In this document: in pieces, positions 1-48,069 of the stretch
How positions within the stretch are numbered: position 1 is the first letter of the stretch
How the letters are laid out: every line of letters begins with the position of its first letter
Source of the DNA: Marinobacterium profundum
Lineage (GTDB): Bacteria > Pseudomonadota > Gammaproteobacteria > Pseudomonadales > Balneatricaceae
Direction of reading: 5' to 3'
Length of the DNA stretch: 48,069 bases
Assembly (NCBI RefSeq): GCF_001528745.1
Contig: NZ_BCNS01000001.1
Location: 1-48,069 of the forward strand
Notes under the pieces: generated by a model
Database searches by the model: none
What the model was told of the DNA's origin: nothing
The model's input: only the letters and a program-made list of their open reading frames with translations
Position numbers and translations under genes: made by a program

Positions 1-930
1 TCAGAGCGCGGCGTCGAGCGCAGGCATGACGTCGAAAAGGTCGCCAACGATCCCATAGTCGGCCACCTGGAATATGGGCGCATCCGGATCCTTGTTGATC
101 GCCACAATCATCTTCGAGTCCTTCATGCCCGCCAGATGCTGGATGGCACCGGAGATCCCCACGGCGATATACAGATCAGGCGCCACCACCTTGCCGGTCT
201 GACCCACCTGATAATCGTTGGGCACAAAGCCGGCGTCGACCGCAGCGCGGGATGCACCCACGGCCGCGCCCAGTTTGGCGGCAACCGCATCCAGCAGGGC
301 AAAGTTCTCGCCGTTGCCCATGCCGCGGCCACCGGAAATCACGATGCGCGCCGTGGCCAGCTCAGGCCCTTCGGACTTGGCTTCGGTACGGCTGACAAAT
401 CGAGCCTGCGCCTGGGCGGACTGAGCATCGATCGCCAGACATTCGGCGCTGCCGCCGGTAACCGCTACTGCTTCGAACTTGGTGCTGCGTACCGTGATCA
501 CCTTGATGGCGTCATGGCTGCGCACGGTGGCCAGGGCGTTACCGGCATAGATCGGACGCTCAAAGGTGTTGGCATCAATCACGCCGCTGATATCGGAGAT
601 CTGCGGTACATCCAGCAGCGCAGCGACGCGGGGCAACAGGTTTTTGGCGAAGGTCGTGGTGGATCCCAGCACATGGGTGTAGCCTTCGGCACAGCGCTGC
701 ACAAGCGGCGCCATATCTTCAGCCAGGGGCTGAGCGAAGAGTTCACAATCGGCGCTCAGCACACGGCGCACACCAGGAATAGCGGCAGCCGCCTGAGTCA
801 CTGCCGCACAGTTGCCCCCCAGAACAAGAATATCGATGTCGCCACCGATCTGCGTGGCGGCGCCCAGAGTATTCAGGGTCGAGGATGCGATGCTGCTGTT
901 GTCGTGATCTGCGATTACAAGAATGGTCAT
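1..930 (-). CDS. etfA: Electron transfer flavoprotein alpha subunit
   Basis: 309 aa, complete, with its stop codon at the first base of the window. EtfA pairs with EtfB to carry electrons from flavoprotein dehydrogenases to ETF:ubiquinone oxidoreductase. The C-terminal FAD-binding domain is clear: a GGRGMG segment near residue 200, then [30 protein letters not shown] and the [11 protein letters not shown] segment typical of the family. It lies 11 bp downstream of etfB and is the third gene after a sarcosine-dehydrogenase-like enzyme. In mitochondria, dimethylglycine and sarcosine dehydrogenases use ETF, so this pair is inferred to be the dedicated electron acceptor for the flavoproteins at 1785-7141. 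The family assignment is very secure; the partnership is inferred from gene order. Confidence 0.96.
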
Positions 931-941
931 GGTGCGTCTCC

Positions 942-1694
942 TTAAGCGATCGCTGCGGCGTGTTTGAGTTTTTCCACCAGTTCGGCTGCGGTAGCCACAA
1001 TGACGCCACCCGCGGCACGTACCGGGGGTTCAACGACCCCGACCAGTTCCAGCCGGGGTGCCAGGTCGACCCCCAGGGACTCGGCCGTGATGCTCTCCAG
1101 CGGCTTTTTCTTGGCCTTCATGATGGCCGGCAGGGAGGCGAAGCGCGGCTCGTTCAGACGCAGGTCAGCGGTAACTATCGCCGGCAGGTTCAGTGCCACT
1201 GTCTCCAGACCACCGTCCACTTCACGGGTGACTTCAATCTGTTCGCCAGTCACGCTCAGGCCCGAGGCAAAGGTACCCTGGGGCCACCCCAGCAGCGCTG
1301 CCAGCATCTGGCCGGTCTGGTTACAGTCATCATCAATGGCCTGCTTGCCCAGTATTACCAGACCTGCGTTCTCTTTCTCAGCCAGTGCCTTGAGCGTTTT
1401 TGCCACCGACAGAGGCTCGGTGGTACCGCCGTGCGGCACCAGGATGGCGCGATCAGCCCCCATTGCGAGCGCCTGGCGCAGGGTGTCCTGGGCCTTTTCC
1501 GGGCCTATGGACACCGCGATGACTTCCGTCGCCACACCTTCTTCCTTCAAGCGGACCGCTGCCTCGACAGCGATCTCGTCAAAGGGGTTGATGGCCATCT
1601 TGACGTTGTCCAGGTCAACGGCCGAGCCATCTGCCCGCACCCGGACCTTGACGTTGTGATCGAGTACGCGCTTAACACCCACAAGAATCTTCAT
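942..1694 (-). CDS. etfB: Electron transfer flavoprotein beta subunit
   Basis: 250 aa from the ATG at 1692-1694. A longer reading to 1766 would add 24 residues that do not look like the family, whereas [19 protein letters not shown] is the normal EtfB beginning. EtfB binds AMP and forms the heterodimer with EtfA. Visible family segments are [16 protein letters not shown] near residue 37 and the [17 protein letters not shown] signature near residue 120. It sits 90 bp downstream of the flavoprotein gene ending at 1785 and directly before etfA, so the three genes probably form one transcript. Confidence 0.96.
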
Positions 1695-1784
1695 GGAGTC
1701 ACCTCTTATAATGTTCAGATCAATACTGTTGCGTTCAGGAAACTGCGCGGCACTTCGGTGCCGCAACTGCTATAGGTCGGCCTG

Positions 1785-4235
1785 TCAGCACTTGATGCGC
1801 TCGTTAGCCGGGTCGTAAAACGGGCGCAGCGATGGTTTGACGACATAACGCTCGCACTCGACTTCGATCTCGAAGGTCACACTGTCGAGCCAGTCCTTGT
1901 TGATGCCGGCATCGTGATGCACATAGCCCATGGCCACGGTGGCACCCAGGGTGTGGCAGAACATGCCTGCCGTGGTATGCCCCACCAGCTTTCCATCAGC
2001 GAAAATAGGTTCTTCGTGGTAGCACAAAGGCTCCGCATCCTCGAACAGGAAGGCAATGAAGCGCTTGCTCAGCAGGCCTTTCTCCTTCTGCGCCAACAAG
2101 GCTTCCTTGCCGATAAAGCCACCGTCCTTGTCGAAGTTGACCGCAAAGCCCAGGCCAGCCTCCAGCGGGGTGTCTTCATCGGTGATGTCGTGACCCCAGT
2201 GACGGTAGCCTTTTTCCATGCGCAGCGAGTTCATGCTGTGGTAGCCGTAGGGGCGAATGCCGAATTCCTTGCCCGCTTCAAACACCGCCTCGTATACACT
2301 GGGCGCATACTCGGTAGGGATATAGAGCTCCCAGCCCAGCTCGCCCACATAGGTAATGCGCGAAGCCCGTACCATGGCGTAGTGCATGTCGATCTCGCGG
2401 GAGGACGCAAACGGGAAAGCTTCGTGGGACAGATCCGCCTGGGTCAGCTTGCTCAGGGTTTCCCGCGAACGCGGCCCCATGACAGTGACAACGGCGTAGG
2501 CCGAGGTCATATCGGTAATCACCAGCTGGGCACCCGACTCACGGTTGCGACGCAGCCAGTCCAGGTCACGGTTCTGACAGGCAACGCCGGAAACCACCAG
2601 GAATTTATCCTCGCCCAGACGCGTCACAGTCACATCGGCTTCGATACCGCCGCGCTCATTGAGCCACTGGGTGTAGACCATGCTCCCTACACGCACATCC
2701 ACATTGTTGGCGCAGATACGGTTGAGGTAGGCCAGCGCATCCTTGCCTTCAAGCTGGTACTTGGAGAAGGAGCTCTGATCGATCACGGCAACGCCGTTGC
2801 GCACGGCCGCGTGTTCCTGGGCATTGCACTCGAACCAGTTCTGTCGACCGAAGGAGTATTCGTACTCCGGCTTCATGTCATCGATGGCGAACCAGTTGGC
2901 ACGCTCCCAGCCGTTCTCGACACCAAAGCAGGCGCCCTGGGCTTTCAGCTGCTCGTGCAGTACGGAGCGGCGCACGCCGCGGGCGGTCTTGAACTGCTTG
3001 AACGGATAGTGCGTTTCGTACAGCAGCCCCAGGGATTCAGTGGTGCGCTCGTACAGATAGGCCTGAGTGCCCTGGAACGGCATGTTGCGACGAATATCCA
3101 CGTCCCACAGATCCCGCGGTGCATGGCCCTTGTGAATCCATTCGGCCAGCATCTTGCCGGCACCACCGGCGGACTGAATGCCCACCGAGTTGAAGCCAGC
3201 AGCCACAAAGTAGTTTTTCAGTTCCGGCGCCTCGCCCAGGTGGTAACGGTCGTCCGGGGTGAAGGACTCCGGGCCGTTAAAGAAGACCTGCAGCCCGGTG
3301 CGCTCCAGTATCGGCAGGCGGTGCATGGCCGATTCGAGGTAGGGTTCCAGGTGATCCAGATCCGGCGGCAGCTCATCGAAGCAGAAACCGTCCGGAATGC
3401 CTTCCATGCCCCAGGGCTTGGCACCGGGCTCAAAGGTACCGATCAGCAGCTTGCCGGCGTCCGGCTTGTAGTAGTTGAAGCCATCCATGTCACGCAGCAC
3501 CGGCAGGCCGGCCTTGAGTTCCGGCATGCTTTCGGTAACAACGTAGTAGTGTTCTGCGGCATGCAAGGGCACATTGACGCCGGCCTTGCGGCCAAACTCC
3601 CGCGCCCACATGCCGGCGCAGTTAACGACATATTCGGCGTCTATATCACCCTTGTCGGTTACCACGCCTGTGGCGCGGCCGTCCCGGGTCTTGATATCCA
3701 GCACCTGGGTATTTTCGAAGATTCGGGCGCCGCCCAGACGCGCGCCCTTGGCCAGCGCCTGGGTGGTATCCACCGGGCTGGTCATGCCATCCATTGGCAG
3801 GTGAATGGCGCCGATCACATCATCGATATTAAGCAGCGGCCAGAGCTCACGCGCCTGCTCCGGATTGATGACATTGCAGGGAAATCCCGCCACCTTGGCC
3901 ATGGAAGCGCCACGCTTGATCTCGGCCAGACGTTCCTTGTTGGTGGCGATGGTCAGGGAGCCATTGCGAACAAAACCGGTCGCCTGGCCCGTTTCGGCCT
4001 CCAAACGCTCATACAGGCTGGCACTGTAGTTCGCCAGCATGGACATGTTGTAGGTCGCACGCAGCGTCGGCACCAGACCCGCCGCATGCCAGGTCGTGCC
4101 GCAGGTCAGCGTCTTGCGCTCCAGCAGCACGACATCGCGCATGCCCAGCTGGGTCAGGTGATAGGCCAGGCTGCAGCCAATCACGCCACCACCTACGATG
4201 ACCACCTGTGCTTGAGTCGGAAATGAGTTGTTCAT
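1785..4235 (-). CDS. Sarcosine/dimethylglycine dehydrogenase-like flavoprotein (FAD oxidase + GcvT)
   Basis: 816 aa from the ATG at 4233-4235, preceded by AGAGAG; the upstream extension to 4286 is not family-like. An N-terminal DAO-type FAD domain (VVIVGGGVIGCSLAYHL, about 11-27) is followed by TTWHAAG, in which His50 matches the covalent FAD-attachment His of mammalian DMGDH/SARDH. After about residue 430 comes a GcvT-type folate domain (GVRRSVLHEQL, GWERANWFA, then the aminomethyltransferase fold and its C-terminal barrel). The enzyme should oxidise an N-methyl group and pass it to tetrahydrofolate as 5,10-methylene-THF, handing electrons to the EtfAB encoded next. By eye it resembles sarcosine dehydrogenase/PDPR more than dimethylglycine dehydrogenase (CGTTWHAAGL, PLLNIDDVIG, GPESFTPDDRYHLGEAPEL). 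Substrate preference is inferred. Confidence 0.88.
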   Translation of the reverse strand: MNNSFPTQAQVVIVGGGVIGCSLAYHLTQLGMRDVVLLERKTLTCGTTWHAAGLVPTLRATYNMSMLANYSASLYERLEAETGQATGFVRNGSLTIATNKERLAEIKRGASMAKVAGFPCNVINPEQARELWPLLNIDDVIGAIHLPMDGMTSPVDTTQALAKGARLGGARIFENTQVLDIKTRDGRATGVVTDKGDIDAEYVVNCAGMWAREFGRKAGVNVPLHAAEHYYVVTESMPELKAGLPVLRDMDGFNYYKPDAGKLLIGTFEPGAKPWGMEGIPDGFCFDELPPDLDHLEPYLESAMHRLPILERTGLQVFFNGPESFTPDDRYHLGEAPELKNYFVAAGFNSVGIQSAGGAGKMLAEWIHKGHAPRDLWDVDIRRNMPFQGTQAYLYERTTESLGLLYETHYPFKQFKTARGVRRSVLHEQLKAQGACFGVENGWERANWFAIDDMKPEYEYSFGRQNWFECNAQEHAAVRNGVAVIDQSSFSKYQLEGKDALAYLNRICANNVDVRVGSMVYTQWLNERGGIEADVTVTRLGEDKFLVVSGVACQNRDLDWLRRNRESGAQLVITDMTSAYAVVTVMGPRSRETLSKLTQADLSHEAFPFASSREIDMHYAMVRASRITYVGELGWELYIPTEYAPSVYEAVFEAGKEFGIRPYGYHSMNSLRMEKGYRHWGHDITDEDTPLEAGLGFAVNFDKDGGFIGKEALLAQKEKGLLSKRFIAFLFEDAEPLCYHEEPIFADGKLVGHTTAGMFCHTLGATVAMGYVHHDAGINKDWLDSVTFEIEVECERYVVKPSLRPFYDPANERIKC

Positions 4236-4378
4236 CGATACTCTCTTTTTCTGAATGACCCGCGCCCCTGAAAGGCGAAGTGACACTGACTGTTCGTTTG
4301 GGTGGCATTGACCGCAGCAATCGGAACCATTCCGTAACCACTGTCAGGAAAGAGCACCCTTCCCATCAATCATCTTTT

Positions 4379-4436
4379 AAATGAGATTATCACAAGGGCA
4401 AATATACACAAATGAAATTTACATATTTATTTTCAT
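4379..4436 (-). promoter_or_regulatory. Conserved bipartite promoter/operator element, copy 1
   Basis: AAATGAGATTATCA (4379-4392), a 17-nt gap, then AAATGAAATTTACAT (4410-4424) and ATTTTCAT (4429-4436). The last two make an inverted repeat, ATGAAA-N13-TTTCAT (4412-4436). The same blocks recur at 10062-10120 with the same 17-nt gap. Read on the minus strand, TGATAAT could be a -10 box and the palindrome would abut a poor -35, as expected for an activator-dependent promoter driving the gene at 4235. The conservation is directly visible; the function is inferred. Confidence 0.65.
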
Positions 4437-4525
4437 TTTAGTGAACTTTCTGGATTTGTACGAAAAAGTCACCGAAACCGGACTTGTAGCAGATCCGAAA
4501 GCGGCACTGCCGCTGGACGCTGTGC

Positions 4526-4563
4526 AAAAAAGAGACCCGCCAGGACAGGGTGTCGCAGGCGGG
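4526..4563 (-). terminator. Candidate second terminator
   Basis: On the minus strand, CCCGCC (4558-4563 reversed) pairs with GGCGGG (4536-4541) across a 16-nt loop and is followed by TCTCTTTTTT. It lies behind the stronger hairpin at 4653-4680 and could be a back-up terminator for the tau-like/DMGDH operon. Confidence 0.45.
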
Positions 4564-4652
4564 CGCCGTCAAACCCGGGAGCTGCCGGGCAGGATCCAGG
4601 GATCCCGTTGAGGCGACAAAGGCACCTTGTTCAAACAGGGCCAGGGAGATAC

Positions 4653-4680
4653 AAAAGGCCCGACAACAGGGTTGCCGGGC
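4653..4680 (-). terminator. Rho-independent terminator of the importer-DMGDH operon
   Basis: Minus strand: GCCCGGCAAC, loop CCT, GTTGTCGGGC (one G-T pair), then CTTTTGT. It begins 23 bp after the stop codon of the gene at 4703-7141, ending that operon before the next promoter. Confidence 0.7.
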
Positions 4681-4702
4681 GTGAAAGGTTACTGACTAAG
4701 AA

Positions 4703-7141
4703 TCAGTCCTCGTAGAAACCGCGCGGACGACGGTTTTTCGGGTCGAAAGCCGGCGCGTCAATCACTCGGGCCGCACAACGTTCACCCAGAATCAAAACCT
4801 CGAGCTCGGTACCAGGCACCGTCTGAGCTATCTTGAGATAGGCGAACGCCAGGCTCTTGCCAAGTGTATGGGCGTAGGCACCCGAACTCACCGCACCCAC
4901 CACCTTGCCATCGGCCAGCACGGGCTCGAAAGTAAAGGCATCGGCATCCCTGGCATCGATTTCCAGGTACGCCAGGCGTACTCCGGTCCCCTCAATGCGC
5001 TGGCCCGCCAGGGCATCGCGACCGGTGAAACTGCGCCCTTCGGTCTTGACGAAGAACTCCAGCCCCGCCTCGATAGGCGTGTTTTCGCACGTCAGCTCAT
5101 GGCCCCACATCGGGTAGGCCTTTTCGAGGCGCAGTGAATCCATGGCCCGCAGACCAAAGTTGCGGATGCCAAACTCACTGCCCGCCTCCATCAGCGCATC
5201 GTACAGACCCAGCTGGTACTCGATGGGGTGATGCAGTTCCCAGCCCCGCTCACCGACATAGTTCACCCGCAGCGCCCGCACTGGCGCGCCTGCCACCTCG
5301 ATATCGCGGGCATTGAGCCACGGGAAGGCCTCGTTACCCAGGTCCGCCGAGGTCAGTTTTGCCAGCAGGTCCCGCGCCCTTGGACCTGCCAGCACCAGGG
5401 TGCCGTAGCGGGCAGTCTCATCCTTGAGAGTGACTGAGCCATCAGCCGGCAGGCGACGGCGCAACTCATCCCAGTCATGGGAATGGGCGCCGGCGGCGCT
5501 GACCAGATAGAAGCGATCTTCTGCCAGCCGGGTGATGGTGAACTCGGCACGGATACGGCCGGTGTTGGACACCATATAGGTCAGAGCAATGGCACCAACC
5601 TTGCCCGGAAGGCGATTGGTCGACAGTTGATCCAGGTAGGCTTCAGCCCCCGGGCCCGAGACTTCAAACTTGGCGAAAGCCGACAGGTCCAGCAGACCCA
5701 CACTTTCACGTACCGCACGGCACTCCTGGCCCACGGTCTCGAACCAGTTGCCACGGCGGTAGCTCAGGGTATCGGCACCGGTTACGCCTTCAGGGGCAAA
5801 CCAGTTGGCGCGTTCCCAGCCATAACGGGCGCCAAAGACACCGCCGTTTTCCTTCAGACGGGCATAGGCCGGCGTGGTCTTCGCCGGGCGGCCCGCCGAG
5901 CGGTTTTCATACTCGTAGGGGAAGCCATTGGCGTATTCGTGGGCATAGACTTCGCAGGCCTTGGCCACGCTGTAGCGGGCATTGGCGTAGTCGCCAAAGC
6001 GACGCGGGTCGAGTTCCCACAGATCAATCTCGGGATGGCCATCCAGAATCCACTGCGACATGAAGTGACCGGCACCACCACCCTGTACGATGCCGAAGTT
6101 GAATCCGGTGCATACAAAGTAGTTGTCAATGCCCGCTATCGGGCCGATCAGTGGATGACCATCGGGAGTGTAGGTGATGGGGCCGTTGATGACCGTTTGC
6201 ACACCCGCCTTTTCGAGCAGCGGCATCTGTTCCATCGCCGTGGCGATAATGTCCTCAAGACGATCCAGCGAAGGCTCGAACAGCTCCTGTCCGAAGTCCG
6301 GCGGCACACCGTCGACCCAGCAGGGCAAACCATCGGGCTCGTAGGGCCCAAGGATGAATCCGTCACGCTCCTGACGCAGGTAGTAGGACACATCGGGGTC
6401 GCGCACCATGGGCAGTTCGCGACCACAGTCGGCGATTTCCTGCACGCCCTCGGTCACCAGGTACTGATGTTCCATCGAAGCCATCGGCAACTTGTGGCCG
6501 ATCATCGCCGCCACTTCGTTGGCCCGGAAGCCCGCAGCGTTAACGATGATATCGGCGGTCAGGATGCCCTGGGGCGTTTCGACCTGCCAGACACCCTTGG
6601 CATCACGACTGATGGCACTGACCGGACTGTTACGGTGAATCTTTGCACCCAGCTCGCGCGCGCCTTTAGCCATGGCATTGGTCACGCTGGTCGGGTCAAT
6701 ATGACCATCGTCCGGATCCCAGAGACCGCCGACCAGATCGTGGGTCTGCAGGAAAGGATGATATTCCTGCAGCTCTTCAGGCTTGAGCAGCTTGAAGTCC
6801 AGGCCGCAGATATCGGCCATGCCGGCAACACGCTGGAACTCCTCAAAACGTTCCTGCGTATGGGCCAGACGCAGCGCGCCGGTTTTGTGATGCCCCACCG
6901 CCTGACCGGTTTCGGCCTCCAGCCGCTGATACAGATCGATACTGTACTGCTGCAACCGCATCACGTTAATACTGGTGCTGAAATGCGGCAGGTTGCCTGC
7001 AGCATGCCAGGTCGAGCCCGCGGTGAGCTCCGTTCTCTCCACCAGCGCAATGTCCGTACAGCCTCGTTTGGCCAGATGGTAAAGCGTGCTAACGCCTGCA
7101 ATACCCCCACCTATTACCAGTACCTTTGAGTGCGTTGTCAT
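4703..7141 (-). CDS. Dimethylglycine dehydrogenase-like flavoprotein
   Basis: 812 aa. VLVIGGGIAGVSTLYHL (about 7-23) is the FAD dinucleotide fold, and GSTWHAAGN places the likely covalent FAD histidine at residue 46. Segments such as DGHIDPTSVTNAMAKGARELGA, VNAAGFRANEV, SYYLRQERDGFILGPYE and INGPITYTPDGHPLIGP match animal dimethylglycine dehydrogenase closely. The C-terminal half, from about residue 430 (GVFGARYGWERANWFAP), is the GcvT-type tetrahydrofolate domain. Expected reaction: N,N-dimethylglycine to sarcosine with formation of 5,10-methylene-THF, electrons going to ETF. It is the last gene of an operon with a taurine-type ABC importer (64 bp gap). Close paralogues of the 4235 gene lie side by side here, suggesting two successive demethylations. 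Assignment is by motif recall, not alignment. Confidence 0.88.
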   Translation of the reverse strand: MTTHSKVLVIGGGIAGVSTLYHLAKRGCTDIALVERTELTAGSTWHAAGNLPHFSTSINVMRLQQYSIDLYQRLEAETGQAVGHHKTGALRLAHTQERFEEFQRVAGMADICGLDFKLLKPEELQEYHPFLQTHDLVGGLWDPDDGHIDPTSVTNAMAKGARELGAKIHRNSPVSAISRDAKGVWQVETPQGILTADIIVNAAGFRANEVAAMIGHKLPMASMEHQYLVTEGVQEIADCGRELPMVRDPDVSYYLRQERDGFILGPYEPDGLPCWVDGVPPDFGQELFEPSLDRLEDIIATAMEQMPLLEKAGVQTVINGPITYTPDGHPLIGPIAGIDNYFVCTGFNFGIVQGGGAGHFMSQWILDGHPEIDLWELDPRRFGDYANARYSVAKACEVYAHEYANGFPYEYENRSAGRPAKTTPAYARLKENGGVFGARYGWERANWFAPEGVTGADTLSYRRGNWFETVGQECRAVRESVGLLDLSAFAKFEVSGPGAEAYLDQLSTNRLPGKVGAIALTYMVSNTGRIRAEFTITRLAEDRFYLVSAAGAHSHDWDELRRRLPADGSVTLKDETARYGTLVLAGPRARDLLAKLTSADLGNEAFPWLNARDIEVAGAPVRALRVNYVGERGWELHHPIEYQLGLYDALMEAGSEFGIRNFGLRAMDSLRLEKAYPMWGHELTCENTPIEAGLEFFVKTEGRSFTGRDALAGQRIEGTGVRLAYLEIDARDADAFTFEPVLADGKVVGAVSSGAYAHTLGKSLAFAYLKIAQTVPGTELEVLILGERCAARVIDAPAFDPKNRRPRGFYED

Positions 7142-7204
7142 CTTGATCTTCTCTCCGTCATTCCACTATCAGGTGAAACCGCGTTATTTATTCTGTGTAA
7201 GGGC

Positions 7205-8083
7205 TCAGCCCCTTCCTTTGCCTTTCCAGGGAATCAGCTTCTGTTCCAGCTTGCGCATGCACATATCAATCAGAAATCCGACGACGCCCATCAGAATCAC
7301 GCCCATAAGCACTATGTCGGTGTTCAGATAACGGCTTGCATTCAATACCATCCAGCCCACGCCTGAGGTTGCCGCCACCATTTCCGCCGCCACCAGAGTG
7401 CCCCAGCAGACACCCATCGCTACCCGCATGCCGGTGAATATCTCCGGTAGCGCATTGACCAGGATGACATGACGCAGTACCTGCCAGCGGCTCGCACCGA
7501 GGGAATAGGCCGCATGAATTTTCTGGATAGCAACGCTGGCCACGCCTGCACGGGCACTGATGACGATGATCGAGAAAGTGGCCAGGAACAGCAGCAGCAC
7601 CTTGCCGCCATCGCCAATTCCCATCCAGATAATCACCAGCGGCACATAGGCCAGAGGCGGCACCGGACGGTAAAATTCGATCAGCGGATCCATCCAGCCC
7701 TTGATGAACCTGTTCAGCCCCATCCCCAGGCCCACCGGAATGCCGAACAGGCAACCCAGACCAAAGCCCGCCATTACCCGGTACAGGCTGATCCCCAAAT
7801 GCTCGAACAGATTGAAGCCCTTGTAGCCTTCGGTGGCGATCTGAATAAACTTGTCGAACACAGCCCCTGGGCTTGGCCAGAACAGCGGCGGCACTATCTG
7901 CGCCATAGCTACCAGTTGCCAGACGATACCCACGGTCAGCACCGACAGTACGCCGTAAATTGCACCCCCTTCTACCGCCGCCGGATCACCAAAGGTGACG
8001 GTCTTGCACTTCGCCAGCCCCTTGTCGGAACCGCGCCAGAACAGCAGCCAGGAACGTGTTTTTCGAACATTGGATTGTGACAT
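7205..8083 (-). CDS. ABC importer permease, TauC/SsuC type
   Basis: 292 aa inner-membrane permease of the nitrate/sulfonate/taurine import class. About six hydrophobic segments are visible, the first near residue 45 (VLSVLTVGIVWQLVA). The cytoplasmic EAA loop is AAYSLGASRWQVLRHVILVNALPEIF, near residues 190-215, followed by GMRVAMGVCWGTLVAAEMVAA, as in TauC. The N-terminal 40 residues are a charged cytoplasmic tail. It lies 18 bp after the ATPase gene and 64 bp before the DMGDH-like gene. No taurine dioxygenase is present, so the substrate is probably not taurine; a methylated glycine or related amine fits the operon better (inference). Confidence 0.87.
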   Translation of the reverse strand: MSQSNVRKTRSWLLFWRGSDKGLAKCKTVTFGDPAAVEGGAIYGVLSVLTVGIVWQLVAMAQIVPPLFWPSPGAVFDKFIQIATEGYKGFNLFEHLGISLYRVMAGFGLGCLFGIPVGLGMGLNRFIKGWMDPLIEFYRPVPPLAYVPLVIIWMGIGDGGKVLLLFLATFSIIVISARAGVASVAIQKIHAAYSLGASRWQVLRHVILVNALPEIFTGMRVAMGVCWGTLVAAEMVAATSGVGWMVLNASRYLNTDIVLMGVILMGVVGFLIDMCMRKLEQKLIPWKGKGRG

Positions 8084-8101
8084 CGTTATTTTCCCCGACC
8101 C

Positions 8102-8884
8102 TTAATGCTGTTCTTCCATCGACCAGATCATCTCGAGGATTTCCTCGCGCACGGCGATAAACTCTCGGCTCGACTTGATCTCCCGCGGATCAGCCGACAG
8201 ACCCGCCGCCGCAAACGGCAGCCGGAACTCCTTCACCACATGGCCAGGCCGAGGCGCCATCACCAGCAGGCGTGAGCCCAGGAAAATGGCTTCCTCCACA
8301 CTGTGGGTAATGAGGAAGACCATCTTTTGGGTTTCCTGCCACAGCTTGAGGACTAGCGTCTGCATCTTTTCCCGCGTCAGCGCATCAAGCGCACCGAGCG
8401 GTTCATCCATCAGGATCACATCAGGGTTATTGGCCAGGCAGCGCGCCAGAGCGACACGCTGCTGCATGCCACCGGAGAGGTTATAGATAGGCGTATCGCG
8501 GAACCCCGCCAGGCCCACCAGCTGCAGCAACTCATCTACCGATGCCAGCCGGCTGGTTGCATCAATACCCGCCATACGGGGCCCGAAACTGACGTTCTCG
8601 CCCACGGTCAGCCACTCAAACAGGGCACCGTGCTGAAACACCATGCCACGGTCAGGCCCAGGTCCTGCGATTTCGCGGTCATCGATAAACACCCGCCCGG
8701 ACGTCGGATTCAGAAAGCCGGCAATAATATTGAGCAAGGTGCTCTTGCCGCAGCCCGAAGGCCCCAACACCGTGACGATATCGTCCTGGTTCATTGAAAA
8801 GTTGATGTTTTCAAGCGCCCTGACCGGCTGCCCGTCTGCACCCTCATAGGTCATGGTGACGCCTTGTACGCGCAATTCACTCAC
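8102..8884 (-). CDS. ABC importer ATPase, TauB/SsuB type
   Basis: 260 aa nucleotide-binding subunit energising the permease at 7205. Walker A is GPSGCGKST (about residue 41), the Q-loop region is DRGMVFQHGALFEWLTVGENV, the signature is LSGGMQQR, Walker B is DVILMDEPLGALDALTR and the switch His is in LITHSVEEAIFLG. Length and motifs fit the taurine/nitrate/sulfonate ATPases. It lies 89 bp after the binding-protein gene in the same operon. Confidence 0.9.
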   Translation of the reverse strand: MSELRVQGVTMTYEGADGQPVRALENINFSMNQDDIVTVLGPSGCGKSTLLNIIAGFLNPTSGRVFIDDREIAGPGPDRGMVFQHGALFEWLTVGENVSFGPRMAGIDATSRLASVDELLQLVGLAGFRDTPIYNLSGGMQQRVALARCLANNPDVILMDEPLGALDALTREKMQTLVLKLWQETQKMVFLITHSVEEAIFLGSRLLVMAPRPGHVVKEFRLPFAAAGLSADPREIKSSREFIAVREEILEMIWSMEEQH

Positions 8885-8973
8885 GAGGCATTCCTTATCT
8901 GTCTTTGTGGGTTGCCCGGGTGTTGTGCACTAAAACCACCACACCCAGGCAGATCAGCTATGTGCGTGCGATA

Positions 8974-9987
8974 TCAGCGCACCGCACTCTTGGCGTAAAA
9001 CTCAGGCTTGATGAAGGGAGCGTAGTCATCCAGCGCCTTGGGCAATTCGCCATTAGCCTGCATGACATCGGCGACACCCTTGATAAAGGTCTCAACATCG
9101 CGCCCCATCCAGGCATCGCTGAGTTGCTCGTCACGCAGAGGGAAGCCGAACTTGGACATGATCGAGCGGGTTTGTTCTTCGGAAATGCCCGCCTGGCGGC
9201 TGATGGTGCTATAGGACTCGTCGGGATTGGCGGTCACATAATCCGTAGACTTGTCGACCACACTCAGGAAGGCGGAAATTTTTTCTGGGTTCTCGGTGGC
9301 GTATTCGCGGTTCACCGCAATAATGTCGAACACCTTGAGGCCCCAGGATGCCTGCTCTTCAGCGCTGACCAGCAAGCTGCCATTTTCCAGCATGCGCGAG
9401 AGCGCAGGCTCCCAGCCGCACCCCAGATCAACATCACCCCGGATCATGGCGGCCGCGACATCAGGCGGCGCCATATCGACGACGCGCACAGAAGACAGGT
9501 CGACTTCGAGCTTCTCGAATGTTTTCAACATCTTGTAATGAGAAACCGTACCAAAAGGCACGCCTATGACCTTGCCTGCCAGATCCGCGGGCTTGTCGAT
9601 GCCACTGCCATTACGCACGACACAGTTATCGTTTTCAGAATAGGTCACGGCGATCCCCACCAGATCCAGCGGTGCGCCCTGGGTCACCGCGATGGTGAAG
9701 GGAATCACGCCCATGGAGTACGCTATCTGTACATCGCCGGACAACATGGCCGCCGCCATCGCAGCGCCTGTATCAAACTCGCGGAAGTCCACTTCCATAC
9801 CGAGTTCCTGCTCGAACCAGCCCTTGTCCTGCCCCAGCTGGTGGGTTGTCGGCCAGCCCGGGAAATACGCAACCGTCAGATCGGCGGCTACCGCCTGAGT
9901 ACCCAGGATACCGACAGCGCCGGACAGCAACAGAGCACTGCCTAACCTGCGACCGATATTTCGCGAAATGCTAAAGCGACGGGTCAT
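8974..9987 (-). CDS. Periplasmic binding protein, TauA-like
   Basis: 337 aa solute-binding protein. A signal peptide is visible: the basic start MTRRFSISRNIGRR, a hydrophobic core SALLLSGAVGILG and a likely cut after AVAA. The mature part opens LTVAYFPGWPTTHQLGQDKGWFEQELGMEVDFREFDTG, the TauA-like beginning, followed by GDVQIAYSMGVIPFTIAVTQGAP and GVPFGTVSHYKMLKTFE. First gene of the operon, with an AT-rich promoter region (10062-10120) upstream and ABC ATPase, permease and DMGDH genes downstream. The true ligand is unknown. Without tauD, and with a demethylating flavoprotein in the operon, an N-methylated compound such as dimethylglycine is a reasonable guess. Confidence 0.85.
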   Translation of the reverse strand: MTRRFSISRNIGRRLGSALLLSGAVGILGTQAVAADLTVAYFPGWPTTHQLGQDKGWFEQELGMEVDFREFDTGAAMAAAMLSGDVQIAYSMGVIPFTIAVTQGAPLDLVGIAVTYSENDNCVVRNGSGIDKPADLAGKVIGVPFGTVSHYKMLKTFEKLEVDLSSVRVVDMAPPDVAAAMIRGDVDLGCGWEPALSRMLENGSLLVSAEEQASWGLKVFDIIAVNREYATENPEKISAFLSVVDKSTDYVTANPDESYSTISRQAGISEEQTRSIMSKFGFPLRDEQLSDAWMGRDVETFIKGVADVMQANGELPKALDDYAPFIKPEFYAKSAVR

Positions 9988-10061
9988 GGTGTTTTTCCTC
10001 GTTTAAGTATTTTTATCTCTGAGGGTGGGGCGGAAATGAGATCAATCAATAACCGCCACCC

Positions 10062-10120
10062 AAATGAGATTATCAGCACACAACATCAGTGTAAATGAAA
10101 TTTACATGCCATATTTTCAT
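10062..10120 (-). promoter_or_regulatory. Conserved bipartite promoter/operator element, copy 2
   Basis: AAATGAGATTATCA (10062-10075), a 17-nt gap, AAATGAAATTTACAT (10093-10107) and ATTTTCAT (10113-10120): the same blocks and spacing as at 4379-4436, apart from one extra base inside the palindrome. It lies 75-133 bp upstream of the tauA-like start and is the only obvious promoter region for the importer-DMGDH operon. A partial third AAATGAGAT lies just to its left at 10034-10042. A shared activator or repressor is inferred. Confidence 0.65.
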
Positions 10121-10310
10121 CAGAGTAAGTTATATTTCACTATTTTTTACACAACCATATAAATCAGATACTTAGCGGTCAGCTGGGCTGGGCAGCAAAG
10201 GAAAAACAAGCTTTGAGAGAAAACAAAAACGCACCATTTCGGATCAAAAATTATCAAAACTGCACAAAAAGATGCGTAGGCAGGCAGCAGGAGTAGGTGT
10301 CAGGAGAAAG

Positions 10311-10489
10311 GTGCGAGGTGCGAGGTGCGAGGTGCGAGGTGCGAGGTGCGAGGATGAAGGGGCTAGGGGCTAGGGGCTAGGGGCTAGGAAAAAGGAGCAA
10401 GAAACGGGCATAACTGCGCCGCCTAGGCGAAGCCGGCCTGGTGATTGGTGATTTGGAGCTTGAAGCTGAGAGCTGAGAGCTGAGAGCTT
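10311..10489. repeat. Composite heptanucleotide repeat arrays, locus 1
   Basis: Three different 7-bp tandem repeats in series: GTGCGAG x6 (10311-10352), GGGGCTA x4 (10359-10386) and AGCTGAG x3 (10464-10484, with degenerate flanks from 10456 to 10489). The first two units recur in the same order at 39836-39902. Heptamers in coding DNA would shift frame, but these lie between genes. Function unknown. Confidence 0.9.
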
Positions 10490-10510
10490 GTCCCTAGCCT
10501 GGACGACCGG

Positions 10511-11107
10511 CTAGTAGTCCACGCCGGTCATCACCCAGAGGATACGGGCTTCGGTTTCGCCGGGATTATAGATCAGATGGGGTTCGTCGCCGGCAATGGA
10601 AAAGCTGTCACCGGCTTGCAACAAAAAGGTTCGTTCACCAATGCGCAGCTCCAGCGTGCCGGTTTCGACATAGCCGGCCTCCTCACCCTTGCGTTGCCGC
10701 GGCTCCTTGCCGCCACTGGCCTTGGGCGCCAGTCGCGTCATGATCAGCAGCAATTGCCCGCTCAGGCGCGGCGACAGCAACTCTTCCCGCACCCCCAGGC
10801 CCGAAAACGTCATAGAACGGCGATGATCACTGCGCACGACAAAATCGCGCTCGTCATCGGATATTTCATCGTTGGACTGGAAGAACCAGCTGACCCGCAC
10901 ACCCAGCACTTCGCTGATCTGCTGCAACACACCTATGGGTAACGAGGAGACACCGCGCTCGACCTGGCTGAGGTAGCCGACCGATTTGTTTACCTGCTCG
11001 GCAAGGCTTGTCAGCGTGATCCGCTTGGCCTTGCGCAGGTCGCGGATCTGGCGACCCACTCGCAGGTCATCGGGTTCGTTTTCGCTAACGCTAGAGGGGC
11101 TGTTCAT
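10511..11107 (-). CDS. XRE-family regulator with C-terminal cupin domain
   Basis: 198 aa. Residues about 16-72 form an XRE helix-turn-helix (VGRQIRDLRKAKRITLTSLAEQVNKSVGYLSQVERG). From about residue 100 a small cupin barrel follows (EEAGYVETGTLELRIGERTFLLQAGDSFSIAGDEPHLIYNPGE). This HTH-cupin layout is common in local regulators of amine and amino-acid metabolism such as PuuR, where the cupin senses a small ligand. It lies between the importer-DMGDH operon and the serine/glycine genes, all on the same strand, so either may be its target. A link to the shared element at 4379 and 10062 is a guess. Confidence 0.9.
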   Translation of the reverse strand: MNSPSSVSENEPDDLRVGRQIRDLRKAKRITLTSLAEQVNKSVGYLSQVERGVSSLPIGVLQQISEVLGVRVSWFFQSNDEISDDERDFVVRSDHRRSMTFSGLGVREELLSPRLSGQLLLIMTRLAPKASGGKEPRQRKGEEAGYVETGTLELRIGERTFLLQAGDSFSIAGDEPHLIYNPGETEARILWVMTGVDY

Positions 11108-11259
11108 GGTCAGTACTGATTCAATATGGCTGTAAACCCCTGAACTCTAACAGAGATCGCTGTCATATTGAAAAAAAATGACCCTTTTTCATTCAAACCC
11201 GCATTTTTTAACCACCGATGAAAAGAGTCCATAAAGTCGAACCCGCGGGATGCTGCCAT

Positions 11260-11280
11260 GGACAGGCCCCAGGCCTGCCC
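11260..11280 (-). terminator. Stem-loop after sdaA
   Basis: GGACAGGCC (11260-11268), loop CCA, GGCCTGCCC (11272-11280), with one mismatch, starting 5 bp after the sdaA stop. There is no T-run, so it may protect the 3' end or act with Rho rather than be a classical terminator. Confidence 0.4.
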
Positions 11281-11285
11281 TGGAT

Positions 11286-12668
11286 TCAGCACTCGATCAC
11301 ATTCACCGCCAGACCGCCACGGGATGTTTCCTTGTACTTGTCGAGCATATCCCGCCCGGTATCGCGCATGGTTTTGATAACCTTGTCTAGCGACACGAAA
11401 TGGTTGCCATCACCACGCAGCGCCATGGAAGCGGCATTGATCGCCTTCATGGCGCCCATGGCATTGCGTTCGATGCAGGGCACCTGCACCAGGCCGCCAA
11501 CGGGATCGCAGGTCAGGCCCAGGTTGTGCTCCATGCCGATTTCAGCGGCGTTTTCCACCTGCTCCGGCGTTGCACCCACAGCTTCGGCAAGACCCGCTGC
11601 CGCCATGGCGCAGGCCGAACCCACCTCACCCTGACAGCCCACTTCAGCCCCGGATATGGAGGCATTGGCCTTGAACAGGAAGCCGATGGCGGACGCCGCC
11701 AGAAAGAAACGAATCACACCGTCTTCGTCGGCATTGGGGCAGAAATTCATGTAATAGTGCAGCACGGCAGGAATAATGCCCGCAGCGCCATTGGTCGGCG
11801 CAGTCACAATGCGCCCGCCCGCCGCGTTCTCCTCGTTCACCGCCAGCGCATAGAGGTTGACCCAGTCCATGGCTCCCAGCGATGGCGTGATCAGATCCAT
11901 GCGATTACGATTTTTCAGATCGCGATGCCAGGAGGCTGCACGTCGGCGCACCTTCAGGCCGCCGGGCAGAATACCGTCGTTTTTGATACCCTCCCGCACC
12001 GTCTCCTGCATCACCCCCCAAAGAGAGAGTATGCCTGTACGAATCTCCGCCTCGGAGCGCCACTGCTTTTCGTTCTCCAGCGTCACCTCGGCAATAGACA
12101 GCCCGGTTTCAGCGCAGATCTCCAGCAACCGCTTGGCGGACTTGTAATCATGCAGCAGCGGCGTCGGATCGGCCTGTATCTGGCCCGACTCAACGGTTTC
12201 CTCGCCGGCGACAAAGCCGCCGCCCACCGAGTAATACAGCTTCTGGCAGATCGCCTGTCCGGCGGCATCAAAGGCGGTAAATGACATGCCATTGGGATGA
12301 AACGGCAGGGATTCATTGCGGTGAAAGATCAGATCCTGCTCCGGACTGAACGCAATACTCTTGCTGCCCAGCAACAGCAAGCACCCGGTCTCAGCGATTT
12401 CCTCGGCACGCGGCTTCACGATCAAGGGGTCGACCAGATCCGGCGCATGACCTTCAAGCCCCAGCAATACCGCCGGGCCACTGCCATGCCCCTTGCCAGT
12501 GGCGCCCAGGGATCCAAAGAGTTCAGACCGCACCCGGACCACCTGCCCCAGCAAACCGTCGTTGCTCAGCCGCTGCGCAAACATCTGCGCAGCACGCATG
12601 GGCCCAACCGTATGCGAGCTCGACGGGCCTATACCGACCTTGAACAGGTCGAACAGACTAATAGCCAT
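11286..12668 (-). CDS. sdaA: L-serine ammonia-lyase (serine dehydratase)
   Basis: 460 aa, single-chain iron-sulfur type. It opens with [24 protein letters not shown], the signature of SdaA/SdaB/TdcG, and later shows the substrate/cluster segments [38 protein letters not shown] and [34 protein letters not shown], including cysteines expected to hold the [4Fe-4S] cluster. It converts L-serine to pyruvate and ammonia. It follows glyA by 87 bp, so glycine produced by demethylation can pass to serine and then pyruvate. The SdaA/SdaB distinction cannot be made by eye. Confidence 0.95.
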
Positions 12669-12755
12669 AGTTTGATCCCATCTTGTTGTTTTCTTTATAG
12701 ATATGGAGTTACGGCGCCCGCGAGGCGGCAGGCACCGTGCGGGCCAGGCAGGCCT

Positions 12756-14009
<1,254 letters not shown>

Positions 14010-14086
14010 CTTTTATTTTTCCTTTTTGTTCGAGGCAGACCGCAGCTGGCGGCCTGCCGGGCAACAGGTACACAAGGCCGGCAGCC

Positions 14087-14515
14087 TCAATAATTTTGCA
14101 TCATCAGAAACGCATCAACGCCGGCCTGGGCCACGATTTCATCCTGATCCGGCGTGCCGGAACTGCAGCCGATCCCCCCCACGATCTGGTCGCCAACAAA
14201 CAGCGGCAAGCCGCCTGCCACGATGGAAAACTTGCCCTGGTTGCTGGTGTTGATACCAAAGGCAGGTTTGCCCGGCACACTGATTTCGCCATAGGCCCGT
14301 GTCGACTTGCGCGCCGCCGAAGCGGTAAACGACTTGCCCATAGCAATATCAATACTGGTGATGCGCGCATTATCCATGCGCTTGAACAGAATCAGGTTGC
14401 CGCCATCATCGGTAATGGCGATATCCATATCGACACCAATTTCACCGGCCTTCTTGAAACAGGCCCGCATAATGCTGTCCGCATCCATCAAGGTTAACTT
14501 GGGTACCATGCGCAT
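14087..14515 (-). CDS. GlcG/HbpS-family small protein
   Basis: 142 aa from the ATG at 14513-14515, which has GGGGGA about 7 bp upstream; the longer reading to 14560 would overlap the preceding gene and adds a poor N-terminus. The sequence ITDDGGNLILFKRMDNARITSIDIAMGKSFTAS, the segment FSIVAGGLPLFVGDQIVGGIGCSSGTPDQDEIVAQAGVDAF and the size identify the GlcG/HbpS (haem-degrading or cofactor-binding) fold. Members are often found beside glycolate, diol and amine catabolic genes without a settled biochemical role. It lies 26 bp after the aminotransferase and 77 bp before glyA. Confidence 0.85.
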   Translation of the reverse strand: MRMVPKLTLMDADSIMRACFKKAGEIGVDMDIAITDDGGNLILFKRMDNARITSIDIAMGKSFTASAARKSTRAYGEISVPGKPAFGINTSNQGKFSIVAGGLPLFVGDQIVGGIGCSSGTPDQDEIVAQAGVDAFLMMQNY

Positions 14516-14541
14516 GCTGTAATCCCCCGCTAGCTGAAAAA

Positions 14542-15696
14542 TTAAGAAGCTGATGCACAAAGCTCAACGACCGTGACGGCATCCAGAGCCTGCTTAAATG
14601 CGGCGACGGTGCGGTCGATATCCTGCAGCTTGTCCAGCCCGAACAGGCCTATCCGAAATGTCTTGAAGCCCGCAGGCTCATCACACTGCAGCGGCACACC
14701 GGCGGCGATCTGCATACCCTCGCCCGCAAAGGCTCGGCCCGTGTGGATTTCATCGTCATCGGTATAACAGACCACGACACCTGGAGCCTCGAAGCCAGGA
14801 GCTGCAACGCTGCGCATGCCACGTTCAGCCAGCACGCTGCGAATACGGTCACCCAGTTCCTGTTGCTGCCCGTGCACCTGCTCAAATCCCAGCGTGCGGG
14901 TTTCCAGCATGATGTCCCGGAAACGGTGCAACCCGTCCGTGGGCATGGTGGCGTGATAGGCATGACCACCATTTTCGTAAGCCTGCATGATCTGCAGCCA
15001 TTTTTTCAGGTCGCAGGCAAAGCTGGAGCTCTGGGTATCGGCGATACGCTCCACCGCCAGGGCGCTGAGCATCACCAGCGCACAGCAGGGAGACGCGCTC
15101 CAGCCTTTCTGAGGCGCACTGATCAGTACATCAACGCCGCTCGCCTGCATATCAACCCAAAGGGCACCGGAGGCGATGCAATCGAGCACCAACACGCCAC
15201 CGACTGAGTGCAGAGCGCGGGCCATGGCGGCGATATAGTCATCGGGCAGAATCATGCCCGAAGAGGTTTCAACATGGGGTGCAAACACAAGATCCGGTTT
15301 GGTAACGAGAATGGTCTGCACCACCTGATCAATGGGGGGCGGCGCAAAAGCGGCCTGGTCCGCGTCTTCCACCGGCCGTGCCTTCAGTACCTGCAGATGA
15401 TCGGTGATGCGGCCTGTTTCCAGGATCTGCGACCAGCGGTAGCTGAACCAGCCATTGCGGATCACCAGGCACTTGCGATCGGTGGCAAACTGCCGCGCCA
15501 CCGCCTCCATGCCGAAGGTCCCGCTGCCGGGCACAATCGCCACCGCCTCGGCCCGGTACAGTTCTTTCAGGGTGCGGGATATATCGGTCATCACCCCCTG
15601 AAACCGTTTGGACATGTGATTCAGGGAGCGGTCGGTATAGACCACCGAGTATTCGAGCAGGCCATCTGGATCTACTGAGTGTAAATTATTGGACAT
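14542..15696 (-). CDS. Class V aminotransferase (alanine/serine-glyoxylate type)
   Basis: 384 aa PLP enzyme of fold type I. Visible marks: VAIVPGSGTFGMEAVARQF (phosphate-binding region, about 53-71), VLVLDCIASGALWVDMQASGVDVLISAPQKGWSASP with Lys in SAPQKGW as the likely Schiff-base residue near 200, and a C-terminal small domain ending FRIGLFGLDKLQDIDRTVAAFKQAL. Relatives transfer amino groups between alanine or serine and glyoxylate or pyruvate, or cleave related substrates. First gene of the putative aminotransferase-glcG-glyA-sdaA group, so conversion of glyoxylate to glycine or of serine to hydroxypyruvate is plausible. Exact substrate not determinable here. Confidence 0.82.
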   Translation of the reverse strand: MSNNLHSVDPDGLLEYSVVYTDRSLNHMSKRFQGVMTDISRTLKELYRAEAVAIVPGSGTFGMEAVARQFATDRKCLVIRNGWFSYRWSQILETGRITDHLQVLKARPVEDADQAAFAPPPIDQVVQTILVTKPDLVFAPHVETSSGMILPDDYIAAMARALHSVGGVLVLDCIASGALWVDMQASGVDVLISAPQKGWSASPCCALVMLSALAVERIADTQSSSFACDLKKWLQIMQAYENGGHAYHATMPTDGLHRFRDIMLETRTLGFEQVHGQQQELGDRIRSVLAERGMRSVAAPGFEAPGVVVCYTDDDEIHTGRAFAGEGMQIAAGVPLQCDEPAGFKTFRIGLFGLDKLQDIDRTVAAFKQALDAVTVVELCASAS

Positions 15697-15708
15697 TTTT
15701 AATCTCTT

Positions 15709-15733
15709 ATGAAAATATTGTTCTTTTTTTCAT
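15709..15733 (-). promoter_or_regulatory. ATGAAA-N13-TTTCAT inverted repeat
   Basis: ATGAAA at 15709 and TTTCAT ending at 15733 have the same half-sites and 25-bp span as the palindrome at 4412-4436. It lies 12 bp upstream of the aminotransferase ATG, so if bound it would block rather than activate. AT-rich sequence makes chance agreement possible. Confidence 0.35.
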
Positions 15734-15976
15734 ATACTGCATCAGAGATTCTCGACTGGCAAGCGGTCCATACGAAATATTTTTGCCCGGGTGGGGAACA
15801 GTTGACGGAGGAGTTGCGAGCGCAGAACGGTGCCTGGGCAGCTGGATTTCCAGGAGAATGCGGCCCTTTCAAGGCCGCGAGCGAAAAGCAGAGCCTCTGG
15901 AAACGGGGTTCAATACGCAGGTTAAGCGGCGAATACAGAAGGGTTGCAGCTACCGTTCCAATGGGCTGTGGCTCGA

Positions 15977-16002
15977 AAGCCCGCAGGCGAAAAGGCGGGC
16001 TT
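15977..16002 (-). terminator. Weak candidate terminator of the lacI-type gene
   Basis: Minus strand AAGCCCGC, a 10-nt loop containing CTTTTC, GCGGGCTT, then TCG. An 8-bp perfect stem 29 bp after the gene end, with only a short T-tract. Confidence 0.4.
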
Positions 16003-16031
16003 GTGTACTGCTTCGCCCCGGGAGAGGCGGG

Positions 16032-17057
16032 TTATCGTGGCGCGGCCGTGCTGCTGCGCACGACCAGCTCGGCTTCGAGTAACCGGGGCTCGATCGGAAT
16101 GCCATGATCCAGCGCATCCAGAATGGCCAGGGCAATTTCCTGGCCCATCCTGCGCGTCGGCAAGTGAATGGTGGTCAAGGGCGGATTGGTGCAGTCTGCC
16201 CATTCCAGGTCATCGAAGCCGATCACCGAGATGTCCGCCGGTACCCTGATTCCGTGCTTGGGCAGCTCAAGCAGGGCGCCGAGCGCCAGAACATCACTGA
16301 GACAGAGCAGTGCCGTGGGCCTGTCCCCTGTCTGCGTTGCAATATCACGGCTCACACGGCAGGCATGGGAAATGGATAACGGCATCACGTGGTGGCTGAT
16401 TTGGCTCTCGTCCAGGCCTCGTTCCCGCAGTGCGGCCATAGCGCCGCTCACGCGCAGCGCCGTACGGTCGTTGTTGGCAGTCTCACCGCTGAGCACGGCG
16501 ATTTTTCGATGTCCCAGGTCCGTCAGGTACTGTGCCGCCAGATGCCCCAGACGGCTGTTGTCGTAGCCAATCGCAGGCTCGGTCTGGTCAGGGGAATAGA
16601 TGCTGTTGAACACATAGGGCACGCCTCTTGCCTGTAACAGGTCAATCAGGCGGGCCTGGTGGCTGGCACCGGACAATACCAGCGCCTCGGCTCCCATTTT
16701 CAGCAAGCCATCGGCGCGCTGAGCCTCCAGCACCGGATCTCCGCCACAGGCCGCCACCACCATGCTGTACCCCTGGCTGGCCAGACGTTCTTCAAGACTC
16801 TGCAGAAAGCGGGCAAAGATGGAATGCTCCAGCGTGGGCACGATAACACCAACGGTAAAGGTCCGGCTGAGCGTCAGGGCCCGGGCCGCACTGTTGGGCA
16901 CGTAGTTCAATTGCCGGGCGGCGGCGAGCACCTTGTCCCGGGCGCTTTCGGACACCCTTGGCGCCCCGTTGAACACCCGCGATACGGTGGCAACAGAAAC
17001 ACCGGCCAGCTGCGCAACCTGGCGCACGCCCGCATGGGGAGCATTGGAACTCTTCAT
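16032..17057 (-). CDS. LacI-family transcriptional repressor
   Basis: 341 aa. An N-terminal helix-turn-helix (VRQVAQLAGVSVATVSRVFNG, about 11-31) and hinge (ARQLNYVPNSAARALTLSRT) are followed by a periplasmic-binding-protein-like ligand domain (TFTVGVIVPTLEHSIFARFLQSLEERLASQGYSMVVAAC; ISVIGFDDLEWADCTNPPLTTIHLPTRRMGQ). It should bind a CG-centred palindrome and release it on binding a small ligand. Two such palindromes lie between this gene and the divergent DUF1989-GcvT/ABC operon, so that operon and this gene are the probable targets. The inducer would be the imported solute or a breakdown product (inference). Confidence 0.92.
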   Translation of the reverse strand: MKSSNAPHAGVRQVAQLAGVSVATVSRVFNGAPRVSESARDKVLAAARQLNYVPNSAARALTLSRTFTVGVIVPTLEHSIFARFLQSLEERLASQGYSMVVAACGGDPVLEAQRADGLLKMGAEALVLSGASHQARLIDLLQARGVPYVFNSIYSPDQTEPAIGYDNSRLGHLAAQYLTDLGHRKIAVLSGETANNDRTALRVSGAMAALRERGLDESQISHHVMPLSISHACRVSRDIATQTGDRPTALLCLSDVLALGALLELPKHGIRVPADISVIGFDDLEWADCTNPPLTTIHLPTRRMGQEIALAILDALDHGIPIEPRLLEAELVVRSSTAAPR

Positions 17058-17133
17058 TTGCCAACCAGTCCTGATATAAAAGTTTCATCGAAACAGGGCT
17101 CGATTATGCCACACCGAGCTTGCGCGACGAATA

Positions 17134-17145
17134 GTAACCGGTTAC
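17134..17145. promoter_or_regulatory. LacI-type operator, copy 1
   Basis: GTAACCGGTTAC, a perfect 12-bp palindrome with the central CG typical of LacI/GalR-family operators. It is 76 bp upstream of the lacI-type start and 80 bp upstream of the 17226 start. Confidence 0.82.
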
Positions 17146-17158
17146 ATTCGAAACAAGT

Positions 17159-17170
17159 GTAACCGGTTAC
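17159..17170. promoter_or_regulatory. LacI-type operator, copy 2
   Basis: A second exact GTAACCGGTTAC, extended to TGTAACCGGTTACA (17158-17171). Its centre is 25 bp from that of copy 1, a spacing that would allow paired dimers in the divergent promoter region. A possible extra half-site, GTTACA, follows at 17175-17180. Confidence 0.85.
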
Positions 17171-17225
17171 ACACGTTACATTCTTGTTGAAAGTCCCGCT
17201 ATTGATCGACAAGGAAATCAGGACA

Positions 17226-19571
17226 ATGACTGTTTTAGAAACCCCTGTATGGTCCCCCACCCGCGGCGGCCTGGGATCCCGAAACGCCCTGTACCCCGGA
17301 TTCCCGGCCCCCTCAGGCAACCAGGCGAGCCGCCTAACACTTGGCGACAGCATTTGCCTCAGGTTACAGGCCGGCGACCTGGTGGCGCTGCGCCTGGAAC
17401 ATTGCAGCAGCCCGCTACTCATCAGCGGTCTGGATATGAACAACAACGCGTCCCTGCCCCAGTTTGCACACTCACTGGAGCCTGCAGAGTCCTCCTGCGG
17501 ACAGTTCGACAGCCGTGAACTGGAAGATCAGCTCAACGCCATCGACATGCCCCTGCGGGCACTGCGCTTCGTTACGCTCAACCCCGCCGATGCCGGCCAG
17601 GCAACAGGACCACTGACCTTCAGAAGCGAACAGGATGTAATGCTGGTTCTGGCCTTGCCAGAAACACCCCACAGCATGGTGGATGGCAGCCGTCACGGCT
17701 TCATTGATATCGAGATTGTCGGTGACGCCGCCGCTGAGTTGCCGCTGCCCCCAGTGCTGGGCAGGGTACGGGAAGAGTTTCGTGTTGAACGCGCCAGCGC
17801 CCGGGCCTATACCGTCAAGAAGGGCGAATACATTCAGGTGATTGATGTACAAGGACGCCAGTGTTCCGACTTCATGGCCATGGACAGCCAGGCGCTCGCA
17901 CAGGGTATTGAACGCCATATAGATTCCACCGTGACCCGCACGCTGGCCGCAGGCGCCTACCCGGCCCCCGGCCTGCACGACAAGTTCTTCGATCAGGACA
18001 TGAACCCCCTGCTGGCGGTTGTGCAGGATACGGTTGGCCGCCACGATACCTTTGCCCTGGCCTGTACCGAATATGGCTATGCCGAGCGCGGGTATCCCGG
18101 CCACCTCAACTGCTCCGACAATATCAGTGCCGTCTACAGGGAGTACGGCATAGCACCGCGCAAGGCCTGGCCTGCCATCAACTTCTTTTTCAATTCCTGG
18201 ATCAACGCACACGAGAACTCGCTCAGGTCCGATGAGGCCTGGTCCAGGCCCGGGGACTATGTCGTGATGCGAGCCCTGACCGACCTGACCTGCGTCACCA
18301 CAGCCTGCCCCGACGATATCGATCCGATCAATGGCTGGAACCCGACCGATATTCATGTGCGTATCTATCACCCCGATGCCCCTATCCGGCGCGCCGTTGC
18401 CTACCGATCCACCGCAGAGGCCAAACCCTACATGAGCCGAGAAACTCCCTTTCATCCCCGCACCAGCCAGTTGACCCGACGCTTTCATTCGGCGCGCAAT
18501 TACTGGATTCCGCAGGTGTTTGATGCCACCGGCGCCATCGAAGAATACTGGGCCTGTCGCAACGCCGTGACCATTCAGGACATGTCGAACCTGCGCAAGC
18601 TGGATATCTGTGGCCCGGATGCCGAGCGACTGCTGCAACTGGCCCTGACACGGGATGCCAGCCGTCTGGCGGTCAACCGCGGCTTCTATGCCCTGGTATG
18701 CTCCGCCCAGGGAACCGTCGAGGATGACGGTACCCTGTTTCGCCTGGCCCCCGACCTGTTTCGCTGGTGCTGCGGCTCGGACGAGTCCGCCCGCATACTG
18801 GAAGCCCTTGCCCGCGAGCACGACCTCAAGGTCTGGATACGCGACCTGACACTCAAGCTGTGCAACATTGCGGTGCAGGGGCCGAAAAGCCGCGACCTGC
18901 TGCGCAGTGTTGTATTTACGCAACCGGGCCAGCCTGAATTTGAAAACATCAAATGGTTTGGCTGTGCCATCGCCAGGCTAAACAATCGCGACGGCCTTCC
19001 CTTCATGCTGACCCGCAGCGGCTTCACCGGCGAGCTGGGTTACGAGCTGTTTTGCGACCAGCGCGATGCCGTTGCACTCTGGGATGCGATCATGCGCGCC
19101 GGCGAACCCCACGCGGTTACGCCCATGGGCGGCGAGGCCCTGGAAATGCTGCGCATAGAGGCTGGCCTGATGATCAATGGTGCTGAATTCGGTGATGGCT
19201 CGGACCCGGACGAAGCCGGTCTTGGCTTTGCGGTGGATATGCGCAACGAGGTATTTACCGGCCGCGCCGCCATTGTCCGCAACCAGCAGGCTCCGCGCAA
19301 AGTCCTGGTTGGCCTGGAACTGGACGGCCAGGAGATTCCGCTGCACGGCGAGCACCTTTATATCGACCGCCAGCCGGTGGGTGTCATCACCAGCGCGACC
19401 CGTTCCCCGGAGCTTGGCAAAGTTATTGCTTTAGCTAGGGTCGCAGTCGAACTTGGCACGCCCGGCCAGATACTTGAAGTTGGCCGCCTGGATGGCCACA
19501 TGAAACGGCAACGGGCAACCGTCTGCGCACTACCCTTTATAGATCCCTCCCGAACCAAAGCTCGCGCCTGA
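17226..19571 (+). CDS. DUF1989-GcvT fusion protein, candidate demethylase
   Basis: 781 aa from the ATG at 17226 (AGGA just upstream); an in-frame TTG at 17184 falls close to the operators and is less likely. Residues about 175-385 are a DUF1989 (urea-carboxylase-associated) domain: DVQGRQCSDF (207-216), DTVGRHDTFALAC (268-280), NCSDN (295-299), PAINFFFNSW and NGWNPTDIHVRI. DUF1989 relatives include subunits of carboxyguanidine deiminase. Residues about 425-775 are a GcvT/aminomethyltransferase fold (EYWACRNAVTIQDMSNLRKLDICGPDA, GTVEDDGTLFRL, TRSGFTGELGYELF, MGGEALEMLRIEAGL). Residues 40-165 may be a diverged further DUF1989-like half. GcvT relatives such as DmdA move methyl groups to THF. With the betaine-type importer next to it and a LacI regulator opposite, it probably degrades the imported solute. 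The reaction is unknown. Confidence 0.85.
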   Translation: MTVLETPVWSPTRGGLGSRNALYPGFPAPSGNQASRLTLGDSICLRLQAGDLVALRLEHCSSPLLISGLDMNNNASLPQFAHSLEPAESSCGQFDSRELEDQLNAIDMPLRALRFVTLNPADAGQATGPLTFRSEQDVMLVLALPETPHSMVDGSRHGFIDIEIVGDAAAELPLPPVLGRVREEFRVERASARAYTVKKGEYIQVIDVQGRQCSDFMAMDSQALAQGIERHIDSTVTRTLAAGAYPAPGLHDKFFDQDMNPLLAVVQDTVGRHDTFALACTEYGYAERGYPGHLNCSDNISAVYREYGIAPRKAWPAINFFFNSWINAHENSLRSDEAWSRPGDYVVMRALTDLTCVTTACPDDIDPINGWNPTDIHVRIYHPDAPIRRAVAYRSTAEAKPYMSRETPFHPRTSQLTRRFHSARNYWIPQVFDATGAIEEYWACRNAVTIQDMSNLRKLDICGPDAERLLQLALTRDASRLAVNRGFYALVCSAQGTVEDDGTLFRLAPDLFRWCCGSDESARILEALAREHDLKVWIRDLTLKLCNIAVQGPKSRDLLRSVVFTQPGQPEFENIKWFGCAIARLNNRDGLPFMLTRSGFTGELGYELFCDQRDAVALWDAIMRAGEPHAVTPMGGEALEMLRIEAGLMINGAEFGDGSDPDEAGLGFAVDMRNEVFTGRAAIVRNQQAPRKVLVGLELDGQEIPLHGEHLYIDRQPVGVITSATRSPELGKVIALARVAVELGTPGQILEVGRLDGHMKRQRATVCALPFIDPSRTKARA

Positions 19572-19609
19572 AAGCATTCACATGAACTGCATAAGAAGAG
19601 GTGTTTCTG

Positions 19610-20578
19610 ATGAACACGATCAAACCCCTGTTACTCGCCAGCCTGCTCAGCGCCGGCCTCATGGCGCCTGCCGCCCAGGCCAATGAAACGATCCGGGTGG
19701 GTGAACCCAGCTGGCCCGGCGCCAGAATCATTGCCAACGTCATTAAAGTCGTGATCACCGACAAGCTGGGGGTAGAAGCCGAGCTGGTGCCAGGTGCCAA
19801 CGCGGCTCTCTACGCCGGTATGGACAAAGGCCGCGGCGACGTGGACGTACACCCCGATGTCTGGCTACCGAACCAGCAGAGCTTCACCGACAAATACGTC
19901 AACGAAAACGGCACCGTCGCCCTCAGCGAAGGCTCCTACGAAGGCGTCAGTGGTTTCTGCGTTCCGACCTATATGAAGACCGAGCACGGCATCAACTCCA
20001 TCTACGATCTGGCAACTCCCAAGGCCCAGAGCCTGTTCGACAGTAATAATGACGGCAAGGGCGAGATCTGGGTCGGTGCGCCGGGTTGGGGCTCAACCAA
20101 GATCAATCAGGTTAAGGTGCGGGACTATGGTATCAGCGACTTCCTCGAAGCCACCACCGAAGATGAAGCCGTGTTTTACGCCAAGATTTCCACGGCAATT
20201 CAAAAAAATCAGGGCGCCGTTTTCTACTGTTATAACCCCCACTTCGTGCATGCGCTCTACGACGTAAGCATGTTGGAAGAACCTGAATTCAAGGCGGAAA
20301 ACTATGTCATCGTGCAGCCGGATGAAGATGCCCAGTGGTTTGAAAAATCCAAAATAACCACCGGTGATCAGGTCAAAACCGTACGTGTCGCCTATTCAAA
20401 CTCCCTGCTGCAACGCAGTCCTGAAGTCGCCGCCCTGCTGAAGCGAATCGACCTGGAAAACTCGGCCGTTAGCGCCATGACCTACGCCATCGTGATTGAA
20501 AACCGCGACCCGGCGGAAGTCGCCCAGGAGTGGGTCGACAACCATGGCGACATCGTTGATCAATGGCTGGGACTATAA
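19610..20578 (+). CDS. Glycine-betaine-type periplasmic binding protein
   Basis: 322 aa from the ATG at 19610, nine bases after AAGAGG; a GTG at 19601 is the alternative. A signal peptide is visible (MNTIKPLLLASLLSAGLMAPAAQA, cut before NETIRVGEPSW). The mature protein is of the OpuAC/ProX type: GEPSWPGARIIANVIKVVI, GRGDVDVHPDVWLPNQ, GAPGWGSTK and a C-terminal QEWVDNHGDIVDQW. Such proteins hold quaternary ammonium groups in a cage of aromatic residues; tryptophans in PSWPG, DVWLPN and PGWGS are candidates. It follows the DUF1989-GcvT gene by 38 bp and precedes its ATPase and permease. Ligand unknown; not necessarily betaine. Confidence 0.9.
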   Translation: MNTIKPLLLASLLSAGLMAPAAQANETIRVGEPSWPGARIIANVIKVVITDKLGVEAELVPGANAALYAGMDKGRGDVDVHPDVWLPNQQSFTDKYVNENGTVALSEGSYEGVSGFCVPTYMKTEHGINSIYDLATPKAQSLFDSNNDGKGEIWVGAPGWGSTKINQVKVRDYGISDFLEATTEDEAVFYAKISTAIQKNQGAVFYCYNPHFVHALYDVSMLEEPEFKAENYVIVQPDEDAQWFEKSKITTGDQVKTVRVAYSNSLLQRSPEVAALLKRIDLENSAVSAMTYAIVIENRDPAEVAQEWVDNHGDIVDQWLGL

Positions 20579-20644
20579 AGCCTCTTACGACCTAATAAAT
20601 CAGTAAATGACGGCTTCATCCGGAGCCGTCGGGAGGTAGTCACG

Positions 20645-21712
20645 GTGAATTTACCGAACAATCCGGCCACGGCGATCAAGGTCGAAAGTGTCTGGAAGGT
20701 CTTTGGCACTCGCTGGGAAGAAGCGCTGAACGCCATTCATCAGGAAAATCTGGGCAAGCAGGAAGTACTGGAGCGTTTTGACTGTGTCGTTGGCGTTGCC
20801 AATGCCAGCTTCGAAGTATTTGAAGGCGAAATTTTCTGCATCATGGGCCTGTCGGGCAGTGGCAAATCAACTCTGGTACGGCATATCAATCGCCTGCTAG
20901 AGCCCTCTTCGGGCCATATCAGCGTACACGGCGACGATGTCGTATCCCTGGACGAGCAGGCACTGCGTGAGTTTCGTAACAGGCGCGTGGCAATGGTGTT
21001 TCAGAACTTCGGTCTGATGCCCCACCGCACGGTGCGCGACAATGTCGCCATGCCGCTGGAAATCCGCGACATGCCCAAGAGCGAGCGCTGGCGCGAGGCC
21101 GATCGCGTCCTCAAGCTGGTTGATCTACAGGGCTGGGAAGACAAGTACGCCCACGAACTGTCCGGCGGCATGCAGCAACGCGTCGGCCTGGCCCGCGCCA
21201 TTGCCGCCAACCCGGATATCCTGCTGATGGACGAACCCTTCAGCGCTCTGGATCCGCTGATCCGTCGCCAGCTGCAGGATCAGTTTATGGACCTGTCCCG
21301 GCTGATGAAAAAAACCACGCTGTTCATCACCCACGACCTGGATGAGGCCATTCGCATCGGCCACCGCATTGCCATCATGAAGGACGGCGAAATCATCCAG
21401 ATCGGCACCCCGGACGAAATCGTCACCCAGCCGGCCGACGACTATGTAGCGGACTTCGTAGCCAGCATCTCGCGCCTCAAGTTCGTGCATGCCAAATCAC
21501 TCATGACGCCGATCGAGACCCATATCGCCCACGCTGGAGAGCTGCCTGCCGAGGCGCCCAGTGTGTCGCCGGACGCCAGTCTGGACGAACTGATTTCGGT
21601 GGCGATCCACTGGGACGGCCCCATTGCCGTGGTCGATCAGGGCCAGCGGGTTGGCGCGGTCGACCGCGTCAGCATCATGCAAGGTATTCAGGGCCACGGG
21701 GGTGCCAAATGA
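20645..21712 (+). CDS. Glycine-betaine-type ABC importer ATPase
   Basis: 355 aa with a GTG start at 20645 behind GGGAGG (20630-20635). Walker A GLSGSGKST (about 68-76), FQNFGLMPHRTVRDNVAMPLE, signature LSGGMQQRVGLARA, Walker B ILLMDEPFSALDP and LFITHDLDEAIRIGHR place it with ProV/OpuAA. Like ProV it has an N-terminal extension before the core and a C-terminal tail resembling a single CBS module (about 300-350, SLDELISVAIHWDGPIAVVDQGQRVGAVD), which in OpuA-type transporters takes part in osmotic or ligand sensing. The stop overlaps the permease start as ATGA (21709-21712), indicating translational coupling. Confidence 0.92.
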   Translation: MNLPNNPATAIKVESVWKVFGTRWEEALNAIHQENLGKQEVLERFDCVVGVANASFEVFEGEIFCIMGLSGSGKSTLVRHINRLLEPSSGHISVHGDDVVSLDEQALREFRNRRVAMVFQNFGLMPHRTVRDNVAMPLEIRDMPKSERWREADRVLKLVDLQGWEDKYAHELSGGMQQRVGLARAIAANPDILLMDEPFSALDPLIRRQLQDQFMDLSRLMKKTTLFITHDLDEAIRIGHRIAIMKDGEIIQIGTPDEIVTQPADDYVADFVASISRLKFVHAKSLMTPIETHIAHAGELPAEAPSVSPDASLDELISVAIHWDGPIAVVDQGQRVGAVDRVSIMQGIQGHGGAK

Positions 21713-23217
21713 ACGCAGCTCAGGAAGTTCAGGACTATGACCGCGCAGTCGACAGGCTTGTCGATGAGTTCTCGGTTTCAAACTCGGCTTACTACCGAGC
21801 GCGCTTCAGCAAAATCAGTGCATCCAGCCGCTTTACACTGACCTTCAACCTTGCCAGTGCCCTGCTCGGCCCCGTGTGGTTTGCCGCCCGCGGCCTGTGG
21901 AACTGGTTCCTGGTGTTTGTTCTGCTCGAAGCCTTCGCCTTTATTCAAATAGCTCTGGGTCTGTTCAGTGACCTGGGCGCCGAACAGAAACTGCGCGCAG
22001 GCCGCATAGCCGGCACGCTGGAGGAACGCCGGGCCCAGCTCGAGGCCGCCATTGCCAGCCAGGCTGACAACGTTGAAGCCTTGCAGCGGCTGGTCGGCTC
22101 GCTGGAATCCGCCGTCGCCGGCGCCATGCAACAGGCGCAGTCCATGGAAAGCCAGCGCCTGGCCCTGCTGATGTTCGGTATCGGCCTGATGCTGATCGTC
22201 AAACTGCTCCAGGGTGCGATGGGTAACTGGGCGCTGGAACGCCAGTTTACCTACTGGCGCTCGAATCGCTCAATTGCTCGTGGTTTTTCGACGTTTCGCG
22301 CTACTACGGCCCTCATTCTGGTAGCCGTCATCTACGGGCTGGCGGCGGCGCAATTTGCGTTCCCGACCAGCTGGAGCCTGCTGCAGACCTTCCCGGCCAA
22401 TGACAATATCCGCATCGATGTCAGCGATGGCCTCAAGGGATGGTTTGATTACGCCACCATCGCCGGGGCCGGTTTCTTCAACAATGTCACCGACGCCGTT
22501 CGCGTACTGCTCGACAGCCTGGAGACCGTTTTCGTCGGCACACCCTGGCCGGTCATCATGCTGTTTATCGCCCTGCTCGCCTGGCAGTGTGCCGGCCCCC
22601 GTGTCGCCATTCTGGCTGTTGCCGGCCTCATGTATCTGGGCTTGCTGGGATTCTGGGACAAGGCCATGGCCACGGTATCCCTGCTCGGTGCCGCCGCCTG
22701 CGTCAGTATTTCGCTGGGGATTCCCATCGGTATTCTCTGCGCCCGCAAACCCAGGGTCTTTGCCTTTGTCAGGCCCGTGCTGGACTTCATGCAGACCATG
22801 CCGTCCTTCGTCTACCTGATTCCCATTATCGCCTTCTTTGGCACTGGCAAACCGGCCGCCATTCTAGCGACCCTGGTCTTCGGCAGCCCGCCAGTTATCC
22901 GTATGACAGTGCTGGGGCTGCAAGGCGTGCCCGAGGCCGTGCGTGAAGCAGCACGCTCATTCGGCGCCTCTCCGGGATACCTGCTGTTCAAGGTCGACCT
23001 GCCCCTGGCGTCCCCTACCATCATGGCCGGCGTGAACCAGACCATCATGCTGAGCCTTGCAATGGTCGTTATCGCCTCACTGATTGGCGCCAAGGGATTG
23101 GGAGAAGATGTCTTGGAAGCCCTTCAATATGCTTCCACCGGAGAAGGAATACTGGCAGGCCTGGCGATTCTAGTGTGCTCAATGATTCTGGACCGGGTTA
23201 TTCAGGGCCGACGCTAA
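21709..23217 (+). CDS. Betaine-type ABC permease with long N-terminal extension
   Basis: 502 aa. The C-terminal half (about 270-500) is a ProW/OpuAB permease core; its EAA loop is EAVREAARSFGASPGYLLFKVDLPLASPTIMAGVNQT and the end is VVIASLIGAKGLGEDVLEALQ. The N-terminal 210 residues are unusual: a soluble start (YYRARFSKI), a membrane pair (about 47-85) recalling DUF2628-type segments, a charged, probably coiled-coil stretch (about 90-150, EQKLRAGRIAGTLEERRAQLEAAIASQADNVEALQRLVGSLESAV) and two more hydrophobic segments (about 150-170 and 200-218). ProW itself has only a short N-terminal tail before its core. The extension may sense osmolarity or bind a partner (inference). Last gene of the operon. 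Confidence 0.88.
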   Translation: MNAAQEVQDYDRAVDRLVDEFSVSNSAYYRARFSKISASSRFTLTFNLASALLGPVWFAARGLWNWFLVFVLLEAFAFIQIALGLFSDLGAEQKLRAGRIAGTLEERRAQLEAAIASQADNVEALQRLVGSLESAVAGAMQQAQSMESQRLALLMFGIGLMLIVKLLQGAMGNWALERQFTYWRSNRSIARGFSTFRATTALILVAVIYGLAAAQFAFPTSWSLLQTFPANDNIRIDVSDGLKGWFDYATIAGAGFFNNVTDAVRVLLDSLETVFVGTPWPVIMLFIALLAWQCAGPRVAILAVAGLMYLGLLGFWDKAMATVSLLGAAACVSISLGIPIGILCARKPRVFAFVRPVLDFMQTMPSFVYLIPIIAFFGTGKPAAILATLVFGSPPVIRMTVLGLQGVPEAVREAARSFGASPGYLLFKVDLPLASPTIMAGVNQTIMLSLAMVVIASLIGAKGLGEDVLEALQYASTGEGILAGLAILVCSMILDRVIQGRR

Positions 23218-23244
23218 GAGCGCGTTGGCGCACCGCGCCTGATT

Positions 23245-23286
23245 TGGGTCATAAGGCATAGCATCTTTGCTATACCTTATGACCCA
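23245..23286. repeat. Long inverted repeat after the ABC operon
   Basis: TGGGTCATAAGGCATAGCA (23245-23263), loop TCTT, TGCTATACCTTATGACCCA (23268-23286): a 19-bp stem with one mismatch starting 27 bp after the permease stop. No T-run follows, so it could be a U-less terminator, an mRNA-stabilising hairpin or the trace of a small repeat element. Confidence 0.75.
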
Positions 23287-23381
23287 GAACTGATGCTACG
23301 GCAAAGGGGGCCGGAGAAGGGCATAAGCACCAAACCTATCGCTGCTCAACGCGCGCTGATATTCATCAGTTTCAAAACGGT

Positions 23382-23415
23382 AAAAGGCTCCTTCGCTTTC
23401 GCAAGGGAACCTTTT
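23382..23415 (-). terminator. Terminator of the yeeN-type gene
   Basis: Minus strand: AAAAGGTTCCCTTGC, loop GAAA, GCGAAGGAGCCTTTT with two mismatches and one G-T pair, followed by ACCGTTTT. About 84 bp after the gene end at 23499. Confidence 0.6.
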
Positions 23416-23498
23416 GATACTGCGTGACGCGCCTCGGACAAACCCGCCCTGCTACGCCAAGAACCCGCAGGACCGGCCTGATACCAGCCCCTGACGCC

Positions 23499-24218
23499 TT
23501 ATGGAAGTTCGACGTTGTGATAAACCTGCTGCACGTCATCCAGATCGTTCAGCATGGTCAGAAACCTCTCGAACAGGGCGACATCGTCACCGGTAACCGT
23601 GGTAAAGGCGTGGGGGATAAACTGGATTTCATCCACATCGAAGTCAAGCTCGCCACAGCGATCCAGCAAGGCGGTTTTGGCCTTGAAATAATCGGTATTG
23701 GGGGCGAATACCGTGATTTTGCCGTCTTCATTCTCGATGTCTGTTACATCGACGTCAGCTTCCATCAGGGCTTCGAGCACCGCCTCTTCATCGTCGTAGG
23801 CGAATACAAAGATGGCCGCGTGATCAAACATATGGCTAACACTGCCCGGCGTGCCGATCTTGCTCTTGGTCTTGGTAAAGGCCTGGCGCACATCACCGAA
23901 GGTACGGTTGGGGTTGTCGGTGAGGCAGTCAATAATGGCCATGCTGCCGCCGGGGCCATAGCCTTCGTAACGCGCCGCCGCGTAGTCCTCGCCCGCGCCA
24001 CCTTTCGCCTTTTCGAGCGCCTTGTCGATAACATGACTTGGCACCTGGTCCTTCTTGGCACGCTCAATCAAGCCTCGCAAGGTCAGATTGCCGGCAGGGT
24101 CAGTCCCTCCCGACTTGGCGGAGACATAGATCTCACGACCATAGCGGCTATAAACCTTGGCCTTCATGTCAGACGTCTTGGCCATCGACTCTTTGCGGTT
24201 CTGATAGGCTCTGCCCAT
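23499..24218 (-). CDS. YebC/PmpR-family protein, YeeN-like branch
   Basis: 239 aa. YebC-family proteins act as transcription regulators and, as shown more recently for some members, relieve ribosome stalling. The order is preserved: [47 protein letters not shown], then [39 protein letters not shown], and a C-terminal [10 protein letters not shown]...[10 protein letters not shown]. The start [14 protein letters not shown] and the [17 protein letters not shown] stretch resemble E. coli YeeN rather than YebC, which begins MAGHSKWANI and sits next to ruvC. It stands alone here, with no ruvABC nearby. Confidence 0.9.
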
Positions 24219-24398
24219 GCGGCTAATGCTCCGTAATGATCACAAAAACAGCGATTCTACTGGCAACCGAGGTATCTGAACAACGCAGAAATGCGAAAGA
24301 TGGCGAACGTCAGTACGCGAAACCCGCCGCCGACGCCCGTAGCAAAAGCCCCGCCAGCGCAACTCCGCAGCGGCTTCAATCAGGGCTTCAAGCACTGG

Positions 24399-24821
24399 CT
24401 ACTTGGGCGCGTGCTTCAGATCCTTGGTGTTTTCAGGTTTGGTCGCCGGCTTGCCAAGCTTTTTCAGCGCCTCGTAGTAGATCTGGGCCACGGGAGCTGG
24501 CACTCCGTCTTCTTTAAGCAGTTTTCTGAATAATTTGTCGGCCTTTTCCTTGTGTTCCTTGGCGCTAAGGGCCTTTTCACGCATCAGCTGATAAAGCGCG
24601 TCGTGCACCAGAGAGGCTCGCAGGTTGAAGGGGGTGTCGATCACCGGGCCAGAGGTGCCATCCCAGGCATAACCGGCCTTTACCTGCATGTTGCCCTGGC
24701 TATCGAGAGTAATAAACATCGAGTTGATATCCGCATCGGGCTTTATGGGAACCTTGATATCGTAATTTTCAGCCAGCTGATACTTGTAACCCGAACGATA
24801 GACTATGCCGTTATCTGCCAT
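24399..24821 (-). CDS. DUF1353-family protein
   Basis: 140 aa from the ATG at 24819-24821 behind GAGGGAG (6 bp spacing); the reading to 24839 adds six residues without support. The core KAGYAWDGTSGPVIDTPFNLRASLVHDALYQLMREKAL, with GYAWDGTSGP and VHDALYQ, is the DUF1353 signature, a small domain also found in phage and prophage genomes. The C-terminus is lysine-rich. No signal peptide. Function unknown; neighbours give no clue. Confidence 0.8.
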   Translation of the reverse strand: MADNGIVYRSGYKYQLAENYDIKVPIKPDADINSMFITLDSQGNMQVKAGYAWDGTSGPVIDTPFNLRASLVHDALYQLMREKALSAKEHKEKADKLFRKLLKEDGVPAPVAQIYYEALKKLGKPATKPENTKDLKHAPK

Positions 24822-25217
24822 GGGATACTCCCTCTGCACTTGATGTCCTCCCCCGCCGTCACTGTGGACGACGCGGCCCTGTTCGAAGCTTTGGCGTTAA
24901 TCGAAGCCCAGCAATAGCTGCGGATATCGCACTGGGCAATTCGAAATAGAAACTGTACCCAAACAAAGACACAACTTAATTCATTCGAAAATCAGGCCTG
25001 CCGTCATAAGCATTAATGCTGAGCAGACTCGCAGATTATCCGTCAATTTCAGCTTCAGATACTGCACACAGTATAGGTCAGGCATTGACCCCTGACCGTC
25101 ACTTACCGGGAGTGTCGGCGCCGCCTCGGGAGCATTCAACCCTGTAAATGGTCATTGGAAAAGCTGAGCTGATACCCGGATAAGAACCTCACGAGCGGCA
25201 CAGCTCCAATAGCTCTG
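24822..25217. other. Intergenic region
   Basis: 396 bp without a supported gene. It contains one small hairpin, GGTCAGG (25076-25082) and CCTGACC (25091-25097), with no T-run. Base composition is lower in GC than the neighbours. Nothing else recognised. Confidence 0.6.
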
Positions 25218-25793
25218 CTACTTCTCGCTATCACTGGTGACACGGTTGAGAATGTCCGGCACGAAACGCTCACTGAAGCCGGCAATGAAACCCCAGACGA
25301 TTGCCTTGGCATGATCCTGGGCATCCTTGGGACTCCAGGATGTGAGAAAATCCTGAAATTCGAAGCACCCGGATCCCTCCGGTTTGCAGGAGAAAGCGGG
25401 AAAAAACGGTCCCACAACAATTTCCGAGGCAAATAGCACATACAAAATAGTGGATGAGATCGCGCCCACCAGCGCCGGAATCGACGAATAGGCGATCAGG
25501 TAGGTACTGGTGCCATGCAGAAATACCGAATAGCTGGTGATTGGAAATATATCCCGGGTGGAATAAATTCGATTCAGCGCACTGACAAAACTCCCCAGCA
25601 CCCCTGCCAGTATTACCACCGGCAGAATGGAGAGCAGCTTATCCCCCGTCCAGTCAGAATACAGCAGCGCACCACCCGCGAAGATTGTAATAATTAGTGT
25701 CGCAAAAAAAAGCCACAAAACGATAGAGCGGTGCACGCCAATTTCCGCATCTGATCGCCCCGCCCCCGCCTCCTGTTTTGATTCACGCTCCAT
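25218..25793 (-). CDS. Uncharacterised inner-membrane protein
   Basis: 191 aa from the ATG at 25791-25793, placed by a strong AAGGAGATGTA just upstream; the reading to 25973 adds 60 residues of no visible merit. Three to four hydrophobic segments: about 25-45 (IVLWLFFATLIITIFAGGALL), 53-75 (LLSILPVVILAGVLGSFVSAL) and 92-130 (a long stretch, perhaps two helices). A polar loop with two Cys (FSCKPEGSGCFEF) follows, then AKAIVWGFIAGFSERFVPDILNRV at the C-terminus. The GFIAGFSERFVPD end is one I associate with a family of small bacterial membrane proteins of unknown role. Not part of an obvious operon. Confidence 0.78.
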   Translation of the reverse strand: MERESKQEAGAGRSDAEIGVHRSIVLWLFFATLIITIFAGGALLYSDWTGDKLLSILPVVILAGVLGSFVSALNRIYSTRDIFPITSYSVFLHGTSTYLIAYSSIPALVGAISSTILYVLFASEIVVGPFFPAFSCKPEGSGCFEFQDFLTSWSPKDAQDHAKAIVWGFIAGFSERFVPDILNRVTSDSEK

Positions 25794-26149
25794 TACATCT
25801 CCTTGCGGGTATCTGTTTCTATTACGGGCGCTTGCAGGCCAATATGCTCCCCCCCTGATACAACAGCATGGTTCAGCCCAGGCCAGGGCGCCACCCGGAT
25901 TCAGCAGGGTCGGATTCGACTTGCCAAGAAAAGCACCTTTAGCCCTCGCGGAAAGCCCGGATGGCTGATTCATAAATCAGTCATGGATAGAGCAAAAATT
26001 CACCATTGAGTCGCCCATACGACTGAACTCAGATGTATAAATCCCGCTCCCCATTCATCCACTTTAAAAAAGCCTCCTTCAGCGTCCTCTGAAAACAGGG
26101 CATGCAGATCGGCACCGCGAAAAGGGACAGCTCCAGCCATGCTGAAGCC
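25794..26149. other. Intergenic region
   Basis: 356 bp between the membrane-protein start and the end of the LysR gene. No supported gene, only a short GAGTCG/CGACT inverted repeat near 26008-26024. The plus-strand readings here are antisense or short. Confidence 0.55.
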
Positions 26150-27127
26150 TCAGATCTCTCCCGCTTCGCCATATACATCAAATGTCAGCCAGGGCGCCCG
26201 CTGTACCAGCCCCTCAAATACCGGACCCTGCAGAATTCCACGGATTGCAGCGGCAACCTGCTGCGGAATGGAGCCCATTTCACCCTCGCGCGCCAACAGG
26301 TAGAGGGTGCGAGCATGGCGGCTGCGATCCAGCTCCATCAGCCGTACACCCTCTGTCAGATAGAGCACCTGGGCCAGGCAAAGCGCGCTGAGAATGGCCC
26401 AGCCGTGGCCATCGTGGACGAAGTTCATCAGCGTGTGGGTGTCGTCGGTTTCATAGCGCACATTGGCCTGCATACCCATGCGCCGCAGCACCACTTCACT
26501 GTAGGCACCTATATGGGTATGACGCCCGTACTTGATCATCGGCAGGGCTCTGGCCAGGGATTCAACCGACACAGGCTCTGGTAGCCCGCCGAGATCCCGC
26601 ACCGACACGGCCAGCAGCATGGGGTCGCGGAACAGCTCAAAGCGCTCCAGTCCATCGACACCGGTCAGGGGATCATTGGATACCAGGATATCAATCTCGC
26701 GGTCGAGGAAGGCCTGCATCAGTGGCGGTGTCAGACCACTGCGCAGCGTCAGCTGTTCAATAAAGGGACTCAATCGAGCGATCAGCTTGCTGCCGAACAC
26801 CTCGGAGCAGGACGTAATCAACCCGAGGCGGCAATGCACCAGCCCCTGGTCTGCCGCACCCCTTACCCGCGCGCTAAGGCGGCGCAGTTCGCCCAGAATG
26901 CCGTCAGCATTGCGCTTGAGGGCGTCGCCGGCTGCGGTCAGATGCAGCGGCCGGCTGCGCCTGACCACCAGCGCAGTACCCAGCTGTTCTTCAAGCTGCT
27001 TCAGGCACTGGGATACCGCCGACTGTGTCACGCCCAGGCGGCGGGCAGCATCGGTCAGGGAAGGCGATTCTGCAATCATCACAAAGGTGTAGAGCATATG
27101 GGTATCGAGCAGCCGGGGTTCGGACAT
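26150..27127 (-). CDS. LysR-family transcriptional regulator
   Basis: 325 aa. The N-terminal winged HTH is typical: SPSLTDAARRLGVTQSAVSQCLKQLEEQLGTALVVRRSRPLHLTAAG (about 20-66). A substrate-binding-like co-inducer domain follows from about residue 95 (CRLGLITSCSEVFGSKLIARLSPFIEQL). It is divergent from the FAD oxidoreductase at 27294 across 166 bp, and LysR proteins usually control the divergent neighbour. The TAACTATTAGTTA palindrome at 27136 lies 9 bp above its own start. Confidence 0.92.
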   Translation of the reverse strand: MSEPRLLDTHMLYTFVMIAESPSLTDAARRLGVTQSAVSQCLKQLEEQLGTALVVRRSRPLHLTAAGDALKRNADGILGELRRLSARVRGAADQGLVHCRLGLITSCSEVFGSKLIARLSPFIEQLTLRSGLTPPLMQAFLDREIDILVSNDPLTGVDGLERFELFRDPMLLAVSVRDLGGLPEPVSVESLARALPMIKYGRHTHIGAYSEVVLRRMGMQANVRYETDDTHTLMNFVHDGHGWAILSALCLAQVLYLTEGVRLMELDRSRHARTLYLLAREGEMGSIPQQVAAAIRGILQGPVFEGLVQRAPWLTFDVYGEAGEI

Positions 27128-27135
27128 GCGGCACC

Positions 27136-27148
27136 TAACTATTAGTTA
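27136..27148. promoter_or_regulatory. Palindrome in the LysR/oxidoreductase divergent region
   Basis: TAACTATTAGTTA, a perfect 13-bp palindrome with a central T and T-N11-A form, 9 bp upstream of the LysR start. A likely autoregulatory LysR site. Confidence 0.6.
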
Positions 27149-27293
27149 AACTTATGAAGCGCATTATAGTTGATACTAAGGAGCCTTTTATGTAGTTACG
27201 CTAATAAAAATCCGAAATAATCGCTCACATATTCAGACACCGGGCTGCAACAGCCGCCCAGACGACAACGCTCAAGCACGATGGATACAGACA

Positions 27294-28601
27294 ATGATTC
27301 TTCCCCAATATGACGGCAACTGTGGCTGGTACGAAATGCTCGGTACGGTCTCGGACTTCCCTGCACTGACGCAGGATATTCGTGTCGATGCTGCCGTCAT
27401 TGGCGGGGGCTTTGTCGGCTGTGCCGCCGTGCGCCGTCTGGCGGAAAACCGCCCCGACGACAGCTTTGTACTGATAGAGGCGCTGAAGGTCGGCCAGGGC
27501 GCGTCCGGGCGCAACTCAGGCTTTGTTATCGACCAGCCGCACAAACGCGACCTGGAGCAGGGCGACAAGGAACTCAAGCGCAAGATGGTGCATTTGAATC
27601 GCACCGCCATCGATTATCTGGAAACCCAGATAAACAACTACAACATTGACTGCCAGTGGTCCAAAGCCGGCAAGTATCAGGGTGCCGTGGGCGCGCGGGG
27701 TGAAAAATTTCTCAATCACTATGAGCAGTTACTGAAAAACTTCGGCGAGACCTACGAGCGCCTCAGCCCGCAGAAAATGCAGGATATATTTGGTACTGAC
27801 TATTACAGCGCCTGCATCTTCACGCCCGGCGGCACCCTGATGCAACCCGCGGCATTAATGCGTGGCCTGGCCGACAACATGCCAGCCAATGTGCGCATCG
27901 CAGAACATACACCAGTGCTGGAGATCACTCGCACCGCCAACGGCTTTGTACTTAATACCGGCAAGGCCCGTATTGAGTGCCGCCAGCTGATTCTGGGCAC
28001 CAACATTTTCACCGCAGAGCTGGGTTTCCTGCGCGACCGCATCCTGCCGGTCATGACCTTTGCCAGCATGACGCGCCCGCTGACCGATACGGAAATGAAG
28101 CTCTATGGCGGTCAGCTCGACTGGGGCCTGACCCCGGCCGACCATGCTGGCACCACGCTGCGCATGACCCAGGATCGCCGGATCATTATCCGCAACTCCT
28201 ACCGTTATGCCCACGACTACAACACTCCACAGGAACTACTGCCCGGCATTCGCCAGCGCCACCGCGAAGGCTTCGAGGCGCGCTACCCGGCGCTGAAAAA
28301 TGTGGAATTCGACTACACCTGGGGCGGCGCCAGCAGCCTGTCGGGCAACTTCGAAACCTACTTCGGCGAGCTCGAAAAGGGCATTTTCGCCTCCGCCTGT
28401 GACCAGAGCGTGGGAGCCGCCCGCGGCACCATCTCCGGCATGATGCTGGCCGATATGGCATCGGGCAAGAAGACCGATCTGCTGAGCAACATGCTGGAGG
28501 TATCGGGTAACCCCTCGCGCCTGCCGCCCAAACCACTGCTGCACATAGGCGTACCGCTGCGCATGGCCATGGCGCGCTTCGCCAGCCGTTCGGAGCTGTA
28601 A
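27294..28601 (+). CDS. FAD-dependent amine oxidoreductase, DadA/PuuB-like
   Basis: 435 aa. A DAO-type dinucleotide fold near the N-terminus (AAVIGGGFVGCAAVRRLAEN, about 34-53) and GQGASGRNSGFVIDQPHKRD (about 68-87) place it with glycine/D-amino-acid oxidases and gamma-glutamylputrescine oxidases. Later marks are ILGTNIFTAELG and the C-terminal FAD loop ASACDQSVGAARGTISGMMLADM. It should oxidise the C-N bond of an amine or amino acid. No GcvT domain is fused, unlike the flavoproteins at 1785 and 4703. Divergent from a LysR gene and followed by a hairpin, then a EutQ-like cupin gene. Substrate not determinable. Confidence 0.88.
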   Translation: MILPQYDGNCGWYEMLGTVSDFPALTQDIRVDAAVIGGGFVGCAAVRRLAENRPDDSFVLIEALKVGQGASGRNSGFVIDQPHKRDLEQGDKELKRKMVHLNRTAIDYLETQINNYNIDCQWSKAGKYQGAVGARGEKFLNHYEQLLKNFGETYERLSPQKMQDIFGTDYYSACIFTPGGTLMQPAALMRGLADNMPANVRIAEHTPVLEITRTANGFVLNTGKARIECRQLILGTNIFTAELGFLRDRILPVMTFASMTRPLTDTEMKLYGGQLDWGLTPADHAGTTLRMTQDRRIIIRNSYRYAHDYNTPQELLPGIRQRHREGFEARYPALKNVEFDYTWGGASSLSGNFETYFGELEKGIFASACDQSVGAARGTISGMMLADMASGKKTDLLSNMLEVSGNPSRLPPKPLLHIGVPLRMAMARFASRSEL

Positions 28602-28638
28602 CCAGCGCCTGTGTGCACCGCCCCATAATACCGCGATA

Positions 28639-28672
28639 GCTCGGCAGGTCCTGTCTTCAGGGCCTGCCGAGC
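28639..28672 (+). terminator. Strong hairpin after the oxidoreductase gene
   Basis: GCTCGGCAGGTCCTG (28639-28653), loop TCTT, CAGGGCCTGCCGAGC (28658-28672): a 15-bp stem with a single G-T pair. The tail ACCGTTTATTCCTT is only moderately T-rich. It separates the oxidoreductase from the cupin gene 41 bp further on. Confidence 0.65.
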
Positions 28673-28712
28673 ACCGTTTATTCCTTATCAAGTACGCCCG
28701 ACCGAGAACGCC

Positions 28713-29063
28713 ATGTCCGCCAAACTGATCCACGCCTCCAGCCTCAACTTTCAACATCGCGGTGGCCCGCCAGGCGCCGCCGCCGTCGCCCGTGCGGTCA
28801 GCACCGACATCAGTGCCACTATGGGTGCGGGAGTGGCAAAGTTCGATGCCTGTTCCATCGCCTGGACGGTGCTCTACGACGAAGTGGTTTATGTGGTCGA
28901 CGGCGTGTTTCGCCTCGTCACCAAAGACGGCGTACTGGAAGGCCAGGCCGGTGACATCATCTGGATACCCGAAGGCACCGAGCTGAAATATGAAGGCGAG
29001 CAGGCCACCATCTTCTACGCCGTCTACCCCGGCAACTGGAAAGCACTCAACGGCCTGGAATAA
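28713..29063 (+). CDS. EutQ-like cupin protein
   Basis: 116 aa, single cupin barrel. The pattern TVLYDEVVYVVDGVFRLVTKDGVLEGQAGDIIWIPEGTELKYEGEQATIFYAVYPGNW is that of EutQ-type cupins from ethanolamine-utilisation loci, but there is no other eut gene here, so an ethanolamine role is doubtful. Cupins of this size near FAD amine oxidases may act on, or bind, the product. Starts 41 bp after the oxidoreductase hairpin. Confidence 0.82.
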   Translation: MSAKLIHASSLNFQHRGGPPGAAAVARAVSTDISATMGAGVAKFDACSIAWTVLYDEVVYVVDGVFRLVTKDGVLEGQAGDIIWIPEGTELKYEGEQATIFYAVYPGNWKALNGLE

Positions 29064-29077
29064 AACCGCCTCTGGTG

Positions 29078-29108
29078 GCTGGGCCTCCCCAATTCGGCTC
29101 AGCCTTTA
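29078..29108 (+). terminator. Candidate terminator after the cupin gene
   Basis: GGCTGGGCC, a 10-nt loop, GGCTCAGCC with one G-T pair, then TTT. Begins 14 bp after the cupin stop. Confidence 0.5.
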
Positions 29109-29235
29109 GCTACAGCCGCCTGAAACCAACAACCCGCACGCAATAACCCAGGTCGCGAATAGCGCTGCCTGCCCACGCACAGGCTTTGCTATACTGGTTG
29201 CCCGGTTTCTTGACGACCTGTTAGCGACCCAACCT

Positions 29236-30276
29236 ATGACAAACCAGCACCGCCAGCGCACCTTCGACAGCCATTTCAAACGCAGCAACCAGGCGTACCT
29301 CAAGGAAAGCGAGACCAACTCAGCGCCAGCCATTCGTATCGGCTTCGTGCTGCGTGAACACTTTTCCATGATGGCGTTTACCGCCGCTGTGGATGCCATA
29401 GTTACCGCCAACCTGCTGAGCAGCACGCCGCTGTACAGTTTTCGCACTCTCAGCCTGGATGGGAGCGCCATCCGCAGCGATCTTGGCATCGAAATCTCGG
29501 TGGACGGCGCCCTGCAAACCCAGAGTTCGAGCGAACTGGACATTCTGTTTGTCTGTGGCGGCCTGCGTTGCAGCCTGCAGCCGGAAAAGGCACTGCAGGA
29601 GCAACTACGCAGTGCCGCCCAGCACGGCCTGTCTCTGGGCGGGCTCTGGAACGGCAGCTACCTGCTGGCCCAGGCCGGCTTGATGGATGGCTATGAATGC
29701 ACCGTACACCCCGAAAGCCGCGACGGCCTGCAGGAAACCTGCCCAAAGGTGACTCTCTCAAGCCACCCCTATGTACTGGATCGAGAGCGGATTTCCTGTG
29801 CCGGTGCCAGCAGTGCCCTGAGCATGATGCTGGCGGTGATCGGTCAGCATTACGGCAACGAGGTGGTACGCGGTATCGAGGAAATCCTCAGTTGCGACAA
29901 GATTGGCGAAACACCCGAACGCCCCATGGCCTGCACCGCCATAGATCCGGCCCTGCCGGAACCGCTGCAGGCGGTACTGCAGCTTATGGAAGCCAACATT
30001 GAGGAGCCCCTTGGGATGGAAGAGCTGGCGGGACTGGTCAACCTGTCGCGCCGTCAGATTGAGCGCCTGTTTCATCGCTATATAGACAGCACCCCCTCCA
30101 AATATTATCTGGAACTGCGTATCACCCGCGCCCGGCGCCTGCTGCTGCAGACCAACGAAACCATCGCCGCCATTACCGTCGCCTGTGGCTTCGTCAGCAC
30201 CACCCACTTTAGCCACTGCTATCGAGACTACTTCGGCCAGTCACCGAGCCAGGCACGGCAGAACCGCGGCCGCTGA
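29236..30276 (+). CDS. GATase1-AraC regulator, GbdR/CdhR-like
   Basis: 346 aa. The N-terminal two thirds is a DJ-1/PfpI (GATase1-like) ligand domain (IRIGFVLREHFSMMAFTAAVDAIVTANLL; ILFVCGGLRC; LSLGGLWNGSYLLAQAGLMDG), and the C-terminal 100 residues are an AraC HTH pair (EEPLGMEELAGLVNLSRRQIERLFHRY; TIAAITVACGFVSTTHFSHCYRDYFGQSPSQARQNR). This layout is shared by GbdR, CdhR and SouR, which activate glycine betaine, carnitine and sarcosine catabolism in Pseudomonas, with glycine betaine, dimethylglycine or sarcosine as signals where known. Close to the sox cluster and to several demethylating enzymes, it is the best candidate for their activator (inference). Confidence 0.88.
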   Translation: MTNQHRQRTFDSHFKRSNQAYLKESETNSAPAIRIGFVLREHFSMMAFTAAVDAIVTANLLSSTPLYSFRTLSLDGSAIRSDLGIEISVDGALQTQSSSELDILFVCGGLRCSLQPEKALQEQLRSAAQHGLSLGGLWNGSYLLAQAGLMDGYECTVHPESRDGLQETCPKVTLSSHPYVLDRERISCAGASSALSMMLAVIGQHYGNEVVRGIEEILSCDKIGETPERPMACTAIDPALPEPLQAVLQLMEANIEEPLGMEELAGLVNLSRRQIERLFHRYIDSTPSKYYLELRITRARRLLLQTNETIAAITVACGFVSTTHFSHCYRDYFGQSPSQARQNRGR

Positions 30277-30353
30277 GCCCCCCGTCACGTCGAGGTTATC
30301 CACAGGCTGCTATAGTGAGACAGACTCTCTCCTCAAGCTGCCGGAGCCTGACG

Positions 30354-30788
30354 ATGCCGGATACTCAACCTGCCCAGGGCCACTGCCTCTGTGGCAAAAC
30401 CTCGATCAGCGTAGGCCAGATGAGCCTGCATGTTGGTGCCTGCCACTGCGGGCAGTGCCGCCGCTGGACCGGAGGCCCGCTACTGGCCACCGACTGCGGT
30501 ACCGACGTCACCCTTGCAGGCGACGACTATATAGGCGTATTCCGCTCCTCCGACTGGGCCGAACGCGGCTTTTGTACCGCCTGTGGCAGCCACCTGTTCT
30601 ATCGCCTGATTGAAAGCCGGCAGTACTTTGTTCCCGTCGGCCTGTTTGAAGACGGCGCGAATCTGGTGCTGGATCATCAGGTGTTCATCGATGAAAAACC
30701 GGCCTTCTACGCCTTCGCCAATCCGACCCGAAACCTCACCGGCACCGAAGCCTTTGCGCAATTTGAAGCGGATGCTGATTCCGGCTAA
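30354..30788 (+). CDS. GFA-family (DUF636) zinc protein
   Basis: 144 aa from the ATG at 30354 with GGAG nine bases upstream; the reading from 30315 lacks support. The GFA fold carries zinc-binding cysteines: GHCLCGKTSI (Cys near 11 and 13), GACHCGQCRRWTGG (about 29-36) and GFCTACGSHLFYRL (about 81). The family is named after glutathione-dependent formaldehyde-activating enzyme, but most members have unproven activity. Formaldehyde can be released by sarcosine oxidation when THF is short, so a place beside the sox cluster is suggestive, not proof. Confidence 0.87.
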   Translation: MPDTQPAQGHCLCGKTSISVGQMSLHVGACHCGQCRRWTGGPLLATDCGTDVTLAGDDYIGVFRSSDWAERGFCTACGSHLFYRLIESRQYFVPVGLFEDGANLVLDHQVFIDEKPAFYAFANPTRNLTGTEAFAQFEADADSG

Positions 30789-30957
30789 TGATAGCCGTTG
30801 CAAGGAAACCGATCATCACAGCCCTGCAGCCTGCAGAGGAGCCCTGTGATTATGCGTAGCACGGCTGCGCGAGTTTGCAGCCCGGCTCTGATTTGTTATT
30901 TTGGAAGCATTCACTGCAATGAATATTGCAGCTCGCTGCCAAAAAGGGACTTTCGCC

Positions 30958-31824
30958 ATGCTCAACCGGCCAGCAACATTCACAGTCCCCAGCAAAGCTG
31001 TCAGGCGCACACGGCTGGGCGCATTAATAATGTCCTCCAGCCTTGGTGTGGTGCTGCTACTGGCACCGCCTGCGTTTGCCGCCGACTTCACCCCAAATTT
31101 CATGACCGGTTTCACTGCCTATGAAACCGGCGATTACTCCTTGGCGTTGGCCCATTTTACGCCGCTGGCCGAACGGGGTGAATCCGCCGCACAGTACAAC
31201 CTTGGGCTTATCTATTCCGAAGGTCTGGGCGTAGCCAGAGATCCGGTGGCCGCCGCTCGCTGGTTCACACCGGTGGCAGAAAAAGGTAACAGCCGGGCTC
31301 AGTTTATCCTCGGCGGCATGTATGAACGCGGCGATGGCGTGGGGCAAAACCACGACACCGCCACGCGCTGGTATCAGAAGGCCGCCACACAGGGGCATAT
31401 GTACGCCCAGTATCACCTGGCGGGCAAGTACTACGCAGGCCGCGGCATCGCCAAAAACCTGCCTGCTGCAGCCCAGTGGTACAGCCACGCAGCACAACTT
31501 GGGCACGTCAATGCACAGTTCAACCTGGGGCTTATGTACGAACAGGGTCTGGGGCTGACGAAAAACGAGCGCAGTGCCTTCAAGTGGTATCAGATCGCTG
31601 CCGAACAGGGGTTCGCCAGTGCACAGACCAACCTGGGACTGATGTACATGGACGGACGCGGGATTGCCCAGGACTATCTGCGTGCCTACAAATGGCTAAG
31701 CATCGCCAAGGCAAACGGTATCGACCATCCGGCGCTGGCAACTCTAGCCGACGAACTAAGCATTGATGAAATCGCCCAGGCGCAGGAGCAGGCCAGGGGC
31801 TGGCAGACAGAACACGGCCGGTAA
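30958..31824 (+). CDS. Secreted Sel1-repeat (TPR-like) protein
   Basis: 288 aa from the ATG at 30958 (AGGGA 8-9 bp upstream). A long signal peptide is visible: a basic segment (SKAVRRTRLG), a hydrophobic core (ALIMSSSLGVVLLLAPPAFA) and a cut near AFAA. The mature part is built of about five Sel1-like repeats of 36 residues (AAQYNLGLIYSEGLGVARDPVAAARWFTPVAEKG and so on). Sel1 proteins act as protein-protein adaptors in the periplasm, for instance in polysaccharide synthesis or stress signalling. Function here unknown; no operon partner. Confidence 0.87.
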   Translation: MLNRPATFTVPSKAVRRTRLGALIMSSSLGVVLLLAPPAFAADFTPNFMTGFTAYETGDYSLALAHFTPLAERGESAAQYNLGLIYSEGLGVARDPVAAARWFTPVAEKGNSRAQFILGGMYERGDGVGQNHDTATRWYQKAATQGHMYAQYHLAGKYYAGRGIAKNLPAAAQWYSHAAQLGHVNAQFNLGLMYEQGLGLTKNERSAFKWYQIAAEQGFASAQTNLGLMYMDGRGIAQDYLRAYKWLSIAKANGIDHPALATLADELSIDEIAQAQEQARGWQTEHGR

Positions 31825-31954
31825 GTGTACCGGGCACGGAGCAAAGGTGTGCAACAGATATTTGCAGGAGGGCCCCGAACCTGGCGTTTTGGGGGAGCTC
31901 TAAGAGCGGTTGCCAGGCCCGGGGTGAGAGTTGTATCAGATGACTGGAGCGCCG

Positions 31955-32821
31955 TTAGTCTGAAAAGACCACGGTGCGCTGACCCAGCACAAAGACACGT
32001 TTTTCGATGTGATAGCGGATTGCCCTGGACAGGGTTACACGCTCGATGTCCTGACCCTTTTCCACCAAATCTTCCGGATACTGGGCATGATCCACCGGCT
32101 GAATGCCCTGGGTAATGATCGGTCCCTCATCCAGATCGTTGTTCACGTAATGTGCCGTAGCACCCACTAGTTTGACGCCCTTGGCCCAGGCTTGGTGATA
32201 GGGCTTGGCGCCCTTGAAGCCCGGCAGCAGCGAGTGGTGAATATTGATAGCCCAGCCATCCAGCTTGCGACACAGCTCCGGTGACAGCACTTGCATGTAG
32301 CGCGCCAGTACCACCAGCTCGGTATCGTATTGCTGAATCAGTTCCCATACCTGAGCTTCCTGCTCCGCCTTGGTATCCGGCGTAATGGGCAGGTGGTGGT
32401 ATGGAATACCGTGCCACTGGGCCAGCGGTTCCAGATCCGGATGATTGGAGATAATCACCGGGATTTCAATATTCAGCTGGCCGGTACGAAAGCGGTACAG
32501 CAAGTCGTTCAGGCAGTGATCGTATTTGGAGACCAGAATCGCCACGCGCGGCTTGTGTTCCGGCGTGCGTAGCTGCCATTGCATATCAAAGCCCGCAGCC
32601 CGCTCGGCAAAGGCGCCGTTGAAGGCCTCTTCGCTGAAATTGTCATCCTCCGGACGAAACTCGACGCGGATGCAGAAACGATTCAGCTCACGATCGTCAA
32701 AGGACTGCATTTCCAGCACATAGTTGCGGGTTTCGGCCATGAACCGGGTGACCACATCAACGGTACCCAGACGGCTCGGACAGTGTGCCGTGAAGATCCA
32801 CGGTTTCAGTTTTGCTGTCAT
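31955..32821 (-). CDS. purU: Formyltetrahydrofolate deformylase
   Basis: 288 aa. Hydrolyses 10-formyl-THF to THF and formate. An N-terminal ACT domain (about 8-90, FTAHCPSRLGTVDVVTRFMAE) precedes a formyltransferase fold (RVAILVSKYDHCLNDLLYRFRTGQL; INIHHSLLPGFKGAKPYHQAWAKGVKLVGATAHYVNNDLDEGPIITQ), which carries the His and Asp of the active site. It follows soxG by 100 bp, the same order as in Pseudomonas sox loci. Its role would be to regenerate free THF as sarcosine demethylation loads the folate pool with one-carbon units. Confidence 0.95.
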   Translation of the reverse strand: MTAKLKPWIFTAHCPSRLGTVDVVTRFMAETRNYVLEMQSFDDRELNRFCIRVEFRPEDDNFSEEAFNGAFAERAAGFDMQWQLRTPEHKPRVAILVSKYDHCLNDLLYRFRTGQLNIEIPVIISNHPDLEPLAQWHGIPYHHLPITPDTKAEQEAQVWELIQQYDTELVVLARYMQVLSPELCRKLDGWAINIHHSLLPGFKGAKPYHQAWAKGVKLVGATAHYVNNDLDEGPIITQGIQPVDHAQYPEDLVEKGQDIERVTLSRAIRYHIEKRVFVLGQRTVVFSD

Positions 32822-32921
32822 TTCAAGTCCTCGTTAGCCGCAGCCCGAACAAACAATGTGTCCGGCCTGCGATTTCAACTTCGGAGCATCGGGCTTGCGC
32901 CTTTCCCCTTTTACCTTGCCG

Positions 32922-33605
32922 CTAGTCTTTAACGACCAGACCAAACTCGGCACAGGCATCCTGCAGCCAGAGCCACAAGTAATCAGCAAAACTGCGTCGA
33001 ATCACCAGTTCCCAGTTTTGCTCACCGGTGCGACGAATCACAGCCTGGCTCTTGGCAAAAACGGTGGTAACAACCTTGCCCACCGGGAAGTTGCGGTCGT
33101 GCACGTCGTAGGGCGTGGACTTTTTCAGTACCGCGCGGGCATCAGGGCCGGACAGTTCCAGTACGGTCTGGCCACCGCTGACATTGACGATGGCAACATG
33201 GCCGCTCATCGCCGCGCGCAGACGGTTTTCCAGCTCGAAGGCTTCCTTGCCTGGCATGATCACCAGCCACTCGTCGGGTGCGATCCAGCGCACCGACAGA
33301 GCGCCGTCCTCGGCCGCCGTCAGCGGCTGAGTTGGCAGATCAAACCCCAGCACAGCCCTGGCACCGGCCAGGAAACCTGCATTGTCCTGATTGCCACGGA
33401 TCACCAGGTGACCCAGCAGCTTGTGTTCCTGCAGCGTAACGCCACCGGTTTTTGGTCCCTGCTTTGCCACTGTCGCGAGGTCCGCATGATAGAGCGGCGA
33501 CTCGGCACGGATGTCGGCGCTGGGCAGCTGATCCATCAGGGCGACAGTTGCGACAGGGGCCGCCTCAACTGCGGCCGGTTTGGTTGGTGCAATGATGTCA
33601 GACAT
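32922..33605 (-). CDS. soxG: Sarcosine oxidase gamma subunit
   Basis: 227 aa. Smallest-but-one subunit of heterotetrameric sarcosine oxidase, a GcvT-like fold without known catalytic residues. Marks: RAVLGFDLPTQPL, DGALSVRWIAPDEWLVIMPGKEAFELENRLRAA, VSGGQTVLELSGPDARAVLKKSTPYDVHDRNFPVGKVVTTVFAKSQAVIRR. Its start overlaps the soxA stop by 8 bp, indicating coupled translation. The N-terminal 35 residues are Ala/Pro/Val-rich and poorly conserved in appearance. Confidence 0.93.
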   Translation of the reverse strand: MSDIIAPTKPAAVEAAPVATVALMDQLPSADIRAESPLYHADLATVAKQGPKTGGVTLQEHKLLGHLVIRGNQDNAGFLAGARAVLGFDLPTQPLTAAEDGALSVRWIAPDEWLVIMPGKEAFELENRLRAAMSGHVAIVNVSGGQTVLELSGPDARAVLKKSTPYDVHDRNFPVGKVVTTVFAKSQAVIRRTGEQNWELVIRRSFADYLWLWLQDACAEFGLVVKD

Positions 33606-36600
33606 TTTGACGCTCCCCCTTGGGATCCAGGAACACCGGGTTGCAGATTTCGGCTTCGATCACGCGGCCATCGGCCAGCGGATAGAACACGGTTTCGCCC
33701 ATGCGGTTGTGACCGTTACGAACAAAGCCCATGGCCACGGAATGACCGAGGTTGGCACTGTAGTAGCTCGAGGTCACATGACCCAGCATGGTCATGGGAA
33801 TCGGCTGTTTGGGGTCATTGACCGCCTGGGCGCCTTCCGGAATCACTGTCTTGGGCTCGCGGGTTTTCAGGCCCACAAGATGCTTGCGATCGGTACGCAC
33901 GCAATCTTCACGGGCCATGCCGCGCTTGCCGATGTAGCTGAACGGCTTGGCGTTGGACACACACCAGCTCATGCCAAGATCGATCGGGGTCACGGAACCA
34001 TCGGTATCCTGACCTGCAATAATGAAGCCCTTCTCTGCACGCAGCACGTGCATGCTTTCAGTACCGTAAGGCGTCAGGTTGAACTTGGCGCCGTGCTCGA
34101 ACAGTTTTTCCCAAACGTGCAGACCGTAGTTGGCCTGAACGTTGATTTCATAGGACAACTCACCGGTGAAGGAAATGCGGAATACCCGCGCCGGCACGCC
34201 GGCCACATCACCCTGGCGCAAGTCCATGAACTTGAAGGTATCACGGTCCAGATCGATATCGGTCAGCTCGCCCAGCAGTTTGCGGGCGTTAGGGCCAGAA
34301 ATCGTCATGGTGGCCCAGTGATCGGTCACGCTGCTGAAGTAGACTTCCAGTTCCGGCCACTCGGTCTGATGATAGAGTTCCAGCCATTCCAGTACGCGCG
34401 GCGCACCGCCGGTCGTGGTGGTCATCAGGAAGTGATTATCGGCCAGGCAAGAGGTTACGCCATCGTCGAAGACCATGCCGTCTTCACCACACATCAGGCC
34501 GTAGCGGCACTTGCCGACCGGTAATTTGGCCCAGGCGTTGGTGTAGACACGGGCCAGGAATTCACGCGCATCCTTGCCCTGGATATCGATCTTGCCCAAG
34601 GTCGAGGCGTCGAGGATACCCACGCTTTCGCGGGTTGCCTTGCACTCGCGATCCAGTGCCTGCTGCATGGTTTCGCCGCCCTGGGGGAAGTACCAGGGAC
34701 GCTTCCACTGGCCCACGTCCTCGAACAGCGCGCCGTTGGCGAGATGCCACTTGTGCATGGCACTGAAGCGGTTGACGTCGAACAGTGCACCGCAGTCACG
34801 ACCGGCCACGGCACCAAAGGTCACCGGAGTATAGTTGGGACGGAAAATGGTGGTGCCGGTCTGGGGAATGGTCTGGTTCAGCGACTTGGCAGCCACCGCC
34901 ATGCCGTTGATGTTGCCCAGTTTGCCCTGATCGGTACCAAAGCCCATGGCGGTGTAGCGCTTGACGTGCTCGATGGACTCAAAGCCCTCGCGCGTCGCCA
35001 GCTCAATACCGGCCGCGGTAACGTCGTTCTGGTAATCCACGAACTGTTTCGGCGCGCGCGACGTCGGTTTGGTGTGCGGAATATGGTATAGCGCCATGGC
35101 TTTGCCTTCGCGCACTTCCTCTGCCAGCGGCAGGGAAATACCCTTGGCGGCATCGCTAAAGCCCGCGGCTTCACAGGCAGCAGCGCCGGCACGGGCGCCC
35201 TCTTCCAGTACGGCCTTGAGACTGTAAGTACCATTGATGCCACCAGCACAGTGCTGTTTCTGCACGGTTTTGCCGGGTACAAAGCCAATAACATCGTCAC
35301 GCCATTCTGGCCGGCTGCCGGTATGGCAGGACAGGTGAATAACGGGGCTCCAGCCACCGGAACTGGCAACAGTATCGCAGCCCAGACGCTCAACAGCTCC
35401 CGCCAGTGCATCGCCAGCCGCATTCAGCGGTGCTATGGACACGCCAGTCACACGCTTGCTGCCCTGTACTTCAATCACGCCGGAACCGGCAATGATATTC
35501 AGGCCACGGGATTTGGCGGCGTCGATGCGGTCGCCCTTGGGGTTCTGACGCGTATCAACAATAGCCACCACCTTGCGGCCGGCATCGTGCCAGTCCAGCG
35601 CCGTCTGGTAGGCATGGTCGTTGGTGGTCATGAGCACCAGCTCTTTACCTGGCACTACCGCGTAACGGTTGATATAGGTCGATACGCCTGCAGCCTGCAT
35701 GCAGCCCGGCACGTCATTGTTGCCAAATACCAGCGGACGCTCGTGGGCGCCGGTGGCCAGCACAACCTGGTTGGCACGTACACGATGCATGCGCTGACGC
35801 ACCTGACCTGCCGGTGCCTTGTCGCCCAGATGATCAGTGCAACGCTCGTGAATAGTGAGGAAGTTATGGTCGTGGTAACCGTTCACAGTGGAACGGGGCA
35901 GCAACAGTACTTCGGGGTGCTGTTTCAGCTCTTCAACCACAGTGGCAACCCACTCAGCGGCCGGACGGCCATTAAGGGTTTCACGGGTATCCAGCAGGCT
36001 GCCGCCAAATTCACTCTGCTCGTCCGCCAGAATCACGCGGGCACCGCTGCGTGCCGCAACCAGCGCCGCCGCAAGTCCTGCAGGACCGGCACCGACGATC
36101 ATCAGATCGCAGTGATGGTTTACCTTGTCGTACATATCCGGATCACGTTCGGTGGACGAACGTCCCAGGCCTGCGGCCTTGCGGATAAACTTCTCGTAGG
36201 TTTCCCACAGCGACGGCGGGTACATGAAGGTCTTGTAGTAGAAACCCGGCGGCATCATGCGCCCGCCAACCTTGCCGACATAACCCATCAGGTCGAGGTC
36301 AGCATTGGGCCAGCCATTGGTGGCACTGCACACCAGGCCGTTGAACAGGCTCTGCTGGGTAGCACGCACGTTCGGTACCTGGGTAGCTTCAGTAGCGCCG
36401 ACCTGCAGGACCGCGTTAGGCTCTTCTGCACCGGCGGCGATGATGCCGCGTGGACGGCTGTACTTGAAGCTGCGTCCGACGATATCCACGCCATTGGCCA
36501 ACAGGGCCGAGGCGACTGTATCACCTTCAAAACCGGGGTATTGACGGCCGTTATAGCTGAAGTTCAGCGCTTTGGCACGGTCAACGCGTCCACCGGAGGC

Positions 36601-36621
36601 AAGACGATTTTTCTGGCTCAT
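33598..36621 (-). CDS. soxA: Sarcosine oxidase alpha subunit
   Basis: 1007 aa, full length. An N-terminal ferredoxin-like domain (about 18-105, FSYNGRQYPGFEGDTVASALLANGVDIVGRSFKYSRPRG) is followed by an NAD/FAD Rossmann part (CDLMIVGAGPAGLAAALVAARSG, about 171-193; VVLATGAHERPLVFGNNDVPGCMQAAG). From about residue 620 comes a GcvT folate domain (WKRPWYFPQGGETMQQALDRECKATRESVGILDASTLGKIDIQGKDA; MHVLRAEKGFIIAGQDTDGSVTPIDLG). The complex oxidises sarcosine to glycine with O2, producing H2O2 and 5,10-methylene-THF. It sits 12 bp after soxD. Confidence 0.97.
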   Translation of the reverse strand: MSQKNRLASGGRVDRAKALNFSYNGRQYPGFEGDTVASALLANGVDIVGRSFKYSRPRGIIAAGAEEPNAVLQVGATEATQVPNVRATQQSLFNGLVCSATNGWPNADLDLMGYVGKVGGRMMPPGFYYKTFMYPPSLWETYEKFIRKAAGLGRSSTERDPDMYDKVNHHCDLMIVGAGPAGLAAALVAARSGARVILADEQSEFGGSLLDTRETLNGRPAAEWVATVVEELKQHPEVLLLPRSTVNGYHDHNFLTIHERCTDHLGDKAPAGQVRQRMHRVRANQVVLATGAHERPLVFGNNDVPGCMQAAGVSTYINRYAVVPGKELVLMTTNDHAYQTALDWHDAGRKVVAIVDTRQNPKGDRIDAAKSRGLNIIAGSGVIEVQGSKRVTGVSIAPLNAAGDALAGAVERLGCDTVASSGGWSPVIHLSCHTGSRPEWRDDVIGFVPGKTVQKQHCAGGINGTYSLKAVLEEGARAGAAACEAAGFSDAAKGISLPLAEEVREGKAMALYHIPHTKPTSRAPKQFVDYQNDVTAAGIELATREGFESIEHVKRYTAMGFGTDQGKLGNINGMAVAAKSLNQTIPQTGTTIFRPNYTPVTFGAVAGRDCGALFDVNRFSAMHKWHLANGALFEDVGQWKRPWYFPQGGETMQQALDRECKATRESVGILDASTLGKIDIQGKDAREFLARVYTNAWAKLPVGKCRYGLMCGEDGMVFDDGVTSCLADNHFLMTTTTGGAPRVLEWLELYHQTEWPELEVYFSSVTDHWATMTISGPNARKLLGELTDIDLDRDTFKFMDLRQGDVAGVPARVFRISFTGELSYEINVQANYGLHVWEKLFEHGAKFNLTPYGTESMHVLRAEKGFIIAGQDTDGSVTPIDLGMSWCVSNAKPFSYIGKRGMAREDCVRTDRKHLVGLKTREPKTVIPEGAQAVNDPKQPIPMTMLGHVTSSYYSANLGHSVAMGFVRNGHNRMGETVFYPLADGRVIEAEICNPVFLDPKGERQNV

Positions 36622-36633
36622 TATGTCCGCTCC

Positions 36634-36921
36634 TTAGCTGGCGGCGACCACGGTCGGCCGCTCCCCAACTTTGTAGACTTCTTTGATTTCGTAACTGACG
36701 GTGTCGCGGGTCATATTGAAGAACTTGCGACAGCCGGTAGCGTGTATCCAGAGTTCATGGTGCAGACCACGCGGGTTCTTGCGCATGTAGAGATACTCGC
36801 CCCACTCGTGGTCAGTACAGTTGTCCGGATCCAGCGGCCGAGCCAGGTGAGCCTGGCCCTTGGCGTGAAACTCTTCTTCTTCGCGGTGTTCGCCACAATG
36901 CGGGCAGTAAATATAGAACAT
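36634..36921 (-). CDS. soxD: Sarcosine oxidase delta subunit
   Basis: 95 aa zinc subunit. CPHCG at residues 6-10 and HATGC near 59-63 give the Cys3His zinc site known from the crystal structure; the middle segment GRPLDPDNCTDHEW-like and LYMRKNPRGLHHELWIHATGCRKFF are diagnostic. Between soxB (14 bp gap) and soxA (12 bp gap). Confidence 0.96.
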   Translation of the reverse strand: MFYIYCPHCGEHREEEEFHAKGQAHLARPLDPDNCTDHEWGEYLYMRKNPRGLHHELWIHATGCRKFFNMTRDTVSYEIKEVYKVGERPTVVAAS

Positions 36922-36935
36922 CGTTATAACTCCCG

Positions 36936-38189
36936 TTAGTGTGCGACGCCGGCAGCGCCGTGTTCATCGATCAGCGAGCCGTTGTGGAAACGGAACATGG
37001 AGAACGGCTTGGCCAGCGGATGAGCTTCGCCCTTGGCCAGGGTCGCCGCAAAGACATTGCCAGAACCTGGCGTCGCCTTGAAGCCACCGGTACCCCAACC
37101 GCAGTTGAAGAACAGGTTCTCAACCGGCGTATCGGAGATGATCGGGCAGGCATCCGGGCAGGTATCCACAATGCCGCCCCACTGGCGGTTCATGCGCACA
37201 CGACTGAACATCGGGAACAGCTCGATAATCGCCGCCACCGTATGCTCGATGGTGGGATAGGATCCGCGCTGGCCGTAGCCGTTGTAGCCATCGATACCGG
37301 CGCCTATAACCAGGTCGCCCTTGTCGGACTGGCTGATATAACCGTGTACGTGGTTGGACATGACCACAGTATCGAGGATCGGCTTGATCGGCTCGGATAC
37401 CAGTGCCTGCAGCGGGTGACTTTCCAGCGGCAGGCTGAAACCGGCCATGCCGGCCAGCACGCTGGAGTTACCGGCCACAACACAGCCTACGCGATCAGCA
37501 CTGATCACACCGTGACGGTTGGTGTTTACACCTGTGATGGCACCGTCTTCGATGACCATGTCGATCACTTCGGTCTGCTGAATCAGGTCGACACCCAGAG
37601 CGTCGGCGGCACGGGCAAAGCCCCAGGCCACGGCGTCATGACGTGCAACACCGGCGCGCGGCTGCCAGGAGGCGCCCATCACCGGATAGCGGGTATTGCC
37701 GGAGCAATCCATGATCGGCACAATTTCCTGCACGGACTTGGCGTCCAGTACTTCACCATCAATACCGTTCAGGCGGTTGGCATTTACACGGCGCTCGATA
37801 TCACGCATGTCCTGCAGTGTATGACCCAGGTTAAGCACGCCGCGCTGGGAGAACATGACGTTGTAGTTCAGGTCCTGCGACAGGCCTTCCCACAGTTTCA
37901 TGGCGTGCTCGTACAGGTGCGCCGCCTCGTCCCACAGGTAGTTGGAACGCACTATGGTGGTGTTACGGGCCGTGTTGCCGCCGCCCAGGTAACCCTTCTC
38001 GATTACAGCGACATTGGTGATGCCGTGTTCCTTGGCCAGGTAATAGGCTGTTGCCAACCCATGTCCGCCGCCGCCGACGATGATGACATCGTACTTTTTC
38101 TTCGGCGTTGGATTGCGCCATACGCGCTGCCAGTTTTCGTGAAAATTCAGGGCATGTTTCAACAGCCCGAAACCTGAATAATGCTGCAT
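36936..38189 (-). CDS. soxB: Sarcosine oxidase beta subunit
   Basis: 417 aa from the ATG at 38187-38189, which follows GGGGGAG; the reading to 38234 adds 15 atypical residues. It is the sarcosine-oxidising flavin subunit: the FAD fold [24 protein letters not shown] (about 33-56) is followed by [20 protein letters not shown]. His184 in [12 protein letters not shown] is at the place of the covalent FMN-binding His of characterised enzymes. The C-terminal [16 protein letters not shown] is the substrate-side loop. Starts 97 bp after glyA. Confidence 0.97.
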
Positions 38190-38286
38190 AGTGCCAGCTC
38201 CCCCTAGACTCCCGGTCAGACCGGGATAATTCATGCATGTGTGACGCTAAAGCCGGGCACCCGCAGGTGCCCGCGACGAATCAGGC

Positions 38287-39546
38287 TTAGCGGTACGCCG
38301 GAAAGTCCGCACAGAGGGCGTGGACCTTGTCTTTTACTGCAGCAATAGCGGCTTCAGCGTCGCCTGCCTGCATGGCATCCAGAATGTCGGCAATCCAGCC
38401 AGCCAGAGCTTCACACTGCGCTTCCTTGAATCCGCGCGTGGTGATAACCGGCGAGCCAAGGCGCAGACCAGAAGTCACAAAGGGTGACTGCGGGTCATTA
38501 GGCACGGCATTCTTGTTGACGGTGATGGATGCACGACCCAGAGCTGCGTCTGCGTCCTTGCCGGTCAGGCCCTGCTTGATCAGACTGAGCAGGAACAGGT
38601 GGTTCTCGGTACCGCCGGAAACGACATCGTAGCCGCGATCGATAAACACCTTGGCCAGTACCTTGGCGTTCTTGACCACCTGAGTCTGGTATTGCGTGAA
38701 TTCAGGCTGCAGCGCTTCCTTGAAAGCCACGGCCTTGGCGGCGATGACATGCATCAGCGGGCCGCCCTGGCCGCCCGGGAATACGGCAGAGTTCAGCTTC
38801 TTCTCGATATCTGCATTGGCCTTGGCCAGAATCAGGCCGCCACGGGGCCCCCGCAGAGTCTTGTGGGTCGTAGTGGTAACGACATCGGCGAAAGGTACCG
38901 GGTTGGGGTACTGGCCCGCTGCGATCAGACCGGCGACGTGCGCCATGTCGACAAAGAGGTAAGCGCCCACAGCATCAGCGATTTCGCGGAAACGAGCCCA
39001 GTCAACGATCTGAGAGTAGGCGGAAAAACCGGCCACGATCATCTTCGGCTTGTGCTCACGGGCGAGGGCTTCAACCTGGTCGTAATCAATTTCGCCGTTT
39101 TCAGTCAGGCCGTACTGCACCGCGTTGTAAATCTTGCCGGAGAAGTTGACGTGGGAGCCGTGGGTCAGGTGACCACCGTGCGCCAGGCTCATGCCCAGTA
39201 CGGTATCGCCCGGTGCGCACAGCGCCATGTAAACGGCGGCGTTAGCCTGGGAGCCGGAGTGCGGCTGCACGTTGGCGTAATCGGAACCAAAGAGCTCATT
39301 GGCACGATCAATGGCCAGCTGCTCAACCACGTCGACGTATTCACAGCCGCCGTAGTAACGCTTGCCAGGGTAGCCTTCGGCATACTTGTTGGTCAGCTGC
39401 GAGCCCTGTGCCTGCATTACCAGCGGGCTGGTGTAGTTTTCAGAGGCGATCAGTTCAATATGATCTTCCTGACGCTGTACCTCAGCGGTCATGGCCGCCC
39501 ACAGGTCTGCATCGAAATTCTGAATCAGGTCGTTGTTATTAAACAT
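38287..39546 (-). CDS. glyA: Serine hydroxymethyltransferase, copy 2
   Basis: 419 aa. Same motifs as the copy at 12756 ([31 protein letters not shown] with the PLP lysine; [21 protein letters not shown]) but different in many positions, especially the N-terminus ([19 protein letters not shown]) and the C-terminus ([20 protein letters not shown]). First gene of the glyA-soxBDAG-purU cluster, as in Pseudomonas, where it joins sarcosine-derived glycine and methylene-THF to serine. Preceded by GGAG about 8 bp before the ATG. Confidence 0.97.
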
Positions 39547-39931
39547 CTAAAAATCTCCTCGCCAGGACATTCAGCCGGGAATTGAGTCAAAAAGTTTTAG
39601 TGGCGCGCAGCGCGCACCGGGATTCAGGTCAACAGATCCACCGCCACAGCGGTGAAAGTTGAGATCAGGACAGGCAGCTCCCCCACAGAACAACGCGTCA
39701 TGGAACCGATAGTAGCCCTCAACCCCAAAGTGGAAGTGTTCACCGGCGCCCTGATGATATTCATTTACGACACGCGCCCCTGTCGCTGTCGCACGTAAGC
39801 AGACTTTCGCGGCAGACAGACAGGTCGGCGCTGCTGTGAGGTGCGAGGTGCGAGAGGGGTGCGAGGGGAAAGGGGCTAGGGGCTAGGGGCTAGGGGCTAG
39901 GGAAGAGCTGAAAGCAGCAACAAGCAGAAAG
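39547..39931. other. Intergenic region upstream of the sox cluster
   Basis: 385 bp that should hold the sox promoter. A CACCGC/GCGGTG hairpin with loop CACA lies at 39639-39654, and a repeat array at 39836-39902. No glycine riboswitch signature (CCGAAGGAGCAA-like core) was found. No gene supported. Confidence 0.65.
39836..39902. repeat. Composite heptanucleotide repeat arrays, locus 2
   Basis: Imperfect GTGCGAG units (39841-39866) followed by GGGGCTA x4 (39872-39899): the same two units in the same order as at 10311-10386. The array is 30 bp from the stop of the DMT gene, so both loci lie between the end of one minus-strand gene and the promoter of the next. Confidence 0.88.
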
Positions 39932-40888
39932 TTACAGAGCCTGTATCAAGGCCACAGGTCGGCGTGCCAGCACGCCGCTGACGAGCAACACGCCGGCCAT
40001 AATCACGGTCACGCCTGCCAGGGTCGACGGCGCCAGCGCCTCCCCCAATACCGGGATAGCCGCCAGGGCCGCCAATGCCGGCGTGAAAGAACCAAGCGCC
40101 GCGGTCTTCTCGGCCCCGAGCTGACGAATCGCGACACCATAGCTAAAGCCGCCAACGATGCCGGCACCCAGCCCCTGGGTCAGCAGATAGGGCCAGAGCT
40201 CGGCCCAGCCAACCGATAGCAACTTCGATTCCACCAGCCCAAAGCCCATCAATACGAGCAACCCCAGGGAGGACAGACTACACAGCAGTGCCGTGGCCTG
40301 CAGGGCACCAATACCCAGCACCCGCAAACCCAGCGTATAAAAGGCCCACAACAGGCTGGCAGCAAGAAACGCCAGATGACCACGCCAGTAGCCTGTATGC
40401 ATATCGAACAGGCTGGTGCCCAGCAACAACAACACACCGGCCAAGATAACGATCAATCCCAGCAGGCGCCGACGCGGCAAAGGCTCGGCAAATACGAGCA
40501 CTGCGATGGCGGTTACAAAGAGCGGCGCCGTGCCCGGCACCAAAGCACCGGCGTGGGCAGCTGGCGCAAGTGCGCTGCCATAGGACATCAGATAGAAGAA
40601 TGGCAGGCCACCGAGCAACAGCATCAGGCCATGACGCCTGCGGATCTGGCGAATACCCGAGTCACGCTTTAGCAGCCAGGGCACAAAGCACAGAGCCGGC
40701 AAACCGAAGCGCAGCAGCGCAAGATCGGTCGTCGTAAGCTGTGACTGGCTCTCGGCCCGCAGCGACAGCAGAAAGCCGACCCAGATCAACAGCGTTACGG
40801 CCATGGCCGCCAGTCCCTTTGCATTCACCAGGGGTTCGCCGCGATATTGCTCCATGATTTCAGCCTGTGCCGGATAATTTGAGGCCAT
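39932..40888 (-). CDS. EamA/DMT-family transporter
   Basis: 318 aa from the ATG at 40886-40888; a TTG at 40900 and an ATG at 40855 are alternatives, and the start is uncertain. About ten hydrophobic segments in two EamA repeats: the first from LAAMAVTLLIWVGFLLSLRA, the last ending GVTVIMAGVLLVSGVLA. GALVPGTAPLFVTAIAVLVFAEPLPRRRLLGLIVILAGVLLLL and GSFTPALAALAAIPVLGEALAPS are the EamA repeat ends. Probably exports an amino acid or metabolite. Divergent from the Lrp-type gene at 41005, a pairing common for amino-acid exporters and their regulators. Confidence 0.88.
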   Translation of the reverse strand: MASNYPAQAEIMEQYRGEPLVNAKGLAAMAVTLLIWVGFLLSLRAESQSQLTTTDLALLRFGLPALCFVPWLLKRDSGIRQIRRRHGLMLLLGGLPFFYLMSYGSALAPAAHAGALVPGTAPLFVTAIAVLVFAEPLPRRRLLGLIVILAGVLLLLGTSLFDMHTGYWRGHLAFLAASLLWAFYTLGLRVLGIGALQATALLCSLSSLGLLVLMGFGLVESKLLSVGWAELWPYLLTQGLGAGIVGGFSYGVAIRQLGAEKTAALGSFTPALAALAAIPVLGEALAPSTLAGVTVIMAGVLLVSGVLARRPVALIQAL

Positions 40889-41004
40889 ATTATCGGGCAA
40901 AGACGAAAAACGAATCGTGCCGACTCGCTTGCAAAAACAGCTAATTTAGGTTGATTATTGCGCCTTATGTTTTATTTTTGGCAATAACGGTTAACAAAAG
41001 CCCC

Positions 41005-41472
41005 ATGACTAAAAAAGCCGAACTGGACAGCATCGACCTGAAAATATTGCGAGCCCTGCAGCGTGATGGCCGCCTCAGCAATGCCGATATCGCCGATGCG
41101 GTTGCCCTGTCACCCTCCCCCTGCCTGCGGCGCCTGCGACGACTTGAAAGCGACGACGTTATTCAGGGCTACAGGGTCCAGCTCAACCGTCAGGCCATCG
41201 GTCTTGGCATGACCGTCTATGTCCAGGTCAAACTGCAGGACCATGGTATCGAATCTGTCGCGGGTTTTGAGCAGGCACTGCTCGGCATGCCCCAGGTCAT
41301 CAACGCCCATACGGTGTCGGGCTCGGCCGACTACCTGCTCGAAGTTGTCGTCAGCGACCTTCCCGACTACGACCGCTGGGTGCGCCAGATACAGCTGTTG
41401 CGCATGGTGCGGGAAATCGAAAGCAACTTTGCGCTGCGCCAGGTGAAAGCCCAGGCGCCGCTACCGTTGTAA
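41005..41472 (+). CDS. Lrp/AsnC-family regulator
   Basis: 155 aa from the ATG at 41005; the reading from 40951 adds 18 residues outside the family pattern. HTH: LDSIDLKILRALQRDGRLSNADIADAVALSPSPCLRRLRRLESDDVIQGYRVQLN (about 6-60). An effector-binding RAM domain follows (GLGMTVYVQVKLQDHG...VINAHTVSGSADYLLEVVVSDLPDYDRW). It probably controls the divergent EamA gene in response to an amino acid. Ends 4 bp from the convergent MAPEG gene. Confidence 0.92.
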   Translation: MTKKAELDSIDLKILRALQRDGRLSNADIADAVALSPSPCLRRLRRLESDDVIQGYRVQLNRQAIGLGMTVYVQVKLQDHGIESVAGFEQALLGMPQVINAHTVSGSADYLLEVVVSDLPDYDRWVRQIQLLRMVREIESNFALRQVKAQAPLPL

Positions 41473-41476
41473 TCGC

Positions 41477-41872
41477 CTAACCCGGGACTGCGGCCTGAAA
41501 AACGATGTAGAACGAACACAACATGGCACCACCAAAGGCCAGCGAACGCGGCCCCGATAGATTGGCGAGATAGAAAACGGCATGCGCTATGCGGCAGGCC
41601 AGAAAGATCAGTGCCGCCAGGTTCAGTGCTGTCAAATCAGCGCCGCCGGCGTAAGCAATCAGGCAGGTGGCACTGAATATCATCAGCGCCTCCCAGGCGT
41701 TGGCCTGAGCCGCATGGGCCCGACCACCAAGCCCCTCCAACTGAGCCTGCTGCTGGCGCGGGTTATGGTTGTCGAAACCCTTAAATTGCCTTGCACGGCA
41801 AACATTGGCCACACCGGCCAGCAAAATCGGCAGTAACAACACGATAAAAAGTACATACAGAATAACAGGCAT
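41477..41872 (-). CDS. MAPEG-family membrane protein
   Basis: 131 aa, four hydrophobic segments: 3-22 (VILYVLFIVLLLPILLAGVA), about 62-78 (EALMIFSATCLIAYAGG), 80-100 (LTALNLAALIFLACRIAHAVFYLA) and 108-127. ARQFKGFDNHNPRQQQAQLEGLGGRAHAAQANAWEAL and the CRIAHAVFYLANLSGPRSLAF stretch fit the MAPEG (eicosanoid/glutathione metabolism) family. Bacterial members often bind glutathione; the activity here is unknown. Confidence 0.87.
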   Translation of the reverse strand: MPVILYVLFIVLLLPILLAGVANVCRARQFKGFDNHNPRQQQAQLEGLGGRAHAAQANAWEALMIFSATCLIAYAGGADLTALNLAALIFLACRIAHAVFYLANLSGPRSLAFGGAMLCSFYIVFQAAVPG

Positions 41873-41949
41873 GGCAGATCCCTCTTGGCGATACAGGGCC
41901 CCGCTGTCGGAGGCTTGTGCTATCTATACGCTCAGCGGCGACTTTTGTA

Positions 41950-42663
41950 TCAGCCCGGCTGTAAATTCCCGCACAGCATCTGCTGCAACTCAGCAAGATC
42001 AGCCACTACTGGGATGCCCTCTGCAAACGGATTATCGCCCTTGACCACGCCCACAAAGGGCATGTGATTGTGCTCAGCGGCGATGTAATCAACCCGGCCA
42101 TCGCCTACCATCAGGCAGCGTGATGCATCCAGGCGATGGCTATCGAGCAGCTCCGCAATATTGATCTCCTTGTCCGTCGGAGTGCCCCGCACCCCTATAA
42201 AGTAGTCCTTCATTCCGCGAGCCTTGACCACTTGTACCAGCTCGATTTCAGGCGTACCGGACACCACAAACATAGGCAGGCTTCTGGCCTGCAGCAAGCG
42301 TAACAGGGCATCGGCACCGGGCACCTCAGGCGAGTCGATCACGGCATTCACACTGCGCTCGGCGAACTGTTGGCACAGCGCCGCCAGAGCCTCTTCACTC
42401 AAGGGTTCCTGCAGCATTTCGCTATAGATATGGCGCAACTTGGTACCGCGCGACCGTCCCGTATTGCGCACGAAAAACTCCAGAATCTGCTGTCGCAATG
42501 CATCGCTACGTTCAGGAAAGAGCGACAGGAAGGTCGCGGCCTTGATATCCAGCGACTGGGCCAGCGCATCGTCGAAATCAAAAAATACCGCCTGCAGATC
42601 ACCCAGTGCCGGTATCCCGCGCACAACGACAGCTCCATTTCGTTCTGTATCCACCATCTGCAT
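41950..42663 (-). CDS. HAD-superfamily hydrolase
   Basis: 237 aa, ATG at 42661-42663 behind GGGGGCGGG. Motif I is FFDFDDALAQSLD (about 27-39), motif II the VVSGTPEIEL stretch with Thr/Ser near 135, and motif IV GDGRVDYIAAEHNHMPFVGV near 195. The alpha-helical cap between motifs I and II resembles phosphoglycolate phosphatase-like enzymes. In motif I the usual DxDGT/V is DFDDA, with Asp where Gly is common; the two catalytic Asp are kept. Substrate unknown. No operon link with recA, which is separated by a terminator. Confidence 0.84.
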   Translation of the reverse strand: MQMVDTERNGAVVVRGIPALGDLQAVFFDFDDALAQSLDIKAATFLSLFPERSDALRQQILEFFVRNTGRSRGTKLRHIYSEMLQEPLSEEALAALCQQFAERSVNAVIDSPEVPGADALLRLLQARSLPMFVVSGTPEIELVQVVKARGMKDYFIGVRGTPTDKEINIAELLDSHRLDASRCLMVGDGRVDYIAAEHNHMPFVGVVKGDNPFAEGIPVVADLAELQQMLCGNLQPG

Positions 42664-42810
42664 CCCGCCCCCGTTTATCCGTTATCCAAGTGGACTCACT
42701 TTAGCACGCAGTCGTGGCGAAACAGTGATTCGGTTCGACCTGCTAACGCCCGAGCTACACCTCCCAGTAATCGCTATCCGAGCTGCCCCCGGGTCCCGAA
42801 TTGCACGCAC

Positions 42811-42835
42811 AAAAAAGGCTCCACCGGGGAGCCTT
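42811..42835 (-). terminator. recA terminator
   Basis: Minus strand: AAGGCTCC, loop CCGGT, GGAGCCTT, followed by a run of T. A textbook Rho-independent terminator 21 bp after the recA stop. Confidence 0.9.
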
Positions 42836-42856
42836 GAGCTTTTCAGTGAAACCGTA

Positions 42857-43903
42857 TCAGAACTGCAGTTCTTCGGTTTCGCTGGCCTTGTCGTCAGCCG
42901 CGGCTTTGGGCGTGGGCTTGACTAGCAGTTTCTCGCGAATGGCATTTTCGATCTCGGTAGCGATTTCAAGGTGCTCTTCAAGATACTTGGCTGCATTCGC
43001 CTTGCCCTGGCCGATTTTGTCGCCCTTATAGGCATACCAGGCGCCAGACTTGTCCACCAGCCCCTGCTGTACACCCAGGTCAATCACTTCACCCATACGG
43101 TATATACCCTTACCGTAGAGAATCTGGAACTCGGCCTGACGGAATGGTGGTGCCACCTTGTTCTTCACAACCTTGACGCGGGTTTCATTACCGACAACTT
43201 CATCACCCTGCTTCACCGCACCAATACGACGGATATCCAGACGGACGGAGGCGTAAAACTTGAGCGCGTTACCACCGGTAGTGGTTTCCGGCGAACCGAA
43301 CATGACACCGATTTTCATGCGAATCTGATTGATGAAGATCATCATGCAGTTGGTGTTCTTGACGTTACCGGTCAGCTTGCGCAGTGCCTGGGACATAAGG
43401 CGCGCCTGCAAACCGACGTGGGAGTCACCCATCTCGCCTTCGATTTCAGCCTTGGGCGTCAGTGCCGCCACTGAGTCAATGACGATCATATCGACAGCGG
43501 CGGAACGCACCAGCATGTCGGCAATTTCCAGCGCCTGCTCACCGGTATCCGGCTGAGACATCAGCAGATTGTCGACATCGACGCCCAGCTTTTCGGCATA
43601 GATGGGATCCAGCGCGTGCTCAGCGTCGATGAAGGCACAGGTCTTGCCTTGGCGCTGTGCTTCGGCAATCGCCTGCAGCGTAAGGGTGGTTTTACCCGAA
43701 GATTCAGGACCATAGATTTCAACGATGCGCCCATAGGGCAGGCCGCCAATGCCCAGCGCTATATCCAGACCCAGAGAACCGGTGGAGACCGACGGAATAG
43801 CTTCACGGGGCTGATCGCCCATGCGCATAACCGCGCCCTTACCGAACTGACGTTCAATTTGACCCAGTGCCGCGTCTAGCGCTTTCTTTCTGTTAGCGTC
43901 CAT
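42857..43903 (-). CDS. recA: RecA recombinase
   Basis: 348 aa from the ATG at 43901-43903 with AAGGGG upstream; the reading to 43936 is too long. Central ATPase of homologous recombination and co-protease for LexA. Walker A GPESSGKT (65-72), the [30 protein letters not shown] start, the L1/L2 DNA loops around [22 protein letters not shown] and [28 protein letters not shown], and an acidic C-terminal tail (SETEELQF) are all present. A LexA box lies upstream, and pncC precedes it as in many gammaproteobacteria. Confidence 0.99.
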
Positions 43904-43953
43904 TTTCCACCCCTTGCGCTTAGTCGGATACAGCACTCTGGCGTCAAACCGGA

Positions 43954-43973
43954 TACTGTATGTTTGGACAGTA
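43954..43973 (-). promoter_or_regulatory. LexA (SOS) box of recA
   Basis: TACTGTATGTTTGGACAGTA contains CTGT-N8-ACAG (43956-43971), the gammaproteobacterial LexA site, 53 bp upstream of the recA start. It implies DNA-damage induction of recA. Confidence 0.92.
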
Positions 43974-44042
43974 TTATTCCAGATCGCTTTCGGAATGCAA
44001 CCTCTTTGAGTGCTTTTTATACTGCAGCCACCAATCCCTCCT

Positions 44043-44522
44043 TCAGGCCTTTCCGAGCTGCTTCAGCAGGCCACGCAAAGCGATTTCTACCGCTTGACGC
44101 CGCACCGCTGCACGATCCCCCGCCAGCAGGTGACATTGAGCCTCGGTGGGCGAGCCCTCGCAGGCCCAGCCGAACCAGACAGTCCCCACGGGTTTCAGCT
44201 CACTGCCACCGCCGGGCCCTGCTATACCACTGATGGATACCGCCAATTGCACCCCGCTCTGGCGCCGCGCGCCCTCTGCCATGGCGCGCACCACCGCCTC
44301 GCTCACGGCCCCCTGCTGCTCAATCAGCTCAGCCGGTACACCTAGCATGCGTACCTTGGCGGCATTGGAATAGGTCACGAAACCGCAATCGAGCCAGCCC
44401 GAGCTGCCAGCCAGGGCCGTCAGCTCCTGCGCCACCCAGCCGCCTGTGCAGGACTCCGCCGTTGCCAGCATCCAGTTACGGGCCAGCATCCGCTGCGCAA
44501 TTTGTTCTACCCACTGTTGCAT
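44043..44522 (-). CDS. pncC: Nicotinamide-nucleotide amidase (CinA C-terminal type)
   Basis: 159 aa. Deamidates NMN to NaMN. Family marks: [46 protein letters not shown] (about 18-62), [20 protein letters not shown] and [26 protein letters not shown]. It is the stand-alone amidase form without the N-terminal molybdopterin-like domain of full CinA. Located 139 bp upstream of recA, a conserved pairing. The SOS box lies between the two genes. Confidence 0.94.
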
Positions 44523-44617
44523 AGATAACCTCCAGTAAGGCTACTGATGATTGCGCACGGCTTACGACTCACCCAAGATGCCTGCCGAACGCCCGCAGCG
44601 CAACGACCAGGCTCGAC

Positions 44618-45823
44618 TCAGATACACAGGAAGGGGCGAATGCGCTCCAGGGTTAGCCTGCCAATGCCGCGCACCTGCAACAGTGCATCCAGACTGCCGT
44701 GAGGACGATCCGTGATAATGGCGGCCGCAAGGCGTGGCGATATCCCCTTTATCAGCGCCAGCTCCCCGGCGCTGGCACTGTTAACCGATACAGGATCGGA
44801 CGCCCGCTTAGCGCGGACAACGGCTTCAGGAGCAGCTGGTTTTTCAGTAACGGCCGCAGCGGCTGCCGGAGCCTCCGCCAGTTCGCATACTGGCATGTCG
44901 GCGCACAGGTCAACTGTCTCTACTACCGGTTGAGGCACCACCGGTGCCGCCACCAGTGGCATCTGCTCGGTAGCGGTCTGCATTGCAAGGACTTCAATTT
45001 CAATGGATGTGGCCGCCAGGCCTGTAGTCGGCACGACAGAAGACACAGCTTCAGCCGTTAGGTCAGCCGCCATCCGAGGTTCAGTCAGCCGCGATGGCAG
45101 GACCCGGAAATCGCGGGTTAGGAGGCCAGCTTCAGTCCATTCGCGCAACATCAGCACCAGGGAATCACCATTAAGCGGTATCTGGTTCAGGGCAATGTCC
45201 AAACGGTTGTGCAGCAATTCAAAGCCGCCACACAGCGTACCCAGTGCCGTGGATGCCAGCCGCGTGCCGCTGAAGGCCCCGCCCCGGTAGGACTCATTCA
45301 ATGCCCAGAGCTCGAGACAGAGGGACCCTGATCTGTTGTGGGCCTGGCGAGGATTAAGAATTCGTTCAACGACCAGACCCGCATGATCCGCCCCTACATC
45401 ACAATAGACCTCACCCAGTATCATCGGCTGGCTGAAGGCCTGACGGTTGGCGAAGTTGGCGTAATCGTGCAGTTGCACATCACCGCTCCCACCCACACCG
45501 ACCAGCGCCAGCACCATGGCATAGTCGTCCTGACCCGCCGGTGGCAGCGCCAGTGTGGTCTCAAGAGCAACCACGACTGCCCTGTCCTGAGTATCAACCG
45601 GGCATTCTGCAATCTTGATACCCTGCAGCGCGCCGCCTTCATGGCGAGCAGGACAGGCCCAAAGCTGAAGCAGGCAACGGCGCTGACCGAAGGAATGCGG
45701 GTCTGTGATGGTAAAACCGGCACCCAGATGCGCGCGATCACCTTCAATCCGATAATGAATATCGCCGTTGAATTGGACGACCGGGTGATGAACGGGATTG
45801 TACGGGGTATCTTGGTTGTACAT
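44618..45823 (-). CDS. Unknown protein: duplicated domain plus helix-hairpin-helix
   Basis: 401 aa from the ATG at 45821-45823; the reading to 45841 adds six residues. I do not recognise the N-terminal part. It consists of two similar blocks, about 20-135 and 137-245, sharing the order [GD/GE]-x-Y-x(4)-D-x-A-x-L, RC/GS-LxLxLWA, GGAxxGxxxA and a DxxxL...LxL end (compare LLQLWACPARHEGGALQGIKIAE with CLELWALNESYRGGAFSGTRLAS). A Pro/Ala/Val/Glu-rich linker (about 260-335) follows, then a ComEA-like helix-hairpin-helix tail (VNSASAGELALIKGISPRLAAAIITDRPHGSLDALLQVRGIGRLTLERIRPFL). The tail suggests DNA binding; the duplicated blocks look beta-rich. No signal peptide. Confidence 0.75.
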   Translation of the reverse strand: MYNQDTPYNPVHHPVVQFNGDIHYRIEGDRAHLGAGFTITDPHSFGQRRCLLQLWACPARHEGGALQGIKIAECPVDTQDRAVVVALETTLALPPAGQDDYAMVLALVGVGGSGDVQLHDYANFANRQAFSQPMILGEVYCDVGADHAGLVVERILNPRQAHNRSGSLCLELWALNESYRGGAFSGTRLASTALGTLCGGFELLHNRLDIALNQIPLNGDSLVLMLREWTEAGLLTRDFRVLPSRLTEPRMAADLTAEAVSSVVPTTGLAATSIEIEVLAMQTATEQMPLVAAPVVPQPVVETVDLCADMPVCELAEAPAAAAAVTEKPAAPEAVVRAKRASDPVSVNSASAGELALIKGISPRLAAAIITDRPHGSLDALLQVRGIGRLTLERIRPFLCI

Positions 45824-46040
45824 GGTAGCGACTCTGAGCACTGGGGCGGGGAAATGCGCAGTATTGTAAAGATTTGGGCGGCCAATTGAATGACCGACTG
45901 GCAGTATTTGACAATAAATTAAAGATCGCCGTAGATACCATCATTTAGACACCGACTCATGACACATTAGCACCATATTAGTGCGTTAAAAATCGCATCA
46001 ACAGCCGGAGCGGCAATTCATTCCGCTACACCCAGAAGGC

Positions 46041-46061
46041 AAAAAGGGCGCTATGCGCCCT
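46041..46061 (-). terminator. Terminator of the tetR-type gene
   Basis: Minus strand: AGGGCGC, loop ATA, GCGCCCT, TTTT. Located 45 bp after the TetR stop. Confidence 0.8.
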
Positions 46062-46105
46062 GATATCGAAAACCTGCAGATGTACCAGACGAGCAGGGAT
46101 AAAAA

Positions 46106-46687
46106 TCAGGTCTCGTAACCTGCAAAGAGTCGCTCGATCACCGCCTCAATCGCAGCCTTGTCGCCACCACAGGCCTTGTAGCTGCGCAGGCCCATCAATT
46201 GAATTTGCAGATAGCGCGCCAATTCCGCCACGGGAGTGCTCGCAATCAACACGCCTCGCTGACGGTCGTCGTCGAGCAAACGAATAAACAGCCGCTCCAT
46301 TCGCTGCAGATGCAGCCCCGCATGCTCATAGAGCTCGTCATTCTTGCCATCCAGTTCCATGCGTGTTTTAACCAGCATGCAGGACTCTACACAGGCCGTC
46401 TGCGACGCAAACAGCACCCGACGCACAAACGCCTTGAAGCCCGCGACAAAGGAACCCTTGTCCTCGACCAGCGCCAGTAGTTCGCCCCCCATACCGTCGG
46501 CATAGGCGTCCAGCGCTTCGCGATAGAGCCCGGCCTTGTTGCCAAAAGCGGCATATATACTACCGGGATGCATCTTGAGCGCCTGCTGCAGATCCCGCGT
46601 CGAGGTTCCGCCAAACCCTCTCTGCCAGAAAAGCGCCATGGCACTTCTGACCACAGTATCACGATCAAACTTGGCGATATGAACCAT
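46106..46687 (-). CDS. TetR-family transcriptional regulator
   Basis: 193 aa from the ATG at 46685-46687; the reading to 46717 adds ten residues of doubtful value. HTH: FDRDTVVRSAMALFWQRGFGGTSTRDLQQALKMHPGSIYAAFGNKAGLYREALDAYAD (about 7-64), typical of TetR/AcrR regulators including NemR-like ones. The C-terminal ligand domain has one Cys-rich segment (ACVESCMLVKTRMELDG). No divergent target gene is present within the next kilobase because mobile-element DNA lies there, so its target may have been lost or lies elsewhere. Confidence 0.9.
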   Translation of the reverse strand: MVHIAKFDRDTVVRSAMALFWQRGFGGTSTRDLQQALKMHPGSIYAAFGNKAGLYREALDAYADGMGGELLALVEDKGSFVAGFKAFVRRVLFASQTACVESCMLVKTRMELDGKNDELYEHAGLHLQRMERLFIRLLDDDRQRGVLIASTPVAELARYLQIQLMGLRSYKACGGDKAAIEAVIERLFAGYET

Positions 46688-47126
46688 TGGAGTAACCTGC
46701 TTTCGAATATGCAGCAAGTATATCTTGAGTGCTCCTGGCGCTGCAAAAATCCGCGTCTGCTGCAGTCCCAGCAGGCCGGCAGTCTCGCCCAGGACACCCT
46801 AATACACGGGCGTTTTATTGTTGAGTTATACGTATTTATTTCATATTTTTATATAAAGCTACACTTCTACTTGCGCGACATTTTCGATCACGGAAAGTAG
46901 CCTCCAGGAGCTAGGCTAACCACCGACCCCGCCGTCACACTGGAACAAAGACCTGCAACTCAAGTAGTGCGCGCGAGCCCTGCAACATCTGTGAAAGCAA
47001 GCCACTTGAAGGGGTACCGTCACTAAAAGCCTGCTTCAGGCTTGGAACCATCCTCGCGACAGAGATTGCGCTGTTCACCGCCATCATGAGCCTGATCCAG
47101 TCCGCCTTATGCCGTGCACGGCATAA
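46688..47126. other. Intergenic region between tetR and IS remnant
   Basis: About 440 bp. The left part is an AT-rich stretch (46805-46870) that may hold the TetR promoter. The right part (46935-47126) shows no recognisable protein in any frame and may be degraded mobile-element DNA. Confidence 0.5.
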
Positions 47127-47273
47127 TCCGCCAAACTGAACGGGCATGAACCCTATGCCTATCTGAAAGATGTGCTGACCCGGCTACCGACCCAAAAGGC
47201 TAGTGCGATCGAGGAGTTACTTCCGCACAACTGGAAAGCGCCAGCTGACAAGGTGTGATCGCCGTTCGCTTAC
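47127..47273 (+). pseudogene. 3' remnant of an IS66-family transposase (tnpC) and its right end
   Basis: After a stop at 47124-47126 the frame reads SAKLNGHEPYAYLKDVLTR, then LPTQKASAIEELLPHNW and KAPADKV, ending TGA at 47256-47258: the conserved C-terminus of IS66-type transposases. The 5' part of the gene is missing. The DNA then reads to CGCTTAC at 47273, which fits the inverse of a GTAAGCG terminal repeat. Clearly non-functional. Confidence 0.85.
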
Positions 47274-47320
47274 GCATAACTGGAACGCGCCGACTGACAA
47301 GGTGTGATCACCGGTCGGTT
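47274..47320 (+). pseudogene. Second, shorter IS66 tnpC end fragment
   Basis: A tandem near-copy of 47225-47273 (period 49, about 40 of 49 bases the same) encoding HNWNAPTDKV and a stop. It differs at codons as well as silently, so it comes from a different IS66 element rather than from a recent duplication. It is cut off by the IS66 left end at 47321. Confidence 0.72.
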
Positions 47321-47370
47321 GTAAGCGGCCGGTAAACCCATCTTGAGGCAGCGGTCGAGACTGCCCGATA

Positions 47371-47396
47371 GTGTCCACCTATTTTCAAGTGGACAC
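47371..47396 (+). promoter_or_regulatory. Inverted repeat just before tnpA
   Basis: GTGTCCAC (47371-47378) and GTGGACAC (47389-47396), an 8-bp perfect inverted repeat with a 10-nt loop, ending 2 bp before the tnpA ATG. It would bury the ribosome-binding region, so it may limit transposase expression. Confidence 0.6.
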
Positions 47397-47398
47397 CT

Positions 47399-47764
47399 AT
47401 GATGACTTCAATAAGCGTGACAGAAGCCCCGAATAAGCGTCGTCGTTATACTACCGCGTTCAAAGCCCGCATTATCGCAGCCTGCCAAGAGCCAAACGCC
47501 TCTGTCGCCCGGATCGCACTGGATCATGGACTTAACGCGAACCTGGTTCATAAATGGATCCGCGCAGCCCGGCAGCAACCAACCGCGACATCGCCTGCTT
47601 TTGTCGCGCTGGCGGTACCGGCTCAGTCAGACCAGCAGACTGCTCTTGGCTCTACCAACAGCATTCGCATCGAGATCCCGCGTCCGGCCGGCAACGTGGT
47701 CGTGAACGTGCCCGTGGCACAGGCCGATCGTTGTCTGCTCTGGTTACAGGAGCTGCTGCGATGA
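47399..47764 (+). CDS. tnpA: IS66 accessory protein TnpA
   Basis: 121 aa. Helix-turn-helix protein: NKRRRYTTAFKARIIAACQEPNASVARIALDHGLNANLVHKWIRAARQQ (about 12-60), with a C-terminal IRIEIPRPAGNVVVNVPVAQADRCLLWLQELLR typical of IS66 Orf1. Required together with TnpB and TnpC for transposition in studied members. Its stop overlaps the tnpB start as ATGA (47761-47764). Confidence 0.92.
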   Translation: MMTSISVTEAPNKRRRYTTAFKARIIAACQEPNASVARIALDHGLNANLVHKWIRAARQQPTATSPAFVALAVPAQSDQQTALGSTNSIRIEIPRPAGNVVVNVPVAQADRCLLWLQELLR

Positions 47765-48069
47765 TCCGCATTGATGAGATCTGGCTCGCCACCGAGCCGC
47801 TGGATATGCGGGCCGGTCCCGATACCGCCCTGGCGCGGGTCGTGGCGGTGTTCGGTGCGGCGAAGCCGCACTGCGCTTATCTCTTTGCCAGCCGTCGCGC
47901 CAATCGCATGAAGGTGCTGGTGCACGATGGGTTAGGCGTCTGGCTGGCAGCGCGTCGTCTGCATCAGGGCAAGTTCAAGTGGCCCGAGACCTGGCGCGGT
48001 GAGCGGCTGGAGCTGAACCCCGAGCAGTTTCAGGCGTTAGTACAGGGTCTGCCGTGGCAGCGCATGGGC
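47761..48069 (+). CDS. tnpB: IS66 accessory protein TnpB, cut by window end
   Basis: 103 residues before the window stops; the family is about 115. Reads MIRIDEIWLATEPLDMRAG, then VHDGLGVWLAARRLHQGKF with KWP following, as in the IS66 Orf2 family. The frame is open to the last base. Confidence 0.92.
   Translation, partial: MIRIDEIWLATEPLDMRAGPDTALARVVAVFGAAKPHCAYLFASRRANRMKVLVHDGLGVWLAARRLHQGKFKWPETWRGERLELNPEQFQALVQGLPWQRMG

Follow-up and report, generated by a model that had tools for sequence, protein, structure and literature searches.

The window analyzed here, a 48,069-nucleotide stretch of a Marinobacterium profundum genome, contains a gene for a DUF1989-GcvT fusion protein belonging to a sister clade (clade B) of the TMAO demethylase Tdm, with a different importer, regulator and genomic setting; another substrate is still likely. 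From sequence comparisons, we put the probability at about one half that the operon forms a self-contained unit for the uptake and demethylation of a methylated-ammonium solute other than TMAO. Another substrate is argued by the separate importer and switch, by the co-existence of clade B with clade A (the Tdm clade) in some genomes, and by the lack of Tmm in the genomes that contain clade B only. A broader proposal, which we consider slightly short of even odds, is that clade B represents a second enzyme with the architecture of Tdm, namely an oxygen-independent metal demethylase that would act on an osmolyte (betaine-type or amine-oxide) of marine hosts and algae, and that the enzyme, its dedicated importer and LacI with one conserved operator would have moved together, as a cassette, between Alpha- and Gammaproteobacteria. 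The relevant features are listed in Table 1.

Table 1. Features of the window, with positions, strands and the basis of each assignment.
Feature	Position	Strand	Basis
ETF alpha (1-930) and ETF beta (942-1766)	1..1766	-	domain search
FAD (DAO) + GcvT dehydrogenase-like (dimethylglycine/sarcosine-dehydrogenase-like), possible downstream partner	1785..4286	-	domains, homologue search
Divergent LacI-family regulator, 341 aa	16032..17057	-	profile match
LacI-type palindromic operator copy 1, AGTAACCGGTTACA, 1 mismatch	17133..17146	.	palindrome search, conservation
LacI-type palindromic operator copy 2, TGTAACCGGTTACA, exact, 25 bp from copy 1	17158..17171	.	palindrome search, conservation
Clade-B Tdm-like demethylase (putative), DUF1989 + GCV_T + GCV_T_C, 781 aa	17226..19571	+	Pfam, NCBIfam, structure-sequence match, tree
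Periplasmic binding protein, OpuAC domain, cage W38 W88 W163 Y209 Y211	19601..20578	+	Pfam, alignment, model
ABC importer ATPase, ProV/ChoV-like	20645..21712	+	profile match
ABC importer permease, ProW/ChoW-like	21709..23217	+	profile matches
Formyl-transferase-domain gene, PurU-like	31955-32821	-	one-carbon context
soxA	33598-36621	-	above NCBIfam cut-off
soxB	36936-38234	-	above NCBIfam cut-off

The longest open start of the fusion gene is TTG 17184, which gives 795 residues. ATG 17226 gives 781 residues and is preceded by AAGGAAATCAGGACA; judged by eye, it is the likelier start. The DUF1989-GcvT fusion of the original prediction was confirmed by Pfam, which places DUF1989 at residues 201-368 (8.9e-41), GCV_T at residues 424-683 (4.2e-57) and GCV_T_C at residues 706-787 (2.9e-17) of the 795-residue form, all three well above the Pfam cut-offs. 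The quoted motifs (DVQGRQCSDF, DTVGRHDT and NCSDN) are present. No FAD (DAO) domain, as found before GcvT in dimethylglycine/sarcosine dehydrogenases, was detected in the protein by Pfam. The predicted structure has a mean pLDDT of 82.8 and a pTM of 0.79, and residues ~30-165 are beta-rich in the model, at moderate confidence. A fold search of the PDB with this model returned dimethylglycine oxidase, GcvT and DUF1989 folds among the matches listed, while 9q59 is not among the best 50.

The solved structure that matches best is that of the M. silvestris TMAO demethylase (9q59), with an alignment covering residues 49-794 (E 3.9e-192); blastp gives 47.8% identity over 609 residues. The NCBIfam equivalog model for TMAO demethylases, NF053776, matches nearly end-to-end with 1034.1 bits, just 6% below its cut-off of 1100. 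In the available text of its published description, M. silvestris Tdm consists of an N-terminal DUF1989-like domain, DUF1989 and Gcv_T, and converts TMAO into dimethylamine and formaldehyde (PMC12560246). The fusion is therefore real, but its architecture is already known, being that of the characterized and structurally solved Tdm (9q59/9q5l/9q5a, 793 aa). Prior characterization had been set beforehand as grounds for rejecting novelty and, given the solved 793-residue structure and published activity, the claim of a new architecture therefore falls. The full-length match to the Tdm structures supports the other part of that claim, that the protein is probably a demethylase. Accordingly, the window protein could be a divergent TMAO demethylase, with imported TMAO being converted into dimethylamine, to be excreted, and formaldehyde, to be used for energy or one-carbon units. 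This alternative, which we regard as rather unlikely, draws on the common architecture and metal residues, as well as on the NF053776 score near the cut-off.

Six residues, D198, C263, H276, C279, C343 and D346, are named as Zn/Fe ligands or their partners in Tdm in the available part of that report (PMC12560246). All six are invariant in the 83 rows of our family alignment, which fits a working metal site. Since 3oru, a protein with DUF1989 only, has like residues at these positions, as read from the alignment, they are no proof of demethylation. Other positions are clade-specific. In the DUF1989 half, Y267 is replaced by Gly (66/66 clade-B rows), A350 by Ile (65/66) and G297 by Ala (65/66); in the GcvT half, A472 is replaced by Leu and E442 by Asp, each in 66/66 rows.

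The expectation of a complete folate domain held in part: GCV_T and GCV_T_C were both found, but Y101 and R223, described as THF contacts of E. coli GcvT in the text available (PMC12560246), correspond to F519 and G650 in the window protein (795-residue numbering). The equivalent residues of M. silvestris Tdm are F487 and L618, and THF use by that enzyme is considered probably vestigial in the same text (PMC12560246). With the two contacts lost as in Tdm, THF probably receives the one-carbon unit through a weak or partial transfer.

A contig scan identified 66 loci with relatives, and more were added from whole-genome searches. Of the 104 matching ORFs, 20 were removed as duplicates of a gene already included and 3 (L047, L054 and L063) as broken or partial. 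The 81 that remained, together with the window and M. silvestris proteins, make up the 83 rows of the alignment and tree. The family falls into two clades with a support of 100 in the 83-row tree: 17 rows, M. silvestris Tdm among them, form clade A, and the other 66, with the window protein, form clade B. A rooted GcvT tree of 40 of the 83 family rows and 5 outgroups keeps clade B together at 100/95; clade A has just 71/96 and is possibly no true clade. The root of this tree is not firm, since it joins long branches; the DUF1989 tree is unrooted. The window protein groups apart from the characterized Tdm in both the 83-row and the rooted GcvT trees.

Clade-B hosts are Alpha- and Gammaproteobacteria, plus one betaproteobacterial record (Ideonella, L020), according to the classes to which we presume these organisms belong. 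The NF053776 cut-off separates the clades imperfectly: one clade-B gene, from Shinella (L019/L084), is above it at 1131.7, and several clade-A rows (L107, L108, L109 and L111) are below. When Pseudomonadota genomes were sampled evenly, the family was found at an E-value of 1e-150 or better in 27 of 398, 24 of them above the cut-off, with at most two candidates scored per genome, so that double carriers may be missed. By bit score, 23 of the 24 loci newly fetched from this sample lie nearer to M. silvestris Tdm, and the remaining one (L183) is nearer to the window protein. Clade B is the rarer of the two. The clade-B gene nearest to that of the window, at 76% over its C-terminal portion, is found in Aliamphritea spongicola (L063, 7 to 12 kb). 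It is broken into three ORFs there and the permease into two, and the dehydrogenase of that genome is likewise split, reflecting either decay or assembly indels.

The relationship of clade B to the TMA-TMAO pathway was explored in 25 genomes, 24 picked from clade-B loci plus the M. profundum genome itself, all chosen as holders of clade B. A clade-A gene accompanies clade B in ten of these (G006, G007, G011, G012, G013 (Roseovarius nubinhibens), G014, G016, G021, G022 and G024). Similarity searches with a query from a clade-A neighborhood, typed as Tmm at 809 bits (cut-off 675), detected Tmm in all ten two-clade genomes and in none of the 15 genomes with clade B only, M. profundum included. 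Both the retention of a clade-A Tdm in ten genomes and this absence of Tmm argue against TMAO as the clade-B substrate. A glutamine-synthetase-family protein that we take for GmaS, with only sub-cut-off glutamine-synthetase matches in NCBIfam, follows the same pattern (7/10 versus 0/15). The DmmA family (PF11927) was dropped as a marker of the TMAO pathway, as it does not separate the groups: it occurs in 17 of the 25 genomes, eight of the ten with two clades and nine of the 15 with clade B only, and not in M. profundum. Neither the DmmA nor the Mgs candidates have a match in NCBIfam, and the labels GmaS, DmmA, Mgs and HTH-cupin in these neighborhoods are presumed orthologies, assigned partly by eye. 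TmoX homologues lie near clade A in just five of 16 regions, four at 80-84% identity and one at 47%. For the TMAO alternative, SAR11 is reported, in the available portions of two papers, to use TMAO without dmmDABC (PMC8918994, PMC5520151).

The operon was expected to encode a betaine-type importer, and the fusion gene is indeed followed by genes for an OpuAC binding protein, an ATPase resembling ProV/ChoV and a permease resembling ProW. Two ORFs beside the importer (23424-24236 and 25218-25973; 270 and 251 aa) have no Pfam match. Among the 66 clade-B loci, many of which are on short contigs, ProV at 50% identity or more is found in 35; the ProW and ProX relatives form clusters with members in 34 and 31 loci, respectively. 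TRAP importers occur near the clade-B gene in L018, L031, L043, L047 and L059; in the three Roseobacter loci among these (L031, L043 and L059), the TRAP importer lies directly 5' of the gene in place of the ABC importer and LacI, and in two Granulosicoccaceae loci a TRAP importer is on the divergent side.

The window binding protein has a weak sequence likeness to TmoX (E 2.3e-9), and clade-B binding proteins are ~21-24% identical to it. Thirty-three clade-B binding proteins were aligned with six TmoX sequences: Trp55, Trp102 and Trp177 of TmoX are kept in 33/33, Phe220 is Tyr in 33/33 and Trp222 is Trp or Tyr. Such an aromatic cage points to a methylated cation as ligand. Phe106 is replaced by Gln or Arg in 33/33. 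Glu131 is also replaced in all 33 (Gln in 21, Thr in 6, Ser in 4 and Ala in 2), in a column that rests on ~22% identity. As stated in the accessible text of the TmoX study, Glu131 hydrogen-bonds the TMAO oxygen, and the matching E114A mutation in Pelagibacter TmoX abolished TMAO binding (PMC8918994). The missing glutamate thus argues against TMAO, whereas the model of the window binding protein (pLDDT 89.8), whose best structural match is TmoX-TMAO (E 4.9e-19, TM 0.61), would favor it; ProX, ChoX, OpuAC and DmpX follow closely in the same search. The solute of the clade-B system is probably not TMAO, and a zwitterionic compound (betaine-type or amine-oxide) appears likelier.

The LacI-family regulator, which had been described as a repressor facing the fusion gene, was indeed found upstream and divergent. 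Both palindromes listed in Table 1 lie between lacI and the fusion start; 0.05 would be expected in the whole window at up to two mismatches. LacI relatives (cluster, at least 38% identity) are present in 30 of the 66 clade-B loci. We searched 62 of the 66 loci for TGTAACCGGTTACA with up to two mismatches, in a region reaching from 350 bp upstream of the called clade-B gene start to 60 bp downstream of it. The operator occurs in 28 of the 30 loci with a LacI relative compared to two of the 32 without, and controls gave 2/2652 for random windows of the same loci and 2/3100 for shuffles. At up to one mismatch, 23 sites were found in 15 genomes. The clade-B gene accounts for 16, and the remaining seven are within chance (20 in the reversed-pattern control), so the visible regulon is the clade-B operon alone. 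Two other sites in the M. profundum genome (L158 and L159), considered as regulon members, led nowhere. This control differs from that of tdm in Ruegeria pomeroyi, whose activator is the AraC-type TmaR according to the available text (PMC13390433), a further point against TMAO. Among the labels of 16 clade-A regions, none is a LacI of the clade-B kind.

The one-carbon context of the window was said to include two sarcosine-oxidizing systems. Both soxA/soxB and FAD+GcvT genes beside ETF genes are present, but the claim holds at the family level only. Two FAD+GcvT dehydrogenase-like genes adjoin ETF genes in the window, and a homologue of the 1785-4286 protein, at 50% identity or more, is found in 25/25 clade-B genomes. 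In Marinomonas sargassi (L003), the genes for ETFBA, a PurU-like protein, an 80%-identical dehydrogenase, FolD, HTH-cupin, the clade-B enzyme and the importer stand in one row. This row and the 25/25 homologues make it plausible that the product enters dimethylglycine/sarcosine oxidation. A point against this reading is that DMGDH-like genes adjoin clade B in just eight of the 66 loci. The 1785-4286 protein is 80-81% identical in four other clade-B genomes (G002, G003, G004 and G017), and the clade-B enzyme itself is much lower, at 55-66%.

Demethylation of glycine betaine itself, with dimethylglycine passing to the neighboring dehydrogenases, is an improbable variant. Its merits are the betaine-type importer, the 25/25 homologues just mentioned and the DMGDH-like neighbors in the window and in eight of the 66 loci. 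Glycine betaine is not an N-oxide, and the redox-neutral chemistry of Tdm would therefore not apply unchanged. Glycine betaine is also less likely because M. profundum already has a glycine betaine monooxygenase (GbcA) above cut-off (L136 on C85, 726.9 versus 670 bits), as does M. pollencensis (L134, 683.6). M. profundum has two further, sub-cut-off relatives of this enzyme (L130 on C123 and L147 on C83).

Other neighbors of the clade-B gene were considered as substrate clues and set aside, as they have no common theme across loci. They include an amidase of the PRK07486 kind, below cut-off (L015, L055 and L064), accompanied by RidA-like and DUF1028 genes in L064; a choline-sulfatase (L015); glutamate-synthase-like genes (L001); a cis-3-hydroxyproline-dehydratase-like gene, below cut-off (L055); a dioxygenase of the PhyH type (in L018 from Pfam and in L047 from similarity); and the TRAP importers noted above. 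The literature searched provided no gene set for comparison with homarine. The amidases, together with the carboxyguanidine deiminase subunits cited among DUF1989 relatives in the original prediction, would suit hydrolysis or deimination of a creatine-like (guanidino or amide) compound by the DUF1989 half, the GcvT half then taking a methyl group. We consider this very improbable, and the creatine idea found no support: the urea-amidolyase-associated models TIGR03424 and TIGR03425 score far below their cut-offs (86.9 versus 284.7 and 49.5 versus 205.95 bits), no guanidine gene is among the typed neighbors, Tdm is the nearest characterized full-length relative, and the binding-protein cage suits a methylated cation. 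A stand-alone pair of DUF1989-type genes elsewhere in the M. profundum genome (G000:C122:39263-40311; L073 and L074), with weak matches to the Tdm model, is possibly the urea-amidolyase-associated pair.

Beyond the computed domains, metal residues, clade, importer, operator and Tmm absence, we infer demethylation by the clade-B enzyme, a substrate other than TMAO and a fate for its product. In the reading we prefer, that of a methylated-ammonium solute other than TMAO, the ABC importer would take up a small solute of this kind via its aromatic-cage binding protein, and the enzyme would remove a methyl group at the Zn/Fe site of the DUF1989 domain. The one-carbon unit would be released at the formaldehyde level, with the GcvT domain transferring part of it to tetrahydrofolate, as has been proposed for Tdm. 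The demethylated product may then enter the dimethylglycine/sarcosine-type oxidation present in these genomes. The LacI repressor, acting on its two palindromic operators, would keep the operon off until the solute or product appears.

In the sea, Tdm is used as a marker gene of TMAO utilization. Compared over full-length or near-full-length frames, clade-B proteins reach ~480-625 bits against the M. silvestris enzyme, and surveys of tdm with loose cut-offs would therefore probably count them as Tdm; BLASTP at e-50 has been used for such counts, according to the accessible text of one survey (PMC5520151). If clade B does have another substrate, part of these counts would be wrong, and a new route for a methylated marine solute would become testable, with enzyme, importer, regulator and operator named. 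We found no description of a second clade of the Tdm architecture in the literature searched, which covered part of the papers and journals, with subscription journals mostly outside, and is therefore no proof that clade B is undescribed.

In comparison to known systems, the window protein resembles M. silvestris Tdm (9q59/9q5l/9q5a) in domain order, length and the six named metal-site residues, and both are without the two THF contacts of GcvT. It differs in its separate clade, ~48% identity over 609 aligned residues and score below the equivalog cut-off, as well as in its LacI control and another importer; in the 25 clade-B genomes, Tmm is found solely alongside a clade-A gene. The GcvT fold is common to the window protein, the DMSP demethylase DmdA and dimethylglycine oxidase/dehydrogenase, but the protein scores 140.4 bits against a cut-off of 410 with the DmdA model (NCBIfam PRK12486) and, unlike the latter enzymes, is without an FAD domain. 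The urea-amidolyase-associated proteins UAAP1 and UAAP2 share the DUF1989 fold and residues, but not the GcvT half. The clade-B binding protein has its fold family and aromatic cage in common with TmoX (4xz6) of the marine TMAO importer TmoXWV, from which clade-B binding proteins differ by an identity of ~22% and by the replacement of Glu131 and Phe106 in 33/33.
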